Assembly (NCBI RefSeq): GCF_027484545.1
Contig: NZ_JAIXST010000134.1
Location: forward strand, 1-64,000
Length of the DNA: 64,000 bases
Direction: 5' to 3'
DNA from: Runella sp.
GTDB taxonomy: Bacteria > Bacteroidota > Bacteroidia > Cytophagales > Spirosomataceae
A program made the translations under genes and the position numbers. The notes under the pieces are model-generated. The model was given only the letters and a program-made list of their open reading frames with translations. It was not told the DNA's origin and ran no database searches. The stretch's first letter is position 1; each line of letters opens with the position of its first letter. This document shows positions 1 through 64,000 of this stretch, in pieces.

Positions 1-159
1 AAACTACCTATTTGGACTTGTGATGAATCAAAAAATATAAACCCAAATCAATGTATATTACAATTTTAACTATATTGAATCTTTATCTAAACCTGTCAAC
101 CTATTTTAGGTAATGACAAACTGTAAACTGACTACTGTAAACTGTTAACTCCATTTCTG

Positions 160-167
160 TAACTTTG
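160..167 (+). promoter_or_regulatory. -7 promoter element (TAnnTTTG) for the M20 hydrolase
   Basis: TAACTTTG matches the Bacteroidota primary-sigma -7 consensus TAnnTTTG and lies 21 bases before the ATG at 189. It overlaps a possible TTG start at 165, which argues that translation starts at 189. No clear -33 TTTG is visible; the upstream bases are instead a degenerate repeat of CTGTAAACTG. Confidence 0.55.
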
Positions 168-188
168 CACTGGTCAAAACCAATTTTT

Positions 189-1274
189 ATGTCTGAAACC
201 GGCACAATTTCATCCCCCCACGCACTGGCGCAAGAGGCCATTCAATTACTTAAACAACTGATTTCTACGCAGTCCTTTAGTCGAGAAGAAGAAGGTACCG
301 CTGCTTTAATTGAGGATTTTTTCAATCGCAAAGGCACCCCTTTTCATCGCAAAAAAAACAACATTTGGGCTTATAATCAGTACTTTGACCCAAATAAACC
401 CACCGTTTTACTCAACTCACATCACGACACTGTCAAACCTAATCCTTCCTGGACGCTGAATCCGTATGAGCCGCTTGTAAAGGATGGAAAACTATTTGGT
501 TTGGGAAGCAACGATGCCGGGGGTTCGCTTTGCTCGCTTATCGTTACCTTCTGCTACTTTTACGATAACCCTAATCTGACCCATAATGTTGTGTTGGCCG
601 CTACCGCCGAAGAAGAGATTTCGGGACGGGAAGGTCTGGAAATGATTGTGGATGACCTGCCTCCCATTGAATTTGCCATTGTGGGTGAGCCCACGGATAT
701 GCACTTAGCAGTAGCCGAAAAAGGACTTTTAGTTCTTGATTGCATTGCCCACGGAAAATCAGGACATGCGGCGCGCGAAGAAGGCGAAAATGCCATTTAC
801 AAAGCCATTGAAGACATTCAGTGGATTAGAAGCTATCAATTCTCTAAAGTATCACCCACGCTGGGGCCCATCAAAATGTCGGTGACAATTATCAACGCGG
901 GAACACAGCACAATGTGGTACCCGACGCCTGCAAGTTTACGATAGATGTGCGCGTCACTGACCAATACACACTCGAAGAAGTAATTTCGGTCATTCAACA
1001 AAATATTCAGTCCGAAATAGCCGCCCGTTCCATTCGGTTGCGTCCATCAAGCATTCCTGTCGAGCATCCTATTGTTAAAGCAGGTATCAAATTAGGTCGC
1101 ACTACCTACGGTTCACCCACTACTTCCGACCAGGCACTGATTGACTGCCCATCACTCAAAATGGGCCCGGGACATTCAGGTCGTTCGCATACCGCCGATG
1201 AGTTTATTTATTTGTACGAAATAGAAGAGGGCATTTCCCAATATATCAAGATGTTGGAGGACGTGATTTTGTAA
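189..1274 (+). CDS. M20 family metallopeptidase, acetylornithine/succinylornithine deacetylase-like
   Basis: Zinc-dependent amidohydrolase of the M20 family, probably cytoplasmic. Metal-site and catalytic motifs appear in order: NSHHDTVKP (about residue 78), GLGSNDAGG, ATAEEEISG with the catalytic Glu pair, VGEPT, GKSGHAA opening the lid domain, and GPGHSGRSHTADE near the C-terminus. The protein is about 361 residues, usual for the ArgE/DapE group. In Bacteroidota, close relatives act as N-acetyl- or N-succinyl-ornithine deacetylases in arginine synthesis, but no other arginine gene lies nearby, so the substrate is inferred. ATG 189 is preferred over TTG 165 because the latter sits in the promoter -7 element. 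Confidence 0.85.
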   Translation: MSETGTISSPHALAQEAIQLLKQLISTQSFSREEEGTAALIEDFFNRKGTPFHRKKNNIWAYNQYFDPNKPTVLLNSHHDTVKPNPSWTLNPYEPLVKDGKLFGLGSNDAGGSLCSLIVTFCYFYDNPNLTHNVVLAATAEEEISGREGLEMIVDDLPPIEFAIVGEPTDMHLAVAEKGLLVLDCIAHGKSGHAAREEGENAIYKAIEDIQWIRSYQFSKVSPTLGPIKMSVTIINAGTQHNVVPDACKFTIDVRVTDQYTLEEVISVIQQNIQSEIAARSIRLRPSSIPVEHPIVKAGIKLGRTTYGSPTTSDQALIDCPSLKMGPGHSGRSHTADEFIYLYEIEEGISQYIKMLEDVIL

Positions 1275-1352
1275 AAAAGTGGTAGTTTTAAAGTGAATTC
1301 GATTTAAAGTTGAAGCTTTGTTAGTCTAACTTACTCTTACCATTATTGCTAA

Positions 1353-1880
1353 ATGAAAAAATGGTTTTCGGCTCTTTTTCTTCTGCTGGTCTTACTCAAA
1401 ATCGGAGGCTTTGTCGCCATTTTGAGTATTCAGCGAGAATTGATTCGAGAAAAAGTAATCCGAAAAATTGCCCGCCATTTAGAAAACGAAGAGTTAGTTT
1501 GTATTGTAGGTACCTCCCAAAACTTGGCCAACATGGAGTGGGAAAAAGAAGGAAAAGAGTTTTGGTTCAATGATAATTTATACGACGTAGTACGGACCGA
1601 AACTATGAAGGGTTTGGTTCATTACTATTGCCTTTCAGACAACGAAGAAAGTAGATTGGCCGTACATATTCAAGCCCTTTCTCAGTCCGATGCTTCTTCG
1701 ATGAATGGCGTAATAAAGGAAATTTTGAATTTGATTTTCCAGCAGCTGATCCCGACAAACGATTTTCAGTACGAATTCAAAAATTCATTTTTCTACTCTC
1801 GGCAACAATCCATCCACTCTATTTCAATTTACTGTTTTTTGTACTTCTCAAAACTCCTGGACCCTCCTAAAGCCATTTAG
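1353..1880 (+). CDS. hypothetical membrane-anchored protein upstream of a TonB receptor
   Basis: I do not recognise this 175-residue protein. Residues 5-24 form one hydrophobic helix after a short positive N-terminus (MKKW), giving an uncleaved anchor or signal peptide with no lipobox. The rest is soluble, with a basic amphipathic stretch (about 28-45) and a short hydrophobic run near the C-terminus. It is followed after 106 bases by a same-strand TonB-dependent receptor, and small partner proteins are often placed beside such receptors, so co-expression is plausible but unproven. The start ATG follows a short AT-rich leader with no Shine-Dalgarno sequence, which is normal here. Confidence 0.6.
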   Translation: MKKWFSALFLLLVLLKIGGFVAILSIQRELIREKVIRKIARHLENEELVCIVGTSQNLANMEWEKEGKEFWFNDNLYDVVRTETMKGLVHYYCLSDNEESRLAVHIQALSQSDASSMNGVIKEILNLIFQQLIPTNDFQYEFKNSFFYSRQQSIHSISIYCFLYFSKLLDPPKAI

Positions 1881-1986
1881 AATAAAGTATTCAGCCTAAT
1901 ATTATCAATACTTTCTGTATTGATAGGGCAGTGTATTGCTTAAAAAAATGTCCAATCAGGAATTTCAAATCAACATTCTATTTTCA

Positions 1987-4158
1987 ATGAAAAAATCTCT
2001 TCTTTTATTATATATTCTCTTGTGCGCAGGTATCACTTTTGCTCAGGAAACTACCAAATCGCTGGACGAAGTCATTATCAAAGAGAAAAAGAAAGCGGCC
2101 AGAGAACGAGCCGAGTTTATGCGTCATGCCCAATCGGTAGAAGCGCTTTCCGAAGCCGACCTCAACCGAAACAATCCCGCCTTTGTAGAGCAAACTGTTG
2201 GAACAATGACCGGTGTTCAGGTAGATAAAAGGACCCAACTCGGTGGCCAACGCATCGTAATTCGGGGCTACGGCAACGACCAAAAATTCAATAACTGGGG
2301 TATCAAAGCCTACTACAACGGAGTGCCCATTACGACGGCAGATGGAATAACCATTATGGATGATATTGATTTTGGCCTGGTCAACAACATTGAGGTAATC
2401 AAAGGGCCGGCCGCGACCATGTACGGCGGCGGTGTAGGGGGTGTTGCTCGTTTTTACCTCCGACCTTCTGAAACAAAGGGTGTGTCATTGTCCGAAAAAC
2501 TGATTGTCGGTTCGTATGGTTTGTTTCAATCCAATACCCGTTTGGACGTAGTAAATGACAGTTCTGCTATGTTTTTGAGCTATGGCCACTTACAGTCAGA
2601 CGGTTACCGTCCGCGCGGCAACAGTTTAAAAAACTACTTGACTTATTTTGGTGAATTTAAATTGAACAAAAAGCAAACCGTTACAGCCTACTTTAGTCAT
2701 AACTACTCGCACGAGGGCGTTACGGGACAAATTTCGTACGCAGATTATTATGCGGGTATCGATAACGGGAATCCTGCATATACCAAGAAAAATGCACGAA
2801 ATAATATTCAGGCAACTCGTTTTGCATTAACTAATCGCTACGCTTTTTCGAGTAAACTCAGCAATTCTACCTCCATTTTTTACTCAAATCAGGATTTCAA
2901 AAGAGTAGCTGCCGGTGCTGATGAAAGTAGTATGAACCCAAATTTTGGTCTTAGGTCTGTTTTTAATTTAAAATCCAATATTGGTGTCAATGCGTTCAAT
3001 GAATTAGACTTAGGAACCGAAATTCAACAATCAAGATCATTGATTTCCAATTATAGATTTCTGGGCACCGACGATGCAAATCCTCTTAAAGTTCAGGATA
3101 TTTCCAAAGGCTCCTACTTTAAGTACGTAACCAACCAAAATTCATTTTTTATTCACAACCGAACTACCATCAAATCGCTTAATTTAGCGTTGATTTTAGG
3201 GCTTAGTGCCAACCAACTCAACTACAATCGGACTGATTTACTGGCACCTCTTGGTTTAGTGACAGGTTACAACAAAGATTTATCATTTGGTAAATCGTTT
3301 GCAACCTCCATCAACCCGCACGTGGCTTTGCAGAAAATGATTAAAAACCACATCATCAATTTAAGCTACAGTGAAGGCTACAATGCGCCAACCGCAACAA
3401 CGGCCTTTATCACGACCGTCAATAAAACAAACGACGATTTGTTGCCAGAAAAAGCACGGATGTGGGATTTAGGATTCCAAGGCTTACTTCTTAACAACCG
3501 ATTAGATTATAAGCTCTCCTTATTCTCCATTGATATTACTAACAAACTGACTCAACTATCAGGAGTAATACCTACGGGTGGAACTTACACCTACTGGGCA
3601 AACACAGGAAATCAAAACAACAAAGGGCTGGAATTAAGCTTGGGCTACATCCTGACTCCTAACCAAGGCAAAGGATTTATTCAGAAAATAGAGCCGTTTT
3701 TCAATCTGTCAAGTTATAACTTCAAGTATAGCGATTTCAAAACCAAATTTGGCAACGACGTGGTGGACTATTCCCAAAAACAGGTCGTAGGCGTTCCTCC
3801 AACCAAGTATACGTTAGGGCTTGATATCACTACCAATATTGCTTTCTATTGGAACAACACCCTCAATTATTTGGGTGATGTATATACCGATTTTGCAAAT
3901 AAGAACAGTGTAAAGGGCTTTACTTTGCTGAACAGCAAGATTGGCTATAAGTACGCAGGTAAAAAAGTGGATTTGGATGTATTTGTAGCGGGCAATAACC
4001 TCACCAATCAAATCAATTACACATTCCTGTTCTTGGGAAACAATATCAATGATACCGATCCGGGCAGTGGCTATCCCGCCAATGTAACCACGGACGTAAA
4101 TCCGGGCCCAAGCAAAGCCAATTATTTTGGCGGAATGAGCATTAAGTACAAGTTTTAA
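1987..4158 (+). CDS. TonB-dependent outer membrane receptor, FecA-like
   Basis: A 723-residue outer membrane gated channel that takes up a chelated metal, siderophore or similar ligand using TonB energy. The signal peptide is residues 1-20 and ends in TFAQ. A TonB box-like segment (SLDEVIIKEK) follows, then a plug domain with the motifs VIRGYGND and EVIKGPAATMYGGGVGG, then a 22-strand barrel region ending in the aromatic residue of SIKYKF. There is no carboxypeptidase-like N-terminal domain, so this is not a SusC protein. I chose ATG 1987 over a TTG 51 bases upstream because it starts directly at the signal peptide. The substrate cannot be read from sequence. Confidence 0.9.
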   Translation: MKKSLLLLYILLCAGITFAQETTKSLDEVIIKEKKKAARERAEFMRHAQSVEALSEADLNRNNPAFVEQTVGTMTGVQVDKRTQLGGQRIVIRGYGNDQKFNNWGIKAYYNGVPITTADGITIMDDIDFGLVNNIEVIKGPAATMYGGGVGGVARFYLRPSETKGVSLSEKLIVGSYGLFQSNTRLDVVNDSSAMFLSYGHLQSDGYRPRGNSLKNYLTYFGEFKLNKKQTVTAYFSHNYSHEGVTGQISYADYYAGIDNGNPAYTKKNARNNIQATRFALTNRYAFSSKLSNSTSIFYSNQDFKRVAAGADESSMNPNFGLRSVFNLKSNIGVNAFNELDLGTEIQQSRSLISNYRFLGTDDANPLKVQDISKGSYFKYVTNQNSFFIHNRTTIKSLNLALILGLSANQLNYNRTDLLAPLGLVTGYNKDLSFGKSFATSINPHVALQKMIKNHIINLSYSEGYNAPTATTAFITTVNKTNDDLLPEKARMWDLGFQGLLLNNRLDYKLSLFSIDITNKLTQLSGVIPTGGTYTYWANTGNQNNKGLELSLGYILTPNQGKGFIQKIEPFFNLSSYNFKYSDFKTKFGNDVVDYSQKQVVGVPPTKYTLGLDITTNIAFYWNNTLNYLGDVYTDFANKNSVKGFTLLNSKIGYKYAGKKVDLDVFVAGNNLTNQINYTFLFLGNNINDTDPGSGYPANVTTDVNPGPSKANYFGGMSIKYKF

Positions 4159-4191
4159 GTAAGACGACGATTTCTCTTGATTTGAGGGCAA

Positions 4192-4227
4192 AATGCCGAC
4201 AGGATAAATGGTTCGCCTGTCGGCATT
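4192..4227 (+). terminator. hairpin after the TonB receptor
   Basis: A perfect 12-bp inverted repeat (AATGCCGACAGG and its complement) with a 12-base loop starts 33 bases after the receptor stop codon. The following T-run is short, so it may act as a terminator or a 3' stabilising hairpin. Confidence 0.6.
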
Positions 4228-4353
4228 GCTTTGAAATTGTCAATTAAAACTTTAAAATCAACAGATTACCATAAAATACAAGTCAAAAGGACACTTTATC
4301 CAAGCTTTTAAGGTTATTTCTCCATATAATCTATTCTAAGAATTTATATTCCA

Positions 4354-5178
4354 ATGACCGATTTTTCGCAATTACCTGCCCAACGTCAGCAACAACTCCT
4401 CGCCTTTGACCGTCTTCTCAACATCATGGATGATTTGCGGACACAATGTCCATGGGACAAAAAGCAGACCATGCACAGTTTACGGCATTTGACGATTGAA
4501 GAAACCTACGAACTCTCGGATGCTATCATGGAAAATGATTTGCCTGAAATCAAAAAGGAGTTGGGTGACATTCTGTTACACATTGTATTTTACGCCAAAA
4601 TCGCTTCCGAAACTAACGACTTTGAGATAAAAGACGTATTGCACGGTATTTGTGAAAAACTTATCGTGCGTCATCCGCATATCTATGGCGATGGCAGCGG
4701 CCAACTGGTAAAAGCCGAAACCGAAGAACAGGTCAAGCAAAATTGGGAGCAAATCAAACTCAAAGAAGGCAATAAGTCGGTATTGGGCGGTGTTCCTGCC
4801 TCGCTGCCAGCGCTTGTCAAAGCCATGCGTATTCAGGAAAAAGCGCGGGGTGCAGGTTTTGATTGGGAAGAAAAACAGCAGGTATGGGAAAAAGTAGAAG
4901 AAGAAATGCAGGAATTTAAAGAGCATTTCAACGCCGAAGACAATTCGGTGATTGACAAAGAAAAAGCCGAAGGTGAGTTTGGTGATTTGTTGTTTTCGTT
5001 GGTCAACTACGCCCGTTTTATTGACATTAACCCCGAAACTGCGCTCGAACGCACGAACAAAAAATTCATCAAACGTTTCAATTACCTCGAAACTCAATCT
5101 CGGGCAGACGGCAAACAATTGCATGAAATGACCCTTGCCGAAATGGATGAATACTGGAACAAAGCTAAGACATTATAG
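4354..5178 (+). CDS. mazG: nucleoside triphosphate pyrophosphohydrolase MazG
   Basis: Hydrolyses (d)NTPs to monophosphate and pyrophosphate, cleaning the nucleotide pool; cytoplasmic. Two MazG domains are visible. The first (about residues 25-110) has CPWDKKQT, EETYEL and ELGDILLHIVFYA, with the Mg-binding EExxE and ExxD pattern. The second (about 160-260) has EEKQQVWEKVEEEMQEF and EFGDLLFSLVNYAR. The length of 274 residues is typical of full two-domain enzymes. It is a single gene between two hairpins, with no recognisable partner. Confidence 0.95.
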   Translation: MTDFSQLPAQRQQQLLAFDRLLNIMDDLRTQCPWDKKQTMHSLRHLTIEETYELSDAIMENDLPEIKKELGDILLHIVFYAKIASETNDFEIKDVLHGICEKLIVRHPHIYGDGSGQLVKAETEEQVKQNWEQIKLKEGNKSVLGGVPASLPALVKAMRIQEKARGAGFDWEEKQQVWEKVEEEMQEFKEHFNAEDNSVIDKEKAEGEFGDLLFSLVNYARFIDINPETALERTNKKFIKRFNYLETQSRADGKQLHEMTLAEMDEYWNKAKTL

Positions 5179-5223
5179 ATTTCTTCTAACGGAGTAAACA
5201 GCAACTCTGTTACTTTTTTTCAA

Positions 5224-5273
5224 ATGAACGTCTATTGAATAATCGGCTTCTTAGTTACTCAATAGACGTTCAT
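5224..5273 (+). other. 15-bp inverted repeat between mazG and the next gene
   Basis: ATGAACGTCTATTGA and its exact complement flank a 20-base spacer. The repeat ends 19 bases before the start codon of the next gene. With no T-run after it, it could be a weak mazG terminator, an operator, or a structure in the leader of the following mRNA. Confidence 0.45.
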
Positions 5274-5292
5274 CATTTGAAGAGGAAAAGCA

Positions 5293-6378
5293 ATGAAAAT
5301 CCAGCTGTACGTTATTCTATTTTTCCTTTTTGCGTTTGCCGCGCATGCCCAAAGTCCCTTTACTGCTTCGTGGGATTTTGAAGGAAACACCGGCGGCAAC
5401 GTTAATAATCCCAACATAAACATTTCACCTGCCAATCTCTCCAATGTCAATGCGGCAGGCTATCCGGCCGGTGCGACTGGTGATGCCATCAGCATTCGTT
5501 TGTGGCCAACGACCGGACTCGATGGCAGCAAATACGTGGAAGTGTCGTTGACTCCTCAAAATTATCGGATGAGTATTACTTCTATCTCTTTTGATTGTAA
5601 CAGATCGGCTCAGGGGCCAACGCAATTATCCGTTCGTACGAATCAGGATGGCTTTGGCAGTAATATTGGTTCTGCATCCGTCGGAACGAATTTTAGCAAT
5701 TACAACTATTCCGTTTCGTTCAATGGTTTGGAAAACACCGTCAGTTTCCGAATTTATGCCCACTCGGCTATGGATAATCTCGGCACGCTCAGGCTTGATA
5801 ATCTGCACATAAACGGTACTGTTTTGGTGGTTCCTTTACCTGTCGAGCTAACTTATTTTCGAGGGCAGGTTTTCAACAACCAAATTCAATTAAGTTGGGA
5901 AACGGCTTGGGAACGCAATGCCGCTTATTTTGAAGTACAGCGCAGCAGCGATTTGAAAGAATTTGTTACCTTGAAAACAGTAGCGGCTGTAGGCGATACC
6001 CGTGACAAGGCTTACTACACATTTACGGATGAGTCTCCTATGCCGGGCACAAATTACTTTCGCCTTCGGCAAACTGACTCCGATGGAAAGTTTGAATTTT
6101 CAAAAATTATTTCGGTAAAAACAGATACTCAAAAGCCGGAAATTTGGCTCTATGGAAATCCCGTTTCTGCCCGTCAAATTCGAGTAAGATTGCAAAATAT
6201 TGACCCTTCCCAAGTACAATTGGTTTCACTTAACGGACAATCATTCCCATTTAGCCGGCAATCTGTCACCACAAATGATTATCTTCTTCAAACAAATGCC
6301 CCTTCCGGTTTGTATTGGTTAGTAGGGCAATTCCAAAACCAAAAAATATCCCAAAAGGTATTGCTCATTGAACCTTAA
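5293..6378 (+). CDS. secreted protein with degenerate type IX sorting C-terminus
   Basis: Signal peptide at residues 1-20 (ending AHAQ). Residues 22-180 form a beta-rich domain beginning ASWDFEGNTGG, a layout common at the N-terminus of secreted Bacteroidota proteins. Residues 185-275 look fibronectin-like, with the phrase LPVELTYFRGQ and the motif YFRLRQTDSDGKFEFS that usually precede a sorting domain. The last 80 residues (YGNPVSARQIRV, SLNGQ, APSGLYWLVG, QKVLLIEP) resemble the type IX type A sorting domain. It is probably exported across the outer membrane and surface-attached or released. The binding function is unknown. The start is the only one that places the signal peptide correctly. 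Confidence 0.75.
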   Translation: MKIQLYVILFFLFAFAAHAQSPFTASWDFEGNTGGNVNNPNINISPANLSNVNAAGYPAGATGDAISIRLWPTTGLDGSKYVEVSLTPQNYRMSITSISFDCNRSAQGPTQLSVRTNQDGFGSNIGSASVGTNFSNYNYSVSFNGLENTVSFRIYAHSAMDNLGTLRLDNLHINGTVLVVPLPVELTYFRGQVFNNQIQLSWETAWERNAAYFEVQRSSDLKEFVTLKTVAAVGDTRDKAYYTFTDESPMPGTNYFRLRQTDSDGKFEFSKIISVKTDTQKPEIWLYGNPVSARQIRVRLQNIDPSQVQLVSLNGQSFPFSRQSVTTNDYLLQTNAPSGLYWLVGQFQNQKISQKVLLIEP

Positions 6379-6390
6379 CGGAACCACACA

Positions 6391-6984
6391 ATGAGAAAAT
6401 TAACAGCGGCTATTTTCATGGCGATTGTTGCCACGTTATCCCTTCATGCCCAATCGGCAACTACACTTCAGGAAATCACAGAACGACAGGCGCATCTTCA
6501 GCGAGTCAGTACTTTGACATTGGCAGGTTGGTCGGTAGCTAATTTGGCCGTAAGCGGCATTGCCATTGGTCAGGCCGAAGGAAGCAACCGATATTTCCAC
6601 GAAATGAATTTGTATTGGAATGCTGTTAATGTGGGTATTGCGGGTATTGGCCTCCTGAGTTTACGTAAAAAACACTCATCTTCAACCGTTTCTTCGGTAG
6701 TAAAAGAGCACTACGCACTCCAAAATAGCTTATTGCTCAATACCGGTTTGGACCTTGCGTATGTCACAAGCGGATTTTGGTTGTTGGACAAATCCAAAAC
6801 CGAACTAAGCCCAATTCGAAACGACCGTTTTCGAGGATTTGGGCAGGCGGTAATCGTTCAGGGCGGCTTTTTGTTGGTCTTTGACCTAACCAATTATTTC
6901 ATACATCGTTCCGATAACCCCCGTTTGCATCGCTTATTGGACACCATTGCAATCAACGGAAATGGCGTGAGTTTAAAGTTTTAG
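6391..6984 (+). CDS. conserved membrane protein, DUF6992-like
   Basis: A 197-residue protein with a signal peptide (residues 1-20, ending LHAQ), followed by about four hydrophobic segments near residues 44-60, 75-95, 115-135 and 150-170. The wording of the sequence (GWSVANLAVSGIAIGQ, MNLYWNAVNVGIAGIGL) resembles a small Bacteroidota family I recall as DUF6992, whose function is unknown; the assignment is from memory. It starts 12 bases after the preceding secreted protein, so the two are probably co-transcribed. Confidence 0.65.
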   Translation: MRKLTAAIFMAIVATLSLHAQSATTLQEITERQAHLQRVSTLTLAGWSVANLAVSGIAIGQAEGSNRYFHEMNLYWNAVNVGIAGIGLLSLRKKHSSSTVSSVVKEHYALQNSLLLNTGLDLAYVTSGFWLLDKSKTELSPIRNDRFRGFGQAVIVQGGFLLVFDLTNYFIHRSDNPRLHRLLDTIAINGNGVSLKF

Positions 6985-6986
6985 CT

Positions 6987-6994
6987 TATATTTG
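6987..6994 (+). promoter_or_regulatory. -7 element TATATTTG
   Basis: Exact match to TAnnTTTG, 45 bases before the TTG start of the DUF481-like gene. It suggests that gene has its own promoter. Confidence 0.45.
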
Positions 6995-7039
6995 TAGAGT
7001 TTAGTCTAAAAAGTATAACTGACCTAATTCCCATAAACC

Positions 7040-7861
7040 TTGCGACTATTTTTACTTTTTATCATTTCAATGGCTGTATTTTGTTGCGAAGCCACGGCCC
7101 AAAGTACATCCTCAGATACCTTACAGGTCGTTTCAACTGATACGACTGGCAGCGGAGACGACGATCCGAACTATGCCGTTGCGGAATCAGAACAAGACAG
7201 CACGGCAAAGTTTCATTACCGATTTACAACGGATGGCATTGCTTCGGCGGGAAACGTACAACGGATATTACTACAGCTGTCGTCGGCGTTGGATTGGAAG
7301 CCTACCAACCAATTCAAGTTATCAAGCAGTCCTTCTTTTGTCTATGGAAAACAAGGCGAACTGTTGGCTGAGCGAGAATTCTTTGCCGATATGAGAGGCT
7401 CGTTTTGGCACCAAAAACCAATTTACGGTCTGGCATTTATATCTTGGGAGAAAAGTAACCTGCGAAATATCCTGAATCGTTGGACCCAAGCTGCGGGTGT
7501 GGGTTTCAAGATTATTCAGAAACAGAAAGTCTATTTTTCAATTACGAACTTGATTTTACACGAAGTAACCGACTTTACTGAAAGGAATGATATTGATGTA
7601 TGGCGAAACTCGACCCGATTGCTGGGTGAATTTGCGCCGGGTAAATCAGGAAAGTTTAGAATTACGAGTGTTGTATTTTTGCAACCGGCAATTTCTGTAC
7701 GCAACAACCTTCGCTGGAGCAGTACACTGACTATGGCTTATAAACTGAGTAACGCCATCAGTCTGCGTACTAGATTTGAGGATGCCTATGAAAGTTATAC
7801 GGCAATTGGACGAAAACCCAACGATTTCCGTTGGACCATCGGTTTATCCATCGAAAATTAA
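7040..7861 (+). CDS. DUF481 family outer membrane protein
   Basis: A 273-residue protein with a signal peptide (about residues 1-20, ending ATAQ), then a low-complexity acidic linker, then a repetitive beta-barrel region of alternating aromatic strands (for example SWEKSNLRNILNRWTQAAGVGF, ending in IGLSIEN). This matches the YdiY/DUF481 salt-induced outer membrane family. The start is a TTG, placed so that the basic and hydrophobic signal peptide begins at once; the next ATG would cut the signal short. The role in the envelope is unknown. Confidence 0.7.
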   Translation: MRLFLLFIISMAVFCCEATAQSTSSDTLQVVSTDTTGSGDDDPNYAVAESEQDSTAKFHYRFTTDGIASAGNVQRILLQLSSALDWKPTNQFKLSSSPSFVYGKQGELLAEREFFADMRGSFWHQKPIYGLAFISWEKSNLRNILNRWTQAAGVGFKIIQKQKVYFSITNLILHEVTDFTERNDIDVWRNSTRLLGEFAPGKSGKFRITSVVFLQPAISVRNNLRWSSTLTMAYKLSNAISLRTRFEDAYESYTAIGRKPNDFRWTIGLSIEN

Positions 7862-7872
7862 CGTTAAAATTT

Positions 7873-8304
7873 GTGAAAGTTGACAAAGAAAACGGCAACA
7901 AATTCCTTTTTGTCTATGGAACATTGATGCAGGATTTTTCAAATCCTTTTTCTAAAAAGCTGAAACAGAAGGGCATTTGGCGGGGAAAGGGTTCATTCCC
8001 CGGACAACTATTCGACTTAGGCAGCTACCCGGGCGCTGTTTACCAACCCGGTGCAACTACCCATGTACAGGGAGAAGTTTGGGAATTGACTGATTTTCAA
8101 AAAACCATTACTTCTCTGGATCATTACGAAGGAATTCATGATTTCAATCCTGAATATGTCCGCCAAGAAGTTCCTGTCGAACTTGAAAATGGAGAAACGA
8201 TTCATTGCCGGGTGTATCTTTTTTGCCAATCGGTTATATCATTCAGGCTAATTGCCCACGGAGATTATCGAAAATGGCTTTCGGAAACTGAACAACATTT
8301 ATAA
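7873..8304 (+). CDS. gamma-glutamylcyclotransferase-like (AIG2/GGCT fold) protein
   Basis: Small cytoplasmic enzyme-like protein. The hallmark substrate loop FVYGTLM is about 13 residues from the start, and the catalytic-acid region LDHYEG is near residue 90; the length of about 143 residues suits the family. Members cyclise gamma-glutamyl amines or peptides, releasing 5-oxoproline, but the substrate here is not evident. The GTG start at 7873 lies 12 bases after the preceding stop. An in-frame ATG at 7831 would overlap the upstream gene by 31 bases and add a poorly folded N-terminus, so I prefer GTG. Confidence 0.75.
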   Translation: MKVDKENGNKFLFVYGTLMQDFSNPFSKKLKQKGIWRGKGSFPGQLFDLGSYPGAVYQPGATTHVQGEVWELTDFQKTITSLDHYEGIHDFNPEYVRQEVPVELENGETIHCRVYLFCQSVISFRLIAHGDYRKWLSETEQHL

Positions 8305-8307
8305 TCA

Positions 8308-9060
8308 TTGGACGTTAAAAAATTTATCGTCTCTTTTTCCCAACCTGTGAATCGTTTTTATACATATTTCTTACTCATTTTTTGGACACTGACTGGGCAT
8401 CTCTATGCCCAAAAAGGCTATGTCATAGGCAAAGTCGTGGATGTTTCTACCAAAGAAGGGCTCAATTTGGCAATAATTACCAACCTGAAAACCAGAGACA
8501 TGACCAAAACCAACAAGCAAGGGGTCTTTTTTTTGGATGCTTCCGTAGGTGATTCCCTCGAAATTGCCAGCCTTACGCACGTGCGAGGGGCTTTTCGGTG
8601 GGATGGAAACTCGGAAGAAATTACAATTCAATTGAAAAAATTGGATAAAGCCATTGAATTGCCCGAAGTAAAAGTGACTTCCAAACGCGAACAACAGCTC
8701 GAAAAAGAAATAAAACAAGTATTGGCCGAGCCCGAAGCCCGAAAAAACCTTTCGTTTGGAGAAGCAATTTCCATGGCTCAATCTCCGATTACTTTGTTGT
8801 ATGAACTTTTTAGCAAGTCAGCGAAAGAAGACCGCATGGTAGCGATGCTGATGCAGGAAAAACGCCGCCGTGATTTAGCTAATTATCGCTTTGGGATGAT
8901 TGCCGGGCAAGCTACTGAGTTGAGTGGCGATGGCTTGATACGCTTTCGTTATTTCTGCGATTTTTCTGAGGAATTTATGCTTCTTTCTACCGACTACGAC
9001 CTTACTTACCAAGTACTTCAATGTTGGAAAGTCTATAAGCGAATCAAAAAAAAGACGTAA
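8308..9060 (+). CDS. secreted protein with carboxypeptidase-regulatory-like domain
   Basis: After a signal peptide ending HLYAQ (about residue 35), residues 38-115 form a transthyretin-like domain of the CarboxypepD_reg type (GYVIGKVVDVSTKEGLNLA, KTNKQGVFFLDASVGDSL). The remainder is a charged helical region with many Lys/Arg and Glu. Such proteins are periplasmic or outer-membrane associated in Bacteroidota, and the function is unknown. The start could be TTG 8308, only 4 bases after the previous stop, or GTG 8347, which gives a more compact signal peptide. Close spacing suggests an operon with the upstream genes. Confidence 0.7.
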   Translation: MDVKKFIVSFSQPVNRFYTYFLLIFWTLTGHLYAQKGYVIGKVVDVSTKEGLNLAIITNLKTRDMTKTNKQGVFFLDASVGDSLEIASLTHVRGAFRWDGNSEEITIQLKKLDKAIELPEVKVTSKREQQLEKEIKQVLAEPEARKNLSFGEAISMAQSPITLLYELFSKSAKEDRMVAMLMQEKRRRDLANYRFGMIAGQATELSGDGLIRFRYFCDFSEEFMLLSTDYDLTYQVLQCWKVYKRIKKKT

Positions 9061-9142
9061 AGCCTTGTAGAATTTGAGCATTTTTTCGATTATTGGGCTG
9101 AATTCATAAATCAATTATTTAAACCCTTAAAAGTCCAAAACC

Positions 9143-9478
9143 ATGAGTGCATTTTCAGAGGTTATAGAAAAATCCATTGAGCAATTAAGCGGTATCGGAG
9201 TAGGTGCAGACGAAGCCCTTTTGACTGCCGTAGCCAAAGGATTAGGTCCTTCCATTTACAATCAGGATTCATCTTTAGTAGCTGCATCAGACCAAGAAGA
9301 ATTGGATCGGGTGAAAACTAACTTTTTAATTGGCAAATTAGGTTTACCCGACGGTCCTGAATTGGATGCCGCTATTGCCGAAACTGTCGCATCGCTCAAA
9401 GGAATCAACCGAAAATTACGCGTGGTATTTTATTACCTATTGGTAAAGAAATTTGGCAAAGAATCTATCTATGCTTAA
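9143..9478 (+). CDS. DUF2853 family protein
   Basis: A 111-residue, mostly alpha-helical cytoplasmic protein. The sequence (GVGADEALLTAVAKGLGPSIYN, then FLIGKLGL and a basic C-terminal helix VVFYYLLVKKFGK) matches the DUF2853 family as I remember it. No enzymatic motif is present and no function is known. It is separated by 82 bases from the upstream gene and is followed by a strong bidirectional terminator. Confidence 0.75.
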   Translation: MSAFSEVIEKSIEQLSGIGVGADEALLTAVAKGLGPSIYNQDSSLVAASDQEELDRVKTNFLIGKLGLPDGPELDAAIAETVASLKGINRKLRVVFYYLLVKKFGKESIYA

Positions 9479-9492
9479 TACCACTACATTCT

Positions 9493-9537
9493 AAAACACA
9501 GAAGCCGGCTTTTTGAAAAAGTCGGCTTCTGTGTTTT
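9493..9537. terminator. bidirectional rho-independent terminator
   Basis: A 15-bp perfect stem (AAAACACAGAAGCCG and complement) with a further self-complementary CTTTTTGAAAAAG in the loop sits between two convergent genes. A- and T-runs on the two sides let it work in both directions. Confidence 0.85.
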
Positions 9538-9556
9538 ACATCCAATTGCGTTATGT

Positions 9557-11113
9557 CTATTCTTCTTCCTCTGTCAAGACATTAAACTGAAAGGCAAGCG
9601 GGTCAAAATTGTCTAACAATTTTTGGATGAACGTACTGTCGTTCAAGTAAAAATTCAAAAAATTTTCGCTTCGTTCCTGTAAACCTCCACTCGGAAAAAG
9701 TTTGGCCTTTAACCCCAGCAATTGATTAATTTCCGTTTCATGATTTCGTTCTTCCGCTTTTTGGAGCTTTTTTTCTACATTCTCCAACGTATTGATAACC
9801 TTCGTTTTCTCGGCATTAACAGCGCCTTCCAACGTTTTGTCGATTACAATGGCTTTTCGGAGAATATCATTGAAAATTTGCTCAATCGCTTGCCTTTCCT
9901 GAGTTAGTTCGAGCGAAATCGTCGAAGCTTTTTCAACAAACGATTTCCGTAAACGTACATCATCCCAAAATAAATTCTCCACCGTTACGCCCAGTTTTTC
10001 GGCCCGCTTGCTGCTGGCCGCGTTGATGTACAGCGCAAAATTACGGGGTAACAATAACGGGAAAGGTACTGAAAAATGGTCAAATACGCCCTTTAACTGC
10101 ATCCAATACGGCACTTCGGACGGACCGCCAATGTAGGCTAAGTTGGGAAGAAGTATCTCCTGATAAAGCGGCCGAAGCACCACGTTAGGGCTAAATCGTT
10201 CGGGGTGTTGACGGGCAGTCTCCAGAATCTCGGTTTCTAAAAACTTTAAATCTGTATTCAACACTTGGTAGGAAGTTCCCTCTTTTACGATTCGTTCACG
10301 AACGCCGTCTTCCAGGTAAAAAAGGTTTATTTCCCGCGGAGTAATTTGCGTATGATACCCTAACGCCTCAATTTGCGACGTAGTATCGGTAACCAGTCCA
10401 TGTGCTGTTGACCGAGTAAGTTCTTCTTCGATGACGGGTAAAAAGAGTCTTTTTAAATCAGCATCATCCCCGTCAATACAGACCAAACCTTCGTTGCCAA
10501 ACAAATCGTTCATGTAGCAACGTACCGCATCGGCCAATTTATCGTGCTTTAGATAAGCCTTCTCAAAAAGGGGTAATTTTTCGGGTAAAATTTTGAGTGC
10601 CTCGCCCAATTCGCGGGGATTCATACGGCCCACGGCACCCTTTTGCTGCGTTTGCCACGTATATTTTTTACCAAACAAATTGAAATAGCTGATTTCTTCA
10701 AAATCGTGGTCCTCTGTAGCCATCCAATATACAGGCACAAAGTTAGAGTCGGGATAAGCCTCCTTTAATTTACGCGCTAAATTGATGGTAGTGACAATTT
10801 TATAAATCACGTACAATGGTCCCGTAAAAATATTCAACTGATGCCCCGTAGTCACAGTAAACGTATTGGATTGTTCCAAAACCGACAAATCAGGACTGTT
10901 CTTCAAGTGCTTATATTGACGTTTAAGCACTTTCACCAGCATACTTCTGTCTACATGAGCATCCGATTTTTTTTGCTGTATTTGCTTTTCAAAATTGTTG
11001 AGGGTAGGAAAATGTCCGTAAAAAGGCTGAAGTTGTTCTTTTTGGGAAATATAATCTAAAAAAAGAGGAGGGAATGCGCCCGTGGCGGTAAGTGGTAAGG
11101 GTTGACAGTGCAT
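9557..11113 (-). CDS. bshC: bacillithiol biosynthesis cysteine-adding enzyme BshC
   Basis: Adds L-cysteine to glucosaminyl-malate in the last step of bacillithiol synthesis, giving the low-molecular-weight thiol used by many Bacteroidota instead of glutathione; cytoplasmic. Family signatures are clear: TTGHQLNIFTGPLY (about residue 90), PVYWMATEDHDFEE (about 130), FNLFGKKYTW, GGPSEVPYW (about 330), and a long coiled-coil in the C-terminal third (about 400-480). The length of 518 residues is usual for the family. It stands alone; bshA and bshB are not in the window. Confidence 0.95.
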   Translation of the reverse strand: MHCQPLPLTATGAFPPLFLDYISQKEQLQPFYGHFPTLNNFEKQIQQKKSDAHVDRSMLVKVLKRQYKHLKNSPDLSVLEQSNTFTVTTGHQLNIFTGPLYVIYKIVTTINLARKLKEAYPDSNFVPVYWMATEDHDFEEISYFNLFGKKYTWQTQQKGAVGRMNPRELGEALKILPEKLPLFEKAYLKHDKLADAVRCYMNDLFGNEGLVCIDGDDADLKRLFLPVIEEELTRSTAHGLVTDTTSQIEALGYHTQITPREINLFYLEDGVRERIVKEGTSYQVLNTDLKFLETEILETARQHPERFSPNVVLRPLYQEILLPNLAYIGGPSEVPYWMQLKGVFDHFSVPFPLLLPRNFALYINAASSKRAEKLGVTVENLFWDDVRLRKSFVEKASTISLELTQERQAIEQIFNDILRKAIVIDKTLEGAVNAEKTKVINTLENVEKKLQKAEERNHETEINQLLGLKAKLFPSGGLQERSENFLNFYLNDSTFIQKLLDNFDPLAFQFNVLTEEEE

Positions 11114-11218
11114 AGATATGTTTGAAATTAGGCTTTGGGGGCTAAAGGTTCAACGCTGAATGGGTCTGATTTCTATTGTCTCAAAACTTAAACGAAACGA
11201 CCCGTCCTAAAGTTTCCC

Positions 11219-11226
11219 TATCTTTG
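11219..11226 (+). promoter_or_regulatory. -7 element TATCTTTG
   Basis: Exact match to TAnnTTTG, 35 bases before the TTG start of the glycosyltransferase gene and facing it. The gene divergently oriented (bshC) begins about 105 bases upstream. Confidence 0.55.
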
Positions 11227-11261
11227 CAAACTCCTACTTGTAACTCTCAAACCGCAAACTT

Positions 11262-11945
11262 TTGAACATCATTGTCATCATTCCCGCCTACAACGAAGAA
11301 GCCGCTATTGGAGAAGTTATCGCCGAAATTCCAAAAGAATGGGTGCGAGAAATTGTAGTAGCCGACAATCGCTCTACCGACCAAACGGCAGCCCGCGCCC
11401 GAGAAGCAGGAGCTACTGTAGTTTATGAGCCTCTTCCTGCCTATGGGCGAGCATGTTTGCGGGGAATAACATACATTAAATCATTGCTTGTTCCGCCAGA
11501 TATTGTTGTTTTTGTGGATGGAGATCACTCCGACTATCCCGAACAGCTCCCCGAACTGGTCAAACCTATCCTTGAAGAAGGCTACGATATGGTGATTGGC
11601 TCGCGGGCATTAGGAAAACGTGAACGCGGTTCGATGACACCTCAGCAGGTTTTTGGCAATTGGCTCGCCACGCTCTTGATGCGTTTGCTCTACGGAGTTC
11701 ATTATACTGATTTAGGGCCTTTTCGAGCCATAAAATGGGATAAATTACTGGCATTGGATATGCAGGACACTACCTATGGCTGGACAGTAGAAATGCAACT
11801 GAAAGCCGCCAAACAACGCATGAAAACCACCGAAGTGCCCGTACATTACCGAAAACGCATTGGCTTTTCCAAAATTTCGGGTACCGCCAAAGGAGTTGTA
11901 TTGGCCGGATACAAGATCATCACGACAATTTTCAAGTATTGGTAA
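11262..11945 (+). CDS. glycosyltransferase family 2, dolichol-phosphate mannosyltransferase-like
   Basis: GT-A fold transferase that moves a sugar from a nucleotide-sugar, often to a polyprenyl phosphate or an envelope glycan. The nucleotide-binding start IIVIIPAYNEE, the sugar-binding ADNRSTDQT, the metal-binding FVDGDHSDYPEQ (DxD-like) and the acceptor-loop VIGSRALG are in order. At 227 residues it is the soluble catalytic domain only, without the C-terminal membrane helices of full DPM1-type proteins. Translation begins at a TTG immediately before the first beta strand, because no upstream ATG exists. The acceptor is unknown. Confidence 0.88.
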   Translation: MNIIVIIPAYNEEAAIGEVIAEIPKEWVREIVVADNRSTDQTAARAREAGATVVYEPLPAYGRACLRGITYIKSLLVPPDIVVFVDGDHSDYPEQLPELVKPILEEGYDMVIGSRALGKRERGSMTPQQVFGNWLATLLMRLLYGVHYTDLGPFRAIKWDKLLALDMQDTTYGWTVEMQLKAAKQRMKTTEVPVHYRKRIGFSKISGTAKGVVLAGYKIITTIFKYW

Positions 11946-11973
11946 ACGGGACAAGTTTCTAAGGATTATCTTG

Positions 11974-11981
11974 TAATTTTG
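11974..11981 (+). promoter_or_regulatory. -7 element TAATTTTG
   Basis: Match to TAnnTTTG ending 17 bases before the start of the DUF4160 reading frame. Confidence 0.45.
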
Positions 11982-11998
11982 CGGAAAATTTAAAAGCG

Positions 11999-12267
11999 AT
12001 GCCTGTTATTTCAATGTTTTATGGCTTAATTGTTTCGTTGTATTATTTCGACAACAAACAACATCATTTACCTCATATTCATGTTAGTTATAGCGGGATG
12101 GAAGCGGTTTTCTCCATTGAGACAGGTGAATTGATTGATGGTAATTTACCGAGGTCCAAAACAAAGTTAGTGAAGCTTGGATAGAGTTACGCCGTGAGGA
12201 TTTAATGGCCGACTGGCAATTAGCAGTCAATGGACAAAGAATTTTCCCAATAGACCCTTTAAAATAA
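11999..12267 (+). pseudogene. DUF4160 family protein, frameshifted
   Basis: The first 57 codons read MPVISMFYGLIVSLYYFDNK, then HHLPHIHVSYSG and a segment ending KTKLV, typical of DUF4160. The frame then ends at TAG 12182. In the -1 frame, from about base 12172, the normal family ending resumes (EAWIELRREDLMADWQLAVNG to IDPLK) and stops at 12267. One missing base near 12170 explains the break. It is followed 7 bases later by a DUF2442 gene, the usual partner of DUF4160. The pair has been suggested to be toxin-antitoxin-like, but that is not established. A sequencing error or a programmed frameshift are alternatives. Confidence 0.75.
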
Positions 12268-12274
12268 AACGAAT

Positions 12275-12511
12275 GTGAATCCGAGAGTCATAAAAGTTAA
12301 ACCACTGGAAAATCATGAGTTAGAACTTCTTTTTTCTAACCACGAAACCCGTATTTTCGACATAAAACCTTACTTAATCAAAGGTATTTTCTCAGAATTG
12401 GCTGATGAAACTGTATTCAATTCAGTAAAGTCTTTCAATGGAACAGTTGTATGGAGCAACGAGCTCGACTTTTGCCCGGATACCTTGTATATTGACAGTG
12501 TAAAAAAATAA
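12275..12511 (+). CDS. DUF2442 family protein
   Basis: A 78-residue protein with the DUF2442 pattern: VIKVKPLENHELELLFSN, RIFDIKPYLIKGIFSEL, then SFNGTVVWSNELDFCPDTLY. It is a small beta-rich domain found beside DUF4160 in many genomes, and it directly follows the broken DUF4160 gene here. It starts at GTG. The molecular role is unknown; a regulatory or antitoxin role for the pair is only a guess from pairing. Confidence 0.8.
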   Translation: MNPRVIKVKPLENHELELLFSNHETRIFDIKPYLIKGIFSELADETVFNSVKSFNGTVVWSNELDFCPDTLYIDSVKK

Positions 12512-12548
12512 TTGCGAATCGTATTCTAAAAATCAACAGTAAGAAAAA

Positions 12549-12800
12549 ATGTCCCAACGCATTATAATAGACGTTCTTGGCTGGGTGGGTTCTGTCCTTG
12601 TGGTAGGTGCGTATGCCCTCAACATCAGCGGTAAAATTCATCACAGCTCCAAATTGTATCTGTGGGCCAATTTGGCAGGCAGTGCTTTTCTGATTTTTAA
12701 TACGCTTTTTTACGGAGCCATTCCCTCGGCTGTCGTTAATATTATTTGGGTAGGAATTGCCCTTTGGGGAATGGCGAAGAGACAGGCCAAACCTCAATAA
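12549..12800 (+). CDS. small integral membrane protein (CBU_0592-like)
   Basis: An 83-residue protein with three predicted membrane helices (about residues 5-25, 33-52 and 56-74) and a short basic tail (MAKRQAKPQ). The pattern GWVGSVLVVGAYALN, then LYLWANLAGSAFLIFNTLFYG, fits a widespread small membrane family named after Coxiella CBU_0592; function unknown. It lies 44 bases upstream of the aspartokinase gene and may be co-transcribed. Confidence 0.7.
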   Translation: MSQRIIIDVLGWVGSVLVVGAYALNISGKIHHSSKLYLWANLAGSAFLIFNTLFYGAIPSAVVNIIWVGIALWGMAKRQAKPQ

Positions 12801-12844
12801 ATAAGAATAGTCACAAATTCATCAATTACTAATTATTTATAAAA

Positions 12845-14203
12845 ATGCAAGTTTGGAAATTTGGCGGAACGTCGGTGGGAAAACCCGAACGGATGCACTC
12901 AATCAGAACACTTATAACGGACGATAGCGGACGCAAAATAGTGGTATTGTCGGCCTTATCAGGTACGACCAATGCGTTGATTTCGATGGGAGAATCGGCA
13001 AAAGCCAACAACGATGCCGAAGTTCAGGAAAAAATAGAAGCTTTGAAAGCGCATTACGATGCGTTTATCAAGGAATTATACAGTACCGAAGAGAGTCTTA
13101 CCAAGGGGCAAACGATTGTTGATAACGAATTCAGTTTCATTCGTTCAGTCTTAAAAAGTCGTCCTTTTACGCTCAAACAAGACAAAGAACTGGTTGCGCA
13201 GGGTGAAATCATGAGTACGCAGTTGTTTCAAGCGTATTTGGAAGAACAAGGCGAAAGTTCGGTGTTGTTACCGGCCCTTGATTTTATGCGCATTGATACC
13301 GATGGCGAACCAGAATTGGAAACCATTGAGCAGCTTTTGAGCGATATGCTAAGTCAACAAGCCGACAAACAACTCATTATCACCCAAGGGTTTATTTGTC
13401 GCAATCCGCGCGGTGAAGTGGATAACCTCAAGCGCGGAGGGTCAGACTATACAGCTTCGCTGATTGGTGGAGCGATTCGTGCTGAAGAAATCCAAATCTG
13501 GACCGATATTGACGGAATGCACAACAACGACCCCCGCATCGTAAAACGTACTTTCCCAATTCGCGAGTTGACTTTTGAAGAAGCCGCAGAACTGGCGTAT
13601 TTCGGGGCAAAAATTTTACACCCAAGTACGATCACTCCCGCTAAACAACGCGGCGTGCCGGTTCGTCTGAAAAACACCATGGAACCGCAGGCATTTGGTA
13701 CCCTCATCGCAACGACCACTACCGACCGCGAAATCAAAGCCATTGCGGCCAAAGACGGCCTTACGGCGATTTATATCCATTCGACTCGTATGCTAAATGC
13801 GTACGGTTTCCTGCGTCGGGTATTTGAGATTTTTGAAAAATACAAAACACCGGTGGATATGATAACGACATCGGAAGTGTCGGTATCGGTTACGATTGAC
13901 AATGACACCAACTTGGCCGCAATCACGGCTGAATTGAGCGAAATCGCTGATTTGGAAGAACATGACCGCGATTTGTCCATCATCTGCATCGTAGGCGATT
14001 TCAAAGCCGATAAAGAAGGCATTGCCCTGAAAGTATTTGAAGCCATGAAACACATCCCGATTCGGATGATTTCGTATGGAGCCTCAGAGCACAATCTCTC
14101 GATTTTGGTTTGGTCCAAAGACAAAGCCGAAGCCCTCAACGTTCTCAACGAGCGCCTGTTTTATTACGAAGATGCGATGAAGACTATTTTCAGTGCGCAG
14201 TAA
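12845..14203 (+). CDS. lysC: aspartate kinase
   Basis: Phosphorylates aspartate with ATP, the first step toward lysine, threonine and methionine; cytoplasmic. The N-terminal kinase domain starts with VWKFGGTSVGKPERM; further motifs are GRKIVVLSALSGTTN, RGGSDYTASLIGGA and EIQIWTDIDGMHNNDPR. Two C-terminal ACT domains (about residues 300-445) carry feedback control. At 452 residues it is a monofunctional LysC-type enzyme, not fused to homoserine dehydrogenase. The only related gene seen in the window is the partial saccharopine dehydrogenase-like gene at the far end. A hairpin terminator follows directly. Confidence 0.95.
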   Translation: MQVWKFGGTSVGKPERMHSIRTLITDDSGRKIVVLSALSGTTNALISMGESAKANNDAEVQEKIEALKAHYDAFIKELYSTEESLTKGQTIVDNEFSFIRSVLKSRPFTLKQDKELVAQGEIMSTQLFQAYLEEQGESSVLLPALDFMRIDTDGEPELETIEQLLSDMLSQQADKQLIITQGFICRNPRGEVDNLKRGGSDYTASLIGGAIRAEEIQIWTDIDGMHNNDPRIVKRTFPIRELTFEEAAELAYFGAKILHPSTITPAKQRGVPVRLKNTMEPQAFGTLIATTTTDREIKAIAAKDGLTAIYIHSTRMLNAYGFLRRVFEIFEKYKTPVDMITTSEVSVSVTIDNDTNLAAITAELSEIADLEEHDRDLSIICIVGDFKADKEGIALKVFEAMKHIPIRMISYGASEHNLSILVWSKDKAEALNVLNERLFYYEDAMKTIFSAQ

Positions 14204-14222
14204 GTAGTATAGGAATCAGCAA

Positions 14223-14266
14223 AAATCGCCTCAAGAGCCAACGATGTGTTGATTTTGAGGCGATTT
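14223..14266 (+). terminator. rho-independent terminator after aspartate kinase
   Basis: A 12-bp perfect stem (AAATCGCCTCAA and complement) with a 20-base loop is followed by GTTTTA. It may also serve the convergent DUF5522 gene. Confidence 0.75.
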
Positions 14267-14305
14267 GTTTTATAAAAGTCCAACGGTCTTTCTAAAACCT
14301 AGCCA

Positions 14306-14566
<261 letters not shown>

Positions 14567-15838
14567 TCAAGTCAGTTTCACTCCAAACAGTTCTTTGGAG
14601 CGCAGCCATACCCACGTCACAATAACCATCGTCAGTCCGCCTCCTAAGAGCACAGAAGGCACCGTTCCCATCAATTTAGCCGCTAAACCTGACTCAAAAG
14701 CGCCGATTTCGTTGGAAGAACTGATGAAAACGCTGTTAACTGAAATGACGCGTCCGCGCATGTGGTCGGGAGGAACAACCTGTAAAATCGTCTGGCGAAT
14801 AACGACGCTGATGGCGTCAAAAGCGCCCGTCAAAAAGAGCATCAGAACGGATAACCAAAAGTTGGTGGAAACGGCAAAAACCAAGGTAGCCAAGCCAAAA
14901 CCGGCCACGGCAATGAGCATATTACGCCAAGCGTTTCGGGTAGGTGTATAGTAGGCGGTTGCGAAAATAGTCAACACCGCACCTACCGAGGGAGCCGCCC
15001 GCATAATACCGAGCCCTTCGGCCCCTACCTTTAGAATATCTTCGGCAAATACGGGTAAAATAGCAATGACCCCTCCAAAAAGGACCGCCGCTAAATCCAG
15101 CGAAGTAGCGTAAAAAAGAATTTTCTTTTCATACACAAATTTGATTCCTTCTTTGATGCTTTGCCAAACATCAATCGCAGGGCCCATTGTTTCAGGAATT
15201 GGTTTTTTAGAAATCATCGCCAAAAGCACCTGACCAATCATAAATAGAGCTACCACAACCCATAAGGTATTTATCAGGCCAAAATAGGCGTATAGAAATC
15301 CGGCAATCCCCGGTCCGGCAATGGCTCCCACCTGCCAAAACGTACTGCTCCACGTAGCCGCATTTGAGTACACCTCGCGGGGAGTCAAAAAAGCTTTCAA
15401 GGAAGATGATGCGGGGGAATAAAACCCTTTAGCAAACCCTATGGCAGCCAAAACTCCGTACACAGTCAAAAGCAGCGTAGTCGTAGAAAATTGCGAACGG
15501 TGCTCGGGATACATCACCCATATCAAACCCAATGAGCAACACAGGATTACACTTTGACTGATTTGCATAATCGTTCGTTTGTCTTTGCGATCAGCATAAT
15601 GTCCGCCAAACAACGCAATAGAAATATACGGGAGCGCTTCAGCCAAGCCAATGAATCCCAGAGAAAGTGGGTCGTGGGTGAGCTTATAAAGCTCATACCC
15701 AATCACTACCTCCTGAATCATGATAGCCGCTGTGGTGAGACTATTGGCCGTAATGAGGCTGACAAATTCGGGATAGCGCAGTGCTGCGTACGGGTCGGTG
15801 GGGATTGTTTTCAAAGCAAATTGATGATTTATCAGCAA
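14567..15838 (-). CDS. MFS transporter, EntS/MFS_3-like exporter
   Basis: A 423-residue inner membrane carrier with about 12 hydrophobic segments. The conserved loop 2-3 motif appears as GGHYADRKDKR (about residues 78-88). The layout matches the MFS_3 group, which includes the enterobactin exporter EntS and multidrug exporters. The substrate cannot be assigned: no siderophore synthesis gene lies nearby, so a drug or metabolite exporter is equally possible. The ATG start gives a cytoplasmic N-terminus of about 25 residues before the first helix. Confidence 0.85.
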   Translation of the reverse strand: MLINHQFALKTIPTDPYAALRYPEFVSLITANSLTTAAIMIQEVVIGYELYKLTHDPLSLGFIGLAEALPYISIALFGGHYADRKDKRTIMQISQSVILCCSLGLIWVMYPEHRSQFSTTTLLLTVYGVLAAIGFAKGFYSPASSSLKAFLTPREVYSNAATWSSTFWQVGAIAGPGIAGFLYAYFGLINTLWVVVALFMIGQVLLAMISKKPIPETMGPAIDVWQSIKEGIKFVYEKKILFYATSLDLAAVLFGGVIAILPVFAEDILKVGAEGLGIMRAAPSVGAVLTIFATAYYTPTRNAWRNMLIAVAGFGLATLVFAVSTNFWLSVLMLFLTGAFDAISVVIRQTILQVVPPDHMRGRVISVNSVFISSSNEIGAFESGLAAKLMGTVPSVLLGGGLTMVIVTWVWLRSKELFGVKLT

Positions 15839-15964
15839 AAGTACCTAAAAATTAAACCTAATTTGATTCGGTAAAGTTGCCGGAAGGTTCTAAAAAAGAA
15901 AAAGTGACTTTCAAGACAAGGTCCCAAAAATCACTTAAACCAAATGAAACTTAATGAAGGGTGG

Positions 15965-16708
15965 TTAATAATCAGCTAATTGAGTAATCTCTTTTACTTT
16001 GTCGGCCAGTTGCGCTACTTTCCCGATAACGATGATAGCAGGCGAACCAACGCCTTCGGCCTGAGCCAGTTGTAATATATTTTTCACCTTACCGGTTACG
16101 ATTTTTTCGTCGGGACGACTCCCGTTCTGAATGATAGCTACCGGCAAATCCATCTTACCCAATCGGGCAAAAGTTTCGACAATTTCGGGAAGTTTATGCA
16201 TTCCCATCAGGACTACGACGGTAGCAGATGATTGCGCTGCCAACGACAGGTCGTTTGATAGGCTATGGTCTTTGGTAGTACCCGTAATTACCCAAAAACT
16301 TTCGCTCATTCCCCGAGTCGTGAGTGGAATACCCGCCAACGCAGGAACTGCATAGCTACTCGATATGCCCGAAACAACCTCTACATCAATACCGTGACGC
16401 TCGGCGAATTCCAGTTCTTCGTAACCGCGTCCGAAAATAAACGGGTCACCCCCTTTGAGTCTAACTACATGTCCGTATTGCTGAGCATAGTCCACAATCA
16501 GGTGATTAATTACGTCTTGGTTACAGCTATGCTGTGCAAAGCGTTTTCCTACGTTGATAATCACGCAGTCAGGCTTGCAATAGTCCAATAATTCGGTACT
16601 CGCTAAGGCATCGTGTAACACCACATCGGCAGCTTTAAGCGCTTTGATGCCCTTTAGGGTTATTAAATCGGGATCGCCCGGCCCCGCACCAATCAAAGTA
16701 ACTTTCAT
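15965..16708 (-). CDS. cobA: uroporphyrinogen-III C-methyltransferase
   Basis: SAM-dependent enzyme methylating uroporphyrinogen III at C2 and C7 to precorrin-2, the branch point to sirohaem. Motifs: VTLIGAGPGDPDLITLKG at the N-terminus, DVVLHDALAS, GDPFIFGRGYEE (about residue 86) and GISSSYAVPALAGIPLT. The length of 247 residues is that of a stand-alone SUMT without the CysG oxidase/chelatase part. It lies immediately downstream of, and on the same strand as, a sirohaem-dependent reductase gene, so its job here is very likely sirohaem supply. Confidence 0.94.
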   Translation of the reverse strand: MKVTLIGAGPGDPDLITLKGIKALKAADVVLHDALASTELLDYCKPDCVIINVGKRFAQHSCNQDVINHLIVDYAQQYGHVVRLKGGDPFIFGRGYEELEFAERHGIDVEVVSGISSSYAVPALAGIPLTTRGMSESFWVITGTTKDHSLSNDLSLAAQSSATVVVLMGMHKLPEIVETFARLGKMDLPVAIIQNGSRPDEKIVTGKVKNILQLAQAEGVGSPAIIVIGKVAQLADKVKEITQLADY

Positions 16709-16788
16709 AAAATGTATTAAGTCACAAAGTATTGCATATCAGAAGGAATAAAATTCTCACTACTGACTACTCAATGCTAACTACTGTT

Positions 16789-18960
16789 TTAACTATCTTT
16801 TCCAAACTCTACCAAAGACAACTCTGGCTCGTCTTCCGAAGCCAATTGTGTTTGGCGTATTTTATTTACCTGTTGCAAAAATTTCACTGCTTCACCTACA
16901 AAAGTGCGCGCAAACGACTCAGTTGGTTCATTTTTATTAATGCTGAATACCAGTTCTTTGAAAGATCCTGTCTCTGATGTACGTCCGAAGTCAACACCAA
17001 AATGTTCGTCAAAATCTCTCACAATTCCATATTGGGTATTGGTAGCTACGCTTTTGGTAATAAGCAATGCTTTTGCGCCCGTCACAAACACGTTGTAAGC
17101 GTGATAGATAGCGTCTGCCCAAATGGCTTTTTCAAGGTTTTCGTTTGCCCAAACCAGTTTTTCCTGTGCTTCGATAAGGGTTGTACCTACTAAGTCAATC
17201 AGAACACTGGCGCACTCTCCTACTCCAACTTCTGTTTGGTAAGGCTCGTCATGATCCCAATCTACATAATCGCTGCTTGTTAAAGTGGTCAAATCAGCCA
17301 ATGGTCTGAGCAGTGCGTAGAAATATTTATTGCCTTGACGAAGGAAATAATCGTTATAATATTCTCCTTCGTAAGCATTGGTTTCATAATCGTGCAAAAG
17401 CGTACGCAACGTAGCAGGTCCGCGTTTGGCAGGAAGTTTAATCACTTTGTCACCCATCGTCCCTTCTCCTACACCGTTAAAACCACCGCCTAACAACACT
17501 TGAATAGCCGGAAGAACGAGTTTACCATTTTTAATAGAACTGCCGTGGAAGCCGATATTGGCCGAACTATGCTGTCCGCAGCCATTCATACAGCCGCTGA
17601 TCTTGATTTTGATGTCGTTGTTGTAAATAATATCAGGAAATTCTTCCTTCATCATTGTTTCCAAAACGCGGGTAATACCATAACTGCTCGAAATCGCCAA
17701 GTTACAGGTATCGGTTCCTGGACAGGTAGTAATGTCGGCAGTGGTATCAAAACCAGGCTCGGCTAAGCCAAGTTCATTTAGTTTTTCATACACTGCAGCC
17801 AAATCTTCTGCTTTTACAAAACGAAGCAAATAGCCCTGATTGACCGTGACCCGAATATCATTCGCAGCGTATTGGCGCACAATGTCAGCCAGTTTACGTG
17901 CCGTTAAAGAGTGCATATCTCCCAACAAAACACGCAGTTGAACTCCGTACCACCCTTTTTGTTTTTGTTCAAAAACGTTGGTCTCTAACCATTTTTTATA
18001 AGTGGCATCCTGTGTCTGAGCAATTAAATCTTCTTTTGTCAAACCTCCTTCACGAGTGGAAGTATATAATCTATCTACTGCAAATTGTAGATTGCTAACA
18101 GTAAACTCTTTGTTTTTCAGGGCTTTCTGTTCGTCATTTACTCGGTTCAAAAATTCCTCCAAGCCGATATCAGCTAAAAGGTATTTCATGCGGGCTTTGT
18201 GGCGACGTACGCGCTCACCATAGCGGTCAAATACGCGAATGACTGCCTCAATGAAAGGAATAACAAATTGTTCTTCCAAGAACTCATGGGCTGTTTGGGC
18301 CAAAAGTGGCTGAGCACCTAAACCGCCCCCAACGAGTACTTTAAACCCTTTAATTTCCTTTCCATTCTCATCAATCTGCGTTTTTGGAATCAATCCTACG
18401 TCGTGAATATAGGCATACGCTGAATCTTTTTCTGAGGAAGAAACGGCAATTTTGAACTTACGCCCCATGTCCTGACAAATAGGATTACGGAGAAAATAGT
18501 CAAAAATTCCGTGCGTGAGGGAAGTTACATCAAACGGCTCCAATGGATCAACACCCGCTCTTGCCGAGGCAGTTACATTACGAACGGTGTTACCGCAAGC
18601 TTCACGAAGGGTTATATTGGCATCTTCCAAATCTGCCCACAAAGCGGGAGAATCAGCCAATTTTACAAAGTGAAGTTGTATGTCCTGACGAGTAGTAGCA
18701 TGGAGATTACCCGTTGCGTACTTATCCGAACAATCTGCAATACGAACCAATTGCTCGACAGTAATACGACCAAACGGCAATTTGATTCTAATCATTTGTA
18801 CACCTGCCTGACGCTGTCCATAAACCCCTCTCGCTAAACGGAATTTACGAAACGCTTCTTCGGGAACATCACCGGAAGTAAACACGCTGATTTTGCTCTC
18901 TAAATCGAGAATATCTCTGCGAGCAGCTTCACTAACATTGGGGGAGAATGGGATTGACAT
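16789..18960 (-). CDS. nitrite/sulfite reductase haemoprotein with C-terminal HEPN-like domain
   Basis: A 723-residue protein. Residues 1-560 form a sirohaem and 4Fe-4S reductase: two ferredoxin-like half-domains (for example QMIRIKLPFGRI, then GNLHATTRQDIQLHFV) and the cluster ligands TCPGTDTCNLA and SGCMNGCGQH (C-X5-C and C-X3-C). This is typical of six-electron reduction of sulfite or nitrite. Residues about 575-700 are extra: an all-helical segment (AIWADAIYHAYNVFVTGAKALL, EHFGVDF) that resembles a HEPN domain. Neighbouring cobA supplies sirohaem. Whether it uses sulfite or nitrite is not resolved; no nitrite-specific partner is present. The HEPN part may mediate assembly or regulation. 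Confidence 0.85.
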   Translation of the reverse strand: MSIPFSPNVSEAARRDILDLESKISVFTSGDVPEEAFRKFRLARGVYGQRQAGVQMIRIKLPFGRITVEQLVRIADCSDKYATGNLHATTRQDIQLHFVKLADSPALWADLEDANITLREACGNTVRNVTASARAGVDPLEPFDVTSLTHGIFDYFLRNPICQDMGRKFKIAVSSSEKDSAYAYIHDVGLIPKTQIDENGKEIKGFKVLVGGGLGAQPLLAQTAHEFLEEQFVIPFIEAVIRVFDRYGERVRRHKARMKYLLADIGLEEFLNRVNDEQKALKNKEFTVSNLQFAVDRLYTSTREGGLTKEDLIAQTQDATYKKWLETNVFEQKQKGWYGVQLRVLLGDMHSLTARKLADIVRQYAANDIRVTVNQGYLLRFVKAEDLAAVYEKLNELGLAEPGFDTTADITTCPGTDTCNLAISSSYGITRVLETMMKEEFPDIIYNNDIKIKISGCMNGCGQHSSANIGFHGSSIKNGKLVLPAIQVLLGGGFNGVGEGTMGDKVIKLPAKRGPATLRTLLHDYETNAYEGEYYNDYFLRQGNKYFYALLRPLADLTTLTSSDYVDWDHDEPYQTEVGVGECASVLIDLVGTTLIEAQEKLVWANENLEKAIWADAIYHAYNVFVTGAKALLITKSVATNTQYGIVRDFDEHFGVDFGRTSETGSFKELVFSINKNEPTESFARTFVGEAVKFLQQVNKIRQTQLASEDEPELSLVEFGKDS

Positions 18961-19190
18961 AGTACTTATTCTCTATCGAGTTAATATCTTATTTTATAAA
19001 TTGAAAAGGGATTTTTATTCCCTCTTACCCGTTTTTCTGGTACGATTAAAACCTGATTATTTCTAAAACAGTTCTAAGCAGGTAACCTAATTTCTGAACT
19101 GTGTCACAAAATTGAAAGATTAAAGGGGGAATTCCTAAAAATCCCCCCAAAAACTAAGAATAGACCATAACCAAAAGTTATCGACAGCTA

Positions 19191-21563
19191 TCAAAACTTC
19201 ACAAAGCGCTTTCGATCTATATATTCTCCCAATTGTAAATCCACAAAATAAGACCCCGCAGGGTATGTTCTCACGTTGATGGATTGGTTGAACGCATCGC
19301 TGTTTTTCTCAAATTCACCTCGCCAAACTTCAGCTCCCGTAATGCTTCGCAAACGCACCGTTACCTTACCTCGCAGTGCATTAGTAAAGCTAAGCTCCAC
19401 AAAACCATCGGTAGGATTAGGGCTCAATGTAAAATCTTTTTCGGGCAATGTTTCGGCGCCAAGTATCTGAACGTTACGTACATAGATAGTTGTACTCGCC
19501 GAATCTATACATACGTCTGTGCCCGTCCCTTTCACCAAATAAGTCAACGTACGCGTTGGTCGGGCAGTCACCTGCGGACCCAGATTCGAGCTCAATCCTT
19601 CGCCGGGTGACCAATTAATCACTCCTGCTCCACGGGCCTGCAACGTTACAGCTTCTCCGGGATTTATAAATTGAGCCGAAGCCTGTACCTGCACTGATGG
19701 TTTCATTCCTACCTGTGCTGTAATCGCATGAGCTACGTTAAAACCCGTACGGACTATATAACGGTCCCAGTTTCCACTCGAATTTCTTTCCCACGAAGTT
19801 GCATTGAGCGATTCGCCATTCTTGGTTGTAATCAAGGCTACCGTATCTCCTGCGACATAATCAAACTCCACCCCAATCAGGAAGGATAAATTATTTTGGC
19901 GGGACAAATCAATGTTTTGATCAAATACGACTGTAGTGGCTCGATTGTTTTTAACATCGTCCAAAATACGACGCAGTGGAATTTCCTTGGTCGTTAATTC
20001 AGAACCGGGACCTCCTTGAAAACCGCGAGCGTTCCAAACTTTCACACGCACAACCGATTCTGTTTCAGTACCCTTTGCCGCCTTTGCTACTCCAAACTTT
20101 ATAAATGTTCCTCGCAAATTGGTGTATCCAAGCGGATTCGTAAATAGCTCGGCAACGGCTTGGGTTTTTCGGCTGTTCTGCCCGGCCACATAGCCCGTTC
20201 CACTGGGTTGACGAATGACCGTTTCGGTTCCTGCAAAATTGGTAGTGGTGGCACACAATCCTGCGTTGATCACTTCAATATATTGTGTCTTTACCAGTGG
20301 TACAGAGCTGCCTGATGAATTGGAAACTGTCAGGGTCACTTTATATTTTCCTGCTTTATTATACGTTACCGTGGGATTTTGTTCGGTAGAAGTAGCCGGA
20401 TCGCCTCCTTCAAATTCCCACTGCCAAGCCGTCGGAAAATTAGTAGAAAGGTCCGTAAAACGTACTTGAGCGCCCAACAATACGGTGCGGTTCTCTGCTT
20501 CAAAATTTGGAATTGGTTTGCCCGAAATAATTTGCCCGCACACATTAGAAGTCAACAAACTGGAACGCCGTGGACTCACTTCCATCACGGCCCGAATCCG
20601 GGTCTTTTGGTCTTTGGTGAAAATATTAAAGCAGGCATCATCCGAATAATCCATGTAGTTTTCTACCATGTTTGCCCCTCCGCAACTAACCCTGCCTTTT
20701 TGGCAACCCCGACTTTCGGAGGCCTGCGTAGGGGTATCTGCACAAAAATCATCTCCGCAGGCAGCATCTCCCCAAATATGACGCAATCCCAACCAGTGGC
20801 CGGTTTCGTGCGTAAGCGTACGTCCTAAGTTATAAGGCGCTTTCAAAAGTGGGAAACTTCCTTTTTGAGAATTCCCAAAGCTGGTATATACAATCACAAC
20901 TCCATCGGTACTGGCGGCACCGCCATTCCCCGGAATCCCTGAAAGGCTGGAATTGCTCGGAAACTGGGCATAACCGAGTAAATTATCATCTTGAGCGGCA
21001 AAATCCAGTGCCCAAATGTTATAGTACTTGTTAGGGTCCCACGAAGTAGTTGGTTTTAGTGACCCTTCAATGTCATTCCTCGCCCAACTGGTACGGTTGC
21101 CATTTACGCGATCAATTCCCGGTTCAGCCATGCGTTGCCCTTGCGGATTGAACTGAGCCAAACAAAATTCAACTTCAATATCTGCTCCGCGAGAGTCCGT
21201 ATTGAAACCGTTGGTATTGACCCGTCGCCGAAAATCTTCGTTGAGGGTTTCTATTTGAGATTGGACTTGGGCCTGACTGATATTTCTCCCTACACCTACT
21301 GCTTCGCCATTGTGAATAACGTGTACGATTATCGGGATGACAATTACTTCCGCAGTACCGCGTCCGGAAGCCATACGGGCTTTGATTTGCACCATTTTAC
21401 GTTGCAAATCCCGCTCAAAATCATCAAGCGAACCTTCCTGAGGGTTACGCAGGCGAAGCAAACTATCCATCTCCATGGTAGCGCATGGTTCGGGCCGCCG
21501 TTGCGCGTAAGAAAAGGTAGCGGCGAAAAGAAAAAGCGCGAAAATGTAAACGATATAACGCAT
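19191..21563 (-). CDS. secreted M43 family zinc metalloprotease with PKD and type IX sorting domains
   Basis: About 790 residues. Signal peptide 1-20 (ending TFSYAQ), then a propeptide-like basic segment, then a pappalysin-like M43 catalytic domain with the zinc motif HETGHWLGLRH (about residue 265) and the Met-turn region ENYMDYSDDACFN. A PKD domain follows at about 370-445 (WQWEFEGGDPATSTEQNPTV). Next are a jelly-roll-like region and a C-terminal sorting domain (LSPNPTDGFVELSF, SYFVDLQLG, RKRFVKF). It is exported by type IX secretion and attached or released at the surface. I chose ATG 21563, not an ATG 63 bases upstream, because it begins the signal peptide. It is the last gene on the strand of the SusC/D operon and may degrade the protein whose products that system imports. 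Confidence 0.9.
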   Translation of the reverse strand: MRYIVYIFALFLFAATFSYAQRRPEPCATMEMDSLLRLRNPQEGSLDDFERDLQRKMVQIKARMASGRGTAEVIVIPIIVHVIHNGEAVGVGRNISQAQVQSQIETLNEDFRRRVNTNGFNTDSRGADIEVEFCLAQFNPQGQRMAEPGIDRVNGNRTSWARNDIEGSLKPTTSWDPNKYYNIWALDFAAQDDNLLGYAQFPSNSSLSGIPGNGGAASTDGVVIVYTSFGNSQKGSFPLLKAPYNLGRTLTHETGHWLGLRHIWGDAACGDDFCADTPTQASESRGCQKGRVSCGGANMVENYMDYSDDACFNIFTKDQKTRIRAVMEVSPRRSSLLTSNVCGQIISGKPIPNFEAENRTVLLGAQVRFTDLSTNFPTAWQWEFEGGDPATSTEQNPTVTYNKAGKYKVTLTVSNSSGSSVPLVKTQYIEVINAGLCATTTNFAGTETVIRQPSGTGYVAGQNSRKTQAVAELFTNPLGYTNLRGTFIKFGVAKAAKGTETESVVRVKVWNARGFQGGPGSELTTKEIPLRRILDDVKNNRATTVVFDQNIDLSRQNNLSFLIGVEFDYVAGDTVALITTKNGESLNATSWERNSSGNWDRYIVRTGFNVAHAITAQVGMKPSVQVQASAQFINPGEAVTLQARGAGVINWSPGEGLSSNLGPQVTARPTRTLTYLVKGTGTDVCIDSASTTIYVRNVQILGAETLPEKDFTLSPNPTDGFVELSFTNALRGKVTVRLRSITGAEVWRGEFEKNSDAFNQSINVRTYPAGSYFVDLQLGEYIDRKRFVKF

Positions 21564-21734
21564 AAACTGACAGATAAAGAAAGTATGATTGTCATTCTGT
21601 AAAGACTTTGATTTTTCGCTGCCCAACTCCGAAACTTTTGCAGAGACAAATCCTACCCGTCAGCATGACAAATTAGGTTGTAAGAGTTTTTATTAAATTT
21701 GATTCAAGCGCGGTTGCAATACTATACTATTCTT

Positions 21735-22223
21735 CTATTTCCCGCTCGAAGTAAATTTAAAACGATAACTGGCATCAATATCTCCAAAATAATATTCCAA
21801 TACCATCGTAGTTTCGGTCAACGATTTGACAATAAAGGGCAACTTAAACCCTCCAAAAATCCGGGGAATACCCATTTCCAGGGTAGCATTGGCGCTGGTA
21901 AACTGCCATACATCTGTAATAAGAATATCTGGCTCTGTACTCTTACACTTGGTAGGCCCGTTGGAATATTCTAATTTTTTCTCCTCGTTTGCATAAAAGA
22001 TGAATTGGTCATCTAATTCGCAGGGATCCAATACCTGGTTTCCGGCCAAATCAAAAGGGTCTTTTTGGTCTACAATGGTAAGGGCGCTAAGCGTCCACGC
22101 TTTCTTTTCAGTGCCCGTCAAAAGCTGAGAATACGTCAACGGTTTAGGGTCCAGTTTTTCACTGCAACTGCTTGCCGCACCGGCAATAAGTACAACTACA
22201 AACAAGCGAATAAAATTTTTCAT
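21735..22223 (-). CDS. lipoprotein, lipocalin-like, of the SusC/D operon
   Basis: A 162-residue lipoprotein with signal peptide MKNFIRLFVVVLIAGAASSC; the Cys at about 20 is the lipidation site. The remaining 140 residues are beta-rich, with the motif KKAWTLSALTI followed by DQFIFYANEEKKLEY and DVWQFTSANATLEMG. These are typical of small lipocalin-like domains in Bacteroidota loci. It follows another lipoprotein gene by 15 bases on the same strand, so it belongs to the nutrient-uptake operon. A ligand-binding role at the cell surface is likely but unproven. Confidence 0.75.
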   Translation of the reverse strand: MKNFIRLFVVVLIAGAASSCSEKLDPKPLTYSQLLTGTEKKAWTLSALTIVDQKDPFDLAGNQVLDPCELDDQFIFYANEEKKLEYSNGPTKCKSTEPDILITDVWQFTSANATLEMGIPRIFGGFKLPFIVKSLTETTMVLEYYFGDIDASYRFKFTSSGK

Positions 22224-22238
22224 GAGATTCAGAGCTAT

Positions 22239-23114
22239 TTATTGTGGAACGTACGTCAGGGGAAGAACAATGGCCGTATCTTTTCTGGTCTTATAACTGT
22301 ACACTTTCATTTTAATGTTGAGCGTAATGCGTTTATTGACAGGATTCCATACTCCTGTTCCTGACAAGGTATCATATCCACTTGCGAATTGCGGAATTAT
22401 CTGTCGAGGAATGGTAAGGGTATTGTTTCCGTTATCAATAAAATCGAGCGTAGGGCGCTCTGCTTCAAAACTTACTGGGCTTTCCCAATTAAAGAATTGT
22501 TGGAACCCTATCAGCCCGACATTTATGTTAGAGACCGTATAACGTTTACAATCTGCACTGGAAATTTCAATATCTGCTAACTGATACGCCTGCGTGGCAT
22601 TGACGGGCAATTGACCGGTATAAATTCCGTCCATGATGCAGGCATCTCTAATCGTAAAGACAATTTTATTTCCCATACCGCTTTTTCCAAAACCTACCTG
22701 CACTTTATCGGCGGGTTTTACTGCAGTAAGTGTGAATTCAATGTTGCTGGATTCAATGATATTATTGGCGTTATTGAGCAAATAGACCGTAATTTCACCA
22801 AAACTTTGGCCTACGGGAATAATAACTGTTCCCTTTGTACCTTCAATTCGATAATCTTTCCCTTCACGGGCAGTTCCTCCCACCACATAACTGACATTAA
22901 TAGACTCGTTGAGGACTTTCCCGCCGTTATGAACACGAACTTTAATCGCTTTTGAATAGCTTTCCTTGTAACTCAACGTGGTGTCTGTGAAGCGTACAAA
23001 GCTGCTTCCTTCATAAACAATCCTTTCTTCTTCGCAACCTGCAAGCCACACGCCTGCTAAAATTGTGAATAAAAGTATAAGTGAATGAGTGAATAAATAT
23101 GTAATTTTTTTCAT
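22239..23114 (-). CDS. lipoprotein with DUF4843/Calx-beta-like domain, SusC/D operon
   Basis: A 291-residue lipoprotein: the signal peptide ends AGVWLAGC (Cys about 27). Residues 35-150 look like a Calx-beta or DUF1735/DUF4843 beta-sandwich (SYVVGGTAREGKDYRIEG, then GTVIIPVGQSFGEITVYLL). Such domains are common in accessory surface glycan- or peptide-binding proteins beside SusD. The second half (about 160-290) is another beta-rich domain without a name I can give. It lies between the SusD gene (67 bases upstream) and the lipocalin-like lipoprotein. Confidence 0.75.
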   Translation of the reverse strand: MKKITYLFTHSLILLFTILAGVWLAGCEEERIVYEGSSFVRFTDTTLSYKESYSKAIKVRVHNGGKVLNESINVSYVVGGTAREGKDYRIEGTKGTVIIPVGQSFGEITVYLLNNANNIIESSNIEFTLTAVKPADKVQVGFGKSGMGNKIVFTIRDACIMDGIYTGQLPVNATQAYQLADIEISSADCKRYTVSNINVGLIGFQQFFNWESPVSFEAERPTLDFIDNGNNTLTIPRQIIPQFASGYDTLSGTGVWNPVNKRITLNIKMKVYSYKTRKDTAIVLPLTYVPQ

Positions 23115-23180
23115 GTTGAATTTTATTACTTGTGATGAGCAGAAACAACCCTGCCTACTGCAAATTTTAAACTGCCTACT

Positions 23181-24560
23181 TTAATAACCCGGATTTTGTT
23201 GTCCTGCCAAAGATGGATTACGCTGAATCTCCGTCTGTGGAATAGGCCACAATTCGTATTTAGAATTCCAGTTGGTTGAAAAAGCCGAGATCACTGCCTG
23301 AGCACGTCCTGTACGTACAAGGTCGTACCAGCGATGACCTTCAAAAGCCAATTCATACACTCGTTCGCGCTCAATAATACTGATCATCTCATTTTGAGTA
23401 GCGGCTGTCAACAAGGGAGGTTGGAGGTTGGCAGCCAATCCAACACCTGCGCGCGTACGGAGGCGGTTGATATCAGCAATCGCACCGGTCGAGCCCGTGA
23501 TTTTACCCTGTTGTGCTCTTGCTTCGGCGCGTATAAGGTACATTTCGGCAAGGCGAAAGATGACAAAATTTCGATTGCTTTCGTCGGCCGTACCATATTT
23601 TTTGAGCGTCCAGCCGTTATCGTTTCCTTTCTGTTTATCAAACTCAAATTGAATGGTTTGATTGCGATTACCGGACTCCCGTGAAGTAAGGGCAACCACC
23701 ACTTGGTTGGAAGGAACCACTTCGCGACGACCTACAAAATAATTATTGATATCGCCTGCGTAATCATTGAGGGTATAACCAAATTCAAAAATTGACTCTT
23801 GGTTATAATCCCGCGTAACTACTTCATTAAAAGTCACCAAAGAGTAGTTGGGAGAATTAATAAGTAGGGTTGCGTTTGCTTCCGCTTCTGTCCAGTTTTT
23901 TTGATAAAGATAAAACCGCGCTAAAGCCGCCCGAACAGCGTTTTTGGTGGCATATCCTGCATAAATATTGCGGTCCTGCGGGTTGCCATCAGGCAAGTCA
24001 ACAAGAGCTGCTTTGTAATCTTCAAGTACTGAAGCCAATATTTCTTCTTTCGATGCTCTTGTTGCAGTGCGATTGGTTGCTAAAATTGTAGTGGTTACTT
24101 TAGGAATGCCGCCATACGTATAAGCGCCGATAAAATTGGCATAGCCTCTGAGAAATTTGGATTCGGCTGTCAATTGTTTAGCATCGGCTGATTTTACGCC
24201 TGAGATAGTCGGCAGGCGTTCCAAGATAAAATTGCTCATGTATACTGTCCGAAAAATACTTCCCCACAGCGCGGCTACAACACCGTTGGCAGGCGTAATT
24301 TGCTTAGTACCAAACTCTTTGTAATCAGTAAAAGTCCCCAAGTGAATGATGTGATCCGCAGTAAAATCTCCTGCCTGAACCGTAGGACTTCCCAAATTAC
24401 GAGCCGCCGCATACAGGCCAATCCGTACCGAAGGTACATCACTGGAGCGGGTGAATACGATGTCGTCAATAAGCAAATCTACCGCCGGCGGATCAAGGAT
24501 GACCGTGTTACAGGCGGATAAAAGTGCGGTAAGTAATATAGCGATTTGAAGGCGTTTCAT
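23181..24560 (-). CDS. SusD/RagB family outer membrane nutrient-binding lipoprotein
   Basis: Surface lipoprotein that caps the SusC barrel and binds the oligosaccharide or peptide substrate. The signal peptide ends LLSAC (lipidated Cys at about 16). TPR-like helices follow at about residues 35-200. The conserved C-terminal RagB/SusD segment is clear: ERERVYELAFEGHRWYDLVRTG (about 395-415), ending with the usual WPIPQTEIQRNPSL. The length of 459 residues is usual. It follows the SusC gene by 66 bases. The presence of a protease and the absence of any glycoside hydrolase suggest a peptide or glycoprotein substrate; this is inference. Confidence 0.93.
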   Translation of the reverse strand: MKRLQIAILLTALLSACNTVILDPPAVDLLIDDIVFTRSSDVPSVRIGLYAAARNLGSPTVQAGDFTADHIIHLGTFTDYKEFGTKQITPANGVVAALWGSIFRTVYMSNFILERLPTISGVKSADAKQLTAESKFLRGYANFIGAYTYGGIPKVTTTILATNRTATRASKEEILASVLEDYKAALVDLPDGNPQDRNIYAGYATKNAVRAALARFYLYQKNWTEAEANATLLINSPNYSLVTFNEVVTRDYNQESIFEFGYTLNDYAGDINNYFVGRREVVPSNQVVVALTSRESGNRNQTIQFEFDKQKGNDNGWTLKKYGTADESNRNFVIFRLAEMYLIRAEARAQQGKITGSTGAIADINRLRTRAGVGLAANLQPPLLTAATQNEMISIIERERVYELAFEGHRWYDLVRTGRAQAVISAFSTNWNSKYELWPIPQTEIQRNPSLAGQQNPGY

Positions 24561-24626
24561 ATAAAAGTCAATAGTCGTTAGTCAATAGTTTACAGTCAAC
24601 AGTCCGCGGACAAGAAATAGTTATTC

Positions 24627-27600
24627 TTAAAAATTAACAGTCACCCCTGCTACTAAGGTTTTTACTTGGGGTAGTGTAAAAAAGTCAAGCCCTTGTGCTG
24701 AAGTAGATCCATCCAAAGTACTCACTTCCGGGTCAGCGCCAATGTAGCGGGTCAATGTCCAGAGATTGGTAGCCGTAGCATACAATCGTACATTTCCCAA
24801 TTTAGCTTTACCCGTCCATTTTGAAGGAATAGTATAGCCTATTGCCACATTTTTGAGGCGCAAATAGGAGCCGTCTTCTACTAAACGACTGCTGGAATAG
24901 CTATTAAAACCATTGTTGTATTCAAACCGTGGAATATCGGTGACATCACCGGGCTTTTGCCAACGACGTAAAGCCGCCCGGGTTTGATTCACGCGTAAAT
25001 CAGTACCAGGATTCAACAGGAAAGAGTTGCTGTAATTCATCACTTTGTTTCCGTAAGAAAACTGAAAGAATAGGCTTACATCAATTCCTTTCCATGAAAA
25101 ACTGTTGGTTAAACCGCCAATTAATTTGGGTTGAGCATTGCCAATCACCTGAGCATCGTCGGTGGTAATACGTCCGTCACCGTTGAAATCATCATACAAG
25201 GCATCACCCGTAGCTACATCTACTCCTAAATATTTTAATCCCCAAAAAGTACCTAACGGCTCTCCTACTTTAATGACGTTGGTTGCTCCTACGCCCGCCG
25301 CCGTAAATCCCCGGAACAGAGGTTGGTCGGAGGCTAACGACACTACTTTGTTGTCATTGCGCGAAAGGTTTAAGTCTGTTGTCCAGCGAAAAGCACCATC
25401 GAAATTGACCGAACGAAGGGTAAATTCAGCTCCTCGGTTCGAAATACTTCCAATATTCCCCTGCAAGGCACCAAAACCCGTAGTGGCGGGAAGAGGCTCA
25501 GCAAAAAGCAGGGCATCAGTTACGTTATCATATACTTCTGCGGTAAAACTTAGTCGTCCTTTCCAGAAAGCTACGTCCAAACCAATGTTGGCTTCGCGGG
25601 TACGTTCCCACTGCAAATTAGGGTTGCTGAGGCTGTTTGGCCCTACCCCAGATGAGCCGTTGTAAGTAGTAGCACCCCAAGTTCCTAAGAACTGGAAATT
25701 ACCGATACGTTCATTTCCCGTAAAACCATAGCTTGCGCGGAGTTTAAGGTCTTCCAGAAAGTTTACGTCTTTTAGAAAACCTTCTTCTTTCAATCGCCAT
25801 CCTGCCGATACTGACGGAAAGAAACCAAACTTGCGGTCCTGACCAAAACGAGATGAACCATCATAGCGGGCAGTGGCACTAAACAAATATTTATCTTTAT
25901 AATCGTATTTTACTTCTCCAAATCCGGATACCAAGCCATTTTGGGCATAAAACGAGCTACCCGCATCTACTACCCCTGCCGAAGCAATATACGTAAACTC
26001 GTCGCGTGGAAAAATCCGCCCCTGCACGCTGGAAGAACGGCCTTGTGAGCGTAAAAGCTCTCCACCCAGCAAGGCACTGATGTGGTGATTTTCTCCAATG
26101 GCTGTATTATAAGTAAGCACCGTTGAGTTCAGGAAGATAGCCAACGTAGAAGCGGCATAAGCCCCATAACCCTGCCCTCCAATGGAAGGAAGACTTCCAT
26201 AAAATGTTCCCGTTGGATTATAAGTATCTTCCTGAGAATTATTGTAATCCATGCTGAACTTCGTACGCAGACGTAGATTGGGTAAGAAGGCATATTCAGC
26301 GTTGATACCGCCCAATACTTTTGTCCCGTACGTAATTTGTCGAGGCAATAAGGCTTCAGCTACCGGATTACCGTTGGGGAAGCCTTGGTAATTGGGATCG
26401 TTGGGAGTATACAGTTTGCCTTGTTCGTTAAAAGGAGAATAATAAGGCAAACTGCGAATAGAAGAACCATACACACCATCTACGGCATTGTCACTAAATA
26501 CACGACGGTTTTTAGTACTTCCAAGGCTCATATTCAGTCCAAAAGATAATTTTGGAGAAGCTTTATGGTCTAAGTTAAAAGAACCAGTATACCGCGCAAA
26601 ACGGTTGTTCAACTGTACCCCTTCTTCATCACGATAACTGCCGCTCAAATAAAAGCGGGTACGGTCATTACCCCCAGAAGTTGAAAGCTGATATTGCTGA
26701 TAAATTCCTTTACGAAGCACTTCGTCTACCCAATTCGTATTGACTGCGTCAGTTACGCCCGGGATAAGTCCGCGGGCATCGGGGTCAATTATGTCTGCAA
26801 AGTTGGTTTGCTTGGCGTTATAATTGGCAAGTGCTTCGCGCTGTAATCCCAAAATCTCCGTTGAATTGAGCAAATCCAAACGTTTTACAACTTCCGTCGT
26901 GCCTCGTTGCACATCCATTGTAATGTTTGTTTTTTGATTGGCTTTACCGCGTTTGGTGGTAATAAGCACCACACCGTTGGCCCCGCGAGCGCCGTAAATG
27001 GCTTTGGCAGAAGCATCTTTCAATACCTGAATGGACTCTACGTCGCTGGTATTAAAGGAAGAAATAGCGTTGTCCTGCTGCCCTCCGTACCCAAATTGCG
27101 ATACCGCTCCGTCATACACCGGAATTCCGTCCACTATCATTAATGGGCGATTGCTGGCATTGATGGAAGTATTACCCCGAATCACGACTTTTACCCCACC
27201 ACCGGGCGTTCCCGACGATTGAGATACCCGCACACCTGCTGCTTGCCCCTGTAACGCCTGATCAATACCAGATACCGGAAGATTTTTAATACGGTCGCTC
27301 TTAATGGTCGTCATTGAACTGATGACGTCCTTTTGCTGGGTCGTCGTATAACCGGTTACCACCACTTCATTCAATTGGGTGGGGCTTTCCAGAAGTTCAA
27401 CGTTGATAGTAGTTCGGTTGTTGACATTTACTTCTTGACTCAACATTCCTATAAACGAAAAAACCAACGTAGCTTTGCCGTTAGGTATCGTGATTCGATA
27501 ACTGCCGTCGGCGTCCGTACTTGCTCCAGAAGAAGCTCCCTTGAGCGTTACGTTTACACCAGGCATCGGCTGACCGTCGGTAGCCGTAGTAACTTTACCC

Positions 27601-27686
27601 GTCACTGTGCGATTTTGAGCAAAAAGCGCCCAAGAACAACAGGTTAGGCTAAAAATAAGAAAAAACTTGCGTAACAGATTATCCAT
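24627..27686 (-). CDS. SusC/RagA family TonB-linked outer membrane protein
   Basis: A 1019-residue TonB-dependent barrel that imports the ligand held by SusD. Signal peptide 1-23, then a CarboxypepD_reg-like domain at 26-105 (TVTGKVTTATDGQPMPGVNV) typical of SusC, then a TonB-dependent plug with the SusC signatures GYTTTQQKDV, NTSINASNRPLMIVDGIP and DASAKAIYGARGANGVVLIT (about 215-240), then the barrel ending GVTVNF. First gene of an operon with SusD and two lipoproteins. No adjacent regulator (SARP, anti-sigma or hybrid kinase) is present, so regulation is not evident. Confidence 0.95.
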   Translation of the reverse strand: MDNLLRKFFLIFSLTCCSWALFAQNRTVTGKVTTATDGQPMPGVNVTLKGASSGASTDADGSYRITIPNGKATLVFSFIGMLSQEVNVNNRTTINVELLESPTQLNEVVVTGYTTTQQKDVISSMTTIKSDRIKNLPVSGIDQALQGQAAGVRVSQSSGTPGGGVKVVIRGNTSINASNRPLMIVDGIPVYDGAVSQFGYGGQQDNAISSFNTSDVESIQVLKDASAKAIYGARGANGVVLITTKRGKANQKTNITMDVQRGTTEVVKRLDLLNSTEILGLQREALANYNAKQTNFADIIDPDARGLIPGVTDAVNTNWVDEVLRKGIYQQYQLSTSGGNDRTRFYLSGSYRDEEGVQLNNRFARYTGSFNLDHKASPKLSFGLNMSLGSTKNRRVFSDNAVDGVYGSSIRSLPYYSPFNEQGKLYTPNDPNYQGFPNGNPVAEALLPRQITYGTKVLGGINAEYAFLPNLRLRTKFSMDYNNSQEDTYNPTGTFYGSLPSIGGQGYGAYAASTLAIFLNSTVLTYNTAIGENHHISALLGGELLRSQGRSSSVQGRIFPRDEFTYIASAGVVDAGSSFYAQNGLVSGFGEVKYDYKDKYLFSATARYDGSSRFGQDRKFGFFPSVSAGWRLKEEGFLKDVNFLEDLKLRASYGFTGNERIGNFQFLGTWGATTYNGSSGVGPNSLSNPNLQWERTREANIGLDVAFWKGRLSFTAEVYDNVTDALLFAEPLPATTGFGALQGNIGSISNRGAEFTLRSVNFDGAFRWTTDLNLSRNDNKVVSLASDQPLFRGFTAAGVGATNVIKVGEPLGTFWGLKYLGVDVATGDALYDDFNGDGRITTDDAQVIGNAQPKLIGGLTNSFSWKGIDVSLFFQFSYGNKVMNYSNSFLLNPGTDLRVNQTRAALRRWQKPGDVTDIPRFEYNNGFNSYSSSRLVEDGSYLRLKNVAIGYTIPSKWTGKAKLGNVRLYATATNLWTLTRYIGADPEVSTLDGSTSAQGLDFFTLPQVKTLVAGVTVNF

Positions 27687-27985
27687 GTAAGAATATGTTG
27701 AAAATCAGGGATTTCTATGAGTATGTAAATGAGTAAATATATATTTGAAAATCAGGCAATTAAATTACATTTAAGTATAGGACGATTGAGAATTTATTCA
27801 CTCATTCGCAATTCACTCAATCACAATTTGTATTTAAGTGTGGTTATTGGGCGAAAATTTAGATAAAATAGTTGGGGGAAAATACGCTTAGCCCAATTAT
27901 TTATAAATTTAAAAACGAAACATTGTACTGAATGTTTTACAAGATACTTCATCTAATTTTGAATCAAAAGAAATATTCTTTAAAA
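27687..27985. other. AT-rich divergent intergenic region
   Basis: About 300 bases between the SusC gene (leftward) and the redoxin gene (rightward). It is very AT-rich and holds two copies of GAAAATCAGG (about 27698 and 27748) and a degenerate TTCACTCATTCGCAATTCACTCAATCAC repeat, described here only by its short units. A rightward TATATTTG occurs near 27740 but is 240 bases from the redoxin start. No confident promoter was found for either gene. Confidence 0.3.
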
Positions 27986-28495
27986 ATGGTGATTCAGACT
28001 AAGCTACTTTTTCTCATTGCTTTCACTCTTGCGAGTACTCTCGTTGAGGGTCAGGGGCATCTGTTTGTTTTCTACGATACCGAGTGCCCCATTTGTCAGA
28101 AATCCAGCAAGCGTCTACAGGAAATGTACGTGAAATATGGTCAAAACGTTGCGTTTAAGGCCGTATTTTCGACCAAATCTCTGAAAAGGTCGGATGTAAG
28201 GCAATTTAATAAAGAATACAATTTCACAATACCTTACGTCATAGACCGAAAGCATCGCCTTGTTGAACTCTATGACGCAAAAACTACCCCGGAAGTGGTA
28301 CTGCTTGACCAAAAAGGAGTAGAAATCTATCGCGGAGCCATTGATAATCAGTTTTTTGGACTGGGAAAATATCGACCAAAAACGACCGAATTTTACCTGC
28401 AAAATGCGTTGGAAGCCTTACAAAACGGCCAGCTCGTCTCTCCTCCCTCCACCGAAGCAGTAGGATGCTTAATCAACCGCAAAAAGTCTCGTTGA
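27986..28495 (+). CDS. exported thioredoxin-fold protein (redoxin)
   Basis: A 169-residue protein with a signal peptide (MVIQTKLLFLIAFTLAS, cleaved near VEGQ), then a thioredoxin-like fold with the active-site motif TECPICQK (CxxC) about 30 residues in and the cis-Pro region AKTTPEVVLLD. The ending STEAVGCLI is seen in redoxins of bacteria that also carry copper monooxygenases and haem proteins. It probably handles disulfides or copper/haem maturation in the periplasm. I chose the ATG at 27986 over one 54 bases upstream because the longer form would put a polar segment before the signal. The next gene follows directly. Confidence 0.75.
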   Translation: MVIQTKLLFLIAFTLASTLVEGQGHLFVFYDTECPICQKSSKRLQEMYVKYGQNVAFKAVFSTKSLKRSDVRQFNKEYNFTIPYVIDRKHRLVELYDAKTTPEVVLLDQKGVEIYRGAIDNQFFGLGKYRPKTTEFYLQNALEALQNGQLVSPPSTEAVGCLINRKKSR

Positions 28496-29647
28496 ATGTC
28501 TCAAAAATACGTCACCATCGTCAATCGTCACTACCCCCCCAATCCGGGCATTACGGGGGAGTCGGCTTGGGATTTGACCAAATACCTGATTGAAAACCAC
28601 GGAATTAAAGTAAGCATAGTCCACGTCAAACGCAACGATTTGGGCGGCGGACAAACCCGTCAACCGATTGGAACAACTTTTGAAATTTCGACAATTTACA
28701 AAGGTCAAAAAGGGATATTAAAATTAGCAGCCGGTTTTTTTGACGGTTTTTTCTTACTCATCAAAACCCTGCGCGTGCGTCGCGGCCCTGTTTTGTGTAT
28801 GACAAGCCCTCCGCTTTTACCTTTTTGGGCTTCATGGATGCTGCCAATTTTTGGGATACGTTGGGCTTTGTGGTCCATGGATTTATTTCCCGAAGGATTT
28901 GCCGCCGATGGAGTGATTAAAGCCTCTCATCCCGTTTACCGTTTTGTGCGTTGGGTCACGTACGGTCTTGCACCTTCACACCTTTTTTCATTGGGCCCCA
29001 ATCAGGCCAAATATATCGAAAACAGTTACGGTAAACCCATTCAAACGAGCATTATTCCGTGCGGGGTTTTGCTTGACCAACCCCGCGATTTTACGCCTCC
29101 CGATTGGCGCACAGACAACGGAAAAATCTACTTTGGCTACGCCGGTAATTTAGGTGATGCCCATTCATCTGAGTTTTTGTTGGCTATTTTAAACCATATA
29201 AATCCGCAAAAACAACATTTAGTTTTAGCGCTTTACGGGACAAAATCGCAGGAAGTGCTGAAAGCCGCCGAAGGAAAAGCAGGAGTCACTCTATTAAAAA
29301 GCATTCCCCGCAGTCAATTGCATTACATAGACGTTCATTTGGTGAGTTTACTGACAAAGTGGACACACATCGCCGTTCCTTCCAAGGCCATGAGTTCGGT
29401 TTGTGCGGGCGGTACGCTCTTGTTTTGCGGCAGCAAGGAAGCCGATACATGGACACTGTTGCAGGAAGCCGGATGGCACATTGAAGAATCCGCTGATATT
29501 GACAGTCAGGTATGTATGTTTTTATCCCGAATTACCCTCAATGAAGTTCTGAAAAAGAAAATCGCTGCCAACCGAGTGGCTGATAACCTGAAAGCTATGC
29601 TAACGGAAGGCTATGAGGATGTTGTAAAATTTATAAACACACCGTAG
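28496..29647 (+). CDS. glycosyltransferase family 4-like
   Basis: A 383-residue GT-B type glycosyltransferase resembling the WcaI/colanic-acid group. The N-terminal acceptor domain starts VTIVNRHYPPNPGITGES, and a membrane-associated hydrophobic loop follows (PVLCMTSPPLLPFWASWMLP). The C-terminal Rossmann domain carries FGYAGNLGDAHSSEFLL and a donor-site region around residues 300-330 (VHLVSLLTKWTHIAVPSKAM), the usual place of the nucleotide-sugar binding site. The usual ExxxxxxxE is not obvious. It probably works on surface polysaccharide. The start codon is immediately after the redoxin stop, so the two are likely co-translated. Confidence 0.82.
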   Translation: MSQKYVTIVNRHYPPNPGITGESAWDLTKYLIENHGIKVSIVHVKRNDLGGGQTRQPIGTTFEISTIYKGQKGILKLAAGFFDGFFLLIKTLRVRRGPVLCMTSPPLLPFWASWMLPIFGIRWALWSMDLFPEGFAADGVIKASHPVYRFVRWVTYGLAPSHLFSLGPNQAKYIENSYGKPIQTSIIPCGVLLDQPRDFTPPDWRTDNGKIYFGYAGNLGDAHSSEFLLAILNHINPQKQHLVLALYGTKSQEVLKAAEGKAGVTLLKSIPRSQLHYIDVHLVSLLTKWTHIAVPSKAMSSVCAGGTLLFCGSKEADTWTLLQEAGWHIEESADIDSQVCMFLSRITLNEVLKKKIAANRVADNLKAMLTEGYEDVVKFINTP

Positions 29648-29767
29648 AGACGCCACATCGGCGGACCGAAAATTTTGCGTCTCTACGATTCATCTTCGGT
29701 CTGCCGATAAGGCGTATCTACATTTTAATTGTACTCCGTTTTCAGACGCAAAATCTTGCGTCTCTAC
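29644..29767. repeat. palindromic MITE-like repeats
   Basis: The first element (29644-29721) is a 27-bp imperfect inverted repeat, 23 of 27 matching: arms start GTAGAGACGCC and end TCGGCGGACCGAA. A nested GTAGAGACGC / GCGTCTCTAC pair lies inside it. A second partial copy (about 29745-29767) repeats the GACGCAAAATCTTGCGTCTC core. The pair fills the gap between two convergent genes and could form a bidirectional terminator structure. The TCGGCGGACCGAA core is almost identical to a 13-bp insert in higB at 63087. Confidence 0.7.
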
Positions 29768-32397
29768 CTGCCAAATTTCAACGTTGTTCCCAATCGAAAA
29801 ACAGTACGGTCGTATTTGAAATTTTGGAATACGGCTACGGCTTCTACTCTGAAAAATGGAAAACCCGGCACAAGCCCATCAAGCCCGTATCCAAGTTCGG
29901 TATAGTGAGATAAGGTAGGCGTATGAAGATAATGCACCATTAAATTTTCTTTAAGCCCTGCCAAACGAACAAATGGGATGCGCGTCAACAGCAATCGTCG
30001 CGATTCGTTGACAACGTGTGCTTCTAAATATCGTTCTGAAGTGCTGAATCGGTAATAAGGCAAGGCACGAAAAGTAGTGAAGGCATCACCGTATTGAACA
30101 AACACCTGATTACCCAAAAAGTGCTTATAATCCATCAGAAAGGCGTTCCGATTGTTTAAAAACGTTCCCGCTGAAAAGGAATAATGCAACTCGCTTCTTA
30201 CCCCTGTTTGTACATCCTGACGCAGATTGAGTTCTACCAAATCAAAGTCGGAAACACTGTTGCCTACGTTGGGAATGCCTTTGGTATAATGGAAAATCAA
30301 CGACGGATTTTTATTCGTTAAATAACGCTTTCTGCCGTTATACAGACGATAGCGTTGCCCCGGTCGCCAGGTTAACGAGAAGTCAAAAGTGAGCGCTTCG
30401 TGGGGAGAAAAACGATAATAAGACTCTGTTGCTTTAAGACGATCGCTGTATTCTTGGTTAAAGGGCGCATTGGGCGTGAACGCAAATTGATTCCAACGAA
30501 TCCAGGGGCGGGCATTTTCGAGATTTTCCAATTCATAGCGGCGTCCGTATTCAAGACTTCCGGATACGCTGAAAACATCCGCCAAACGGGCGTAGTAAAA
30601 CGACAATCGCCCAAAATCCTTTTCGTAGATTTTCATGAAATTATTCTCAAACCACAACGTGGCCGAGGTATTCATAGTGGGGCTAATGGGATTTCCGGCA
30701 TTGAATTGAGATACATACCGCCCGCCCGTCAATGAAAGCCCGCGCCGCCGTCCCTGCCAACCCGTAGTCGCAGTTCCTGAAAACACTTTCCGTCCAAAGG
30801 CATAACGCACCAAGGGCTTGATATAAAAAGAGTTATCTCGATTCAACTGCCGTTTAAAATTAAAATTGCTTTCTACCACGTATCCATCTACGGTGTTGTA
30901 CGTAACGTTTTGAGGATTGAGCGGCCCCTCATAATCAAGTACCCATTTTTTAGAAAGTTTGAACGAACGCCCTGTCAGTACACCCATAAAATTCACATTG
31001 GAAGAGTCTTTTTTGGCTTTGGAACTGTCGGCTTTGATTTTTATTTCTTTCACAATGCGCACACTGTCGGAGTGGCGGTAGGTTTTGGTTTCAATTTCGG
31101 TGAGGGGAATACTTCGTATTTCGTTCCAAAACACGTCACTGCGTTTGTTGGCCATGGAATCAACGATGATTGAGTCATTACGAACTACATTAATGTCTTC
31201 TTTTTGGGCTTTTCGTTCGTTTTTATCCTGTTTTTCATACTCCTTCATCATTTTACGGAGCTGCTTGGTGGAAACGGCTTTCTGTTGCGCGGCTAATTCG
31301 TTGAGTTTTTTAGTCCGCAAGTCTTTTTTTGAAATATCACTGTCGGGCTTTTCAAATTTTTCATCCAATACCGTGACCGTTTCTTTAAATGCAGGATTGA
31401 CTTTCAGGTTTTTGTAAGTCATCGAAATCACGTACTTGAACTCACCCGAAAAACCCATCATGGAACCCCCAAAGCGAAACTGAAGACTGGTCGGCATCCA
31501 AACTTCCTGCACGGGAGTAAAGACCTGCTTTACATCCACGTCAAAGCTTTGAACGGTGGTTTGAAGATTCAGACTGTGAATGGCCCACGTATTCTCAATA
31601 ATATAAATTTGACCTTTGAACACGCCTTCCCCGTACGATCGAGAAATAACTTTGATTTTATTAACTTCCAAATCCCCTTCCCGAAACGAGCCTTCGTATT
31701 CAAACTTATAATAGCCCAGCGCTTTAGGTGAAAGCGGCGATACCGCATCCCCGACAGTTGGGTCATAAAAACTTGCCAGCACAAATGCGTTAGGACTGGG
31801 AGCGCTGTTGTCCAAGCTGTTACGAGTTGAAATAACGCGTTGTTGGTAGTTGTTAGGCTGGCGGAAAGTGATTTCATTCACACTCTCATTCAGTATAGGA
31901 CGACCTTCTTCAATGCCTTCTTTTTTGAGGGATTTTTCGAGAAAAAAGGGTATATTAGTGACGATACCCGTTGTCTTGATATAAGCACGAGCGCTATAGG
32001 TTTGTACCTGCAAGGCATGAAAACGCGCTTTGGCAATGGCTCTCCGCATGATAGTATAGGCGGGGTCTTCGCTTTTTGAGCCTATTTTTACTTCGTTGAT
32101 ATTGAGCGCCTGCTCTTCAAGAATGACGTCAAAAGTTTTAAAATCGTTTCCAACCTCTATGGTTTTAACGATATTTTTAAAGCCCAAATATTGAAAAACA
32201 ACCTCATACCGACCAGGCTGTAACACAAGTTCATAGCGACCGTCGGCGTTGGCCATTGTACCTAAATTAGTGCCTTTTACAGCCACAGCGGCATAGGCAA
32301 GCGGCTCCCCTTTTACGGTTTTAACAACCCCTCTGATACCACCCGCAAAAGCACCAAAACCGAGTAAAAAAGTAAACGTGAATAGATATGATTTCAT
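29764..32397 (-). CDS. DUF5686 and carboxypeptidase-regulatory-like outer membrane protein
   Basis: An 877-residue outer membrane protein typical of Bacteroidota. Signal peptide about 1-19, then a CarboxypepD_reg-like domain (GGIRGVVKTVKGEPLAYA, residues 20-95). Then the DUF5686 signatures PAYTIMRRAIAKARFH (about 115), a charged coiled region (KQLRKMMKEYEKQDKNERK, about 395-415) and a beta-barrel-like C-terminal half ending FRLGTTLKFGR. It probably spans the outer membrane; its substrate and function are unknown. The intergenic palindromes touch its stop codon. Confidence 0.88.
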   Translation of the reverse strand: MKSYLFTFTFLLGFGAFAGGIRGVVKTVKGEPLAYAAVAVKGTNLGTMANADGRYELVLQPGRYEVVFQYLGFKNIVKTIEVGNDFKTFDVILEEQALNINEVKIGSKSEDPAYTIMRRAIAKARFHALQVQTYSARAYIKTTGIVTNIPFFLEKSLKKEGIEEGRPILNESVNEITFRQPNNYQQRVISTRNSLDNSAPSPNAFVLASFYDPTVGDAVSPLSPKALGYYKFEYEGSFREGDLEVNKIKVISRSYGEGVFKGQIYIIENTWAIHSLNLQTTVQSFDVDVKQVFTPVQEVWMPTSLQFRFGGSMMGFSGEFKYVISMTYKNLKVNPAFKETVTVLDEKFEKPDSDISKKDLRTKKLNELAAQQKAVSTKQLRKMMKEYEKQDKNERKAQKEDINVVRNDSIIVDSMANKRSDVFWNEIRSIPLTEIETKTYRHSDSVRIVKEIKIKADSSKAKKDSSNVNFMGVLTGRSFKLSKKWVLDYEGPLNPQNVTYNTVDGYVVESNFNFKRQLNRDNSFYIKPLVRYAFGRKVFSGTATTGWQGRRRGLSLTGGRYVSQFNAGNPISPTMNTSATLWFENNFMKIYEKDFGRLSFYYARLADVFSVSGSLEYGRRYELENLENARPWIRWNQFAFTPNAPFNQEYSDRLKATESYYRFSPHEALTFDFSLTWRPGQRYRLYNGRKRYLTNKNPSLIFHYTKGIPNVGNSVSDFDLVELNLRQDVQTGVRSELHYSFSAGTFLNNRNAFLMDYKHFLGNQVFVQYGDAFTTFRALPYYRFSTSERYLEAHVVNESRRLLLTRIPFVRLAGLKENLMVHYLHTPTLSHYTELGYGLDGLVPGFPFFRVEAVAVFQNFKYDRTVFRLGTTLKFGR

Positions 32398-32467
32398 TTA
32401 ATATGCTAAAAGTAAGCCCTGACCCATTTTCAGAACGAATATAAGCCTGAAAACTTACATAATCCGC

Positions 32468-33079
32468 TTAATACACATGATATTCGTGTGGAATCGCAAT
32501 GGGAAAACGATTACCCATGAAAACATAAAAAATGATGCCGGTAATGATGAGGAACAACAAAATAATAAGTACAGCTTGAAAATCAGCTTGTCTCTGCTTT
32601 CCTGGCTCTTCCATTTTCTTTCGATGTGTAACCGCAACATGAACTCCAAACGCCATCATTCCCAAGAAATAATAGGGCACAAAGTAAAATTTGAACGGTG
32701 CTTCCAAAACCACTCGGGCTGCAAAATAGAAATCCGTATCCAACTTAAAATACTCCCTTTGAAAAAGTACCGCCGGAATATGCTGAACAATAAAGAACGT
32801 AAATACCACACCTGAGTAGATTTGGATGCGTTCGTTGAAAGTTATTGAGTTTTTCTTCTTTAAATTCTTAACCTGTCTTAGGCCGCTATACACCTGAAAA
32901 CCAAAGCATAAAATCAATAGAACTTCAATAATGGGTTGGCGATAGATTTTGCGCAAAGCTTCCATGATTTCTCGGTGCGTTTCAATTCCAAACCATGCCA
33001 TGGCGTGATTGAAAAGATGGGCTGAGACAAACACAGCGATTACAATTCCCGTAATTCGATGGATAGAAACTAATTTCAT
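32468..33079 (-). CDS. five-helix membrane protein, cytochrome b-like
   Basis: A 203-residue protein with five predicted membrane helices (about 8-26, 48-64, 84-105, 125-152, 172-193). Several membrane His residues (HRITG at 7, SAHLFNHAMAW at 21 and 25, VQHIPA) lie at helix ends, and the size and layout recall the haem-binding subunit of fumarate/succinate reductase or cytochrome b561. No catalytic partner is nearby, so this is only a structural resemblance. It sits directly downstream of a four-helix membrane protein gene on the same strand. Confidence 0.6.
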   Translation of the reverse strand: MKLVSIHRITGIVIAVFVSAHLFNHAMAWFGIETHREIMEALRKIYRQPIIEVLLILCFGFQVYSGLRQVKNLKKKNSITFNERIQIYSGVVFTFFIVQHIPAVLFQREYFKLDTDFYFAARVVLEAPFKFYFVPYYFLGMMAFGVHVAVTHRKKMEEPGKQRQADFQAVLIILLFLIITGIIFYVFMGNRFPIAIPHEYHVY

Positions 33080-33088
33080 AACAGGATT

Positions 33089-33472
33089 TTAAAAAACGGG
33101 AAGTATAAAAATTACGGTACCGATGATGAATAGACCAGTAAAAATATAAATAACAGGTTGATCAAATTTGAAGAAAATAACCTGCTCTACCGTGCGTCCC
33201 AGCCAAAAAAGGGAAAACCCAAGAAGCAATACATTTCCCAATTCTGTACGGTAAAGAGAATGAGGATAGAAAAAACAAAGGAATGCAACGAAGAAAAGTA
33301 AGTGTATAATGCGAAGATTGAGGATTTGCATTACTGCGCTATTCACCAGATGGAGCTTCCTTAACTCTTTATCCCACCGAAAGATTTTCCAGAAACATAG
33401 GTGAAAGATCGCGAAGAAAAGGCTGTAAATACCGCAGCCATAAATCAGCATTGTCTTGTCCATTTTGTGCAT
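33089..33472 (-). CDS. four-helix membrane protein
   Basis: A 127-residue protein with four strongly hydrophobic segments (about 10-28, 45-68, 80-95, 105-125). Polar features include HLCFWKIFRWDKELRKLH and SLYRTELG loops. It matches no family I can name with confidence. It lies 9 bases upstream of the cytochrome b-like gene on the same strand; the two likely form an operon and may form a complex. Upstream is the opposite end of a Crp/Fnr regulator gene, same strand. Confidence 0.6.
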   Translation of the reverse strand: MHKMDKTMLIYGCGIYSLFFAIFHLCFWKIFRWDKELRKLHLVNSAVMQILNLRIIHLLFFVAFLCFFYPHSLYRTELGNVLLLGFSLFWLGRTVEQVIFFKFDQPVIYIFTGLFIIGTVIFILPVF

Positions 33473-33531
33473 ATTTTAGGGCTCAAAAGTCGATCAAGAA
33501 AATGGAATTTCATTTGACAAAAGTCAAATAA

Positions 33532-34095
33532 TTAATATTTAGCCCTGATCCGGCTTAAAGTTTCGAGCGAAATGCCCAAATAGGAAGCAATGTGGGTCAA
33601 TTGAAGTCGATTTTGAATATTCGGGAAGCGTTTTAGGAAAGTTTCGTAGCGTTGTTGCGCATTCTGGAACTGTACCATATCTATGCGTTCCTGTAAAATC
33701 AGAAATTGCTCTTGTGTAATGAGTCTGCCGATTCGTTCAAAAGCGTGAAATTGGTGATATAACTCTTCCAAATCGTCGTACAAAAAAGCATACACTTCCG
33801 AATTTTCCAGAATTTCGATGGTATATCTACTGGGTTGACGCGAATAGAAGCTATCAATAGCCGTGAAAGGGTGGCCTGCGGTGGCCAACCAATCAATCAC
33901 TTCTTTGTCTTCTTTGCAATGAAAAATTCTGGCCAACCCACTCGCCATAAAGTACATGTAATGACAGACTTGGCCTTCTCGAAACAGCAAATGTCCTTTA
34001 GGATAATGTTTGATTCGCGTTTTTGCAAGAATCAATGCCTTAGCCTCATCGGGCAGGTCATTAACAGCTTCGAGAAAACTAAAAAGTGGTTGCAC
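33532..34095 (-). CDS. Crp/Fnr family transcriptional regulator
   Basis: A 187-residue regulator with a cyclic-nucleotide-binding-like sensory domain (residues 15-130; RIKHYPKGHLLFREGQVCHYMYF) and a shortened C-terminal helix-turn-helix (THIASYLGISLETLSRIRA). Compared with Crp, the DNA-binding domain is compact. Ligand specificity is unknown. The start is a GTG that lets translation begin just at the domain. It lies 59 bases upstream of the two membrane-protein genes and 12 bases downstream of DUF2252, so it may control those neighbours. Similar regulators in Bacteroidota often control single nearby genes. Confidence 0.85.
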   Translation of the reverse strand: MQPLFSFLEAVNDLPDEAKALILAKTRIKHYPKGHLLFREGQVCHYMYFMASGLARIFHCKEDKEVIDWLATAGHPFTAIDSFYSRQPSRYTIEILENSEVYAFLYDDLEELYHQFHAFERIGRLITQEQFLILQERIDMVQFQNAQQRYETFLKRFPNIQNRLQLTHIASYLGISLETLSRIRAKY

Positions 34096-34107
34096 AAAAA
34101 TTGAGCA

Positions 34108-35301
34108 TTATTCATCAAAAAAACCTTCTTCGTACGCTTCGCAAAACGCAAAATAATCCTGATGCACTTTATTAGGATACTCCTGACAATAGGAGAATAC
34201 GTCTTTTTGCCATTGGGTCTGCTTTGAAAATGCAATCAGTTCATCGGCGATGGAAGACCCCTGACGACCTGCACTTCGTAAATGCCCCGAGGCCGTAGTA
34301 GTTGCCATAATTCGGATCAATTCTTCCAACGATTCCAATTCACCATCCCAATAATTAAAATCAAATTTGTCCTGTTCTGGCTGCAATTCTTTCAAAACAA
34401 AAGAGGAATCAAACGAAACAACGGCGCTTAAAAGTGTTGGCAATACATTGGTAACGCGACTTTGGATACCAACGATTCGGTGAGCTTCTGTTGGCCAAAC
34501 GGGCTGGGGTAAAGTAGCCAAAGGAGCTAACGTGGAATGGCGGGCTTCTTTCAGGTCGAGCAAATACAGCTTTCCTTTGGTGCTTTCAACCAAGACTACG
34601 TATCGTTCCAGCCCCAAACTTGCCGTTCCCGTCACGCGTATGCCTACGTCACAAATGCGCTGAAAAAATGGGTTAGGGTGTTGTTGGGGCCAATCTTGCA
34701 GAAGTTTTTCTACTTTTTCCCGCTGGTTTGAAGTGAGAGGCAATACTTTTCCGGTTTCAAGATTGAGCTTACGTCCCTCATCACTTTTCACCGTACGTTC
34801 TTTTATCAGGTCTTTCCGGCGACGTTTTTCCAAATTTTCCAAGAAATCTTTCAACATGCCCGATGCAGTACGTCGCTCAATATCAATGGGTTTTCCCAGC
34901 GAAAGCGTTTTGGTATAACTGCTCAAAAATGCTTTTACGAGTGTATCGCATTCATTTTTTTCTAAATCCAATTCTTCCCCTGCCAAATAAATACTGGTCA
35001 ACATTCGACTTAACTCCCAAGTAGCCGGCAGCAGCAAAGCATCATCAAAGTCATTCACGTCAAAATAGACCAGTCGATTTTCGGCTTTATACGTTCCGAA
35101 ATTTTGAAGGTGCAAATCCCCGCATCCCCATACTCGTGTCGGGTCAGCAGTGGTAAAATGTTTGGCAAAATCTTCGTAGAAAACGGAAGAGGTTGCCCTA
35201 AAAAACAGGTACAATCCTTCGGCCATTCGGTCATACTTACGCTCTAAAAGCACGGTATTACGACCTGCGTTAAATGCTTTAATTTGTTCTATGACTGCCA
35301 T
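34108..35301 (-). CDS. DUF2252 family protein
   Basis: A 397-residue protein of the DUF2252 family, which shares a protein-kinase-like or aminoglycoside-phosphotransferase-like fold. Signatures: YDRMAEGLYLFFRATSSVFY, GCGDLHLQNFGTY (about 60; catalytic HxxN-like segment) and FDVNDFDDALLLPATWEL. No substrate is known. The protein is cytoplasmic, with no signal or membrane helix. It is followed by the Crp/Fnr regulator gene after 12 bases, so the two may be co-expressed. Confidence 0.85.
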   Translation of the reverse strand: MAVIEQIKAFNAGRNTVLLERKYDRMAEGLYLFFRATSSVFYEDFAKHFTTADPTRVWGCGDLHLQNFGTYKAENRLVYFDVNDFDDALLLPATWELSRMLTSIYLAGEELDLEKNECDTLVKAFLSSYTKTLSLGKPIDIERRTASGMLKDFLENLEKRRRKDLIKERTVKSDEGRKLNLETGKVLPLTSNQREKVEKLLQDWPQQHPNPFFQRICDVGIRVTGTASLGLERYVVLVESTKGKLYLLDLKEARHSTLAPLATLPQPVWPTEAHRIVGIQSRVTNVLPTLLSAVVSFDSSFVLKELQPEQDKFDFNYWDGELESLEELIRIMATTTASGHLRSAGRQGSSIADELIAFSKQTQWQKDVFSYCQEYPNKVHQDYFAFCEAYEEGFFDE

Positions 35302-35378
35302 TGGAAAGTGGAAAGGTTAAAGTTAAAAATTTACAGTTTAGGATTTAGGGGTTACTGTAGACTGTGAACCGTAAACTA

Positions 35379-36698
35379 TTAATATTTCTCATAAATATCT
35401 CTTAGAATCCGCTCTACTTCGGCGCGAATTACGGCAGTTTTACTGATGAAATTTCCATTCATCATACTGAAAATGAGAACTTTGCCTTTTTTTGTTCGCA
35501 AATAACCGCTCAGGCAATAGACATTGGATAAAGAGCCCGTTTTGGCAAATATAAAAGGTACCTGACTTTTGTACTGATTCTTTATGGTACCTGCTTTTCC
35601 CCCAATCGACATCAATCCAAACAACCGTTCCTGTTGCGGTACTTTAGCGTAAATCTTCTGCAACAGTTTCACCATGGAGCGGGGAGTAAAGAGATTATAG
35701 CGCGACAACCCGGAGCCATCTTCCCAAATAGGTTCGTCAGGCAAATCGGTTAGAAAATTCTTTTTAACGTAATCAATGCCCATTTTCATGTCAAACCCAG
35801 TGTTATTCGTATCCAACTTTGAGGCACACATCAGCATGATTTGTTCAGCCAGCATATTGTCACTTACTTGAAGCATTCGGCGGTAGACCGTATCCACTGG
35901 CAAACCAGGAAGCGTGGAAAAATTGCGTCCCATCGCCATTTTTGGAAAAAGTCGAACTTCTTTTTTAAGTGTATCAGCCAATAATTGAGCCGTCAATTGA
36001 GAGGTAATGTGAAAAGGAATATCTTCCGAAAACGATTTGGAAGGCCAACCAGTAGAATAAAAACCGTTGGTGAACTCGTCGCGGGACAGTTTGAATTCAT
36101 CTGACCAACCCGCCGTACGCAGGCTGTCCTTAAAAATACGCGGACTTACATTGTTATTCGTAAAACGAACAAAATTTCCGTAGAGTGGCAAGGCAGAAAG
36201 TTCGCATTGATAATAATCGGGATAATCGCCCCACGACCAACCTGGCCCAAAACGTTTTCCCAGATAGTTGTGAGGATAATAAAACAAATGACCACGCCAA
36301 GTTTTCAGAAAATTGAATACATTGCTTGCGGGCATATCAGGATGTAACAGATTCGGGTCACCCGTTCCCCAAAAAATCAATGAATCGCCTTTGGTGGTAT
36401 ACCGTAAAGCAGGAATAGAATCGCCCAAAAGACATAACCCTGCGTACAAAGAAAAAAGCTTGGTATTGGACGCCGGTGTAAAATAGCGGTCAGATTGGTA
36501 TTCAGCCACCATTTCCTGTTTTTCAATATCGTAGAGAGCAAAGCCCGTATGATTTTGACGGAAAACGGACGACGACGCCACTAAATTTTGCCAGGGAGAT
36601 TCTGTTTTGTTAGATGAAACCGTTGGTTGAGAACTTGCACAACTGGTCAGAACCAACCAACTGACTAATAATAAGGAAGAGGTTTGTAATAGGCGCAT
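35379..36698 (-). CDS. dacB: D-alanyl-D-alanine carboxypeptidase/endopeptidase, PBP4 type (S13)
   Basis: Peptidoglycan-trimming enzyme of peptidase family S13, anchored in the envelope as a lipoprotein: the signal peptide ends WLVLTSC. Catalytic motifs: TPASNTKLF (the SxxK motif, Ser nucleophile, about residue 80), SDNMLAEQ (SxN) and FAKTGSLSNVY (KTG near the C-terminus). The length of about 439 residues is normal. I use ATG 36698; an upstream ATG at 36782 would put 28 extra residues before the signal peptide. The gene stands alone on its strand. Confidence 0.9.
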   Translation of the reverse strand: MRLLQTSSLLLVSWLVLTSCASSQPTVSSNKTESPWQNLVASSSVFRQNHTGFALYDIEKQEMVAEYQSDRYFTPASNTKLFSLYAGLCLLGDSIPALRYTTKGDSLIFWGTGDPNLLHPDMPASNVFNFLKTWRGHLFYYPHNYLGKRFGPGWSWGDYPDYYQCELSALPLYGNFVRFTNNNVSPRIFKDSLRTAGWSDEFKLSRDEFTNGFYSTGWPSKSFSEDIPFHITSQLTAQLLADTLKKEVRLFPKMAMGRNFSTLPGLPVDTVYRRMLQVSDNMLAEQIMLMCASKLDTNNTGFDMKMGIDYVKKNFLTDLPDEPIWEDGSGLSRYNLFTPRSMVKLLQKIYAKVPQQERLFGLMSIGGKAGTIKNQYKSQVPFIFAKTGSLSNVYCLSGYLRTKKGKVLIFSMMNGNFISKTAVIRAEVERILRDIYEKY

Positions 36699-36894
36699 TC
36701 TATTTTTTTTAAATCTTTGATAATCAGCCGTATTTAGAAGTACTTTTAGGCAATTCTTATTTTCAGCCTCCAAATTACTCAAAACTTTTTCGCTATCTCG
36801 ACGTTTGTACCTATAAGTTACGCTAATTTTGAACCAATACCCATTAATAGTTAGTCGTCGTTGCTAACGATTAACCAATAACTCTAAATTTCTA

Positions 36895-37872
36895 ATGACA
36901 TTTCAACCTTTTTTAGAAGCTATTTCAAAACAGATTGACAACACTATCTACGGCCAACATCCCAACGAATTGTACGACCCCATTCGTTATATCATGTCCT
37001 TGGGCGGAAAACGGTTACGTCCTCTCCTGACTACCCTTTCCGCTAATTTATTTATTGACGATTGGCAAAAGTGCCTCAAACCCGCCATTGCCGTCGAAGT
37101 ATTTCACAACTTCACGCTCATGCACGACGACATTATGGATTGTGCGCCACTCCGGCGCGGCAAACCTACCGTGCACGAGAAATGGAATGCCAACACGGCT
37201 ATCTTATCGGGCGATGTGATGCTGGTCAACGCGTATGAATTATTGCTTGATGTTGAAACTGCCCAATTGCCCCGCGTCATTAAACGGTTTAATCGAACAG
37301 CAGCCGAAGTCTGTGAAGGGCAGCAATTGGACATGAATTTTGAAACGCGATCGGACGTGTCACAAGACGAATACATTGACATGATTCGCCTCAAAACGTC
37401 TGTTTTATTGGGTTTTGCCATGGAATTGGGAGGGATGATTGCAGGCGCAGACGAGACCACTACCCAATTACTCTACGATGCAGGTCTCAATATGGGATTG
37501 GGCTTCCAACTCAAAGACGATTTGCTCGATGTATACGGCGACCCCGAAAAATTCGGGAAACAGGTAGGGGGCGACATCATCGCCAACAAAAAGACGTTTA
37601 TGCTCATTGAAGCCCTATTATTGGCCGAGGGAGAAACCAAAGAGAAGTTAGATTATTGGCTTCATTTGGAACAGGGGTCATACGATACCGCCGCTAAAGT
37701 CGCTGCCGTAACCGCTATTTATACTGAATTGGGCATTGACAAAATCGCAGAATCCAAATCCGATGAATTTTTTACCAAAGGATTTGAAGCCCTGCACAAC
37801 TTACCGGTAGCTCCTGAACGGAAAAAACCGTTGATTGAATTTGCGGAATTTTTGGTGGGCAGAGAAAGCTGA
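36895..37872 (+). CDS. polyprenyl synthetase family protein (long-chain prenyl diphosphate synthase)
   Basis: Class I trans-prenyltransferase making a linear polyprenyl diphosphate, needed for quinone side chains. The first aspartate-rich motif LMHDDIMDCAPLRRGKPTVHEKW and the second, QLKDDLLDVYGD, both carry the DDxxD-type Mg binding sites. GGKRLRPLLTTLS is the third signature. Residues before the first motif (EVFHNFTLMHDD) lack bulky aromatic chain stops, which suggests a long-chain product, but chain length cannot be fixed by eye. The length of 325 residues is normal. Confidence 0.9.
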   Translation: MTFQPFLEAISKQIDNTIYGQHPNELYDPIRYIMSLGGKRLRPLLTTLSANLFIDDWQKCLKPAIAVEVFHNFTLMHDDIMDCAPLRRGKPTVHEKWNANTAILSGDVMLVNAYELLLDVETAQLPRVIKRFNRTAAEVCEGQQLDMNFETRSDVSQDEYIDMIRLKTSVLLGFAMELGGMIAGADETTTQLLYDAGLNMGLGFQLKDDLLDVYGDPEKFGKQVGGDIIANKKTFMLIEALLLAEGETKEKLDYWLHLEQGSYDTAAKVAAVTAIYTELGIDKIAESKSDEFFTKGFEALHNLPVAPERKKPLIEFAEFLVGRES

Positions 37873-37878
37873 AACCTG

Positions 37879-37886
37879 TATATTTG
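37879..37886 (+). promoter_or_regulatory. -7 element TATATTTG
   Basis: Exact match to TAnnTTTG, 46 bases before the start of the outer membrane protein gene. It suggests the gene is transcribed on its own and not only from the prenyl synthase promoter. Confidence 0.5.
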
Positions 37887-37932
37887 CTACCTAATCAATT
37901 TCCGTAGTTAACAGCCAACTACTTTTATTTGT

Positions 37933-38625
37933 ATGAAAACGTATTTCCTTTCATTGCTTTTGTTTCCTTGTGCTTTTTGTGCATTTTCTCAAAACGAAGA
38001 TTATAAGCACGTGATCAGTGTTCAATCGGGCGCGAGTCTGTTTTCTCCCTTTCGCGGTACCATTACCGGTTCGCAGAATTCTTCGGATACCACCGTTTCA
38101 TTTTCATCGGGAAAGGCTTCTAATTTCCCTCAACTCAATATTGCGTATGACTACGGCGTCAATCCATGGTTTTCGATTGGCGGCGCGGTGAGTTACAACA
38201 AAGTTTCGATGGATTTGAAAGACGTTAAATACAACAAAACCGAAAATTTGGGCGACGTTACGTTAGGCGTATCGCGCGTTACGATTGGAGCCAGAGCATT
38301 GTTTCACTACGGCAACGCCAACCGAATCGATATGTATTCGGGCGTCCGATTGGGTATCGGGATTTGGGGCGTGACGGCAAGTTCAAATTCCGTTGATAAA
38401 AGATTGGACGATGTTTTTAAAGAAGCAGGTGGCGGCGGTATCTGGCGAACACTGCTTGGCAATAAATTAGGCGGCGGTTTTGCCATGCCCCAGGTTCAAC
38501 TCATCGCATTTGGCTTGCGCGGATACCTTACCGAAAACCTCGGCATCAACGGTGAACTTTCCGTGGGCAGCCCTTTTTTTGCCTCCATCGGCATCAATTA
38601 CCGAATCAGCGGCCGAGAAAGATAA
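37933..38625 (+). CDS. outer membrane beta-barrel protein
   Basis: A 230-residue protein with signal peptide (1-20, ending CAFSQ) and repeated alternating hydrophobic and polar strands, for example HVISVQSGASLFSPF, FSIGGAVSYNKVSM and the final FASIGINYRISG. It looks like a small eight-stranded OmpW/OmpA-like barrel. No function is assigned. It begins 60 bases after the polyprenyl synthase gene and has its own -7 element. Confidence 0.7.
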   Translation: MKTYFLSLLLFPCAFCAFSQNEDYKHVISVQSGASLFSPFRGTITGSQNSSDTTVSFSSGKASNFPQLNIAYDYGVNPWFSIGGAVSYNKVSMDLKDVKYNKTENLGDVTLGVSRVTIGARALFHYGNANRIDMYSGVRLGIGIWGVTASSNSVDKRLDDVFKEAGGGGIWRTLLGNKLGGGFAMPQVQLIAFGLRGYLTENLGINGELSVGSPFFASIGINYRISGRER

Positions 38626-38648
38626 AAATACCCGGAAACGTGGCGTTT

Positions 38649-38681
38649 ATGCGACAGTCGGTTTCAAACCAACCGTCGCAT
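38649..38681. terminator. hairpin between convergent genes
   Basis: A 15-position stem (ATGCGACAGTCGGTT pairing with its near complement, two mismatches, 3-base loop) lies between the outer membrane protein gene and the convergent TonB-like gene. It has no long T-run, so it is a weak terminator candidate. Confidence 0.5.
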
Positions 38682-38707
38682 ACATTTACGCTCCTGCATG
38701 AGTAAAT

Positions 38708-39091
38708 TTATTCCAAAGCAAACACAATCGGCATGATGAACTTCACCCGCACGGCACGACCTGATTGTTTGCCGGGTTTCCATTTCGGCATCAGTTTCAT
38801 GACGCGCAAGGCTTCTTCATCGCAGCCCTTTCCCAGTGCCCAAATCACTTCTGCATTGGTAATACTTCCGTCTTTTTCAACGATAAATTGCAATTCGACC
38901 TTTCCGGATATTTGCTCCTTTCGGGCTTCTTCGGGATATTTTAAGTGTCTCTTAATGAAGTTCCTAAGTGAATCTTCGCCTCCTACAAATTTAGGCGGGT
39001 CTTCTACTCTCAAAAACACCATTTCCTGAATGTCTTGCTGTGCTATGCTTACAAATGGAAATAGAAATAATACCAACCAGTACCAATTCAT
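38708..39091 (-). CDS. secreted TonB C-terminal domain protein
   Basis: A 127-residue protein with a signal peptide (1-17, MNWYWLVLFLFPFVSIA) and a TonB C-terminal domain (about 30-127; PPKFVGGEDSLRNFIKRHLKYPEEA, GKVELQFIVEKDGSITNAEV, then VMKLMPKWKPGKQSGRAVRV). There is no membrane anchor with a proline-rich periplasmic spanner, so it is a TonB domain released to the periplasm or attached by its signal. Its last 40 residues are almost identical to those of the full TonB at 39168, suggesting recent duplication or gene conversion. Confidence 0.8.
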   Translation of the reverse strand: MNWYWLVLFLFPFVSIAQQDIQEMVFLRVEDPPKFVGGEDSLRNFIKRHLKYPEEARKEQISGKVELQFIVEKDGSITNAEVIWALGKGCDEEALRVMKLMPKWKPGKQSGRAVRVKFIMPIVFALE

Positions 39092-39167
39092 GGCTCCTAA
39101 AACAAAGGATTAAATGATAAAAATTATAGAGAAAACTTTGCTGCTCTGCGACTTTGCGTGAAAACAT

Positions 39168-40016
39168 TTACTCCAACGCAAACATAATCGGCATGGTAAA
39201 CCTCACCCGCACGGCACGACCTGATTGCTTACCGGGCTTCCACTTGGGCATTAGTTTCATCACTCTTAATGCTTCTTCATCGCAACCAAATCCGATGCCG
39301 CGCAGGACGTTAATGTTGGAAAGTGAGCCATCAGCTTCTACAGTGAAATTCAGATACACTTTGCCTTGTACGTTACTACTCTGAGCTGCATTAGGATAGC
39401 GCAGATTCTTCGTCAAAAATGCCCTGAATGCCTCCATCCCTCCTACAAATTCAGGTTGAATTTCCACCCTGTCAAATATTTCAGGCGCTTTGGCTTCTAC
39501 CTCGGCCGGTTTTGTCGCTTCGGGAGCAGGCGTATCTTCAGGCGGGGCCACGATAGCTATGTCGTCGTCGCCCGTTCCTTCCACGGTTTCAGGGCCCGGA
39601 TTGGCTTTTTCCATTTCATCGACTCGGGGAGGCAATTCTTCAATGTCAGGGTTTTTCTGTACCTCAGGCACAAGGTATCGCACGGTCGTTTGCTTGGGCA
39701 GTTCTTTTGGTTTCTCCAATTCGGGCAGCGGTTCCACTTCCTTTGCCTTCGTTGGCAAATTAGATAAAACAGTTTCATCATGCATAAACATCTGTACGTC
39801 CTCAGATTTTAATCTTCCATAAATAGTTGGGATGATAAAAATCAGCAGGAAAACTCCAATGCCCAGTAAAACAGCATTTCGGAGGACTTTGGGATAGGCT
39901 TTTCGGAGGTCATACGCCCCGTAATCACGGTGGCGGTGTAAGAAGACAATGTCATCCAGCGACATAGCTTCGCTAAGCTCGGCGGTTGCCGAGAGGGGCT
40001 TTACAAAGATTTCCAT
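39168..40016 (-). CDS. energy transducer TonB
   Basis: A 282-residue TonB. A cytoplasmic N-terminus (about 1-42) with MSLDDIVFLHRHRDYGAYDLRKAYP precedes the single membrane helix (about 48-70, AVLLGIGVFLLIFIIPTIYG). Next is a Pro/Glu-rich periplasmic spanner (about 90-180; EKPKELPKQ, PEDTPAPEATKPAEVEAKAPE) and the C-terminal TonB domain that contacts the TonB box of receptors. It transmits proton-motive force from ExbB/ExbD (not in the window). The N-terminal block is shared with the HAAS-like gene at 40668. Confidence 0.9.
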   Translation of the reverse strand: MEIFVKPLSATAELSEAMSLDDIVFLHRHRDYGAYDLRKAYPKVLRNAVLLGIGVFLLIFIIPTIYGRLKSEDVQMFMHDETVLSNLPTKAKEVEPLPELEKPKELPKQTTVRYLVPEVQKNPDIEELPPRVDEMEKANPGPETVEGTGDDDIAIVAPPEDTPAPEATKPAEVEAKAPEIFDRVEIQPEFVGGMEAFRAFLTKNLRYPNAAQSSNVQGKVYLNFTVEADGSLSNINVLRGIGFGCDEEALRVMKLMPKWKPGKQSGRAVRVRFTMPIMFALE

Positions 40017-40059
40017 GGCATTTGAAATTGAAGATTAATTGACTCTTTTTAACTGAATA

Positions 40060-40152
40060 TCAAACTGAATTATAAGCTAAAATAAAAATAAATAGGGTTA
40101 TTCCGGCGATTAAACAGGCAATACATTTATGAGCCAATGAATAACTATTCAT
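40060..40152 (-). CDS. possible 30-residue membrane peptide
   Basis: A short reading frame, MNSYSLAHKCIACLIAGITL and ten further residues ending NSV, has one hydrophobic helix at about 12-26 after a basic N-terminus. It lies between two TonB-family genes, on their strand, 43 bases before the TonB gene. It is too short to be convincing on its own; codon use and conservation in relatives would decide. It could be a leader peptide or a small partner of TonB. Confidence 0.3.
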   Translation of the reverse strand: MNSYSLAHKCIACLIAGITLFIFILAYNSV

Positions 40153-40284
40153 AAGTGAAGGGTTTAGGAAAACAGGAAGAGATGGAAAAAGACGAACTAA
40201 AAATGATGCGGAAGTACAAAGCACTCCTAATCGGCAATTGCCGAGGATTGAATAGAAATTTTAATAGCTGTTAATAGGGTTTTA

Positions 40285-40671
40285 TTACTTCAAATTAAAT
40301 TTTACAACGATTTGAGTATACGTTCGAAGCAGTCTTCCATCTTGGCTTCCGGGTATCCATTTCGGGAAAGTAGAAATCAGTCGAATTACCTCTTCATTAC
40401 ACCCATAATCAAGCCCCAAAAGAATTTTTGATTCACTGATATCTCCATTCTTTTCAACCAATATTCTCACTAAAACCTTTCCACTAAGTTTGGCTTCACG
40501 GGCTTTGGCCGGATAACGCAGATTTTTTTCAATGTATTCATTTAAGGCTACAGTCCCTCCTGGAAATTGAGGATTGACCTGAACTATCTGATAAACAATA
40601 TCGTCATCTGCCTGTTGGGCGTATACTAAGCTGCTTACTAAACAGCAACTTAACAAAATATATGCTTTCAC
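40285..40671 (-). CDS. secreted TonB C-terminal domain protein, half of a split TonB
   Basis: A 128-residue protein with signal peptide 1-18 (MKAYILLSCCLVSSLVYA) and a TonB C-terminal domain (about 30-125; NPQFPGGTVALNEYIEKNLRYP, GKVLVRILVEKNGDIS, then TFPKWIPGSQDGR). It has no spanner or anchor. It overlaps by 4 bases the end of the gene at 40668, which has exactly the N-terminal block and membrane helices a TonB would need. The two genes therefore look like a TonB whose anchor and periplasmic domain are separate products. Confidence 0.8.
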   Translation of the reverse strand: MKAYILLSCCLVSSLVYAQQADDDIVYQIVQVNPQFPGGTVALNEYIEKNLRYPAKAREAKLSGKVLVRILVEKNGDISESKILLGLDYGCNEEVIRLISTFPKWIPGSQDGRLLRTYTQIVVKFNLK

Positions 40672-41192
40672 GCAGGCAAGGCATAATTGTGAGGTGATTT
40701 TTTAAAAAACCACGTACCGACTGCGTAGGCAACTCCGCTAAGCCCAATCATCCACATAGCACCTGAGGTAGAGAAAAAATTCCAAGAGCCCTGCGCCATA
40801 CCCGACAAAAACGCCATCAGCATCAGGAAAAGGCCAACCCCCAAAATGAGAGCACTGCGTAAGGCAAACGGGTAAGACTGACGTAAATCGTAAGCACCGT
40901 AAGCTTTATTACGGAACTCAAAGACGATATCGTCCAAACTCGCATTTTGGAGTTGCTCGTCAGTCATTGCGATATCGTGTTGATACGTTTGGCTTAGGTA
41001 TTTTACCGCCATTGCGTTGGCATCCTGCGTGATTTTCTCCAAAGCCAAGTCAAAATTATAACCCTTCCAAAGGTATTCCTCCGCTTCGCAGGCCAGATGG
41101 TCAAGCAGCTCGTTGAGGAGTACATCGTTGGTATTGTTGCGGATAAGGTGGTTGAACAGCTTAGTAAGCTGTTCAGGGGTTAGCTTTTTCAT
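40668..41192 (-). CDS. HAAS/DUF1700-like membrane protein with TonB-type N-terminal block
   Basis: About 174 residues. An N-terminal helical segment (MKKLTPEQLTKLFNHLI, LLNELLDHLACEAEEYLWKG) resembles the HAAS/DUF1700 domains that pair with PadR regulators. A block almost identical to the TonB juxtamembrane region follows (SLDDIVFEFRNKAYGAYDLR, about 83-102), then two membrane helices (about 110-130 and 143-163). The PadR gene lies 33 bases upstream on the same strand, as usual for HAAS proteins. The ATG at 41192 was preferred to one 30 bases upstream because it starts the helical domain directly. Function is inferred from pairing only. Confidence 0.75.
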   Translation of the reverse strand: MKKLTPEQLTKLFNHLIRNNTNDVLLNELLDHLACEAEEYLWKGYNFDLALEKITQDANAMAVKYLSQTYQHDIAMTDEQLQNASLDDIVFEFRNKAYGAYDLRQSYPFALRSALILGVGLFLMLMAFLSGMAQGSWNFFSTSGAMWMIGLSGVAYAVGTWFFKKSPHNYALPA

Positions 41193-41225
41193 ATTTCCAA
41201 AAATTATAAAATGGTCATACAAAAT

Positions 41226-41585
41226 CTAAATTGGACTTAACGATAACCCGCCCTCTGTGGGTTTCAGCAGAATCTGCATCGCTTCCACAAAACGCTCGAA
41301 CTCAGAAACTTTCTGAATGGCGGTTGCGCTCCCGGTAGGAGTAAGTGTATAATATTTCCGCAACCGCCCATCCACTTCTTCCGACTCGGTAAGTAGAAAG
41401 CCTTCCTGTTCCAACTTGTGTAATACAGGATATAACGCTCCAAAGGTCAGGGTTATTTCACCGTTTGTGCGCTCCTTTACTGATTGAGTGATTTCGTATC
41501 CGTACATGCGTCCATGCTCAGTTAACAGCTTCAGCACAATCGTTTTGAGGGTTCCGCGTAAAAATTCATTGCTTGTTGCTTCCAT
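41226..41585 (-). CDS. PadR family transcriptional regulator
   Basis: A 119-residue winged-helix repressor. The PadR signature is clear: LRGTLKTIVLKLLTEHGRMYGYEITQ, then ITLTFGALYPVLHKLEQEGFL with the recognition helix and wing, then GRLRKYYTLTPTG. It is the first gene of the leftward operon that includes the HAAS-like protein and the TonB-like genes. PadR proteins often repress their own operons; an AT-rich inverted repeat just upstream is a candidate site. Confidence 0.9.
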   Translation of the reverse strand: MEATSNEFLRGTLKTIVLKLLTEHGRMYGYEITQSVKERTNGEITLTFGALYPVLHKLEQEGFLLTESEEVDGRLRKYYTLTPTGSATAIQKVSEFERFVEAMQILLKPTEGGLSLSPI

Positions 41586-41615
41586 AAGATTGTAAAGGTG
41601 ATTTATGCGAACAAA

Positions 41616-41638
41616 TATATATAAGATTTTTATATATA
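41616..41638. promoter_or_regulatory. AT-rich inverted repeat upstream of padR-like gene
   Basis: TATATATA, an 8-base spacer, then TATATATA again, 31 bases upstream of the PadR start. It could be an operator bound by PadR or a promoter -10-like region; simple AT-richness is an equally good explanation. Confidence 0.3.
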
Positions 41639-41704
41639 CAATACACTGGCTAAAAAATATTTTTTGTGTTGCTCCTTTATTGGCTTAAATTTATGAAGTG
41701 AAAA

Positions 41705-41941
41705 TTGGAAAGAAATTTGGAAAATCTTCAAAATTACGAACCTCACAACTGCCCTCGCTGCGAGCAGGCTTTTGCCTGTCAACCCAACGCCATAACCAAT
41801 TGTGTTTGCTTTTCCTTTACATTGCCTGAATCGGTTTCGCGTTATCTCCACAGTTGTTTATGTCCCGACTGTCTGCGGGAATTAATTGCCTCGGCAGAAA
41901 ATGAAAATGATTCCAATGTGGTTAAACCTCTTGCTCATTAA
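41705..41941 (+). CDS. cysteine-rich CWC family protein
   Basis: A 78-residue protein with a cysteine-rich core: NCPRCEQAFAC, TNCVCFSF, then HSCLCPDCLREL. This matches the CWC zinc-binding family, whose function is unknown. Eight Cys in about 50 residues could bind two metal ions. The start is a TTG. It is transcribed away from the PadR gene; no partner is obvious. Confidence 0.72.
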   Translation: MERNLENLQNYEPHNCPRCEQAFACQPNAITNCVCFSFTLPESVSRYLHSCLCPDCLRELIASAENENDSNVVKPLAH

Positions 41942-42012
41942 ATTGTCATAGTACTGAATACCACGAATTTATAAATTTACGTTATCTTCACGCAGTCTTA
42001 AACCAAAGTGGA

Positions 42013-43386
42013 ATGAATACCCGTCAATTTTTCTACCTTACACTATTATCTGTTGCCGCTACGGCTCTATTAATCGTTTCCTGTCAAAACAAAGAAACGG
42101 AAGCTGTATTGGAGGAAGGCTCTTTCAAGCTCATCCAAACGCAGATTTTTGACAAATCCTGCGCCACCTCAGGATGTCACGCATCGGAACAGGACGCCTC
42201 TTTCAAGCAACATGGACTGATACTGACGAGTAACGTTTCATACGATAATTTATTCAATAAACTCCCCAAAAACTCTGCCGCCCAAAGCGACTCTCTACGG
42301 TTGATTACGCCCGGAAACGTAGCCAAGAGTTTTCTTTATACCAAGCTTAATTGCAGTGCCGCTTCACTTCTTTCAGGAAAACAGTACGGAAACCCTATGC
42401 CATTGGGAGCCAATGGACTGTCGGTAGGTGAAATTGATTTTATCAAGAAATGGATTGAATCCGGCGCTCCGCGCTCGGGTGGTTCGGTAGATGCTTCGCT
42501 GATTACCAATTCTGTACCGCTGTGCGGTTCTACTTTTGGAAGTACGTTTACTGCCCTTGAGCCACCTAAAGCCGCCGACGGTATACAATTGCATTTAGAC
42601 CCGTTTGAAGTTACCAATACTTACGAACGTGAGTTGTTTATTCGCAAACCTGTAGGTAATGCCACCGAACTGTACATCAACCGAGTACAATCACGGATGC
42701 GCCCAGGAAGTCACCATTTTATTCTGTATGACTTCAAAAGCCTGAACAATTTACCCACGATGGGGCAAATACGTGACCTGCGAAATGCTGACGGAACCAG
42801 CAATCTGGGCACATTTTTAAGTATGCAAAATCACGTTTTTTGGGCAGGAACTCAAACCCAAGAATATGACTTTTCGTTTCCAGAAGGTATTGCATTGCGC
42901 ATTCCTCCCAATTATTCTTTCGACTTCAATTCACACTATGTCAATAAAACGACGGGTAAGATTCCTGGAGAAGTGTATGTGAACCTTTACAAATTGGATA
43001 AGGCAAAAGTCAAGATAGTAGCAAATGCGCTCAACTTAGCCAATGAAAGCTTGACTATATCCGCCAATCGGCGTACCGTATTGACCAAAACGTTTTCGTT
43101 TGCTAAAGCAACCAAAGTACTTATGCTAACCTCACACACCCACAAATTGGGCGAAAAGTTTGTAATAAAGATTGTAGGAGGAGCACGAAATGGCGAAATT
43201 GTCTATGAAAGTACCGATTGGGAACACCCACTTATCAAAACCTTTACGCAGCCCCTTGAATTCAAAGCAGGCGAAGGGCTAATGTCGGAAATTACCTATA
43301 ACAACACTACTTCCAAAGCTGTGCGATTTGGCTTGACTAGTGAAGATGAAATGGGGATTATTTTCGGGTATTATTACGAACAATAA
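42013..43386 (+). CDS. lipoprotein related to copper type II ascorbate-dependent monooxygenases, with haem-like N-terminal motif
   Basis: A 457-residue lipoprotein (signal peptide ending LLIVSC). Residues about 36-160 form a cytochrome c-like segment with the motif DKSCATSGCHASEQ (a C-X4-C-H pattern, one residue longer than the usual CxxCH). Residues about 200-457 resemble the peptidylglycine hydroxylating monooxygenase fold: GSHHFILYD (first copper His pair), FNSHYVNKT, SHTHKLGEKF (second copper His pair) and EDEMGIIFGYYYE (Met ligand). It probably carries copper and oxidises an unknown substrate at the outer membrane. Both haem and copper assignments are by motif. Confidence 0.75.
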   Translation: MNTRQFFYLTLLSVAATALLIVSCQNKETEAVLEEGSFKLIQTQIFDKSCATSGCHASEQDASFKQHGLILTSNVSYDNLFNKLPKNSAAQSDSLRLITPGNVAKSFLYTKLNCSAASLLSGKQYGNPMPLGANGLSVGEIDFIKKWIESGAPRSGGSVDASLITNSVPLCGSTFGSTFTALEPPKAADGIQLHLDPFEVTNTYERELFIRKPVGNATELYINRVQSRMRPGSHHFILYDFKSLNNLPTMGQIRDLRNADGTSNLGTFLSMQNHVFWAGTQTQEYDFSFPEGIALRIPPNYSFDFNSHYVNKTTGKIPGEVYVNLYKLDKAKVKIVANALNLANESLTISANRRTVLTKTFSFAKATKVLMLTSHTHKLGEKFVIKIVGGARNGEIVYESTDWEHPLIKTFTQPLEFKAGEGLMSEITYNNTTSKAVRFGLTSEDEMGIIFGYYYEQ

Positions 43387-43392
43387 CCCCGT

Positions 43393-44046
43393 TTACTGAA
43401 TGATTACTAATTTGAGTCGGATGGCTTCCACTACCATTCCTACGCGGGTTTTTACTTTCATTTTTTGAAATACGCTTTCGCGGTAGCCATCTACTGTACG
43501 CGGACTTACACACATTTTATCGGCAATATCGGTATAGGTCAAATCACCGTCGCAGGCCCACTTAATAAACTCCATTTCCCGGTCAATGATGCCTAACAGT
43601 TCCTGCGGATTTTGGGGCGTTTCGGGATTGAGATTATTAACCAATTTCTCGGTCACAAATTCATTATAAGAACGCCCTTTCTGCACAACCTCATCCAGCG
43701 CCTGTTTCAATTCGCGAGGTTTACAGCCTTTCAGCAAATAGGCACAGGCACCGTTGCGTAACATTTTTATGACCGATTCCTCCTCGTTGTGCATTGAGAG
43801 TGCCACCACTTTCACTTCGGGATGATTTTTTTTTAGCCAAAGTGCCGTTTCATAGCCATCCATTTCGGGCATTTTGATGTCAAGCAACACGATATCAGGT
43901 ATCATTTTAAGATTGATGCGATTGATCAATTCTTTACCGTTGCCGACTTCGTAAATCACTTCATATTCCTCGTATCTCTGCACCAATCCGGAAAAGGCTT
44001 TAGCCACTAATTCATGGTCGTCAACAATAGCAATGGTGGTTTTCAT
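43393..44046 (-). CDS. NarL/LuxR-type response regulator (second of tandem pair)
   Basis: A 217-residue two-component regulator. Receiver domain at 1-120: acidic pocket IVDDHE, phosphoacceptor Asp56 in LLDIKMPEMDG, ALSMH and the conserved Lys in LLKGCKPRE. The C-terminal LuxR-type helix-turn-helix is at about 150-210 (TYTDIADKMCVSPRTVDGYR). It is very similar to the next gene, over 65 percent by eye, and is probably co-transcribed with it and the kinase-like gene. It is the last gene of that operon. It most likely binds the palindromic sites found upstream of the operons in this region; that is inference. Confidence 0.9.
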   Translation of the reverse strand: MKTTIAIVDDHELVAKAFSGLVQRYEEYEVIYEVGNGKELINRINLKMIPDIVLLDIKMPEMDGYETALWLKKNHPEVKVVALSMHNEEESVIKMLRNGACAYLLKGCKPRELKQALDEVVQKGRSYNEFVTEKLVNNLNPETPQNPQELLGIIDREMEFIKWACDGDLTYTDIADKMCVSPRTVDGYRESVFQKMKVKTRVGMVVEAIRLKLVIIQ

Positions 44047-44055
44047 GACTGTTTT

Positions 44056-44697
44056 TTAATTCAATTTGAGTCGTACTGCTTCCATGGCCAATGTTTGGCG
44101 CGATTTTACATTCATTTTTTGAAAAACACTTTCACGATACCCATCGACAGTACGCGGGCTTACGCACATTTTTTCGGCAATATCGGCGTACGTCAAATCA
44201 CTGCATGCCCATTTTATAAATTCCTTTTCGCGCTCGTTAAGGCGCAAGGCATCCTGCGGATTTTGAAGCGTTTCTGGATTCAGGCTTTTAATCAATTGCC
44301 CGGTTACAAATTCTGTATAATAAAACCCTTTTTGTACAATGGCATCCAAGGCCTGTTTCAATTCAAAAGGTTTACAGCCTTTGAGCAAATAACCCCGTGC
44401 GCCATTGCGCAGCATTCCTACGATAGATTCTTCTTTGTCATTCATAGAAAGCGCCAGCACTTTCACTTCCGGATAATTATTTTTTAGCCAAAGGGCTGTT
44501 TCAAAACCATCCATTTCGGGCATACTGATATCGAGCAGCACTACATCAGGCACCATCTTGAGTTTGATGCGGTTGAGGAGTTCTTTTCCGTTATTTGCTT
44601 CATAGATTACCTCGTAATCTTCGTATTTCTGAACCAACCCCGACAGGGCCTTAGCCATTAGTTCATGGTCGTCAACAATCGCAATCGTAGTTTTCAT
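44056..44697 (-). CDS. NarL/LuxR-type response regulator (first of tandem pair)
   Basis: A 213-residue response regulator, paralogue of its downstream neighbour. The receiver has IVDDHE, Asp56 in LLDISMPEMDG and LLKGCKPFE; the LuxR-type DNA-binding domain has TYADIAEKMCVSPRTVDGYR. Most receiver differences are conservative (Val/Met at 14, Phe/Leu at 18). The two may heterodimerise or respond to different kinases. It lies 34 bases downstream of the kinase-like gene and 9 bases before the second regulator. Confidence 0.9.
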   Translation of the reverse strand: MKTTIAIVDDHELMAKALSGLVQKYEDYEVIYEANNGKELLNRIKLKMVPDVVLLDISMPEMDGFETALWLKNNYPEVKVLALSMNDKEESIVGMLRNGARGYLLKGCKPFELKQALDAIVQKGFYYTEFVTGQLIKSLNPETLQNPQDALRLNEREKEFIKWACSDLTYADIAEKMCVSPRTVDGYRESVFQKMNVKSRQTLAMEAVRLKLN

Positions 44698-44731
44698 AGA
44701 GCCCTGCCTCCTTGGAAGGGAATTTAGGTTT

Positions 44732-45505
44732 TTATACTTTCTTTTCGATGGTCACTTTCGTTCCTCCGTTTATTTTATTTTCAAAGGTACATTTTCCCCC
44801 TATTAATTTAATACGGCGCTGAATATCACGCCATCCAAAATTTTGCAAACTTTCGTCTGCCTCTTCGGGTAACGCCTGTCCATCACTTTCCACCACAATC
44901 TTCAAAGGATCCGACTCATAATTGAGTTTTACCGTAAGGTGACTCACTTTTGCTCTTTTAAAAATAACAGTTACCACTTCCTGTATCACTCTAAACAGCA
45001 CAATTTCTTTTTCATATTCCAAGGGATATGACGTTCCCGTTACCACTAACTCTGTTGTCACGTGGTGATTCCTGCGAAACCGCTGCAGGTATTGGCCGAT
45101 ACAATCCTGCAAATCGAAATCCTGCGCCATGCATCCTTCCAAACGCCGAATCAATCCTCTTAAATCGGTAATGGACTTTCCTACTATGTCGTTGGTTTGT
45201 TGAATAAACGTGCGTTGTTCCTGATTCAATTCCGTTTCTTCCAGCGAATACAGATACATTTTTGCTACCGACAGCATTTGTCCAATATTGTCGTATAATT
45301 CTGACCCCACCCGCTCAAATGCCTGCTTCTGCACCTCTACCTGCGACTCAAGGACTTCCTGTCGATAATTTGCTGTCATTCTCTTACTGTTGTCTTCTTT
45401 TTGGAATTTTTGTCTTTGTCTAACCATGTATTTTACCACCAGGATTTCTATCACTAACATGATAAATCCTACTGCGCACAGCCCTATCCACACTTCTCCG
45501 GTCAT
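44732..45505 (-). CDS. degenerate HisKA_3-type kinase (pseudokinase) of the response-regulator operon
   Basis: A 257-residue protein with one N-terminal membrane helix (about 8-25) and a kinase-like cytoplasmic part. Its H-box reads RVGSELYDNIGQ, with Tyr71 (TAC) where the paralogues have HDNIGQ. The N-box reads VVTVIFKRA, having lost the Asn of LTNILKHA. The G1 box is ESDGQALP instead of DDGKGFD, and the G2 box is NFGWRDIQRR instead of GLRNIQRR. All key ATP-binding and phosphate positions are altered, so it is unlikely to autophosphorylate. It may be an allosteric partner, phosphatase or sensor for the two regulators downstream. The frame is intact, so this is not simple decay. Confidence 0.85.
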   Translation of the reverse strand: MTGEVWIGLCAVGFIMLVIEILVVKYMVRQRQKFQKEDNSKRMTANYRQEVLESQVEVQKQAFERVGSELYDNIGQMLSVAKMYLYSLEETELNQEQRTFIQQTNDIVGKSITDLRGLIRRLEGCMAQDFDLQDCIGQYLQRFRRNHHVTTELVVTGTSYPLEYEKEIVLFRVIQEVVTVIFKRAKVSHLTVKLNYESDPLKIVVESDGQALPEEADESLQNFGWRDIQRRIKLIGGKCTFENKINGGTKVTIEKKV

Positions 45506-45596
45506 GATGTTCTCTTAGTTTTTTAGAATACAATAACGAACAGAAGGCCAGGTGAATGTAATTGCACGAAAGTAGACCAAATGCGGATAGCGCGCA

Positions 45597-45640
45597 ACGG
45601 GAAATTCCCCCTATTTCGGGGGGTGTTTTTACGGTATTTG
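45597..45640 (-). promoter_or_regulatory. operator motif A, upstream of the kinase-like/regulator operon
   Basis: Read leftward: TACCGTAAAAACACC, then an AT-rich link, then AGGGGGAATTTCCCGT. The palindrome is followed 22 bases later by TACTTTCG (complement at 45567-45574), one base off TAnnTTTG. The same motif stands before three other units in this region. Confidence 0.6.
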
Positions 45641-45650
45641 CAAAAAAATA

Positions 45651-45699
45651 GCCCTACCCTACCCTCCGTGCGACGGTCCGACCCACTAAGGGAGGGTGC
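45651..45699. repeat. MITE-like G/C-rich intergenic repeat
   Basis: GCCCTACCCTACCCTCC, then a 23-base link, then GGAGGGT: a 7-bp inverted repeat (45661-45667 and 45691-45697) with the mixed purine/pyrimidine style of repeats seen between Bacteroidota genes. It lies between operator A and the end of the upstream operon. Confidence 0.4.
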
Positions 45700-45726
45700 A
45701 ATTTTGAGAGTATATTTTTACAGTAT

Positions 45727-46533
45727 TTATAGAACAATAGGCAATTGAATCTCTATTTTTGTACCTTGTCCGCGTGCCGTTTCAATTATATAGGTTCCGC
45801 CCACCATTTCAGTACGGCGTTGGATATTTCGCAGGCCGGCACCTGCGTTTTCCATTTTGCGACCTAAAACTGCTTCATTGTCAAATCCTTTGCCATCGTC
45901 CTGCACCGTAAGGCTAAATTGAGCAGGCGTATAGTGGAGTGTTACTTTTATAGTTTTGGCTTCGGCATGTTTGAGTATATTGGTTAGAATTTCCTGTACG
46001 ATCCGAAAAAGCACGAATTCTTTTTGACCGTCCAACCGATACGGCTCGCCTTCCATCAAAATCTCGGTTTGATACTTGCCCGTAGCCCGAATACGTCGCA
46101 AGTCATGCGACAGACTATCTACCAGCCCAAAATCTTTGGCAAAATCGCCGTCCAGGCTTTTACTCAGGCTCCGGACATCCGCAATGGTTTGCTGGAGAAT
46201 CTTACTTGTATCTATAATTTGACTTCTGGTTTTCAAATCCGAAACGTCTTCTTCGAGTATATCCAGATTAATACTCATCACCGACAGCAACTGCCCGATA
46301 TTATCGTGCAGTTCTCGTCCAATTTGCTGTAACGTCTGATTTTGAATTTCGAGCTGTGCCTGAAGAATTTCCTGTTGGTACTGATGTTGAAGAGTTATTT
46401 TTTCCTGACGATGTTCCGATTGGCGTTTTTTGAATAATCCAACGATAATGATAATGAAAAACACTGACATTAAAAGCAAAAAACAAATCGCCATTAATGC
46501 TAACAGTGTTCTATCGTCTATAGAATTCATCAT
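45727..46533 (-). CDS. sensor histidine kinase, HisKA_3/HATPase type, of cassette 1
   Basis: A 268-residue kinase. One membrane helix at about 9-35 with a cytoplasmic coiled-coil linker (about 40-70), then the HisKA_3 dimerisation and phosphoacceptor box IGRELHDNIGQ (His76), the N-box ILTNILKHA, the G1 box DDGKGFD and the G2 box GAGLRNIQRR. There is no extracellular sensory domain, so the signal probably comes through the adjacent membrane protein. It overlaps the end of that gene by 4 bases, so it is translationally coupled to it. It likely phosphorylates one of the NarL-type regulators at 43.4-44.7 kb. Confidence 0.92.
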   Translation of the reverse strand: MMNSIDDRTLLALMAICFLLLMSVFFIIIIVGLFKKRQSEHRQEKITLQHQYQQEILQAQLEIQNQTLQQIGRELHDNIGQLLSVMSINLDILEEDVSDLKTRSQIIDTSKILQQTIADVRSLSKSLDGDFAKDFGLVDSLSHDLRRIRATGKYQTEILMEGEPYRLDGQKEFVLFRIVQEILTNILKHAEAKTIKVTLHYTPAQFSLTVQDDGKGFDNEAVLGRKMENAGAGLRNIQRRTEMVGGTYIIETARGQGTKIEIQLPIVL

Positions 46534-47168
46534 TTATATACTAAATTTTGATGGCAAAAAAAGGCACCGACAAAGGAAGAATAAAGTACATAATTGGTAA
46601 AGCTGCGTACATTGGAAAGCGCTAATGTGATAGGATCATATTGGTTTAATAAATTAAATAACCCCAATCCCACTAAATTAGCATTGAAAATTAACAGGCC
46701 AATGGATATCCAAACTAAAGGATATTCTAAAAATTTATGCTCGTTCACATTTTTCAATAATTCATAGAAATAAAGAAAAATCCAAAGAGTAGTCAATATG
46801 GATTTGGTCATGGAAAGATTGGCACAAAACATCGTTAAAAAAGGCTCCCAATAAATTCCGTTGACAATCGCAAATATCCAAAATAAGAAAATGCTATAGA
46901 GCATAAATCGATACTGCCGCAGCTCCAAATAAAAAGCATACGTTACCAGCGAATATTGAATGGGATTATAGAGATGATAGATATAAACGTTATTCCCAAA
47001 ATTGAATCGAATATAAAGTGCCACCAACTCGCTGATAAACGTATAAACCATTAACCAAAAGAGAACTTTCGTAGGTTTTACTAAACGTTTATAATTGTAT
47101 ATCCCAGCACATACTGCCAATAATTGAATGACGTGGTAGAGAATTGTAGTCCATTTCATAATAATCAC
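46530..47168 (-). CDS. multi-span membrane protein of cassette 1
   Basis: A 212-residue protein with about seven hydrophobic segments (about 6-22, 36-52, 66-82, 90-104, 118-134, 149-171, 185-204), aromatic-rich. The segment GNNVYIYHLYNPIQYSLVTY matches its paralogue at 48635 (SNNLFLYHFFIPFQYITLAL); the pattern NN-x3-YH-x3-P-x-QY is conserved. I do not recognise a named family. Position between the small soluble protein and the kinase suggests a sensor or signal-transfer role. It follows the first gene of the cassette after 60 bases that include a hairpin. Confidence 0.7.
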   Translation of the reverse strand: MIIMKWTTILYHVIQLLAVCAGIYNYKRLVKPTKVLFWLMVYTFISELVALYIRFNFGNNVYIYHLYNPIQYSLVTYAFYLELRQYRFMLYSIFLFWIFAIVNGIYWEPFLTMFCANLSMTKSILTTLWIFLYFYELLKNVNEHKFLEYPLVWISIGLLIFNANLVGLGLFNLLNQYDPITLALSNVRSFTNYVLYSSFVGAFFCHQNLVYK

Positions 47169-47183
47169 CTTTGTTCAACAAAA

Positions 47184-47218
47184 AAGGCATTAATTTCTTA
47201 AAAAGAAAAAAATGCCTT
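47184..47218 (-). terminator. hairpin between first and second gene of cassette 1
   Basis: AAGGCATT and its complement AATGCCTT flank 19 bases, with A/T runs on both sides. It lies inside the operon, after the small-protein stop codon, so it may act as an attenuator or partial terminator that lowers expression of the membrane protein and kinase. Cassette 2 has no gap here at all. Confidence 0.55.
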
Positions 47219-47228
47219 CTCTATTTTT

Positions 47229-47630
47229 TTACAACAACTCACACGGCGGTGGCGGTTTGCAAGGCTCATGCTCATCGGAAAGCAAGTCCGTCGCCGTAGC
47301 GGGGTCACCCGCAGGCGTGCGGCGCAGAATAATTTCCTTTTGGTACATGTTGTTGCCTCGTTCGTCTACTCCCACAAAAATGATTGTGAACGACAATTGT
47401 TCTGGCTGCCCCTCGGGCGCAAGATTTCTAATGCCGGGGTAGGCTCTGACATCTTTACATTCTTTCCCAAACTCGTCCGTTTGAGACAGGATTTTTCTCA
47501 AATCCTGTCCAAGAACAAGCAGATTCTCCCAAAAAAGGGCTTTGATTTCATCCGAAAAATTATCACTGCCGTACTTCTTAAAGGCAGCGTTGTAACTTCT
47601 CGCTTTTTCTCTCGAAATAATTCCTGACAT
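47229..47630 (-). CDS. small protein with Cys/Pro-rich tail (cassette 1)
   Basis: A 133-residue protein without signal peptide or membrane helix. The middle (residues about 60-108) is a beta-rich core with RAYPGIRNLAPEG and FTIIFVGVDERGNNMYQKEI. It ends with EHEPCKPPPPCELL, a Cys/Pro-rich tail echoed by the PCPPANPCP tail of the cassette 2 counterpart. First gene of the operon, with operator B upstream. I do not recognise the family. The tail Cys could bind metal or form disulfides; a partner or signal for the membrane protein is plausible. Confidence 0.6.
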   Translation of the reverse strand: MSGIISREKARSYNAAFKKYGSDNFSDEIKALFWENLLVLGQDLRKILSQTDEFGKECKDVRAYPGIRNLAPEGQPEQLSFTIIFVGVDERGNNMYQKEIILRRTPAGDPATATDLLSDEHEPCKPPPPCELL

Positions 47631-47672
47631 ACTGCATAGGGGTTAAATTGGTAAACAATTCATTTAACTCCA

Positions 47673-47680
47673 CAAAGCTA
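47673..47680 (-). promoter_or_regulatory. -7 element TAGCTTTG of cassette 1
   Basis: Read leftward, TAGCTTTG matches TAnnTTTG and lies 42 bases from the start of the small-protein gene. The nearest part of operator B begins 26 bases upstream of it, the same distance as in cassette 2. Confidence 0.6.
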
Positions 47681-47706
47681 AATATCCTTAATTGCCCATA
47701 AAATGA

Positions 47707-47763
47707 GGAAAACACCCTTTTTGTACCCGAAAAATACGGTAGAAGAAACGGGAAATCTCCCGT
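47707..47763 (-). promoter_or_regulatory. operator motif B, upstream of cassette 1
   Basis: Plus-strand reading: GGAAAACACCCTTTTTGTAC, then CCGAAAAATACGGTA, then GAAGAA, then the palindrome ACGGGAAATCTCCCGT. The order and spacing match site C closely over about 57 bases. A candidate binding site for the NarL-type regulators. Confidence 0.65.
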
Positions 47764-47820
47764 TGTTTTTATGCATTTAAGTACCCAAATAACAGCTTTT
47801 AAGTATTTGCAACTAAATAA

Positions 47821-47856
47821 AGTCTCCCCTTACAGGGGGAGATTTAGTGGGGGTTA
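47821..47856. repeat. G/C-rich MITE-like repeat at the 3' end of cassette 2
   Basis: TCTCCCC, a TTACAG loop, then GGGGAGA, followed by TTTAGTGGGGGTTA that ends at the stop codon of the kinase gene. This form is common between genes in Cytophagales and Flavobacteria genomes (family knowledge) and may act as a terminator. Confidence 0.5.
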
Positions 47857-48654
47857 CAGAGAAGGCAGTTGAATATGCACGCTTGTGCCTTCGTTCTGAG
47901 CGGTTTTGAAGGTACAGGTTCCGCCCAGCATTTCAGTACGGCGTTGGATATTGCGCAGCCCCACGCCCGACTTACTCATCTCCCGGCCCAAGACCGCTTC
48001 GTAATCAAAGCCTTTGCCATCGTCCTGCACGGTAAGGCTAAAGTGAGCAGGTGTAAATTGAAGGGAGACTTTGATGTATTTGGCCTTGGCGTGTTTGAGA
48101 ATATTACTCAAAATTTCCTGTACCACTCGGAAAAGCACGATTTCTTTTTGCCCGTCCAACTGATATGCCTCACCCTCAATCAAAATATCGGTTTCGTACT
48201 TACCCGTAAAAGCAATACGCTGCAACAAATGCTTCAAACTATCTACCAACCCAAAATTCTTCACAAAATCGCCGTCCAGACTTTTGCTCAAACCACGCAG
48301 TTCATCAATCGTTTTTCCTACTACCTCATTCACTTCCTCAATTTGCTTGGGTGTAATTGTTTCTTCTATCTCCAACATATTCAATTTAAACCGCACCAAC
48401 GTCATCAATTGCCCGATGTTATCATGCAACTCCCCGCTGATGTGCTGTAAGGTTTGGTTTTGTATTTCGAGTTGGACTTGGAGGATTTCTTGCTGATGTT
48501 GGGCGTGGAGGGTGGCTTTTTCTTGACGGTTTTGGAGTTGGCGGCGTTGATAAACAAACACAAATGAAATCATAAAACCAATCACGACTACCAATGATAG
48601 CAAACCTAAAATTAAAACAATGGATATGTCTATATCAAAGGACATGTCGTTCAT
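47854..48654 (-). CDS. sensor histidine kinase, HisKA_3/HATPase type, of cassette 2
   Basis: A 266-residue kinase paralogous to the cassette 1 kinase. One membrane helix (about 11-35), then ISGELHDNIGQ (His77) as H-box, the N-box ILSNILKHA, the G1 box DDGKGFD and the G2 box GVGLRNIQRR. All catalytic positions are intact. It overlaps the end of the membrane-protein gene by 20 bases. With no periplasmic domain, the signal probably comes from the preceding membrane protein. Partner regulators are probably the tandem pair at 43.4-44.7 kb, since no other response regulator is in the window. Confidence 0.92.
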   Translation of the reverse strand: MNDMSFDIDISIVLILGLLSLVVVIGFMISFVFVYQRRQLQNRQEKATLHAQHQQEILQVQLEIQNQTLQHISGELHDNIGQLMTLVRFKLNMLEIEETITPKQIEEVNEVVGKTIDELRGLSKSLDGDFVKNFGLVDSLKHLLQRIAFTGKYETDILIEGEAYQLDGQKEIVLFRVVQEILSNILKHAKAKYIKVSLQFTPAHFSLTVQDDGKGFDYEAVLGREMSKSGVGLRNIQRRTEMLGGTCTFKTAQNEGTSVHIQLPSL

Positions 48655-49300
48655 CTGTACGAGGCCAGCTATTATTTCGGTATTTCAGAATCGGAAAGAG
48701 GCAGAATAAGTAAAAAGCCACATCAAACCATAAAACAATATAAATCCAAAAATTAGCTAACTGATGATGGTCTATGATTAAATAACGCATTAATCCCATT
48801 TGGAAAAAACTGACAAAATATATCAAAATACCAGAAGACACCCAAAAGGCGGGTATCTTACTAAGGACTTCGACTTTGTTTGCTCTTATCAGTTGTTGCA
48901 AGTATATAAGCGACCATATCAGAAGTAGTATCCGTGTAAGTAAGAGTATATAAAATGGCATTTCTTTTAGACTTTGAACAAAACCACTAAATATAATGGC
49001 ACAAGCAATTACCAAAAAAATGCTGTAATTGATGCTTCCTTTGACAGTAGGAGTATGTATGCTTTCTCTCAAAAAAAGAGCCAAAGTAATGTACTGAAAT
49101 GGAATGAAAAAATGATAAAGGAAAAGGTTGTTACTCCTAAAAGCAGTCATGTAATAGTCTGCGTTTACTTCGAGCAAAAAAGTAACGATAAAAAAATAAA
49201 GCAAAAACTTAGCATATCGGGGAAGCCGATCGTATTGCCATATACCTACGACTACCCCGATAAATAAAATTGCTAATATGAGCCACTCAACAGGTGTCAT
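48635..49300 (-). CDS. multi-span membrane protein of cassette 2
   Basis: A 221-residue protein with about seven hydrophobic segments and the conserved SNNLFLYHFFIPFQY stretch (about 55-70) shared with the cassette 1 protein. The C-terminus is polar and basic (KYRNNSWPRTDERHVL), likely cytoplasmic. I know no family name. It overlaps its upstream neighbour by 4 bases and its downstream kinase by 20 bases, so the three products are made together; it is a likely sensor. Confidence 0.7.
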   Translation of the reverse strand: MTPVEWLILAILFIGVVVGIWQYDRLPRYAKFLLYFFIVTFLLEVNADYYMTAFRSNNLFLYHFFIPFQYITLALFLRESIHTPTVKGSINYSIFLVIACAIIFSGFVQSLKEMPFYILLLTRILLLIWSLIYLQQLIRANKVEVLSKIPAFWVSSGILIYFVSFFQMGLMRYLIIDHHQLANFWIYIVLWFDVAFYLFCLFPILKYRNNSWPRTDERHVL

Positions 49301-49872
49301 TTATGGGCAAAGTTGATAGTATTATTGAAATTGGCAGTAGTCATAATGGCCGTAACCACGGTTTGGGCTGGGCAAGGATTGGCGGGTGGGCAAGGAGTAG
49401 GTTCTTCGCAGAAAAGAATCGTATCTCTTTTTCCCTGTACTTCTATTAAGTCTTGCATATCTTTGCCGACAGGTGTTATGGTGATTCCAATGCCAGGCAC
49501 TGTTTCGGTTTGTGGGGAATTGGGCGGTGACTCATGCCCATTGGTGAGATATAAATATTCTTTTACGCCCAAATTGATCGCTATTCCGTAGCAATCGCTC
49601 CCTTGTGCTAAAAGCCGTAACAATATATCTTTATGAATATGAAATCGTAGAAAAACCCCTTTTAGGTCGTTTGGCTGAGGCATACGGCCAGTAGTGGTTT
49701 GGATAGATGGAGCAACGAATGTATCAAAAAATTGAGCAGCCTCTGTATCAAGCAATGGTGCATTAACAGTTTGGGGAGCCATGACTGTTTCATTGCCCCA
49801 ATTTGCTTGGCGATTTGAGGGAGGGAATACTCCTGGAGCATCGTTTTCGAGGTAGATTTTTTCGTAAGCCAT
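49297..49872 (-). CDS. small protein with Cys/Pro-rich tail (cassette 2)
   Basis: A 191-residue soluble protein with no signal peptide. Residues about 70-150 include GVFLRFHIHKDILLRLLAQ and DCYGIAINLGVKEYLYL, with a Ser/Pro-rich loop. The C-terminal part carries DTILFCEEPTPCPPANPCP, a Cys/Pro-rich tail like that of the cassette 1 protein, then a short Thr/Asn-rich end. It is the first gene of cassette 2 with operator C upstream. No family is recognised. Similarity to the cassette 1 protein is limited to position and tail style, so homology is uncertain. Confidence 0.6.
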   Translation of the reverse strand: MAYEKIYLENDAPGVFPPSNRQANWGNETVMAPQTVNAPLLDTEAAQFFDTFVAPSIQTTTGRMPQPNDLKGVFLRFHIHKDILLRLLAQGSDCYGIAINLGVKEYLYLTNGHESPPNSPQTETVPGIGITITPVGKDMQDLIEVQGKRDTILFCEEPTPCPPANPCPAQTVVTAIMTTANFNNTINFAHK

Positions 49873-49929
49873 TTTGAAAAGAATTAAATGTAAGATAATG
49901 ATTTATTGTGAACCGAGAGTAATTCTACA

Positions 49930-49937
49930 CAAAGGTC
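49930..49937 (-). promoter_or_regulatory. -7-like element GACCTTTG of cassette 2
   Basis: Read leftward, GACCTTTG keeps the TTTG half of TAnnTTTG. The identical octamer serves as the candidate -7 element of the PKD lipoprotein gene (53573). The operator begins 26 bases away (GGAAAAATACCC at 49964), as in cassette 1. The loss of TA fits a promoter that depends on an activator. Confidence 0.5.
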
Positions 49938-49960
49938 GGTCTAAATGTATTACGGACACA

Positions 49961-50023
49961 ACGGGAAAAATACCCTTTTTATACGGGAAAAATACGGTAT
50001 CAAATACGGGGAATTTCCCCTGT
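49961..50023. promoter_or_regulatory. operator motif C between divergent units
   Basis: ACGGGAAAAATACCC, TTTTTA, then TACGGGAAAAATACGGTATC, AAATAC, then the palindrome GGGGAATTTCCCC and CTGT. It lies between cassette 2 (leftward) and the coiled-coil gene (rightward), so it can serve both. On the right, AATATTTG (50044) starts 36 bases after the first G of the palindrome. Confidence 0.7.
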
Positions 50024-50095
50024 AAAATCTCGGATCAAAGTGCAATATTTGCGCAATTGTTATAAATTTCTCTTCATTCAACCTTATATAGCCTT

Positions 50096-51532
50096 ATGAA
50101 AGTCCTTTTATTATCCTTTCTAACGTTATTATGCTCATTTTTCTACTCCAAAGGTTTTGGACAAGCAAAGGGAGGAGTAGATACTTTGGTAATTGAAATT
50201 GATAAGGTAACAGAATTCCCCAAACGCCCTTTTCCTTTTGACATGCCCTTTATTTTGAAGAAGGAATATCCTTCATCGGACACAAATATGAAAATTTTGA
50301 AAGTAGAAATGATTAACCTAAAACATGAAAATAAAGCAAACAGAATAAATAAAAGATTAGAAAAGCTCAGAAAATCAAATGAAGATTCGGTAAATAAGAC
50401 AAAATTGACCTTAAAATTGCTCCAAGCTGAAGATAACAATTCAAAAAAAGCTAATTATGAAGATAAACTGAATCGGCAAACTCAGGAAGCAACGAAAACA
50501 TATAGTCAAGTTATGGATGAGCTGAATATTGAAAATCTCCCTGATACTGCTGCGCTACAAAAAAAAATAAAGAGAAAGTTTAAGAGGTTAAAAATTATAG
50601 AATCATGTGCTTACAAAGTTGAAAAAAATGTATTATATATCTATGTGCCTGAATTAAGGCCAAATAGGTTCTATGATTTTAGAATAGTAAAACAGTACAA
50701 TAAACCATTACTCGATGAAACTTATAAGATGTTTGAAGCGGTACACGAAGCATATAAAAACCCTTATGATAAAGAAAAGCATTTTGAAGAAGCAAAAAAA
50801 AGATTTGCCAATATAAATTACTATAAAAACTCACAAAGAGATCCATCTTCGTTGCTCGACAATCTTTGGAGGCGTACATTAACTATGTACAACGACCTTG
50901 CTCTTCAACCATTAAAATTCCAAGAAGATATTTATCAATCTGTGGCGGTTTCAAATATATTTATCTCTAATTTAACTGCAAATAATTCCCAGCAAAAGAC
51001 TATAAAGCAGGACTTGCAATTAATGATTAATTCGCAATCTCCTATTGAAAGATTTTATGAAATTTCTTTAAGAAATCATTTTGACGCCATTGATAATAAT
51101 GAACCAAAAGCAACTTTGGTTAAAAGTAATCTTAAATATTTAGAACAAAAGAAAAAAGAAATTACTGACAAACTTAACCTGATTGAGAAAAAAAATGCTT
51201 TTAAAATAGCAATAGATAGTAGTCAACTAAGGTATACTTTTAAAGAGCAATTTGACAACAACTATTTAACAGATTTAAAAAAAGAAGAACTCAACATTAT
51301 TGAAAAAAACTTAAAAATTGAAAAAGAAAGTATATTAAATAAAATAGCTAAAAATCACATATATAACAAAGACAACCCAATGGTGAACATTGATATTAAT
51401 ATTAATTTTATATCAGAAGAATTATTGGCAAACAGTACTCGACCAGCAAGGAATTCAAATAACATTTCCAGTGTCCCTCAAAACAATTTTAGCAACTTAT
51501 TTACTACTAATATATTTAATTTTAATACTTGA
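50096..51532 (+). CDS. exported coiled-coil protein, N-terminal part of an interrupted gene
   Basis: A 478-residue product with signal peptide (1-23, ending FGQA), a Lys/Glu-rich helical body with likely coiled coils (about 75-160 and 330-420), and no known domain. It ends at TGA 51530. The same frame then continues without any stop for 147 codons that read like an outer membrane beta-barrel end, so the natural product was probably about 626 residues. The TGA may be a nonsense mutation, a sequencing error, or a real stop. The body has very low G+C and high Lys/Asn compared with neighbours. Operator C stands upstream. Confidence 0.7.
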   Translation: MKVLLLSFLTLLCSFFYSKGFGQAKGGVDTLVIEIDKVTEFPKRPFPFDMPFILKKEYPSSDTNMKILKVEMINLKHENKANRINKRLEKLRKSNEDSVNKTKLTLKLLQAEDNNSKKANYEDKLNRQTQEATKTYSQVMDELNIENLPDTAALQKKIKRKFKRLKIIESCAYKVEKNVLYIYVPELRPNRFYDFRIVKQYNKPLLDETYKMFEAVHEAYKNPYDKEKHFEEAKKRFANINYYKNSQRDPSSLLDNLWRRTLTMYNDLALQPLKFQEDIYQSVAVSNIFISNLTANNSQQKTIKQDLQLMINSQSPIERFYEISLRNHFDAIDNNEPKATLVKSNLKYLEQKKKEITDKLNLIEKKNAFKIAIDSSQLRYTFKEQFDNNYLTDLKKEELNIIEKNLKIEKESILNKIAKNHIYNKDNPMVNIDININFISEELLANSTRPARNSNNISSVPQNNFSNLFTTNIFNFNT

Positions 51533-51976
51533 AATTTTTATGGAATTATTGCAGATTTTGGATACTGTTATTATGTACCAATAGCAGAAAAACCGTTTGA
51601 AAAAGCTGGGTTTACACCTTATATTGGATTCAATATTGAATTGAGACAATTTAATAGAGATATTCCTTTACGACTCATAAAGAATAAGAATTTTTGGAAC
51701 AGATGGTCTATATCAACAGGAATTACCCTTCAATCCATTGCAAAGACAGGAGTAAGAAGCAATCTGTTTGGCAATAATAACTTGATGATAGGTGTAGGTT
51801 ATAAATTGACCAATGCATTCCGACTTAAATTATCGGGAGTTATCTACAATCAAGAATTTCCTAACTACATATCCTCCAGTAAAAAGCTTACAATATTGCC
51901 AACTGTAAGTTTCTCATTGGACTTAAGTATAAAAAGGTTAATCGGAGATATTCAAAGCGTATTTAAATTTCCATGA
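51533..51976 (+). pseudogene. C-terminal barrel part separated by an in-frame TGA
   Basis: Directly after the TGA, in the same frame, the sequence reads NFYGIIADFGYCYYVPIAEK and continues through GFTPYIGFNIELRQF, WSISTGITLQSIA and LMIGVGYKLTNAFRLKLSG to SVFKFP. Alternating strands and the aromatic ending are like a small outer membrane barrel. A TTG at 51641 could start an 111-residue product, but it would lack a signal peptide. The stop overlaps the next gene's ATG by 4 bases (ATGA), a sign that this part was translated in coupling with that gene until recently. Confidence 0.6.
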
Positions 51977-53013
51977 AAAAATCCCTACCACCACTTTTCC
52001 TACTCGGAATTAGTTTCTTGTTTAGCACTTGCCAAGAGATAGAACCTGCTTGTGATTTTAATATTCAAAGTAATCAAACCTCCATCAAAGCTGACGGTGA
52101 AAGCACCATAAATGTATATGTTAATCTTCCTGACAACACTTCTGAAAATACTGAAGTTAAGTTCAGAACCACTCATGGTTTTTTTGACGGTGCTGCAACG
52201 GCCACACCCAAAGAAGTAAGCCGAAAAGTAGTCCAAGTTAATGAAAATGGCGTTTTACGGAAGAAAGCCTGGGCGTTGTTGAAGAGCGGCACAGAGCCTG
52301 TAGATACAGTAAAGGTAACGGCTTGGATAGAAAGCAAATGCGAAGACTCTGAGAGTTTTAAGTTTATTTATGATAGTCCTCCAGCCATTACCCTGATTCC
52401 TCCATCTGACTCCATTTTAGCAGATGGAGAATCTACGACATCAATAACAGCAGAAATTCCACTTAATACATCTACTCCTCGCTCAACAATTACATTTCGC
52501 ACCGATAAAGGAGTTTTTGAAGCAACTAATTCCGCGACTATTACTCAGACGGCGCAGATAGTTAATGGTAAGAAGCAGGCAAAAATAACTTTTAAAAGCC
52601 CTTTAAGTGTTGGGATAGCCAAAATAAAAGCGTCCATTTTAAGTTCTGAAAAAGAAATGGAAATTAAGCTCAAGAACGCGCCGCCCGATAAGATTAAAAT
52701 AAAAACTGATAAAATTTTGATTCAAAAATTGGAAGATATTGTAACTTTTACCGTAGAATTGAAAAGAAATAGCGGAAAACCATCTATTGGAAATAAAGTG
52801 ACTTTAACTGTGACAGATGAACAAAATAATAGAGAATACACAAACAATTTTCTTGAAAGAAATGAAGAAAGTGACGCAAATGCCTTATGTACTTTTAAGT
52901 TCAGTCTTATAGAGAAACTTGACCCTACAGTTAAACAATTGAAGGTGATAGCCAAATCTAATGCTTTGGGCGTTGCAGATGATTCTATAATTATCTCGGT
53001 CAAAATATTGTAA
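51973..53013 (+). CDS. lipoprotein with Ig-like (invasin/Big_1-type) domains
   Basis: A 346-residue lipoprotein; the signal peptide ends in FLFSTC (Cys about 20). Three Ig-like domains of about 100 residues follow. The first two start ADGEST and have the Big_1-like pattern PLNTSTPRSTITFRTDKGVF; the third is more divergent (about 240-346). Such domains hold adhesins or structural surface proteins away from the membrane. It overlaps the preceding gene by 4 bases. It shares the FLFSTC signal style with the PKD lipoprotein downstream. The ligand is unknown. Confidence 0.75.
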   Translation: MKKSLPPLFLLGISFLFSTCQEIEPACDFNIQSNQTSIKADGESTINVYVNLPDNTSENTEVKFRTTHGFFDGAATATPKEVSRKVVQVNENGVLRKKAWALLKSGTEPVDTVKVTAWIESKCEDSESFKFIYDSPPAITLIPPSDSILADGESTTSITAEIPLNTSTPRSTITFRTDKGVFEATNSATITQTAQIVNGKKQAKITFKSPLSVGIAKIKASILSSEKEMEIKLKNAPPDKIKIKTDKILIQKLEDIVTFTVELKRNSGKPSIGNKVTLTVTDEQNNREYTNNFLERNEESDANALCTFKFSLIEKLDPTVKQLKVIAKSNALGVADDSIIISVKIL

Positions 53014-53080
53014 TCACTAATTTACATTTTCAACGCAGGATTATGAATGAAGCCTTCATAACCCTACCAACTTTCCACCT

Positions 53081-53213
53081 AATCCCCTTATCTTTGCGGT
53101 TCAAAAAACCGAATAGAATGATTTCAGTAGATAACGTAACTGTGGAGTTTGGGGGGCGGACTTTGTCTAATGATGTCACTTTCAATAGCAACGAAAAAGA
53201 TAGAATCTGCTAA
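53081..53213 (+). pseudogene. ABC-F gene promoter and start, truncated copy 1
   Basis: A copy of the intact ABC-F gene start at 56055-56175. It keeps the exact -7 element TATCTTTG (53089), then ATG 53118 and the codons MISVDNVTVEFGG and NEKDRI, before an in-frame TAA at 53211. That is 31 codons instead of 546. It has differences not shared with the intact gene (Thr-Leu-Ser-Asn for Ala-Leu-Phe-Ser). A short peptide could still be made, but the fragment cannot fold as an ATPase. Confidence 0.85.
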
Positions 53214-53225
53214 GAGGATATTTAT

Positions 53226-53402
53226 TCATCTTATAGAAAAATCAAAGTTAGTCAGGCCAATCTCTTTTCTGCTCTGAATGGTTACAAATTCAGCAGAATC
53301 AGTACTTCTTTTAGGCACAAGAGCTGTAAAATACGGAATACGGTCGGCTATAACTTCGCCAGCCACTCCACATTGATTTTCTGAAAATAATTCAAGAGCC
53401 AT
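53226..53402 (-). CDS. possible 58-residue protein
   Basis: An uninterrupted reading frame (starting MALELFSENQCGVAGEVIAD and ending TNFDFSIR) lies between the truncated ABC-F copy and operator D, opposite in strand. I recognise no family. The residue mix looks like real protein rather than random translation, but with only 58 residues this is weak. It could be the remnant of a longer gene. No promoter is clear. Confidence 0.25.
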   Translation of the reverse strand: MALELFSENQCGVAGEVIADRIPYFTALVPKRSTDSAEFVTIQSRKEIGLTNFDFSIR

Positions 53403-53420
53403 TTAACTGTTAATCTTTTG

Positions 53421-53550
53421 GTACGGAAAAATACGGTACCATGAGGGGAAATTGCCCGTATTTTCTGTAAACAGGTACGTAAATCAATACGGGAAATCTC
53501 CCATGACAAATACGGGAAAAGTACGGTATCCAATAGGGGAATTTGCCCGT
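53421..53550 (+). promoter_or_regulatory. operator motif D (two full sites and one half site)
   Basis: Site D1 (53421-53460): TACGGAAAAATACGGTACC, ATGA, then GGGGAAATTGCCCGTA. Half site (53489-53502): ACGGGAAATCTCCC. Site D2 (53511-53550): TACGGGAAAAGTACGGTATC, CAATA, then GGGGAATTTGCCCGT. D2 is 22 bases upstream of the GACCTTTG element. This is the densest cluster of the motif in the window and serves the PKD lipoprotein gene. Confidence 0.7.
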
Positions 53551-53572
53551 GGCGAAGATGGAAAAGTAGAAA

Positions 53573-53580
53573 GACCTTTG
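53573..53580 (+). promoter_or_regulatory. -7-like element GACCTTTG of the PKD lipoprotein gene
   Basis: Identical to the cassette 2 element and 22 bases after the end of operator site D2. ATG 53633 follows 52 bases later. Confidence 0.5.
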
Positions 53581-53632
53581 TAACAACTAAAAAACCAGGT
53601 CTATTGTACTAATTTTTAACACATCCAAATGT

Positions 53633-55015
53633 ATGAAAACTTCGCTGCTTCACCTTCAGAATAACGCATTGTTATTAATAGTGGCTTTTCTTTTCAGCAC
53701 CTGCAAAGAAAAAGAGCCAGTAGCTTTACCCAAAGCCAATTTTGAGTTTTTTCCCAACACCAATTTGGTAGCACCCGTAAAAATTACCTTTACAAATACA
53801 TCCCAAAATGCTACAGGCTACTTGTGGGAAACAAGTGATGGGCAAACATCGATTTACAAAGACATAACTTATACGATTAACAGTGGCGGCAAGTATAGTA
53901 TGAAACTTACTGCAACAGGTGAAGGAGGAACTGATACTTATTCACGTTCTTTCGTAGTAGCTGATGCACCAAGTTTACAGCCCATTGCTGGCTTTACTTA
54001 TTCGCCCGCCAACAACTTAACAGCTCCCGTTAAAGTTACCTTTAGCAACAGTTCTAAAAATGCGGACAGCTATAAGTGGGATTTTGGCGATGGAACAACC
54101 TCGACCGAGGCAAATCCAACAAAAGAATTTACCAAAGCAGGCACTTTCAAAGTAAAACTAACCGCATTTGCCAAAACAAGTTCGTCAGAGAGCACGGCTG
54201 ACATCACAGTTAATGCGACAGTTGCAACGACTCCCACTGCCGACTTTACCTATTCTCCAAGCAGTAATTTAACAGCACCTGCAAACATTACCTTTACAAA
54301 CACCTCAAAAAATGCGAACACTTATAAATGGGATTTTGGGGATGGAACGACCTCTACTACTGCAAGCCCCACCAAAGAGTTTACTAAAGCGGGCGATTTC
54401 ACAGTAAAACTTACTGCTACTGATTCTAAAAACCAATCCGCTCAAAAAACAGTAACTATCTCAGTAAAAGCCGCGGCAGTGTTGCCCGTTGCCGATTGGA
54501 CTTGGAAGGCAAGCAATTTGAAAGTAACATTTACGAACACCTCAAAAAATGCTAACAGTTATAAGTGGAATTTTGGCGATGGAAATACTTCTACCGCTTC
54601 AAGCCCTACCTATGAATACGCCAAAGCAGGTACTTACACGGCCACGCTTACCGCCAGTGATGGTAAGAACCAAGATCAAGATTCAAAATTGGTAACTATA
54701 ACTGCCCCTATTGTACCTACTTGTGATTGGGCTACTTATAGTACAGCAACAGCAATAAAAGTTGAAACCAGATGGGGAGACTGTGGAGCAGATGGATTAG
54801 GTATAAAAATAACCAATCTAACTAAAATCAAGTTAGAAGCTTATTGGTGTTTTAAAAAGAAAGATGGCACATGGAGTTGTGAAGCCTCTTCTATAGCTGC
54901 TGGGAGTTATCATTCAACATGGAGTTGTAAAAATACGGGCGATGTTAAAGTATGGGCAATGTCTGCGGATGAATTCAAAAAGAATAACTGCGGCTATTCA
55001 TCCTTGAAACCATAA
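53633..55015 (+). CDS. lipoprotein with four PKD repeats and a Cys-rich C-terminal domain
   Basis: A 460-residue surface lipoprotein (signal peptide ending FLFSTC, Cys about 23). Four PKD-like domains of about 80-85 residues follow. Repeats 2 and 3 are nearly identical (SYKWDFGDGTTSTEANPTKE and TYKWDFGDGTTSTTASPTKE) and repeats 1 and 4 are more divergent. The last 100 residues form a separate Cys-rich domain (CDWATYSTATAIKVETRWGD, then EAYWCFKKKDGTWSC and STWSCKNTG). PKD domains act as surface spacers or carbohydrate or protein binders. Expression is probably controlled by operator D. It is cargo between two ABC-F fragments. Confidence 0.85.
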   Translation: MKTSLLHLQNNALLLIVAFLFSTCKEKEPVALPKANFEFFPNTNLVAPVKITFTNTSQNATGYLWETSDGQTSIYKDITYTINSGGKYSMKLTATGEGGTDTYSRSFVVADAPSLQPIAGFTYSPANNLTAPVKVTFSNSSKNADSYKWDFGDGTTSTEANPTKEFTKAGTFKVKLTAFAKTSSSESTADITVNATVATTPTADFTYSPSSNLTAPANITFTNTSKNANTYKWDFGDGTTSTTASPTKEFTKAGDFTVKLTATDSKNQSAQKTVTISVKAAAVLPVADWTWKASNLKVTFTNTSKNANSYKWNFGDGNTSTASSPTYEYAKAGTYTATLTASDGKNQDQDSKLVTITAPIVPTCDWATYSTATAIKVETRWGDCGADGLGIKITNLTKIKLEAYWCFKKKDGTWSCEASSIAAGSYHSTWSCKNTGDVKVWAMSADEFKKNNCGYSSLKP

Positions 55016-55049
55016 ACTAAGTCGTTGCTTTACAAAGAAAACACCCTGA

Positions 55050-55202
55050 ATAAAGCGTTTATAACGCTACTGATAATCCTCATCTTCGCACTTCACAAAA
55101 GGAACTTGAATGATTTCGGTAGATAATGGATCAGTGGAGTTCGGCGGACGAGCTTTGTTTAGTGATGTCACTTTCAATAGCAACGAAAAAGATAGAATCG
55201 CG
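55050..55202 (+). pseudogene. ABC-F gene promoter and start, truncated copy 2
   Basis: Shares about 150 bases with the start of the intact gene: the leader GAATAAAGCGTTTATAAC, a decayed -7 element CATCTTCG, CACAAAAGGAACTTGA, then ATG 55110 and MISVDNGSVEFGGRALFSDV to DRIA. After base 55202 the sequence is unrelated and the frame runs to TAG at 55364. It shares Asn-Ser-Asn (53 kb copy) and Asn-Gly-Ser (copy 3) differences, which points to stepwise copying. Confidence 0.85.
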
Positions 55203-55253
55203 ATGATTTTTGTAAATATCTCTTGTTTTTTGATAGGTATTTACAAAAATCAT
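55203..55253. repeat. 16-bp perfect inverted repeat at the break of copy 2
   Basis: ATGATTTTTGTAAATA and its exact complement flank a 19-base spacer. It starts exactly where homology to the ABC-F gene ends. It could be the trace of a small palindromic element or a terminator-like hairpin that stops transcription from the truncated copy. Confidence 0.6.
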
Positions 55254-55269
55254 TTTACATACCTCCCCC

Positions 55270-55390
55270 AGTTTGCGTTTGCAACTGGGGAGTTCCAATG
55301 TACTCCTCTGAATAAATCGTTTATAAAGCTACCGGCAATCTTACTCTTTACAAAAGCAACTTGAATGATTTCGGCAGATAATGGATCAGT
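55270..55390 (+). pseudogene. ABC-F gene promoter and start, truncated copy 3
   Basis: The leader AGTTTGCGTTTGCAAC, also present before the intact gene (55990), TGAATAAATCGTTTATAA, a decayed -7 element, CAAAAGCAACTTGA and ATG 55365 are followed by only ten codons (MISADNGSVP) before TAA. Homology ends at 55390, where the 3' end of the Uma2 gene begins. The Uma2 stop codon (TGA, complement at 55386-55388) lies inside this fragment. Confidence 0.8.
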
Positions 55391-55931
55391 TCCATAAATC
55401 AGCGGCGGGGATTTCAAAGTCATCTAAGACAGGGCGGGCAGAGCAGATATCTGCGTCAGTACACACGGTTATGTGCTTGAGGGAGGTATAAACTTCCACC
55501 ATTTCGTAATCGGGGTAAATCAGCCATGCTACCCGGATTCCATTTTTGAAATATTCGATGATTTTCCGCTTTACTTCGTTGATTTGGTCGGTGGAAGAAA
55601 TAACTTCTATGACAAACTCGGGGATTTGCTCTTCTGTTTTGCTGTTGATAATTTGCTCTCTGCTAAAATAGGCCAAATCAGGACGCCTCAATTGAATACC
55701 TGTCAGCATTACGTCTTGCTCACAAAGGAGTTGTCCCCTGAGCTTTTTGGCAGCGGTTTTATCAAAGAGTTCGTTTAATATACTGATTAGGTACAAATGT
55801 TTGTTTTTCATTCCTTCAAACTTTATCAATTCGCCGTCATTCCATTCATACTTATAGCCGTCGTTAGGCTCCCAACGCTCAAACTCCGCCAAGGTTTGCG
55901 GCAACAAGCTATTTTTTATTTCGTTCGCCAT
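55386..55931 (-). CDS. Uma2 family endonuclease-like protein
   Basis: A 181-residue protein of the Uma2/DUF820 family, which has a PD-(D/E)XK nuclease fold. Key positions: YKYEWNDGELIKFEGM (about 27-42), LLCEQDVMLTG, RRPDLAYFSRE (catalytic Asp) and EFVIEVISSTDQINEVKRKI (ExK-like Glu and Lys). Nuclease activity and target are not proven for this family; many are associated with mobile or accessory DNA. The 3' end is joined to ABC-F copy 3, so its last two or three codons come from that fragment. It is cargo of the insertion cluster. Confidence 0.85.
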   Translation of the reverse strand: MANEIKNSLLPQTLAEFERWEPNDGYKYEWNDGELIKFEGMKNKHLYLISILNELFDKTAAKKLRGQLLCEQDVMLTGIQLRRPDLAYFSREQIINSKTEEQIPEFVIEVISSTDQINEVKRKIIEYFKNGIRVAWLIYPDYEMVEVYTSLKHITVCTDADICSARPVLDDFEIPAADLWN

Positions 55932-56054
55932 AGTGTTGAAACAGTTTTGTCAAAGATACAAAAAAACCTAAATCGTATGAACTCCTGTTAGTTTGCGTTT
56001 GCAACGGGGACGCCCCGATACGAACTCTTGAATGAAGCGTTTACTGATAATCCT

Positions 56055-56062
56055 TATCTTTG
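56055..56062 (+). promoter_or_regulatory. -7 element TATCTTTG of the ABC-F gene
   Basis: Exact TAnnTTTG match 22 bases before the ABC-F ATG. The same element is intact in truncated copy 1 and decayed in copies 2 and 3. Confidence 0.65.
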
Positions 56063-56083
56063 CGGTTCACAAAAGGAACTTGA

Positions 56084-57724
56084 ATGATTTCGGTAGATAA
56101 CGTAACAGTGGAGTTCGGCGGACGAGCTTTGTTTAGTGATGTCACTTTCAACATCAACGAAAAAGATAGAATCGCCCTCATGGGCAAAAATGGAGCTGGG
56201 AAATCTACCCTGCTCAAAATCATAGCGGGAGCCGATAAACCCACGCGCGGCAAAATCTCCGCTCCCAACGAGGCCGTGATTGCCTACCTGCCTCAGCACC
56301 TGCTGACCAAAGATGATTCCACAGTTTTTGAGGAAACCTCTAAGGCGTTTGCCGAGGTATTGGACATGAAAAAAGAACTGGATGAACTGAATCATCAGTT
56401 GGAAACACGCACCGACTACGAATCGGACGCCTACATGACCATCATTGAGCGCGTATCGGAACTAAGCGAAAAGTACTACTCGACCGAGGAAGTCAATTAT
56501 GATGCGGAAGTCGAAAAAACGCTGTTGGGCTTGGGTTTCCTACGGAGCGATTTTGACCGTAAAACAGGAGAGTTCAGCGGGGGCTGGCGGATGCGGATCG
56601 AGTTGGCCAAAATTCTGTTGAAAACACCCGATTTGATTTTGTTGGATGAGCCTACCAATCACTTGGATATTGAGTCGATTCAGTGGTTGGAGGAGTTTTT
56701 GGTCAATACTGCTAAGGCAGTGATTGTCATCTCACACGACCGGGCGTTTGTGGACAATATCACCAACCGGACCATCGAAATCACGATGGGGCGCATCTAT
56801 GATTATAAGGTCAACTATTCGCAATACCTGCAACTGCGCAAAGAACGCCACGAACAGCAGCAAAAGCAGTTTACCGATCAGCAGAAAATGATTGCTGAAG
56901 TCACGGAGTTTATTGATCGTTTCAAAGGGACGTACTCAAAAACCTTGCAGGTGCAGTCGCGGGTAAAAATGCTGGAGAAATTGGACATTGTAGAAGTGGA
57001 CGAAGTGGACACCTCGGCGCTGAATATTAAATTCCCACCTGCCCCGCGCTCGGGCAACTACCCCGTGATTGTGGAACAACTGAGCAAAAGCTACGGCGAC
57101 CATTTGGTGTTCAAAGATGCGGGCATGACGATCGAACGCGGGCAAAAGGTAGCGTTTGTCGGTAAAAATGGCGAAGGTAAATCTACGCTTGTGAAAGCCA
57201 TCATGGGCGAGATTGACTACGAAGGCGAAATGAAGCTGGGGCACAACTCCATGATTGGCTATTTTGCGCAGAATCAAGCGGCTTTATTGGATGGTGATTT
57301 AACCGTTTTCCAAACCATTGACAACATTGCCGTAGGCGACATTCGTACCAAAATCAAGGATCTGTTGGGAGCATTCATGTTCAGCGGCGACAGTATTAAT
57401 AAGAAAGTAAATATGCTGTCGGGTGGAGAGCGCACCCGTTTGGCAATGATCAAACTATTGTTGGAACCCGTCAACTTATTGATACTCGATGAGCCCACCA
57501 ACCACCTCGACCTTAAAACAAAAGACATTCTGAAAGATGCTTTGAAAGCCTTTGAAGGAACCATCATTTTGATTTCTCACGATCGGGATTTCTTAGATGG
57601 ATTGGCCGAAAAAGTGTTTGAATTCGGAAATAAGCGCGTCAAAGAACACTTTGAAGACATCAACGGTTTTCTGCGAAACAAAAAACTGGAAAATCTGCGC
57701 GAGATTGAGCGAAAAGGAAAATAG
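56084..57724 (+). CDS. ABC-F family ATP-binding protein (intact gene)
   Basis: A 546-residue soluble twin-ATPase. Domain 1: GKNGAGKSTLLK (Walker A), FSGGWRMR (signature), LILLDEPTNHLD (Walker B). A linker of charged helices (about 240-310) acts on the ribosome in the family. Domain 2: GKNGEGKSTLVK, LSGGERTR, LILDEPTNHLD. ABC-F proteins bind the ribosomal E site and relieve stalled translation or protect from antibiotics. It resembles the YbiT/EttA branch more than resistance factors, but this cannot be fixed by eye. Its promoter and first about 30 codons are copied three times upstream. Confidence 0.93.
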   Translation: MISVDNVTVEFGGRALFSDVTFNINEKDRIALMGKNGAGKSTLLKIIAGADKPTRGKISAPNEAVIAYLPQHLLTKDDSTVFEETSKAFAEVLDMKKELDELNHQLETRTDYESDAYMTIIERVSELSEKYYSTEEVNYDAEVEKTLLGLGFLRSDFDRKTGEFSGGWRMRIELAKILLKTPDLILLDEPTNHLDIESIQWLEEFLVNTAKAVIVISHDRAFVDNITNRTIEITMGRIYDYKVNYSQYLQLRKERHEQQQKQFTDQQKMIAEVTEFIDRFKGTYSKTLQVQSRVKMLEKLDIVEVDEVDTSALNIKFPPAPRSGNYPVIVEQLSKSYGDHLVFKDAGMTIERGQKVAFVGKNGEGKSTLVKAIMGEIDYEGEMKLGHNSMIGYFAQNQAALLDGDLTVFQTIDNIAVGDIRTKIKDLLGAFMFSGDSINKKVNMLSGGERTRLAMIKLLLEPVNLLILDEPTNHLDLKTKDILKDALKAFEGTIILISHDRDFLDGLAEKVFEFGNKRVKEHFEDINGFLRNKKLENLREIERKGK

Positions 57725-57750
57725 GTCGCAATACGATTTCTACCTCTTTT

Positions 57751-57784
57751 ACCCCGTATTTCTTCTTTAGAGTACGGGGTTTTT
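57751..57784 (+). terminator. rho-independent terminator after ABC-F gene
   Basis: ACCCCGTA, a 14-base loop, then TACGGGGT followed by TTTT. It sits 26 bases after the stop codon. Confidence 0.85.
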
Positions 57785-58326
57785 CTTGTTTATACCATCC
57801 ATTTATACAAACTCGTCCTCTGTCTGTAGTACTTCGACTCGTCCAGATGCACTCTTTTTTCTTCTGCATATAGCCGCTATCGGCAAATTTGATTCGGATT
57901 GCACTCAGAAGTTGTCCAATCGAAATTTATTCCCTAAAAACAGGTCGTTTTCTCTCGTATAAAACAAATAAATACTGCATAAAAAGGGGCAAATAGAGCA
58001 CTTTGGGGTATTTTTGAGTACTTTAAACTATTCAAACTTTCGTATTTTTTAATCAAAAAAACCTTTTAGAGTATTCTTTTTAATCTTATTTTCCGCACAT
58101 TTCCTAACTTTATGTAAAAAGTAGGTCAAATTTGGCACAACTTGGTTTTGTACAATTTTTTAATGTATTTATCTCACAAACAACCTTTTCCATCTATAAT
58201 CAATGGCTAATATTAAAAAATATAGAATTTTATTTGGTGATTATATAAAAACACATTAGTTTTGAATCCGTAAAAAGTGCAACAACACCAATTGATTGTT
58301 TCAACCACTTAAAATTTATACTGTCA
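57785..58326 (+). other. long AT-rich region upstream of glutamine synthetase
   Basis: About 540 bases without a convincing gene. The proximal half has no clear repeats; the distal half (about 58000-58320) is very AT-rich and should hold the promoter and leader of the glutamine synthetase gene. No exact TAnnTTTG was found close to the start. A near sigma-54-like TTTGGCAC (58131) was checked and rejected. Its length suggests nitrogen-responsive regulation, but nothing in it proves this. Confidence 0.4.
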
Positions 58327-59352
58327 ATGGCAAAGGCTAAATTAGAATACATTTGGTTAGACGGCTACAAGCCCACTCAAAGTTTGCGTAGTAAAACCAA
58401 AATTGAGTCCGATTTTACGGGAACATTAGAAGAATGCGGTGTATGGTCATTCGATGGTTCGTCAACTGAGCAGGCATCAGGTGGCTCATCAGACTGCTTG
58501 TTAAAGCCCGTTTTCATTTGCCCCGATCCGGAACGCTCAAAATTGGGTACACCTGCTTATTTGGTCATGTGTGAAGTATTGAACGCAGACGGTACGCCTC
58601 ACGTAACTAATGGTCGCGCCACGATTGAAGATGACGATAACGATTTCTGGTTTGGATTTGAGCAGGAATATTTCCTGTGGAATCTTGAAACAAATAAACC
58701 ACTTGGCTTCCCTGCCAATGGATACCCTGCCCCACAAGGCCCTTACTATTGCTCAGTTGGCGCAAAAAATGCGTACGGAAGAGATATCATTGAAGAACAC
58801 CTTGAATATACATTGCAAGCCGGCCTGAACGTGGAAGGTATCAACGCCGAAGTAGCGGCAGGTCAGTGGGAATTTCAAATTTTTGCCAAAGGTGCCAAAG
58901 AAGCAGGTGACCAAATTTGGGTTGCACGCTATCTGTTGGAGCGTATCGGCGAGAAATACGGAGTAGGTATCAACCTGCATTGCAAGCCACTTGGAGATAC
59001 TGACTGGAACGGTTCAGGAATGCACGCCAACTTCTCAAACACTGCGTTGAGAACGGCAGGTAACAAAGAGACTTACGACAAAATCTGTCAGGCATTTGCT
59101 CCGGTAGTAGCTGAGCACATTGCCGTATACGGTGCTGATAACCACCTCCGTTTGACAGGTAAACACGAAACACAGTCAATTGACCAATTCTCATACGGTA
59201 TTTCTGACCGTGGAGCCTCTATCCGTATTCCTATCGCAGCCGTACAAAAAGGCTGGAAGGGATGGTTGGAAGATCGTCGTCCCAATTCGGCGGCTGATCC
59301 ATACAAAGTAGCGGCCCGCATCATTAAGACCGTTAAAGCTGTAGAAATCTGA
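58327..59352 (+). CDS. glnA: glutamine synthetase, type II (eukaryotic-like)
   Basis: Assimilates ammonia into glutamine using ATP; cytoplasmic. At 341 residues it is the short GSII form (GSI is about 470 residues). Beta-grasp domain: KLEYIWLDGYKPTQSLRSKT, GVWSFDGSSTEQA. Catalytic domain: FWFGFEQEYFLW (metal-binding Glu), GINAEVAAGQWEFQI, WNGSGMHANFS (ATP/His) and DRGASIRIPI (Arg). A terminator follows. A long AT-rich leader upstream may hold control sites. No PII-type gene is nearby. Confidence 0.95.
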   Translation: MAKAKLEYIWLDGYKPTQSLRSKTKIESDFTGTLEECGVWSFDGSSTEQASGGSSDCLLKPVFICPDPERSKLGTPAYLVMCEVLNADGTPHVTNGRATIEDDDNDFWFGFEQEYFLWNLETNKPLGFPANGYPAPQGPYYCSVGAKNAYGRDIIEEHLEYTLQAGLNVEGINAEVAAGQWEFQIFAKGAKEAGDQIWVARYLLERIGEKYGVGINLHCKPLGDTDWNGSGMHANFSNTALRTAGNKETYDKICQAFAPVVAEHIAVYGADNHLRLTGKHETQSIDQFSYGISDRGASIRIPIAAVQKGWKGWLEDRRPNSAADPYKVAARIIKTVKAVEI

Positions 59353-59372
59353 TTTTTGGAATACATAGCACT

Positions 59373-59401
59373 AAAAAACCCCGTCCTTGGCGGGGTTTTT
59401 T
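59373..59401 (+). terminator. rho-independent terminator after glutamine synthetase
   Basis: AAAAAACCCCG, a short loop, then CGGGGTTTTTT. Classic hairpin with a T-run 20 bases after the stop codon. Confidence 0.9.
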
Positions 59402-59442
59402 GTTGTGGGGTATCGTAGAAAAACGGGACGTTTCCATTATGA

Positions 59443-59470
59443 TTTGATTCCTTCCTGCTTTATAAATTTG
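59443..59470 (+). promoter_or_regulatory. promoter of the DoxX gene
   Basis: TTTG at 59443 and TAAATTTG at 59463-59470 match the Bacteroidota -33 and -7 elements with a 16-base gap, slightly short for the consensus. The gene starts 49 bases after the -7 element. Confidence 0.55.
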
Positions 59471-59518
59471 GAATTCCTCTAACCCAATTTTGAATAAATT
59501 TCTAAGTCTTCAAAAGCC

Positions 59519-59923
59519 ATGAATCAACATTCAGGAAATACTCAATTGAACAGTATAGGCACCGCCATCATACGAATCGTCACCGGTTTACTCATGGCGT
59601 ATCATGGCTTTGAAATTTTTGATGCCAAACAAATGAACGACTACGCCCAATGGGACATGTTTAAAGAGTTACCCATGGGTTTGGCATTGGTCTATTTGGG
59701 CAAAGGAGCCGAATTTATGGCGGGAATTTTATTGGCTTTGGGGCTTTTTACACGGTTCGCCTCGATCATTATCTCCGTTACTATGTTGAGCATTACTTTT
59801 TTTGTAGGACACGGTAAATTTTGGTACGAAGACCAACATCCTTTTCTTTTTGTTCTCTTAGCCTTGGTTTTCTTTTTCAACGGAGCGGGAACCTTGAGTT
59901 TGGATTCAAAATTAAAACGATAA
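59519..59923 (+). CDS. DoxX family membrane protein
   Basis: A 134-residue inner membrane protein with four helices (about 16-35, 57-76, 80-97, 104-122). The DoxX pattern ATAIIRIVTGLLMAYHGFEI-like start, then LGKGAEFMAGILLALGLFTRFA, then FLFVLLALVFFFNGAGTLSLD is clear. The family is linked to quinone-dependent or thiol oxidation complexes, but most members have unknown roles. It has its own promoter and no obvious partner here. Confidence 0.85.
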   Translation: MNQHSGNTQLNSIGTAIIRIVTGLLMAYHGFEIFDAKQMNDYAQWDMFKELPMGLALVYLGKGAEFMAGILLALGLFTRFASIIISVTMLSITFFVGHGKFWYEDQHPFLFVLLALVFFFNGAGTLSLDSKLKR

Positions 59924-60089
59924 AATGCCTAAATATCGCTCACAATCCTTTCAATCGGGCTCAAAAGTGCACTATTGAAAGAAAAAAGGGGCCAAGAAAT
60001 CGACTATTTCAAAAATTTAAGCCCAAACCCAAAACTCTTCATGGGAGAATTGGTGTTAGCTTTGATAGACAACTCCTATATTCTGTGCT

Positions 60090-61853
60090 ATGAACGAAGA
60101 AAAAAAAAGCGGGAAAATATTCGACTGGCCTACCCTTCGCCGTCTTTATGCTTTTATTACCCCTTATCAAAAACAGTTTTATGCACTTGTTGCCCTTATT
60201 TTAACGGGGGCGGCACTCTCGCCCTTGAGTCCGTTGTTGGTTCGTTATACCATTGATACCAAAATCGCGTCGGGCGACTATGACGGTCTTACCCTCATGC
60301 TGTTGGTCATGATTGGCCTGTTACTTATTCAGGCGCTTATTCAGTTTGTTCAAACGTATTTAGCGGGTTGGTTGGGTCAGAATATCATCCGTGATATTCG
60401 GGTTCAGTTGTACGAAAAAATCCTCAGTCTTCGTCTTAAATTCTTCGATAACACGCCCATTGGCCGTTTGGTAACTCGTACGGTTTCCGATGTAGAAACG
60501 CTTTCCGACGTATTTAGTGATGGAATGGCTGCCGTTGCAGGCGATATTTTACAGTTGGTGCTTATCATCGGAGTTATGTTTTATACCGATTGGCGGCTTT
60601 CGCTCATCAGCCTTGCCACGGTTCCGTTCATGCTTATCAGTACCTATATTTTCAAAGAAAAAATCAAGGATTCTTTCAATGAGGTTCGTACTGCCGTGTC
60701 TAACCTGAATTCTTTTGTGCAGGAACATATCACGGGCATGAACATTGTCCAGATTTTCAGTGCTGAAAAAGTAGAGTACCGCAAATTTAAATCAATCAAC
60801 ACCGTTCACCGCGATGCCCACGTTCGTTCGATTTGGTATTATTCGGTGTATTATCCCGTTGCCGACGTCATTGCCGCTGCCGCTACGGGTCTCATTGTTT
60901 GGTACGGAGCGCGGCAAATTCTCAGCGACGACATGACGTTTGGGACAGTTACGGCTTTTATCATGTTTACCAACCTGTTTTTCAGACCCATACGGATGCT
61001 GGCCGACCGTTTCAATACGCTCCAAATGGGTATTGTCAGTACCGACCGCATTCTCAAATTGCTGGATAGCGACGAATATACCGTCAACCACGGCACTCAC
61101 GCTCCTGAAACTTTGCGCGGCGAAGTCTCTTTCAAAAATGTTTGGTTTGCTTACAATGAAGAAGAATACGTTTTGAAAGACATTTCGTTTGACGTAAAAG
61201 CTGGGCAAACCATTGCTTTTGTAGGAGCTACGGGTGCGGGTAAGTCTTCGATTATCAACTTATTGAGTCGTTTTTACGAAATCAATAAAGGCGAAATTTT
61301 GGTGGATAACGTCAACGTGCATGACTACGAATTGGGCGCATTACGACACAACATCGGTGTCGTTTTACAGGACGTATTTTTGTTTTCGGATACCATTCAC
61401 AACAACATTACGCTGGGAAACACTGACATCAGCCGCGCCCGTATCATCGAAGCCGCGCAATTGGTGGGTGCCCACGAATTTATCGAACGCCTGCCCGGTG
61501 GCTACGACTACAACGTCATGGAACGCGGAGCTACGCTTTCGGTAGGTCAGCGACAGTTGATTTCTTTCGTACGGGCGTTGGTACACGATCCCAAAATTAT
61601 TGTTTTGGACGAAGCAACCTCTTCAGTAGATACCGAAACGGAAGAGTTGATTCAGAACGCGATTGAAAAACTGATGAAAGGCCGAACCGCGATTGTAATA
61701 GCCCACCGCCTGAGCACCATCCAAAAAGCACATCAGATTATTGTACTGGACAAAGGACAAATCAAGGAAAAAGGCACACACGAAGAATTGCTCGAACACG
61801 GCGGCTTCTACGCTAATCTGTACCAAATGCAGTATAAAGAAGTGATAAATTGA
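60090..61853 (+). CDS. ABC transporter, permease and ATPase fused (MsbA-like)
   Basis: A 587-residue half-transporter. Six membrane helices lie in residues 25-320 (TMD with FFDNTPIGRLVTRTVSDVE coupling region), and the ATPase is C-terminal: Walker A GATGAGKSSI (about 382), Q-loop QDVFLFSDT, signature LSVGQRQL, Walker B IIVLDEATSSVD, H-loop AHRLST. Works as a homodimer in the inner membrane, exporting lipids, drugs or peptides; MsbA-like lipid flipping is one candidate. The substrate cannot be read. No other subunit is nearby. Confidence 0.92.
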   Translation: MNEEKKSGKIFDWPTLRRLYAFITPYQKQFYALVALILTGAALSPLSPLLVRYTIDTKIASGDYDGLTLMLLVMIGLLLIQALIQFVQTYLAGWLGQNIIRDIRVQLYEKILSLRLKFFDNTPIGRLVTRTVSDVETLSDVFSDGMAAVAGDILQLVLIIGVMFYTDWRLSLISLATVPFMLISTYIFKEKIKDSFNEVRTAVSNLNSFVQEHITGMNIVQIFSAEKVEYRKFKSINTVHRDAHVRSIWYYSVYYPVADVIAAAATGLIVWYGARQILSDDMTFGTVTAFIMFTNLFFRPIRMLADRFNTLQMGIVSTDRILKLLDSDEYTVNHGTHAPETLRGEVSFKNVWFAYNEEEYVLKDISFDVKAGQTIAFVGATGAGKSSIINLLSRFYEINKGEILVDNVNVHDYELGALRHNIGVVLQDVFLFSDTIHNNITLGNTDISRARIIEAAQLVGAHEFIERLPGGYDYNVMERGATLSVGQRQLISFVRALVHDPKIIVLDEATSSVDTETEELIQNAIEKLMKGRTAIVIAHRLSTIQKAHQIIVLDKGQIKEKGTHEELLEHGGFYANLYQMQYKEVIN

Positions 61854-61944
61854 AAAATAAGTGCGGGACGAAGCACTTTTTTAGTGACCTGCCCAAGCCT
61901 AAACAAAGGCAATGACTATTGCCAATAACATTCTAATTTCTTAT

Positions 61945-61952
61945 TATTTTTG
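61945..61952 (+). promoter_or_regulatory. -7 element TATTTTTG
   Basis: Match to TAnnTTTG, 44 bases before the start of the 140-residue gene. The region is AT-rich, so chance is possible. Confidence 0.4.
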
Positions 61953-61996
61953 CAAGAAGCATACTGAATATTGCACTCCTCTTAAAGTCAAATTAT

Positions 61997-62419
61997 ATGG
62001 TTTTCCAAAAAATAAATTACAAAACTGATTTGAATCATCGACAAAAGGAAAACTACAACTTTCACAAAATATCCTCATTATTAGCCGATTATGGTTTTAA
62101 CTGTATTCGATTATCAGACGACTATGAGGGAGCAGATTTTCTTGCTATCCACATAAACAATAGTGATATTTTAAAGATTCAGTTGAAGGGTCGGCTAACT
62201 TTCGAGGCTAAATACCTCGAAAAGAACCTTTATATCTGTTTTCCCTATAATGGGGATTGGTATCTGTATCCACATGATGATTTATGGAAAAAAGTTTCAT
62301 TAATACATAACGCTCCAAACACAATATCGTGGTCTAAAGGTGCATACAGCTTCCCTAAGCCTAATGACCCAATCTCTATTTTACTGAATGAATATAAACT
62401 ATCGGTTGACGATATTTAG
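61997..62419 (+). CDS. hypothetical protein, possible PD-(D/E)XK-fold
   Basis: A 140-residue soluble protein. The stretch DDYEGADFLAIHI (about 41-53), then ILKIQLKGRLTF, follows the beta-strand order and spacing of PD-(D/E)XK nucleases: Asp in GADFLAI and Gln-Leu-Lys as the (D/E/Q)xK end. This is a resemblance, not a proven family. The C-terminal half is Trp/Tyr-rich (YNGDWYLYPHDDLWKKVSL). It is convergent with a short antitoxin-like gene and could be linked to the toxin-antitoxin patch that follows. Confidence 0.55.
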   Translation: MVFQKINYKTDLNHRQKENYNFHKISSLLADYGFNCIRLSDDYEGADFLAIHINNSDILKIQLKGRLTFEAKYLEKNLYICFPYNGDWYLYPHDDLWKKVSLIHNAPNTISWSKGAYSFPKPNDPISILLNEYKLSVDDI

Positions 62420-62442
62420 ATAAGTATCAAGAAGGTATTGGT

Positions 62443-62688
62443 TCATAACTCAATATCACGGGGGCTATCGTTTCTATCTGCACGAATCTTAGCAGCTAAT
62501 TCATTGCCTGTTTCGTCACCTTGCCAGCTTCCGGCAACACTTTCCAGCAGTTTTAATTCTTCGGCTTCACTCAGGCAGCTTATCTCTTTATGAACTTCCT
62601 TGGTGGAAAGTCCCAACCTCTGCGCCAATCCCTTTAGCAAAGCAAAATCATTGTGATTATGCGTTTCGATGATGATGGTATGTGTCAT
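62443..62688 (-). CDS. VapB-like antitoxin without partner
   Basis: An 81-residue protein. The C-terminal SWQGDETGNELAAKIRADRN and the ending SPRDIEL match the toxin-binding tails of antitoxins that precede PIN-domain VapC toxins. A toxin gene is expected immediately downstream on the same strand, but only 23 bases separate it from a convergent unrelated gene. A strong Shine-Dalgarno sequence (AAGGAGGG, 5 bases before ATG), rare in this window, is present, as for HigA. It is probably an orphan left after loss of the toxin. Confidence 0.6.
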   Translation of the reverse strand: MTHTIIIETHNHNDFALLKGLAQRLGLSTKEVHKEISCLSEAEELKLLESVAGSWQGDETGNELAAKIRADRNDSPRDIEL

Positions 62689-62715
62689 AATACCCTCCTT
62701 TCTTTAGCTGCTGCC

Positions 62716-63045
62716 CTAAGCAGGTTGAAAATTCAATCCCGAAGGATTCCGGAAAACCCGAATATGGCTGGTATCGACATTTGGCTCAACCTTTGCAAGA
62801 TCGTAGGTTTCCTGAACTTTTAGCCAAAATTCAGCACTCGTATTTGGAAATGCTGCGCCTAAACGGATAGCCATTTCAGGGCTTACACTTTGTTTACCAT
62901 TAATGATGGCCGATAGAGTTTTGCGCGTCGTGCCTAAGCCCTCGGCAACTTCTGCAATCGTCAATTTCTCTCCTGTTTCTTCGCGCAACCCTTCCAAAGT
63001 TTCGCGGATTAATTCGCCCGGGTGGTCGGGGTCAAATAGTGCCAT
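62716..63045 (-). CDS. higA: HigA family antitoxin
   Basis: A 109-residue antitoxin with an Xre-type helix-turn-helix (about residues 25-80; KLTIAEVAEGLGTTRKTLSAII with the motif INGKQSVSPEMAIRLG). The N-terminus DHPGELIRETLEG is typical of the HigA branch. It neutralises HigB and represses its own operon. Its Shine-Dalgarno sequence (AAGGAGG, 8 bases before ATG) sits where the normal HigB reading frame should have ended, TAA just before it, which supports an original higB-higA order. Confidence 0.85.
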   Translation of the reverse strand: MALFDPDHPGELIRETLEGLREETGEKLTIAEVAEGLGTTRKTLSAIINGKQSVSPEMAIRLGAAFPNTSAEFWLKVQETYDLAKVEPNVDTSHIRVFRNPSGLNFQPA

Positions 63046-63353
63046 GTTTTGTTCCTCCTTAGTGATAATCTAAATAATCCACCGCGTCGGCGGTCCGAAT
63101 CAGTAGCATTGTCGCCTTCAAATCGAAAAATAATGCGCCAATTTCCCGACACTTTCACGGCGTAAAAACCCTTTAAATCTCCTTTGAGCGCATGAAATCC
63201 ATAACCAACCTGATTCATTTGTTCGGGGCTGTCCGCTGCATCTAAACGAGTTAAAATTAATCGAATTTTAGAGACATGAGCAGGGTTCAACTTGGAGCAG
63301 TCGCCCTTTGTCGCGTAAAGTTCCAAGCCTTTGTGCCGATAGCTTATAATCAT
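63009..63353 (-). pseudogene. higB: HigB toxin, frameshifted by a 13-bp insert
   Basis: The first 75 codons are a normal HigB RNase: MIISYRHKGLELY, PAHVSKIRLILTRLDAA, GFHALKGDLKGFYAVKVSGN and WRIIFRFEGDNATD. Then a 13-base segment (63087-63099, plus-strand TCGGCGGTCCGAA) shifts the frame and the product runs on through RRGGLFRLSL, past the higA start. Removing it restores DAVDYLDYH and TAA, the standard HigB end with its catalytic His. Toxin activity is therefore probably lost. The insert equals, with one change, the core of the palindromic repeat at 29658-29670. I use ATG 63353, the standard HigB start. Confidence 0.75.
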
Positions 63354-63414
63354 AAACACAAATGTAACTGGAAACGTGTCATGTGTCAATGGTTAAGTGG
63401 GTACGGATGAAAAG

Positions 63415-63449
63415 AAAAAAGCCCTGAACACTCTATTCAGGGCTTTTTT
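63415..63449. terminator. bidirectional rho-independent terminator
   Basis: AAAAAAGCCCTGAA, a 7-base loop, then its perfect complement with a T-run. It lies after the saccharopine dehydrogenase-like gene and before the HigBA promoter. Confidence 0.9.
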
Positions 63450-63466
63450 TTACTATTTTTTTACGA

Positions 63467-64000
63467 CTAATACTCGTGCGGTAGCGGTTGGTTGATTTGC
63501 TCATTCCACGGCAATCCGTGTTGATTGAGCAAGTCCATGAACGGGTCAGGATTCAGTTCTTCACAGTTCCAAACGCCTGCTTTCATCCATTCCGAATTGG
63601 TTAACATCAACATGGCTCCAATCATGGCTGGCACGCCCGTCGTATAGCTAACGGCCTGTGCGCGAACTTCTTTCCAGCACTGAGCGTGGTCGCAGTTGTT
63701 CCACACATAATACGTTTTATCTTCACCGTCTTTGATTCCTTTAATTTGGCAACCGATTGACGTTTGTCCCGTGTAGTTTTCACCCAATGATTCCGGCGGA
63801 GGCAATACGGCTTTCAAAAACTCCAACGGCACAACGTCCATTCCCTGAAACTTGATGGGCGCGATGCTCGTCATTCCCACGTTTTGCAACACTTCCAAAT
63901 GCGTCAAATACGCCTGTCCAAACGTCATCCAGAAGCGAGCGCGTTTCAAAGTCGGGAAGTTTTTTACCAACGATTCCAATTCTTCATGGTACAACACATA
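63467..64000 (-). CDS. saccharopine dehydrogenase/carboxynorspermidine synthase-like protein, 3' part
   Basis: Only the C-terminal 178 residues are inside the window; the frame is open to the right edge and the gene starts beyond it. Sequence RFWMTFGQAYLTHLEVLQNVG, then APIKFQGMDVVPLEFLKAVLP and TGQTSIGCQIKGIKDGED, matches the C-terminal part of the saccharopine dehydrogenase-like enzyme family, including carboxynorspermidine synthase. Possible roles are in lysine or polyamine synthesis. An ATG at 63997 is inside the gene and not its start. Confidence 0.85.
   Translation of the reverse strand, partial: YVLYHEELESLVKNFPTLKRARFWMTFGQAYLTHLEVLQNVGMTSIAPIKFQGMDVVPLEFLKAVLPPPESLGENYTGQTSIGCQIKGIKDGEDKTYYVWNNCDHAQCWKEVRAQAVSYTTGVPAMIGAMLMLTNSEWMKAGVWNCEELNPDPFMDLLNQHGLPWNEQINQPLPHEY

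Follow-up and report, generated by a model that had tools for sequence, protein, structure and literature searches.

Truncated gene starts beside small cassettes in Runella as candidate scars of recombination anchored in the flanking gene

The window analysed here, 64,000 nucleotides of a draft assembly from Runella sp. (genome G000), carries an intact ABC-F ATPase gene (56084..57724, + strand) with two ABC_tran stretches (Pfam), preceded by its leader and promoter (55990..56083, +). The encoded protein is 96-97% identical to its counterparts in G011, G009, G012 and G003. Searching G000 with the intact leader and start returned four places at E <= 0.001, namely the intact start itself, copy 2 (E = 2e-52), copy 1 (6e-35) and copy 3 (2e-8). 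All three truncated copies lie upstream of the intact gene on the same strand, as the first-pass annotation of this DNA had claimed, and G000 holds no further copy. Copy 1 (53080..53207, +; 86% against the intact start) comprises promoter, leader and codons 1-30; copy 2 (55047..55201, +; 88%, with an 8-bp gap) comprises leader and codons 1-30 plus two bases; and copy 3 (55270..55390, +; 75%) comprises an upstream 16-mer, leader and codons 1-8 plus two bases. A weaker leader likeness of copy 1 to copy 2 begins at 53044, and by eye the promoter of copy 2 is decayed.

Between these copies lies cargo, which at ABC-F differs from species to species. The first is a 58-residue ORF (53226..53402, - strand) with no Pfam match, followed between copies 1 and 2 by a PKD-domain protein (53633..55015, +; Pfam PKD_4 and PKD) that we call lipoprotein-like by eye. 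An inverted repeat, TTGTAAATATCT..TATTTACAA (55203..55253; arms 95% complementary), follows copy 2 and aligns with a palindrome directly 5' of a scar-adjoining ATPase_2 gene in a second Runella species, G003 (0 of 2,000 shuffles did as well). The ORF list of the window has no ATPase-like ORF left beside it; judged from the alignment, the repeat probably served as operator for an ATPase_2 gene that has since been lost. A Uma2 gene (55386..55931, -; PF05685, Pfam E = 2.5e-23; PADLOC PDC-S03) separates copy 3 from the intact gene; its stop codon falls within the end of copy 3, and it is flanked on either side by direct repeats.

No two of the copies are identical, which makes assembly duplicates unlikely. 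Their alignment bears out the pairwise shared differences first described: copies 1 and 2 have AATAGC in common where the intact gene has AACATC, and copies 2 and 3 have AATGGATC in common where it has AACGTAAC, with the intact-type letters at both positions in the intact starts of all nine aligned Runella relatives. Since the three-base change of copies 2 and 3 is absent from the intact gene, either the scars must have undergone conversion with each other or the intact start must have been reset later. The leader AGTTTGCGTTTGCAAC, described as present in two copies as well as the intact gene, is found only in copy 3 and the intact gene (two places in G000, 0 of 12 other Runella genomes); two exact copies across 13 genomes rule it out as a dispersed repeat.

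The ends of copies 1 and 2 lie no more than two bases apart, and the two copies have a private two-base change in common and are identical over their last 37 bases; given that change and that identity, both probably stem from a single scar and do not record two independent events. The first-pass reading was of repeated integration at a fixed site. Repeated, stepwise insertion of cargo is supported, but a fixed crossover is not: scar ends lie at codons 30, 31 and 9 here and at codon 22 to 23 in G003, and the only coinciding ends are the non-independent ones of copies 1 and 2, which also rules out a fixed crossover near codon 30.

A search for partial ABC-F starts in other genomes had been proposed, and a survey upstream of 100 ABC-F loci (7 of them with <700 bp upstream) revealed one in G003, where a truncated start (124 bp, 87%) is followed by a lone ATPase_2 gene and then the intact ABC-F gene. 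At three leader sites near the start codon the G003 scar goes with G009 and G012, and the intact gene of G003 goes with G011; leader site -37 groups them the opposite way. Scar and intact gene differ at nine scar-private and six intact-private sites, and neither for the window nor for G003 does identity along the ABC-F gene reveal a clear donor tract. That the G003 scar and copy 2 record the same event was rejected, as the stretch from scar to palindrome has no clear match (95 of 2,000 shuffles did as well).

The association of such cassettes with repeats extends beyond ABC-F. Tight, long direct repeats of 52-150 bp flank 6 of 44 evaluable lone Runella loci (3 of 17 ATPase_2 and 3 of 27 Uma2), compared with 3 of 1,217 other ORFs drawn from 89 sources that are mostly genera other than Runella. 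Because the two ABC-F loci prompted the test, we also give the count without them, which is 4 of 42 (P = 3e-5). The 17 ATPase_2 loci are what remains of 19 after omission of L191 (11-bp flank) and L195 (a remnant); 36 Uma2 matches gave 30 loci (six had no locus), less L150, L168 and L173 with short flanks. A sample from other genera comprised 33 loci (10 ATPase_2, 23 Uma2), and none of the 31 with both flanks of at least 400 bp had a clear gene-terminus repeat. There, L250 and L262 do qualify as having tight repeats, by way of operator-like palindromes and a terminator-like hairpin; weaker repeats occur at L247 (27 bp), L264 and L277 (39 bp, 79%), and those of L247 and L277, which touch ORF starts, are candidate gene-terminus repeats. 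A general rule of scars for the two families at large was dropped on these loci.

Within Runella the pattern is wider than the two families. In the 1.2 Mb of G003 surveyed, three more genes show it around other cargo, and the tally of same-strand gene-terminus scars in that stretch is five; after this survey we abandoned the view that scars are specific to Uma2 and ATPase_2. Sites with neither gene have such scars too: one carries a toxin-antitoxin-like cassette, another a peptide exporter islet and a third a TonB islet. Every one of the eleven scars is the start or the end of a gene, with lengths of 46-150 bp, and the targets are eight unrelated genes. That each event leaves an intact gene start downstream, as the first-pass annotation had it, agrees with the same scar type at these other genes; at the locus described here, the intact ABC-F gene is the anchor, rebuilt with each insertion event. 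Three cassette types match PADLOC families (PDC-S27, PDC-S03 and PDC-M64) in a scan of cargo outside the islets at purL and at a 475-residue gene, and no restriction-modification system was seen among the cargo.

Comparison with cargo-free relatives, proposed at the outset, succeeded away from ABC-F: at three of four sites (L167, L181 and L186) the cassette is absent from a relative, which carries a single copy. At L167 (Uma2) the empty site is clean in both G008 and G006, the 52-bp duplication being the end of a gene for a 304-residue protein; the ATPase sites L181 and L186 are empty in G002 and G007, respectively, and L151 (Uma2) has a looser match in G004. Beyond the repeat, the right flank fails to align at L151, as it does for the majority of relatives compared at L181 and L186. 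At ABC-F itself, where the flanks are too variable, we found no clean empty site.

At some sites the two copies look more like different alleles than like a duplication in decay. At rumA (L181) the terminal copies show 15 synonymous against 2 non-synonymous differences (P = 6e-5 if one copy had decayed neutrally), and seven coding pairs away from ABC-F together give 31:8 (P = 6e-7), or 16:6 without L181 (P = 0.002). Because the copy ends differ and coding differences are mostly synonymous, the copies away from ABC-F look like two alleles, clearly so at rumA and with support from the pooled pairs. The corresponding ratios are 7:4 for copy 1 (codons 1-30), 2:3 for each of copies 2 and 3, 3:4 for the G003 ABC-F scar and 1:2 for trmH; with no synonymous excess there, the ABC-F and trmH pairs may reflect decay of an exact duplication.

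We favour the reading, at a probability of roughly 0.6, that cassettes were imported by recombination with the ABC-F gene as anchor, and that the truncated starts are the scars they left. The incoming DNA would be a cassette fused to a donor version of the gene start; homologous recombination within the gene would give the resident gene the donor start and strand the resident start beyond the cassette as a scar. Either a linear fragment could recircularise and integrate by one crossover, or homology-facilitated illegitimate recombination could place the joint inside the anchor. In the window, an ATPase_2 cassette would have entered at the ABC-F start and left a scar to about codon 30 (G003 being analogous, with a different end); PKD cargo would have followed with that scar as its anchor, yielding two copies (1 and 2) that end alike; Uma2 would then have entered at the intact start, giving rise to copy 3; and the ATPase gene would have been lost while its operator stayed. 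We infer the crossovers, the order of events and the uptake of free DNA as the route; according to the available part of one study (PMC10257627), Runella growing in mixed culture took up a free plasmid. In this Runella, the small cassettes probably entered by recombination with the flanking gene and not through a dedicated integration enzyme.

An unlikely, though not far-fetched, alternative is that Uma2 and ATPase_2 genes are self-inserting single-gene mobile elements with target duplications of 50-150 bp, one copy of which decays into a scar. The enrichment of flanking repeats in both families, the clean L167 site with its 52-bp duplication and the Pfam annotation of Uma2 (of which we take DUF820 to be the older name) as a putative restriction endonuclease are consistent with this. 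DUF820 is named in a paper on the PD-(D/E)XK nuclease superfamily, in the portion available (PMC1913061). However, neither gene is present in three scarred islets, repeat length is variable, synonymous changes predominate between the repeats of L181 and across the pooled pairs, and the evaluable loci outside Runella lack clear gene-terminus repeats. Our searches found no literature linking Uma2 with target site duplication, and titles and abstract openings on Uma2 endonuclease, DUF820 and, among the matches listed, DUF234 make no mention of mobility. We also consider unlikely a further version, in which lone Uma2 and ATPase_2 genes form a class of minimal mobile genes that enter gene termini by their own action and duplicate long stretches of the target, the scars being landing sites for later cargo; if so, defence genes would pile up at such termini.

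Unequal crossing over, with tandem duplication of the ABC-F start and cargo added by later unrelated insertions, strikes us as quite improbable. The copies do stand in direct order, their pairwise shared changes require exchange between copies, and a partial rumA end copy in G006 lies within ~50 bp of the gene with no space for cargo, for which cargo loss is an alternative cause; against this, L167, L181 and L186 gain cassette and repeat together relative to their empty sites, and the association recurs at other genes. Site-specific integrase islands that rebuild their target gene, as SXT does at prfC, would suit gene-terminal targets left intact every time, but are very improbable: scar ends vary, the targets are eight unrelated genes, and no integrase family, which the first-pass annotation had proposed to look for, turned up in a scan of 20 proteins that took in two anchor genes, some neighbours and part of the cargo (in the islets at purL and at the 475-residue gene, three smaller ORFs were outside it).

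On the favoured reading of anchored recombination, the truncated gene ends that adjoin small islets preserve a legible record of chromosomal entry without a visible integrase, and in Runella that record is dense enough for counting. Such ends offer a simple screen for recently imported cassettes, possibly including phage-defence cassettes, and they open the old question of how these genes move to testing in a genus for which uptake of free DNA has been reported.

Among known systems, SXT-type elements are large, conjugative and integrase-bearing and use a fixed site at prfC; they resemble the Runella cassettes in inserting at a gene start and keeping the gene whole, whereas neither integrase nor fixed site was seen in the Runella loci. 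Nearer in outcome is conjugation into E. coli, where, in the available part of PMC3240628, PCR found part of the anchor gene duplicated in 56 of 60 clones, with duplications of 109-950 bp in 14 sequenced, attributed to a single crossover of recircularised DNA; classical homology-facilitated illegitimate recombination, by the same account, usually deletes resident DNA. Both systems fuse foreign DNA to part of a gene and duplicate that part, but the E. coli events were made in the laboratory, whereas ours are read from genomes and have repeats of 46-150 bp. For type VI effector-immunity arrays of Vibrio cholerae, the authors suggest homology-facilitated illegitimate recombination (PMC5361080, in the portion available), and there, as in Runella, one module after another is inserted with a conserved region as anchor and an array of remnants stays behind, although theirs are immunity genes and ours are truncated gene starts of no evident use.

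The closest known system is Helicobacter pylori insertion with long target duplication (Nobusato and others 2000, as relayed in parts of PMC1643837 and PMC3154945), in which genes lying between long direct target copies, found by strain comparison, were read as evidence of gene mobility. Both of its hallmarks, long target repeats bounding cargo and cargo-free relatives with a single copy, are present in Runella. By these accounts the H. pylori insertions are often linked to restriction-modification genes, whereas Runella cargo consists of Uma2, ATPase_2, a toxin-antitoxin-like set, and exporter, lipoprotein or TonB genes. Runella differs further in that all eleven scars are gene termini, three of them are stacked at one gene and some repeats are allele-like.

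A search of the draft host genome recovered the three truncated ABC-F gene starts (copies 1-3) upstream of the intact ABC-F gene (56084-57724) and no further ones at E <= 0.001. In extent, identity and shared changes they match the first-pass annotation, but not in their exact ends: in ABC-F numbering, copy 1 stops with codon 30, and copies 2 and 3 run two bases into codons 31 and 9, respectively. Nor do two copies share a 16-mer with the intact gene, as had been claimed; only copy 3 does. The first 120 bp of the gene (56084-56203) rank among its best conserved windows between the host and other Runella.

One Runella relative, G003, also carries a partial ABC-F start. Across the genus, the ABC-F start was matched in 10 of 13 genomes, with extra copies only in the host (three) and G003 (one). 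We compared 93 ABC-F loci that have 700 bp or more of upstream sequence, a set that leaves out the window and counts some genomes twice; only in G003 is part of the locus's own ABC-F start repeated upstream, and one further locus (L146) has a 23-bp match, downstream. In G003 the truncated start is separated from intact ABC-F by two palindromes and then a lone ATPase_2 gene, and the inverted repeat after copy 2 in the window matches one of these palindromes. Several other ATPase_2 genes (L178, L184, L186, L187, L190, L193 and L194) have, by eye, palindromic or repeated motifs just upstream, varying in sequence from gene to gene; outside Runella, the ATPase_2 gene L250 lies between palindromes of 46-47 bp that are 83-85% alike.

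From the histidine kinase cluster to ABC-F, gene sets differ among the Runella relatives with enough upstream sequence (G008 and G001 offer only 1.2 kb and 2.9 kb), and some families recur by eye, one example being a block found in G001, G004 and G010 that has relatives in G011. This stretch looks like a fast-changing regulated locus. Several genes at 43000-53000 and in the same region of other Runella appear secreted or lipoprotein-like by eye, and TACGGG..CCCGTA-type repeats at 53420-53570, ahead of the PKD gene, are perhaps an operator of the nearby two-component system.

Tight, long flanking repeats surround 3 of 17 ATPase_2 and 3 of 27 Uma2 loci evaluable in Runella, against a background of 3 in 1217 ORFs (Fisher P = 1e-7; leaving out the two ABC-F loci, which had prompted the test, gives 3e-5). 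At those two loci the repeated sequence is the ABC-F start, and elsewhere it is a gene end: that of a 23S rRNA methyltransferase-like gene ("rumA" here; L181), an AraC-type gene (L186), a TrmH-type gene (L151), all three named by eye from sequence, and a 304-residue protein gene (L167). A second host Uma2 gene (G000:C136:80821-81339), 65% identical to the first and 25 kb away on the same contig, has no flanking repeats.

Empty sites, with a single copy and both flanks aligning, were found in relatives for L167 (G008 and G006), L181 (G002) and L186 (G007; right flank ~105 bp). At L151, G004 aligns with TrmH and the stretch beyond the scar and has no Uma2; G001 has TrmH and Uma2 and no scar. Further partial copies of the methyltransferase end occur in G006, about 50 bp or less from the gene, and at another place in the host genome, which also has partial TrmH-end sequence away from the gene. 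Beside the loose partial copies of methyltransferase and TrmH ends at L339 2012-2149, L340 1983-2065 and L341 1883-1984, no Uma2 or ATPase_2 ORF was recognised within the stretches examined.

We surveyed 1.2 Mb of G003 (976 ORFs). A first screen gave 19 nearby repeat pairs, of which 17 did not fall within a single ORF; several are paralogues, terminator-like sequences or dispersed repeats. Nine low-copy gene-to-intergenic pairs came from a second screen, five of them same-strand gene termini around cargo: the hsdR start (a three-gene set), the TrmH end (Uma2; ending 26 bp before the stop and hence scored mid-gene), the AraC end (ATPase_2), the purL end (a 5-kb exporter islet) and the end of a 475-residue protein gene (a 6.2-kb TonB islet). 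Of the other four, two belonged to a single terminator-like repeat, one lay within an ORF and one was in opposite-strand orientation. The three-gene set, Uma2 and ATPase_2 matched PADLOC families of the PDC series, which we take to be phage-defence candidates; no integrase families appeared among 20 proteins scanned.

Decay of one copy after exact duplication predicts that ~60% of the differences in coding sequence are non-synonymous. The methyltransferase pair has 15 synonymous and 2 non-synonymous differences (P 6e-5). Seven pairs away from ABC-F (15:2, 4:1, 1:2, 2:1, 3:0, 2:1 and 4:1) pool to 31:8 (P 6e-7); dropping the methyltransferase pair leaves 16:6 (P 0.002). The four ABC-F pairs show no synonymous excess. 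In G003, three ABC-F leader sites place the scar with G009 and G012 but the intact gene with G011, and one site does the opposite; most scar-to-gene differences are private to one copy. The case for an imported second allele is therefore good at the methyltransferase site and in the pooled pairs; at ABC-F such import is only suggested.

Incoming DNA recombining inside a flanking gene, with the resident gene end left as a scar, would account for variable scar length, starts as well as ends, cargo of mixed kinds, the rebuilding of genes and the allelic nature of copies; the ABC-F stack would represent three events, the second anchored in the first scar. Partial duplication in E. coli has been ascribed to single crossover of recircularised DNA (PMC3240628), Vibrio effector arrays have been suggested to arise by homology-facilitated illegitimate recombination (PMC5361080) and uptake of free plasmid is reported for Runella in mixed culture (PMC10257627). 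We found no paper joining Uma2 to target site duplication, in a literature search thin on subscription journals. The closest comparison is insertion with long target duplication in H. pylori, as later papers describe it (PMC1643837, PMC3154945); relative to it, the Runella cases widen the range of cargo, include stacked scars and suggest that the copies are alleles.
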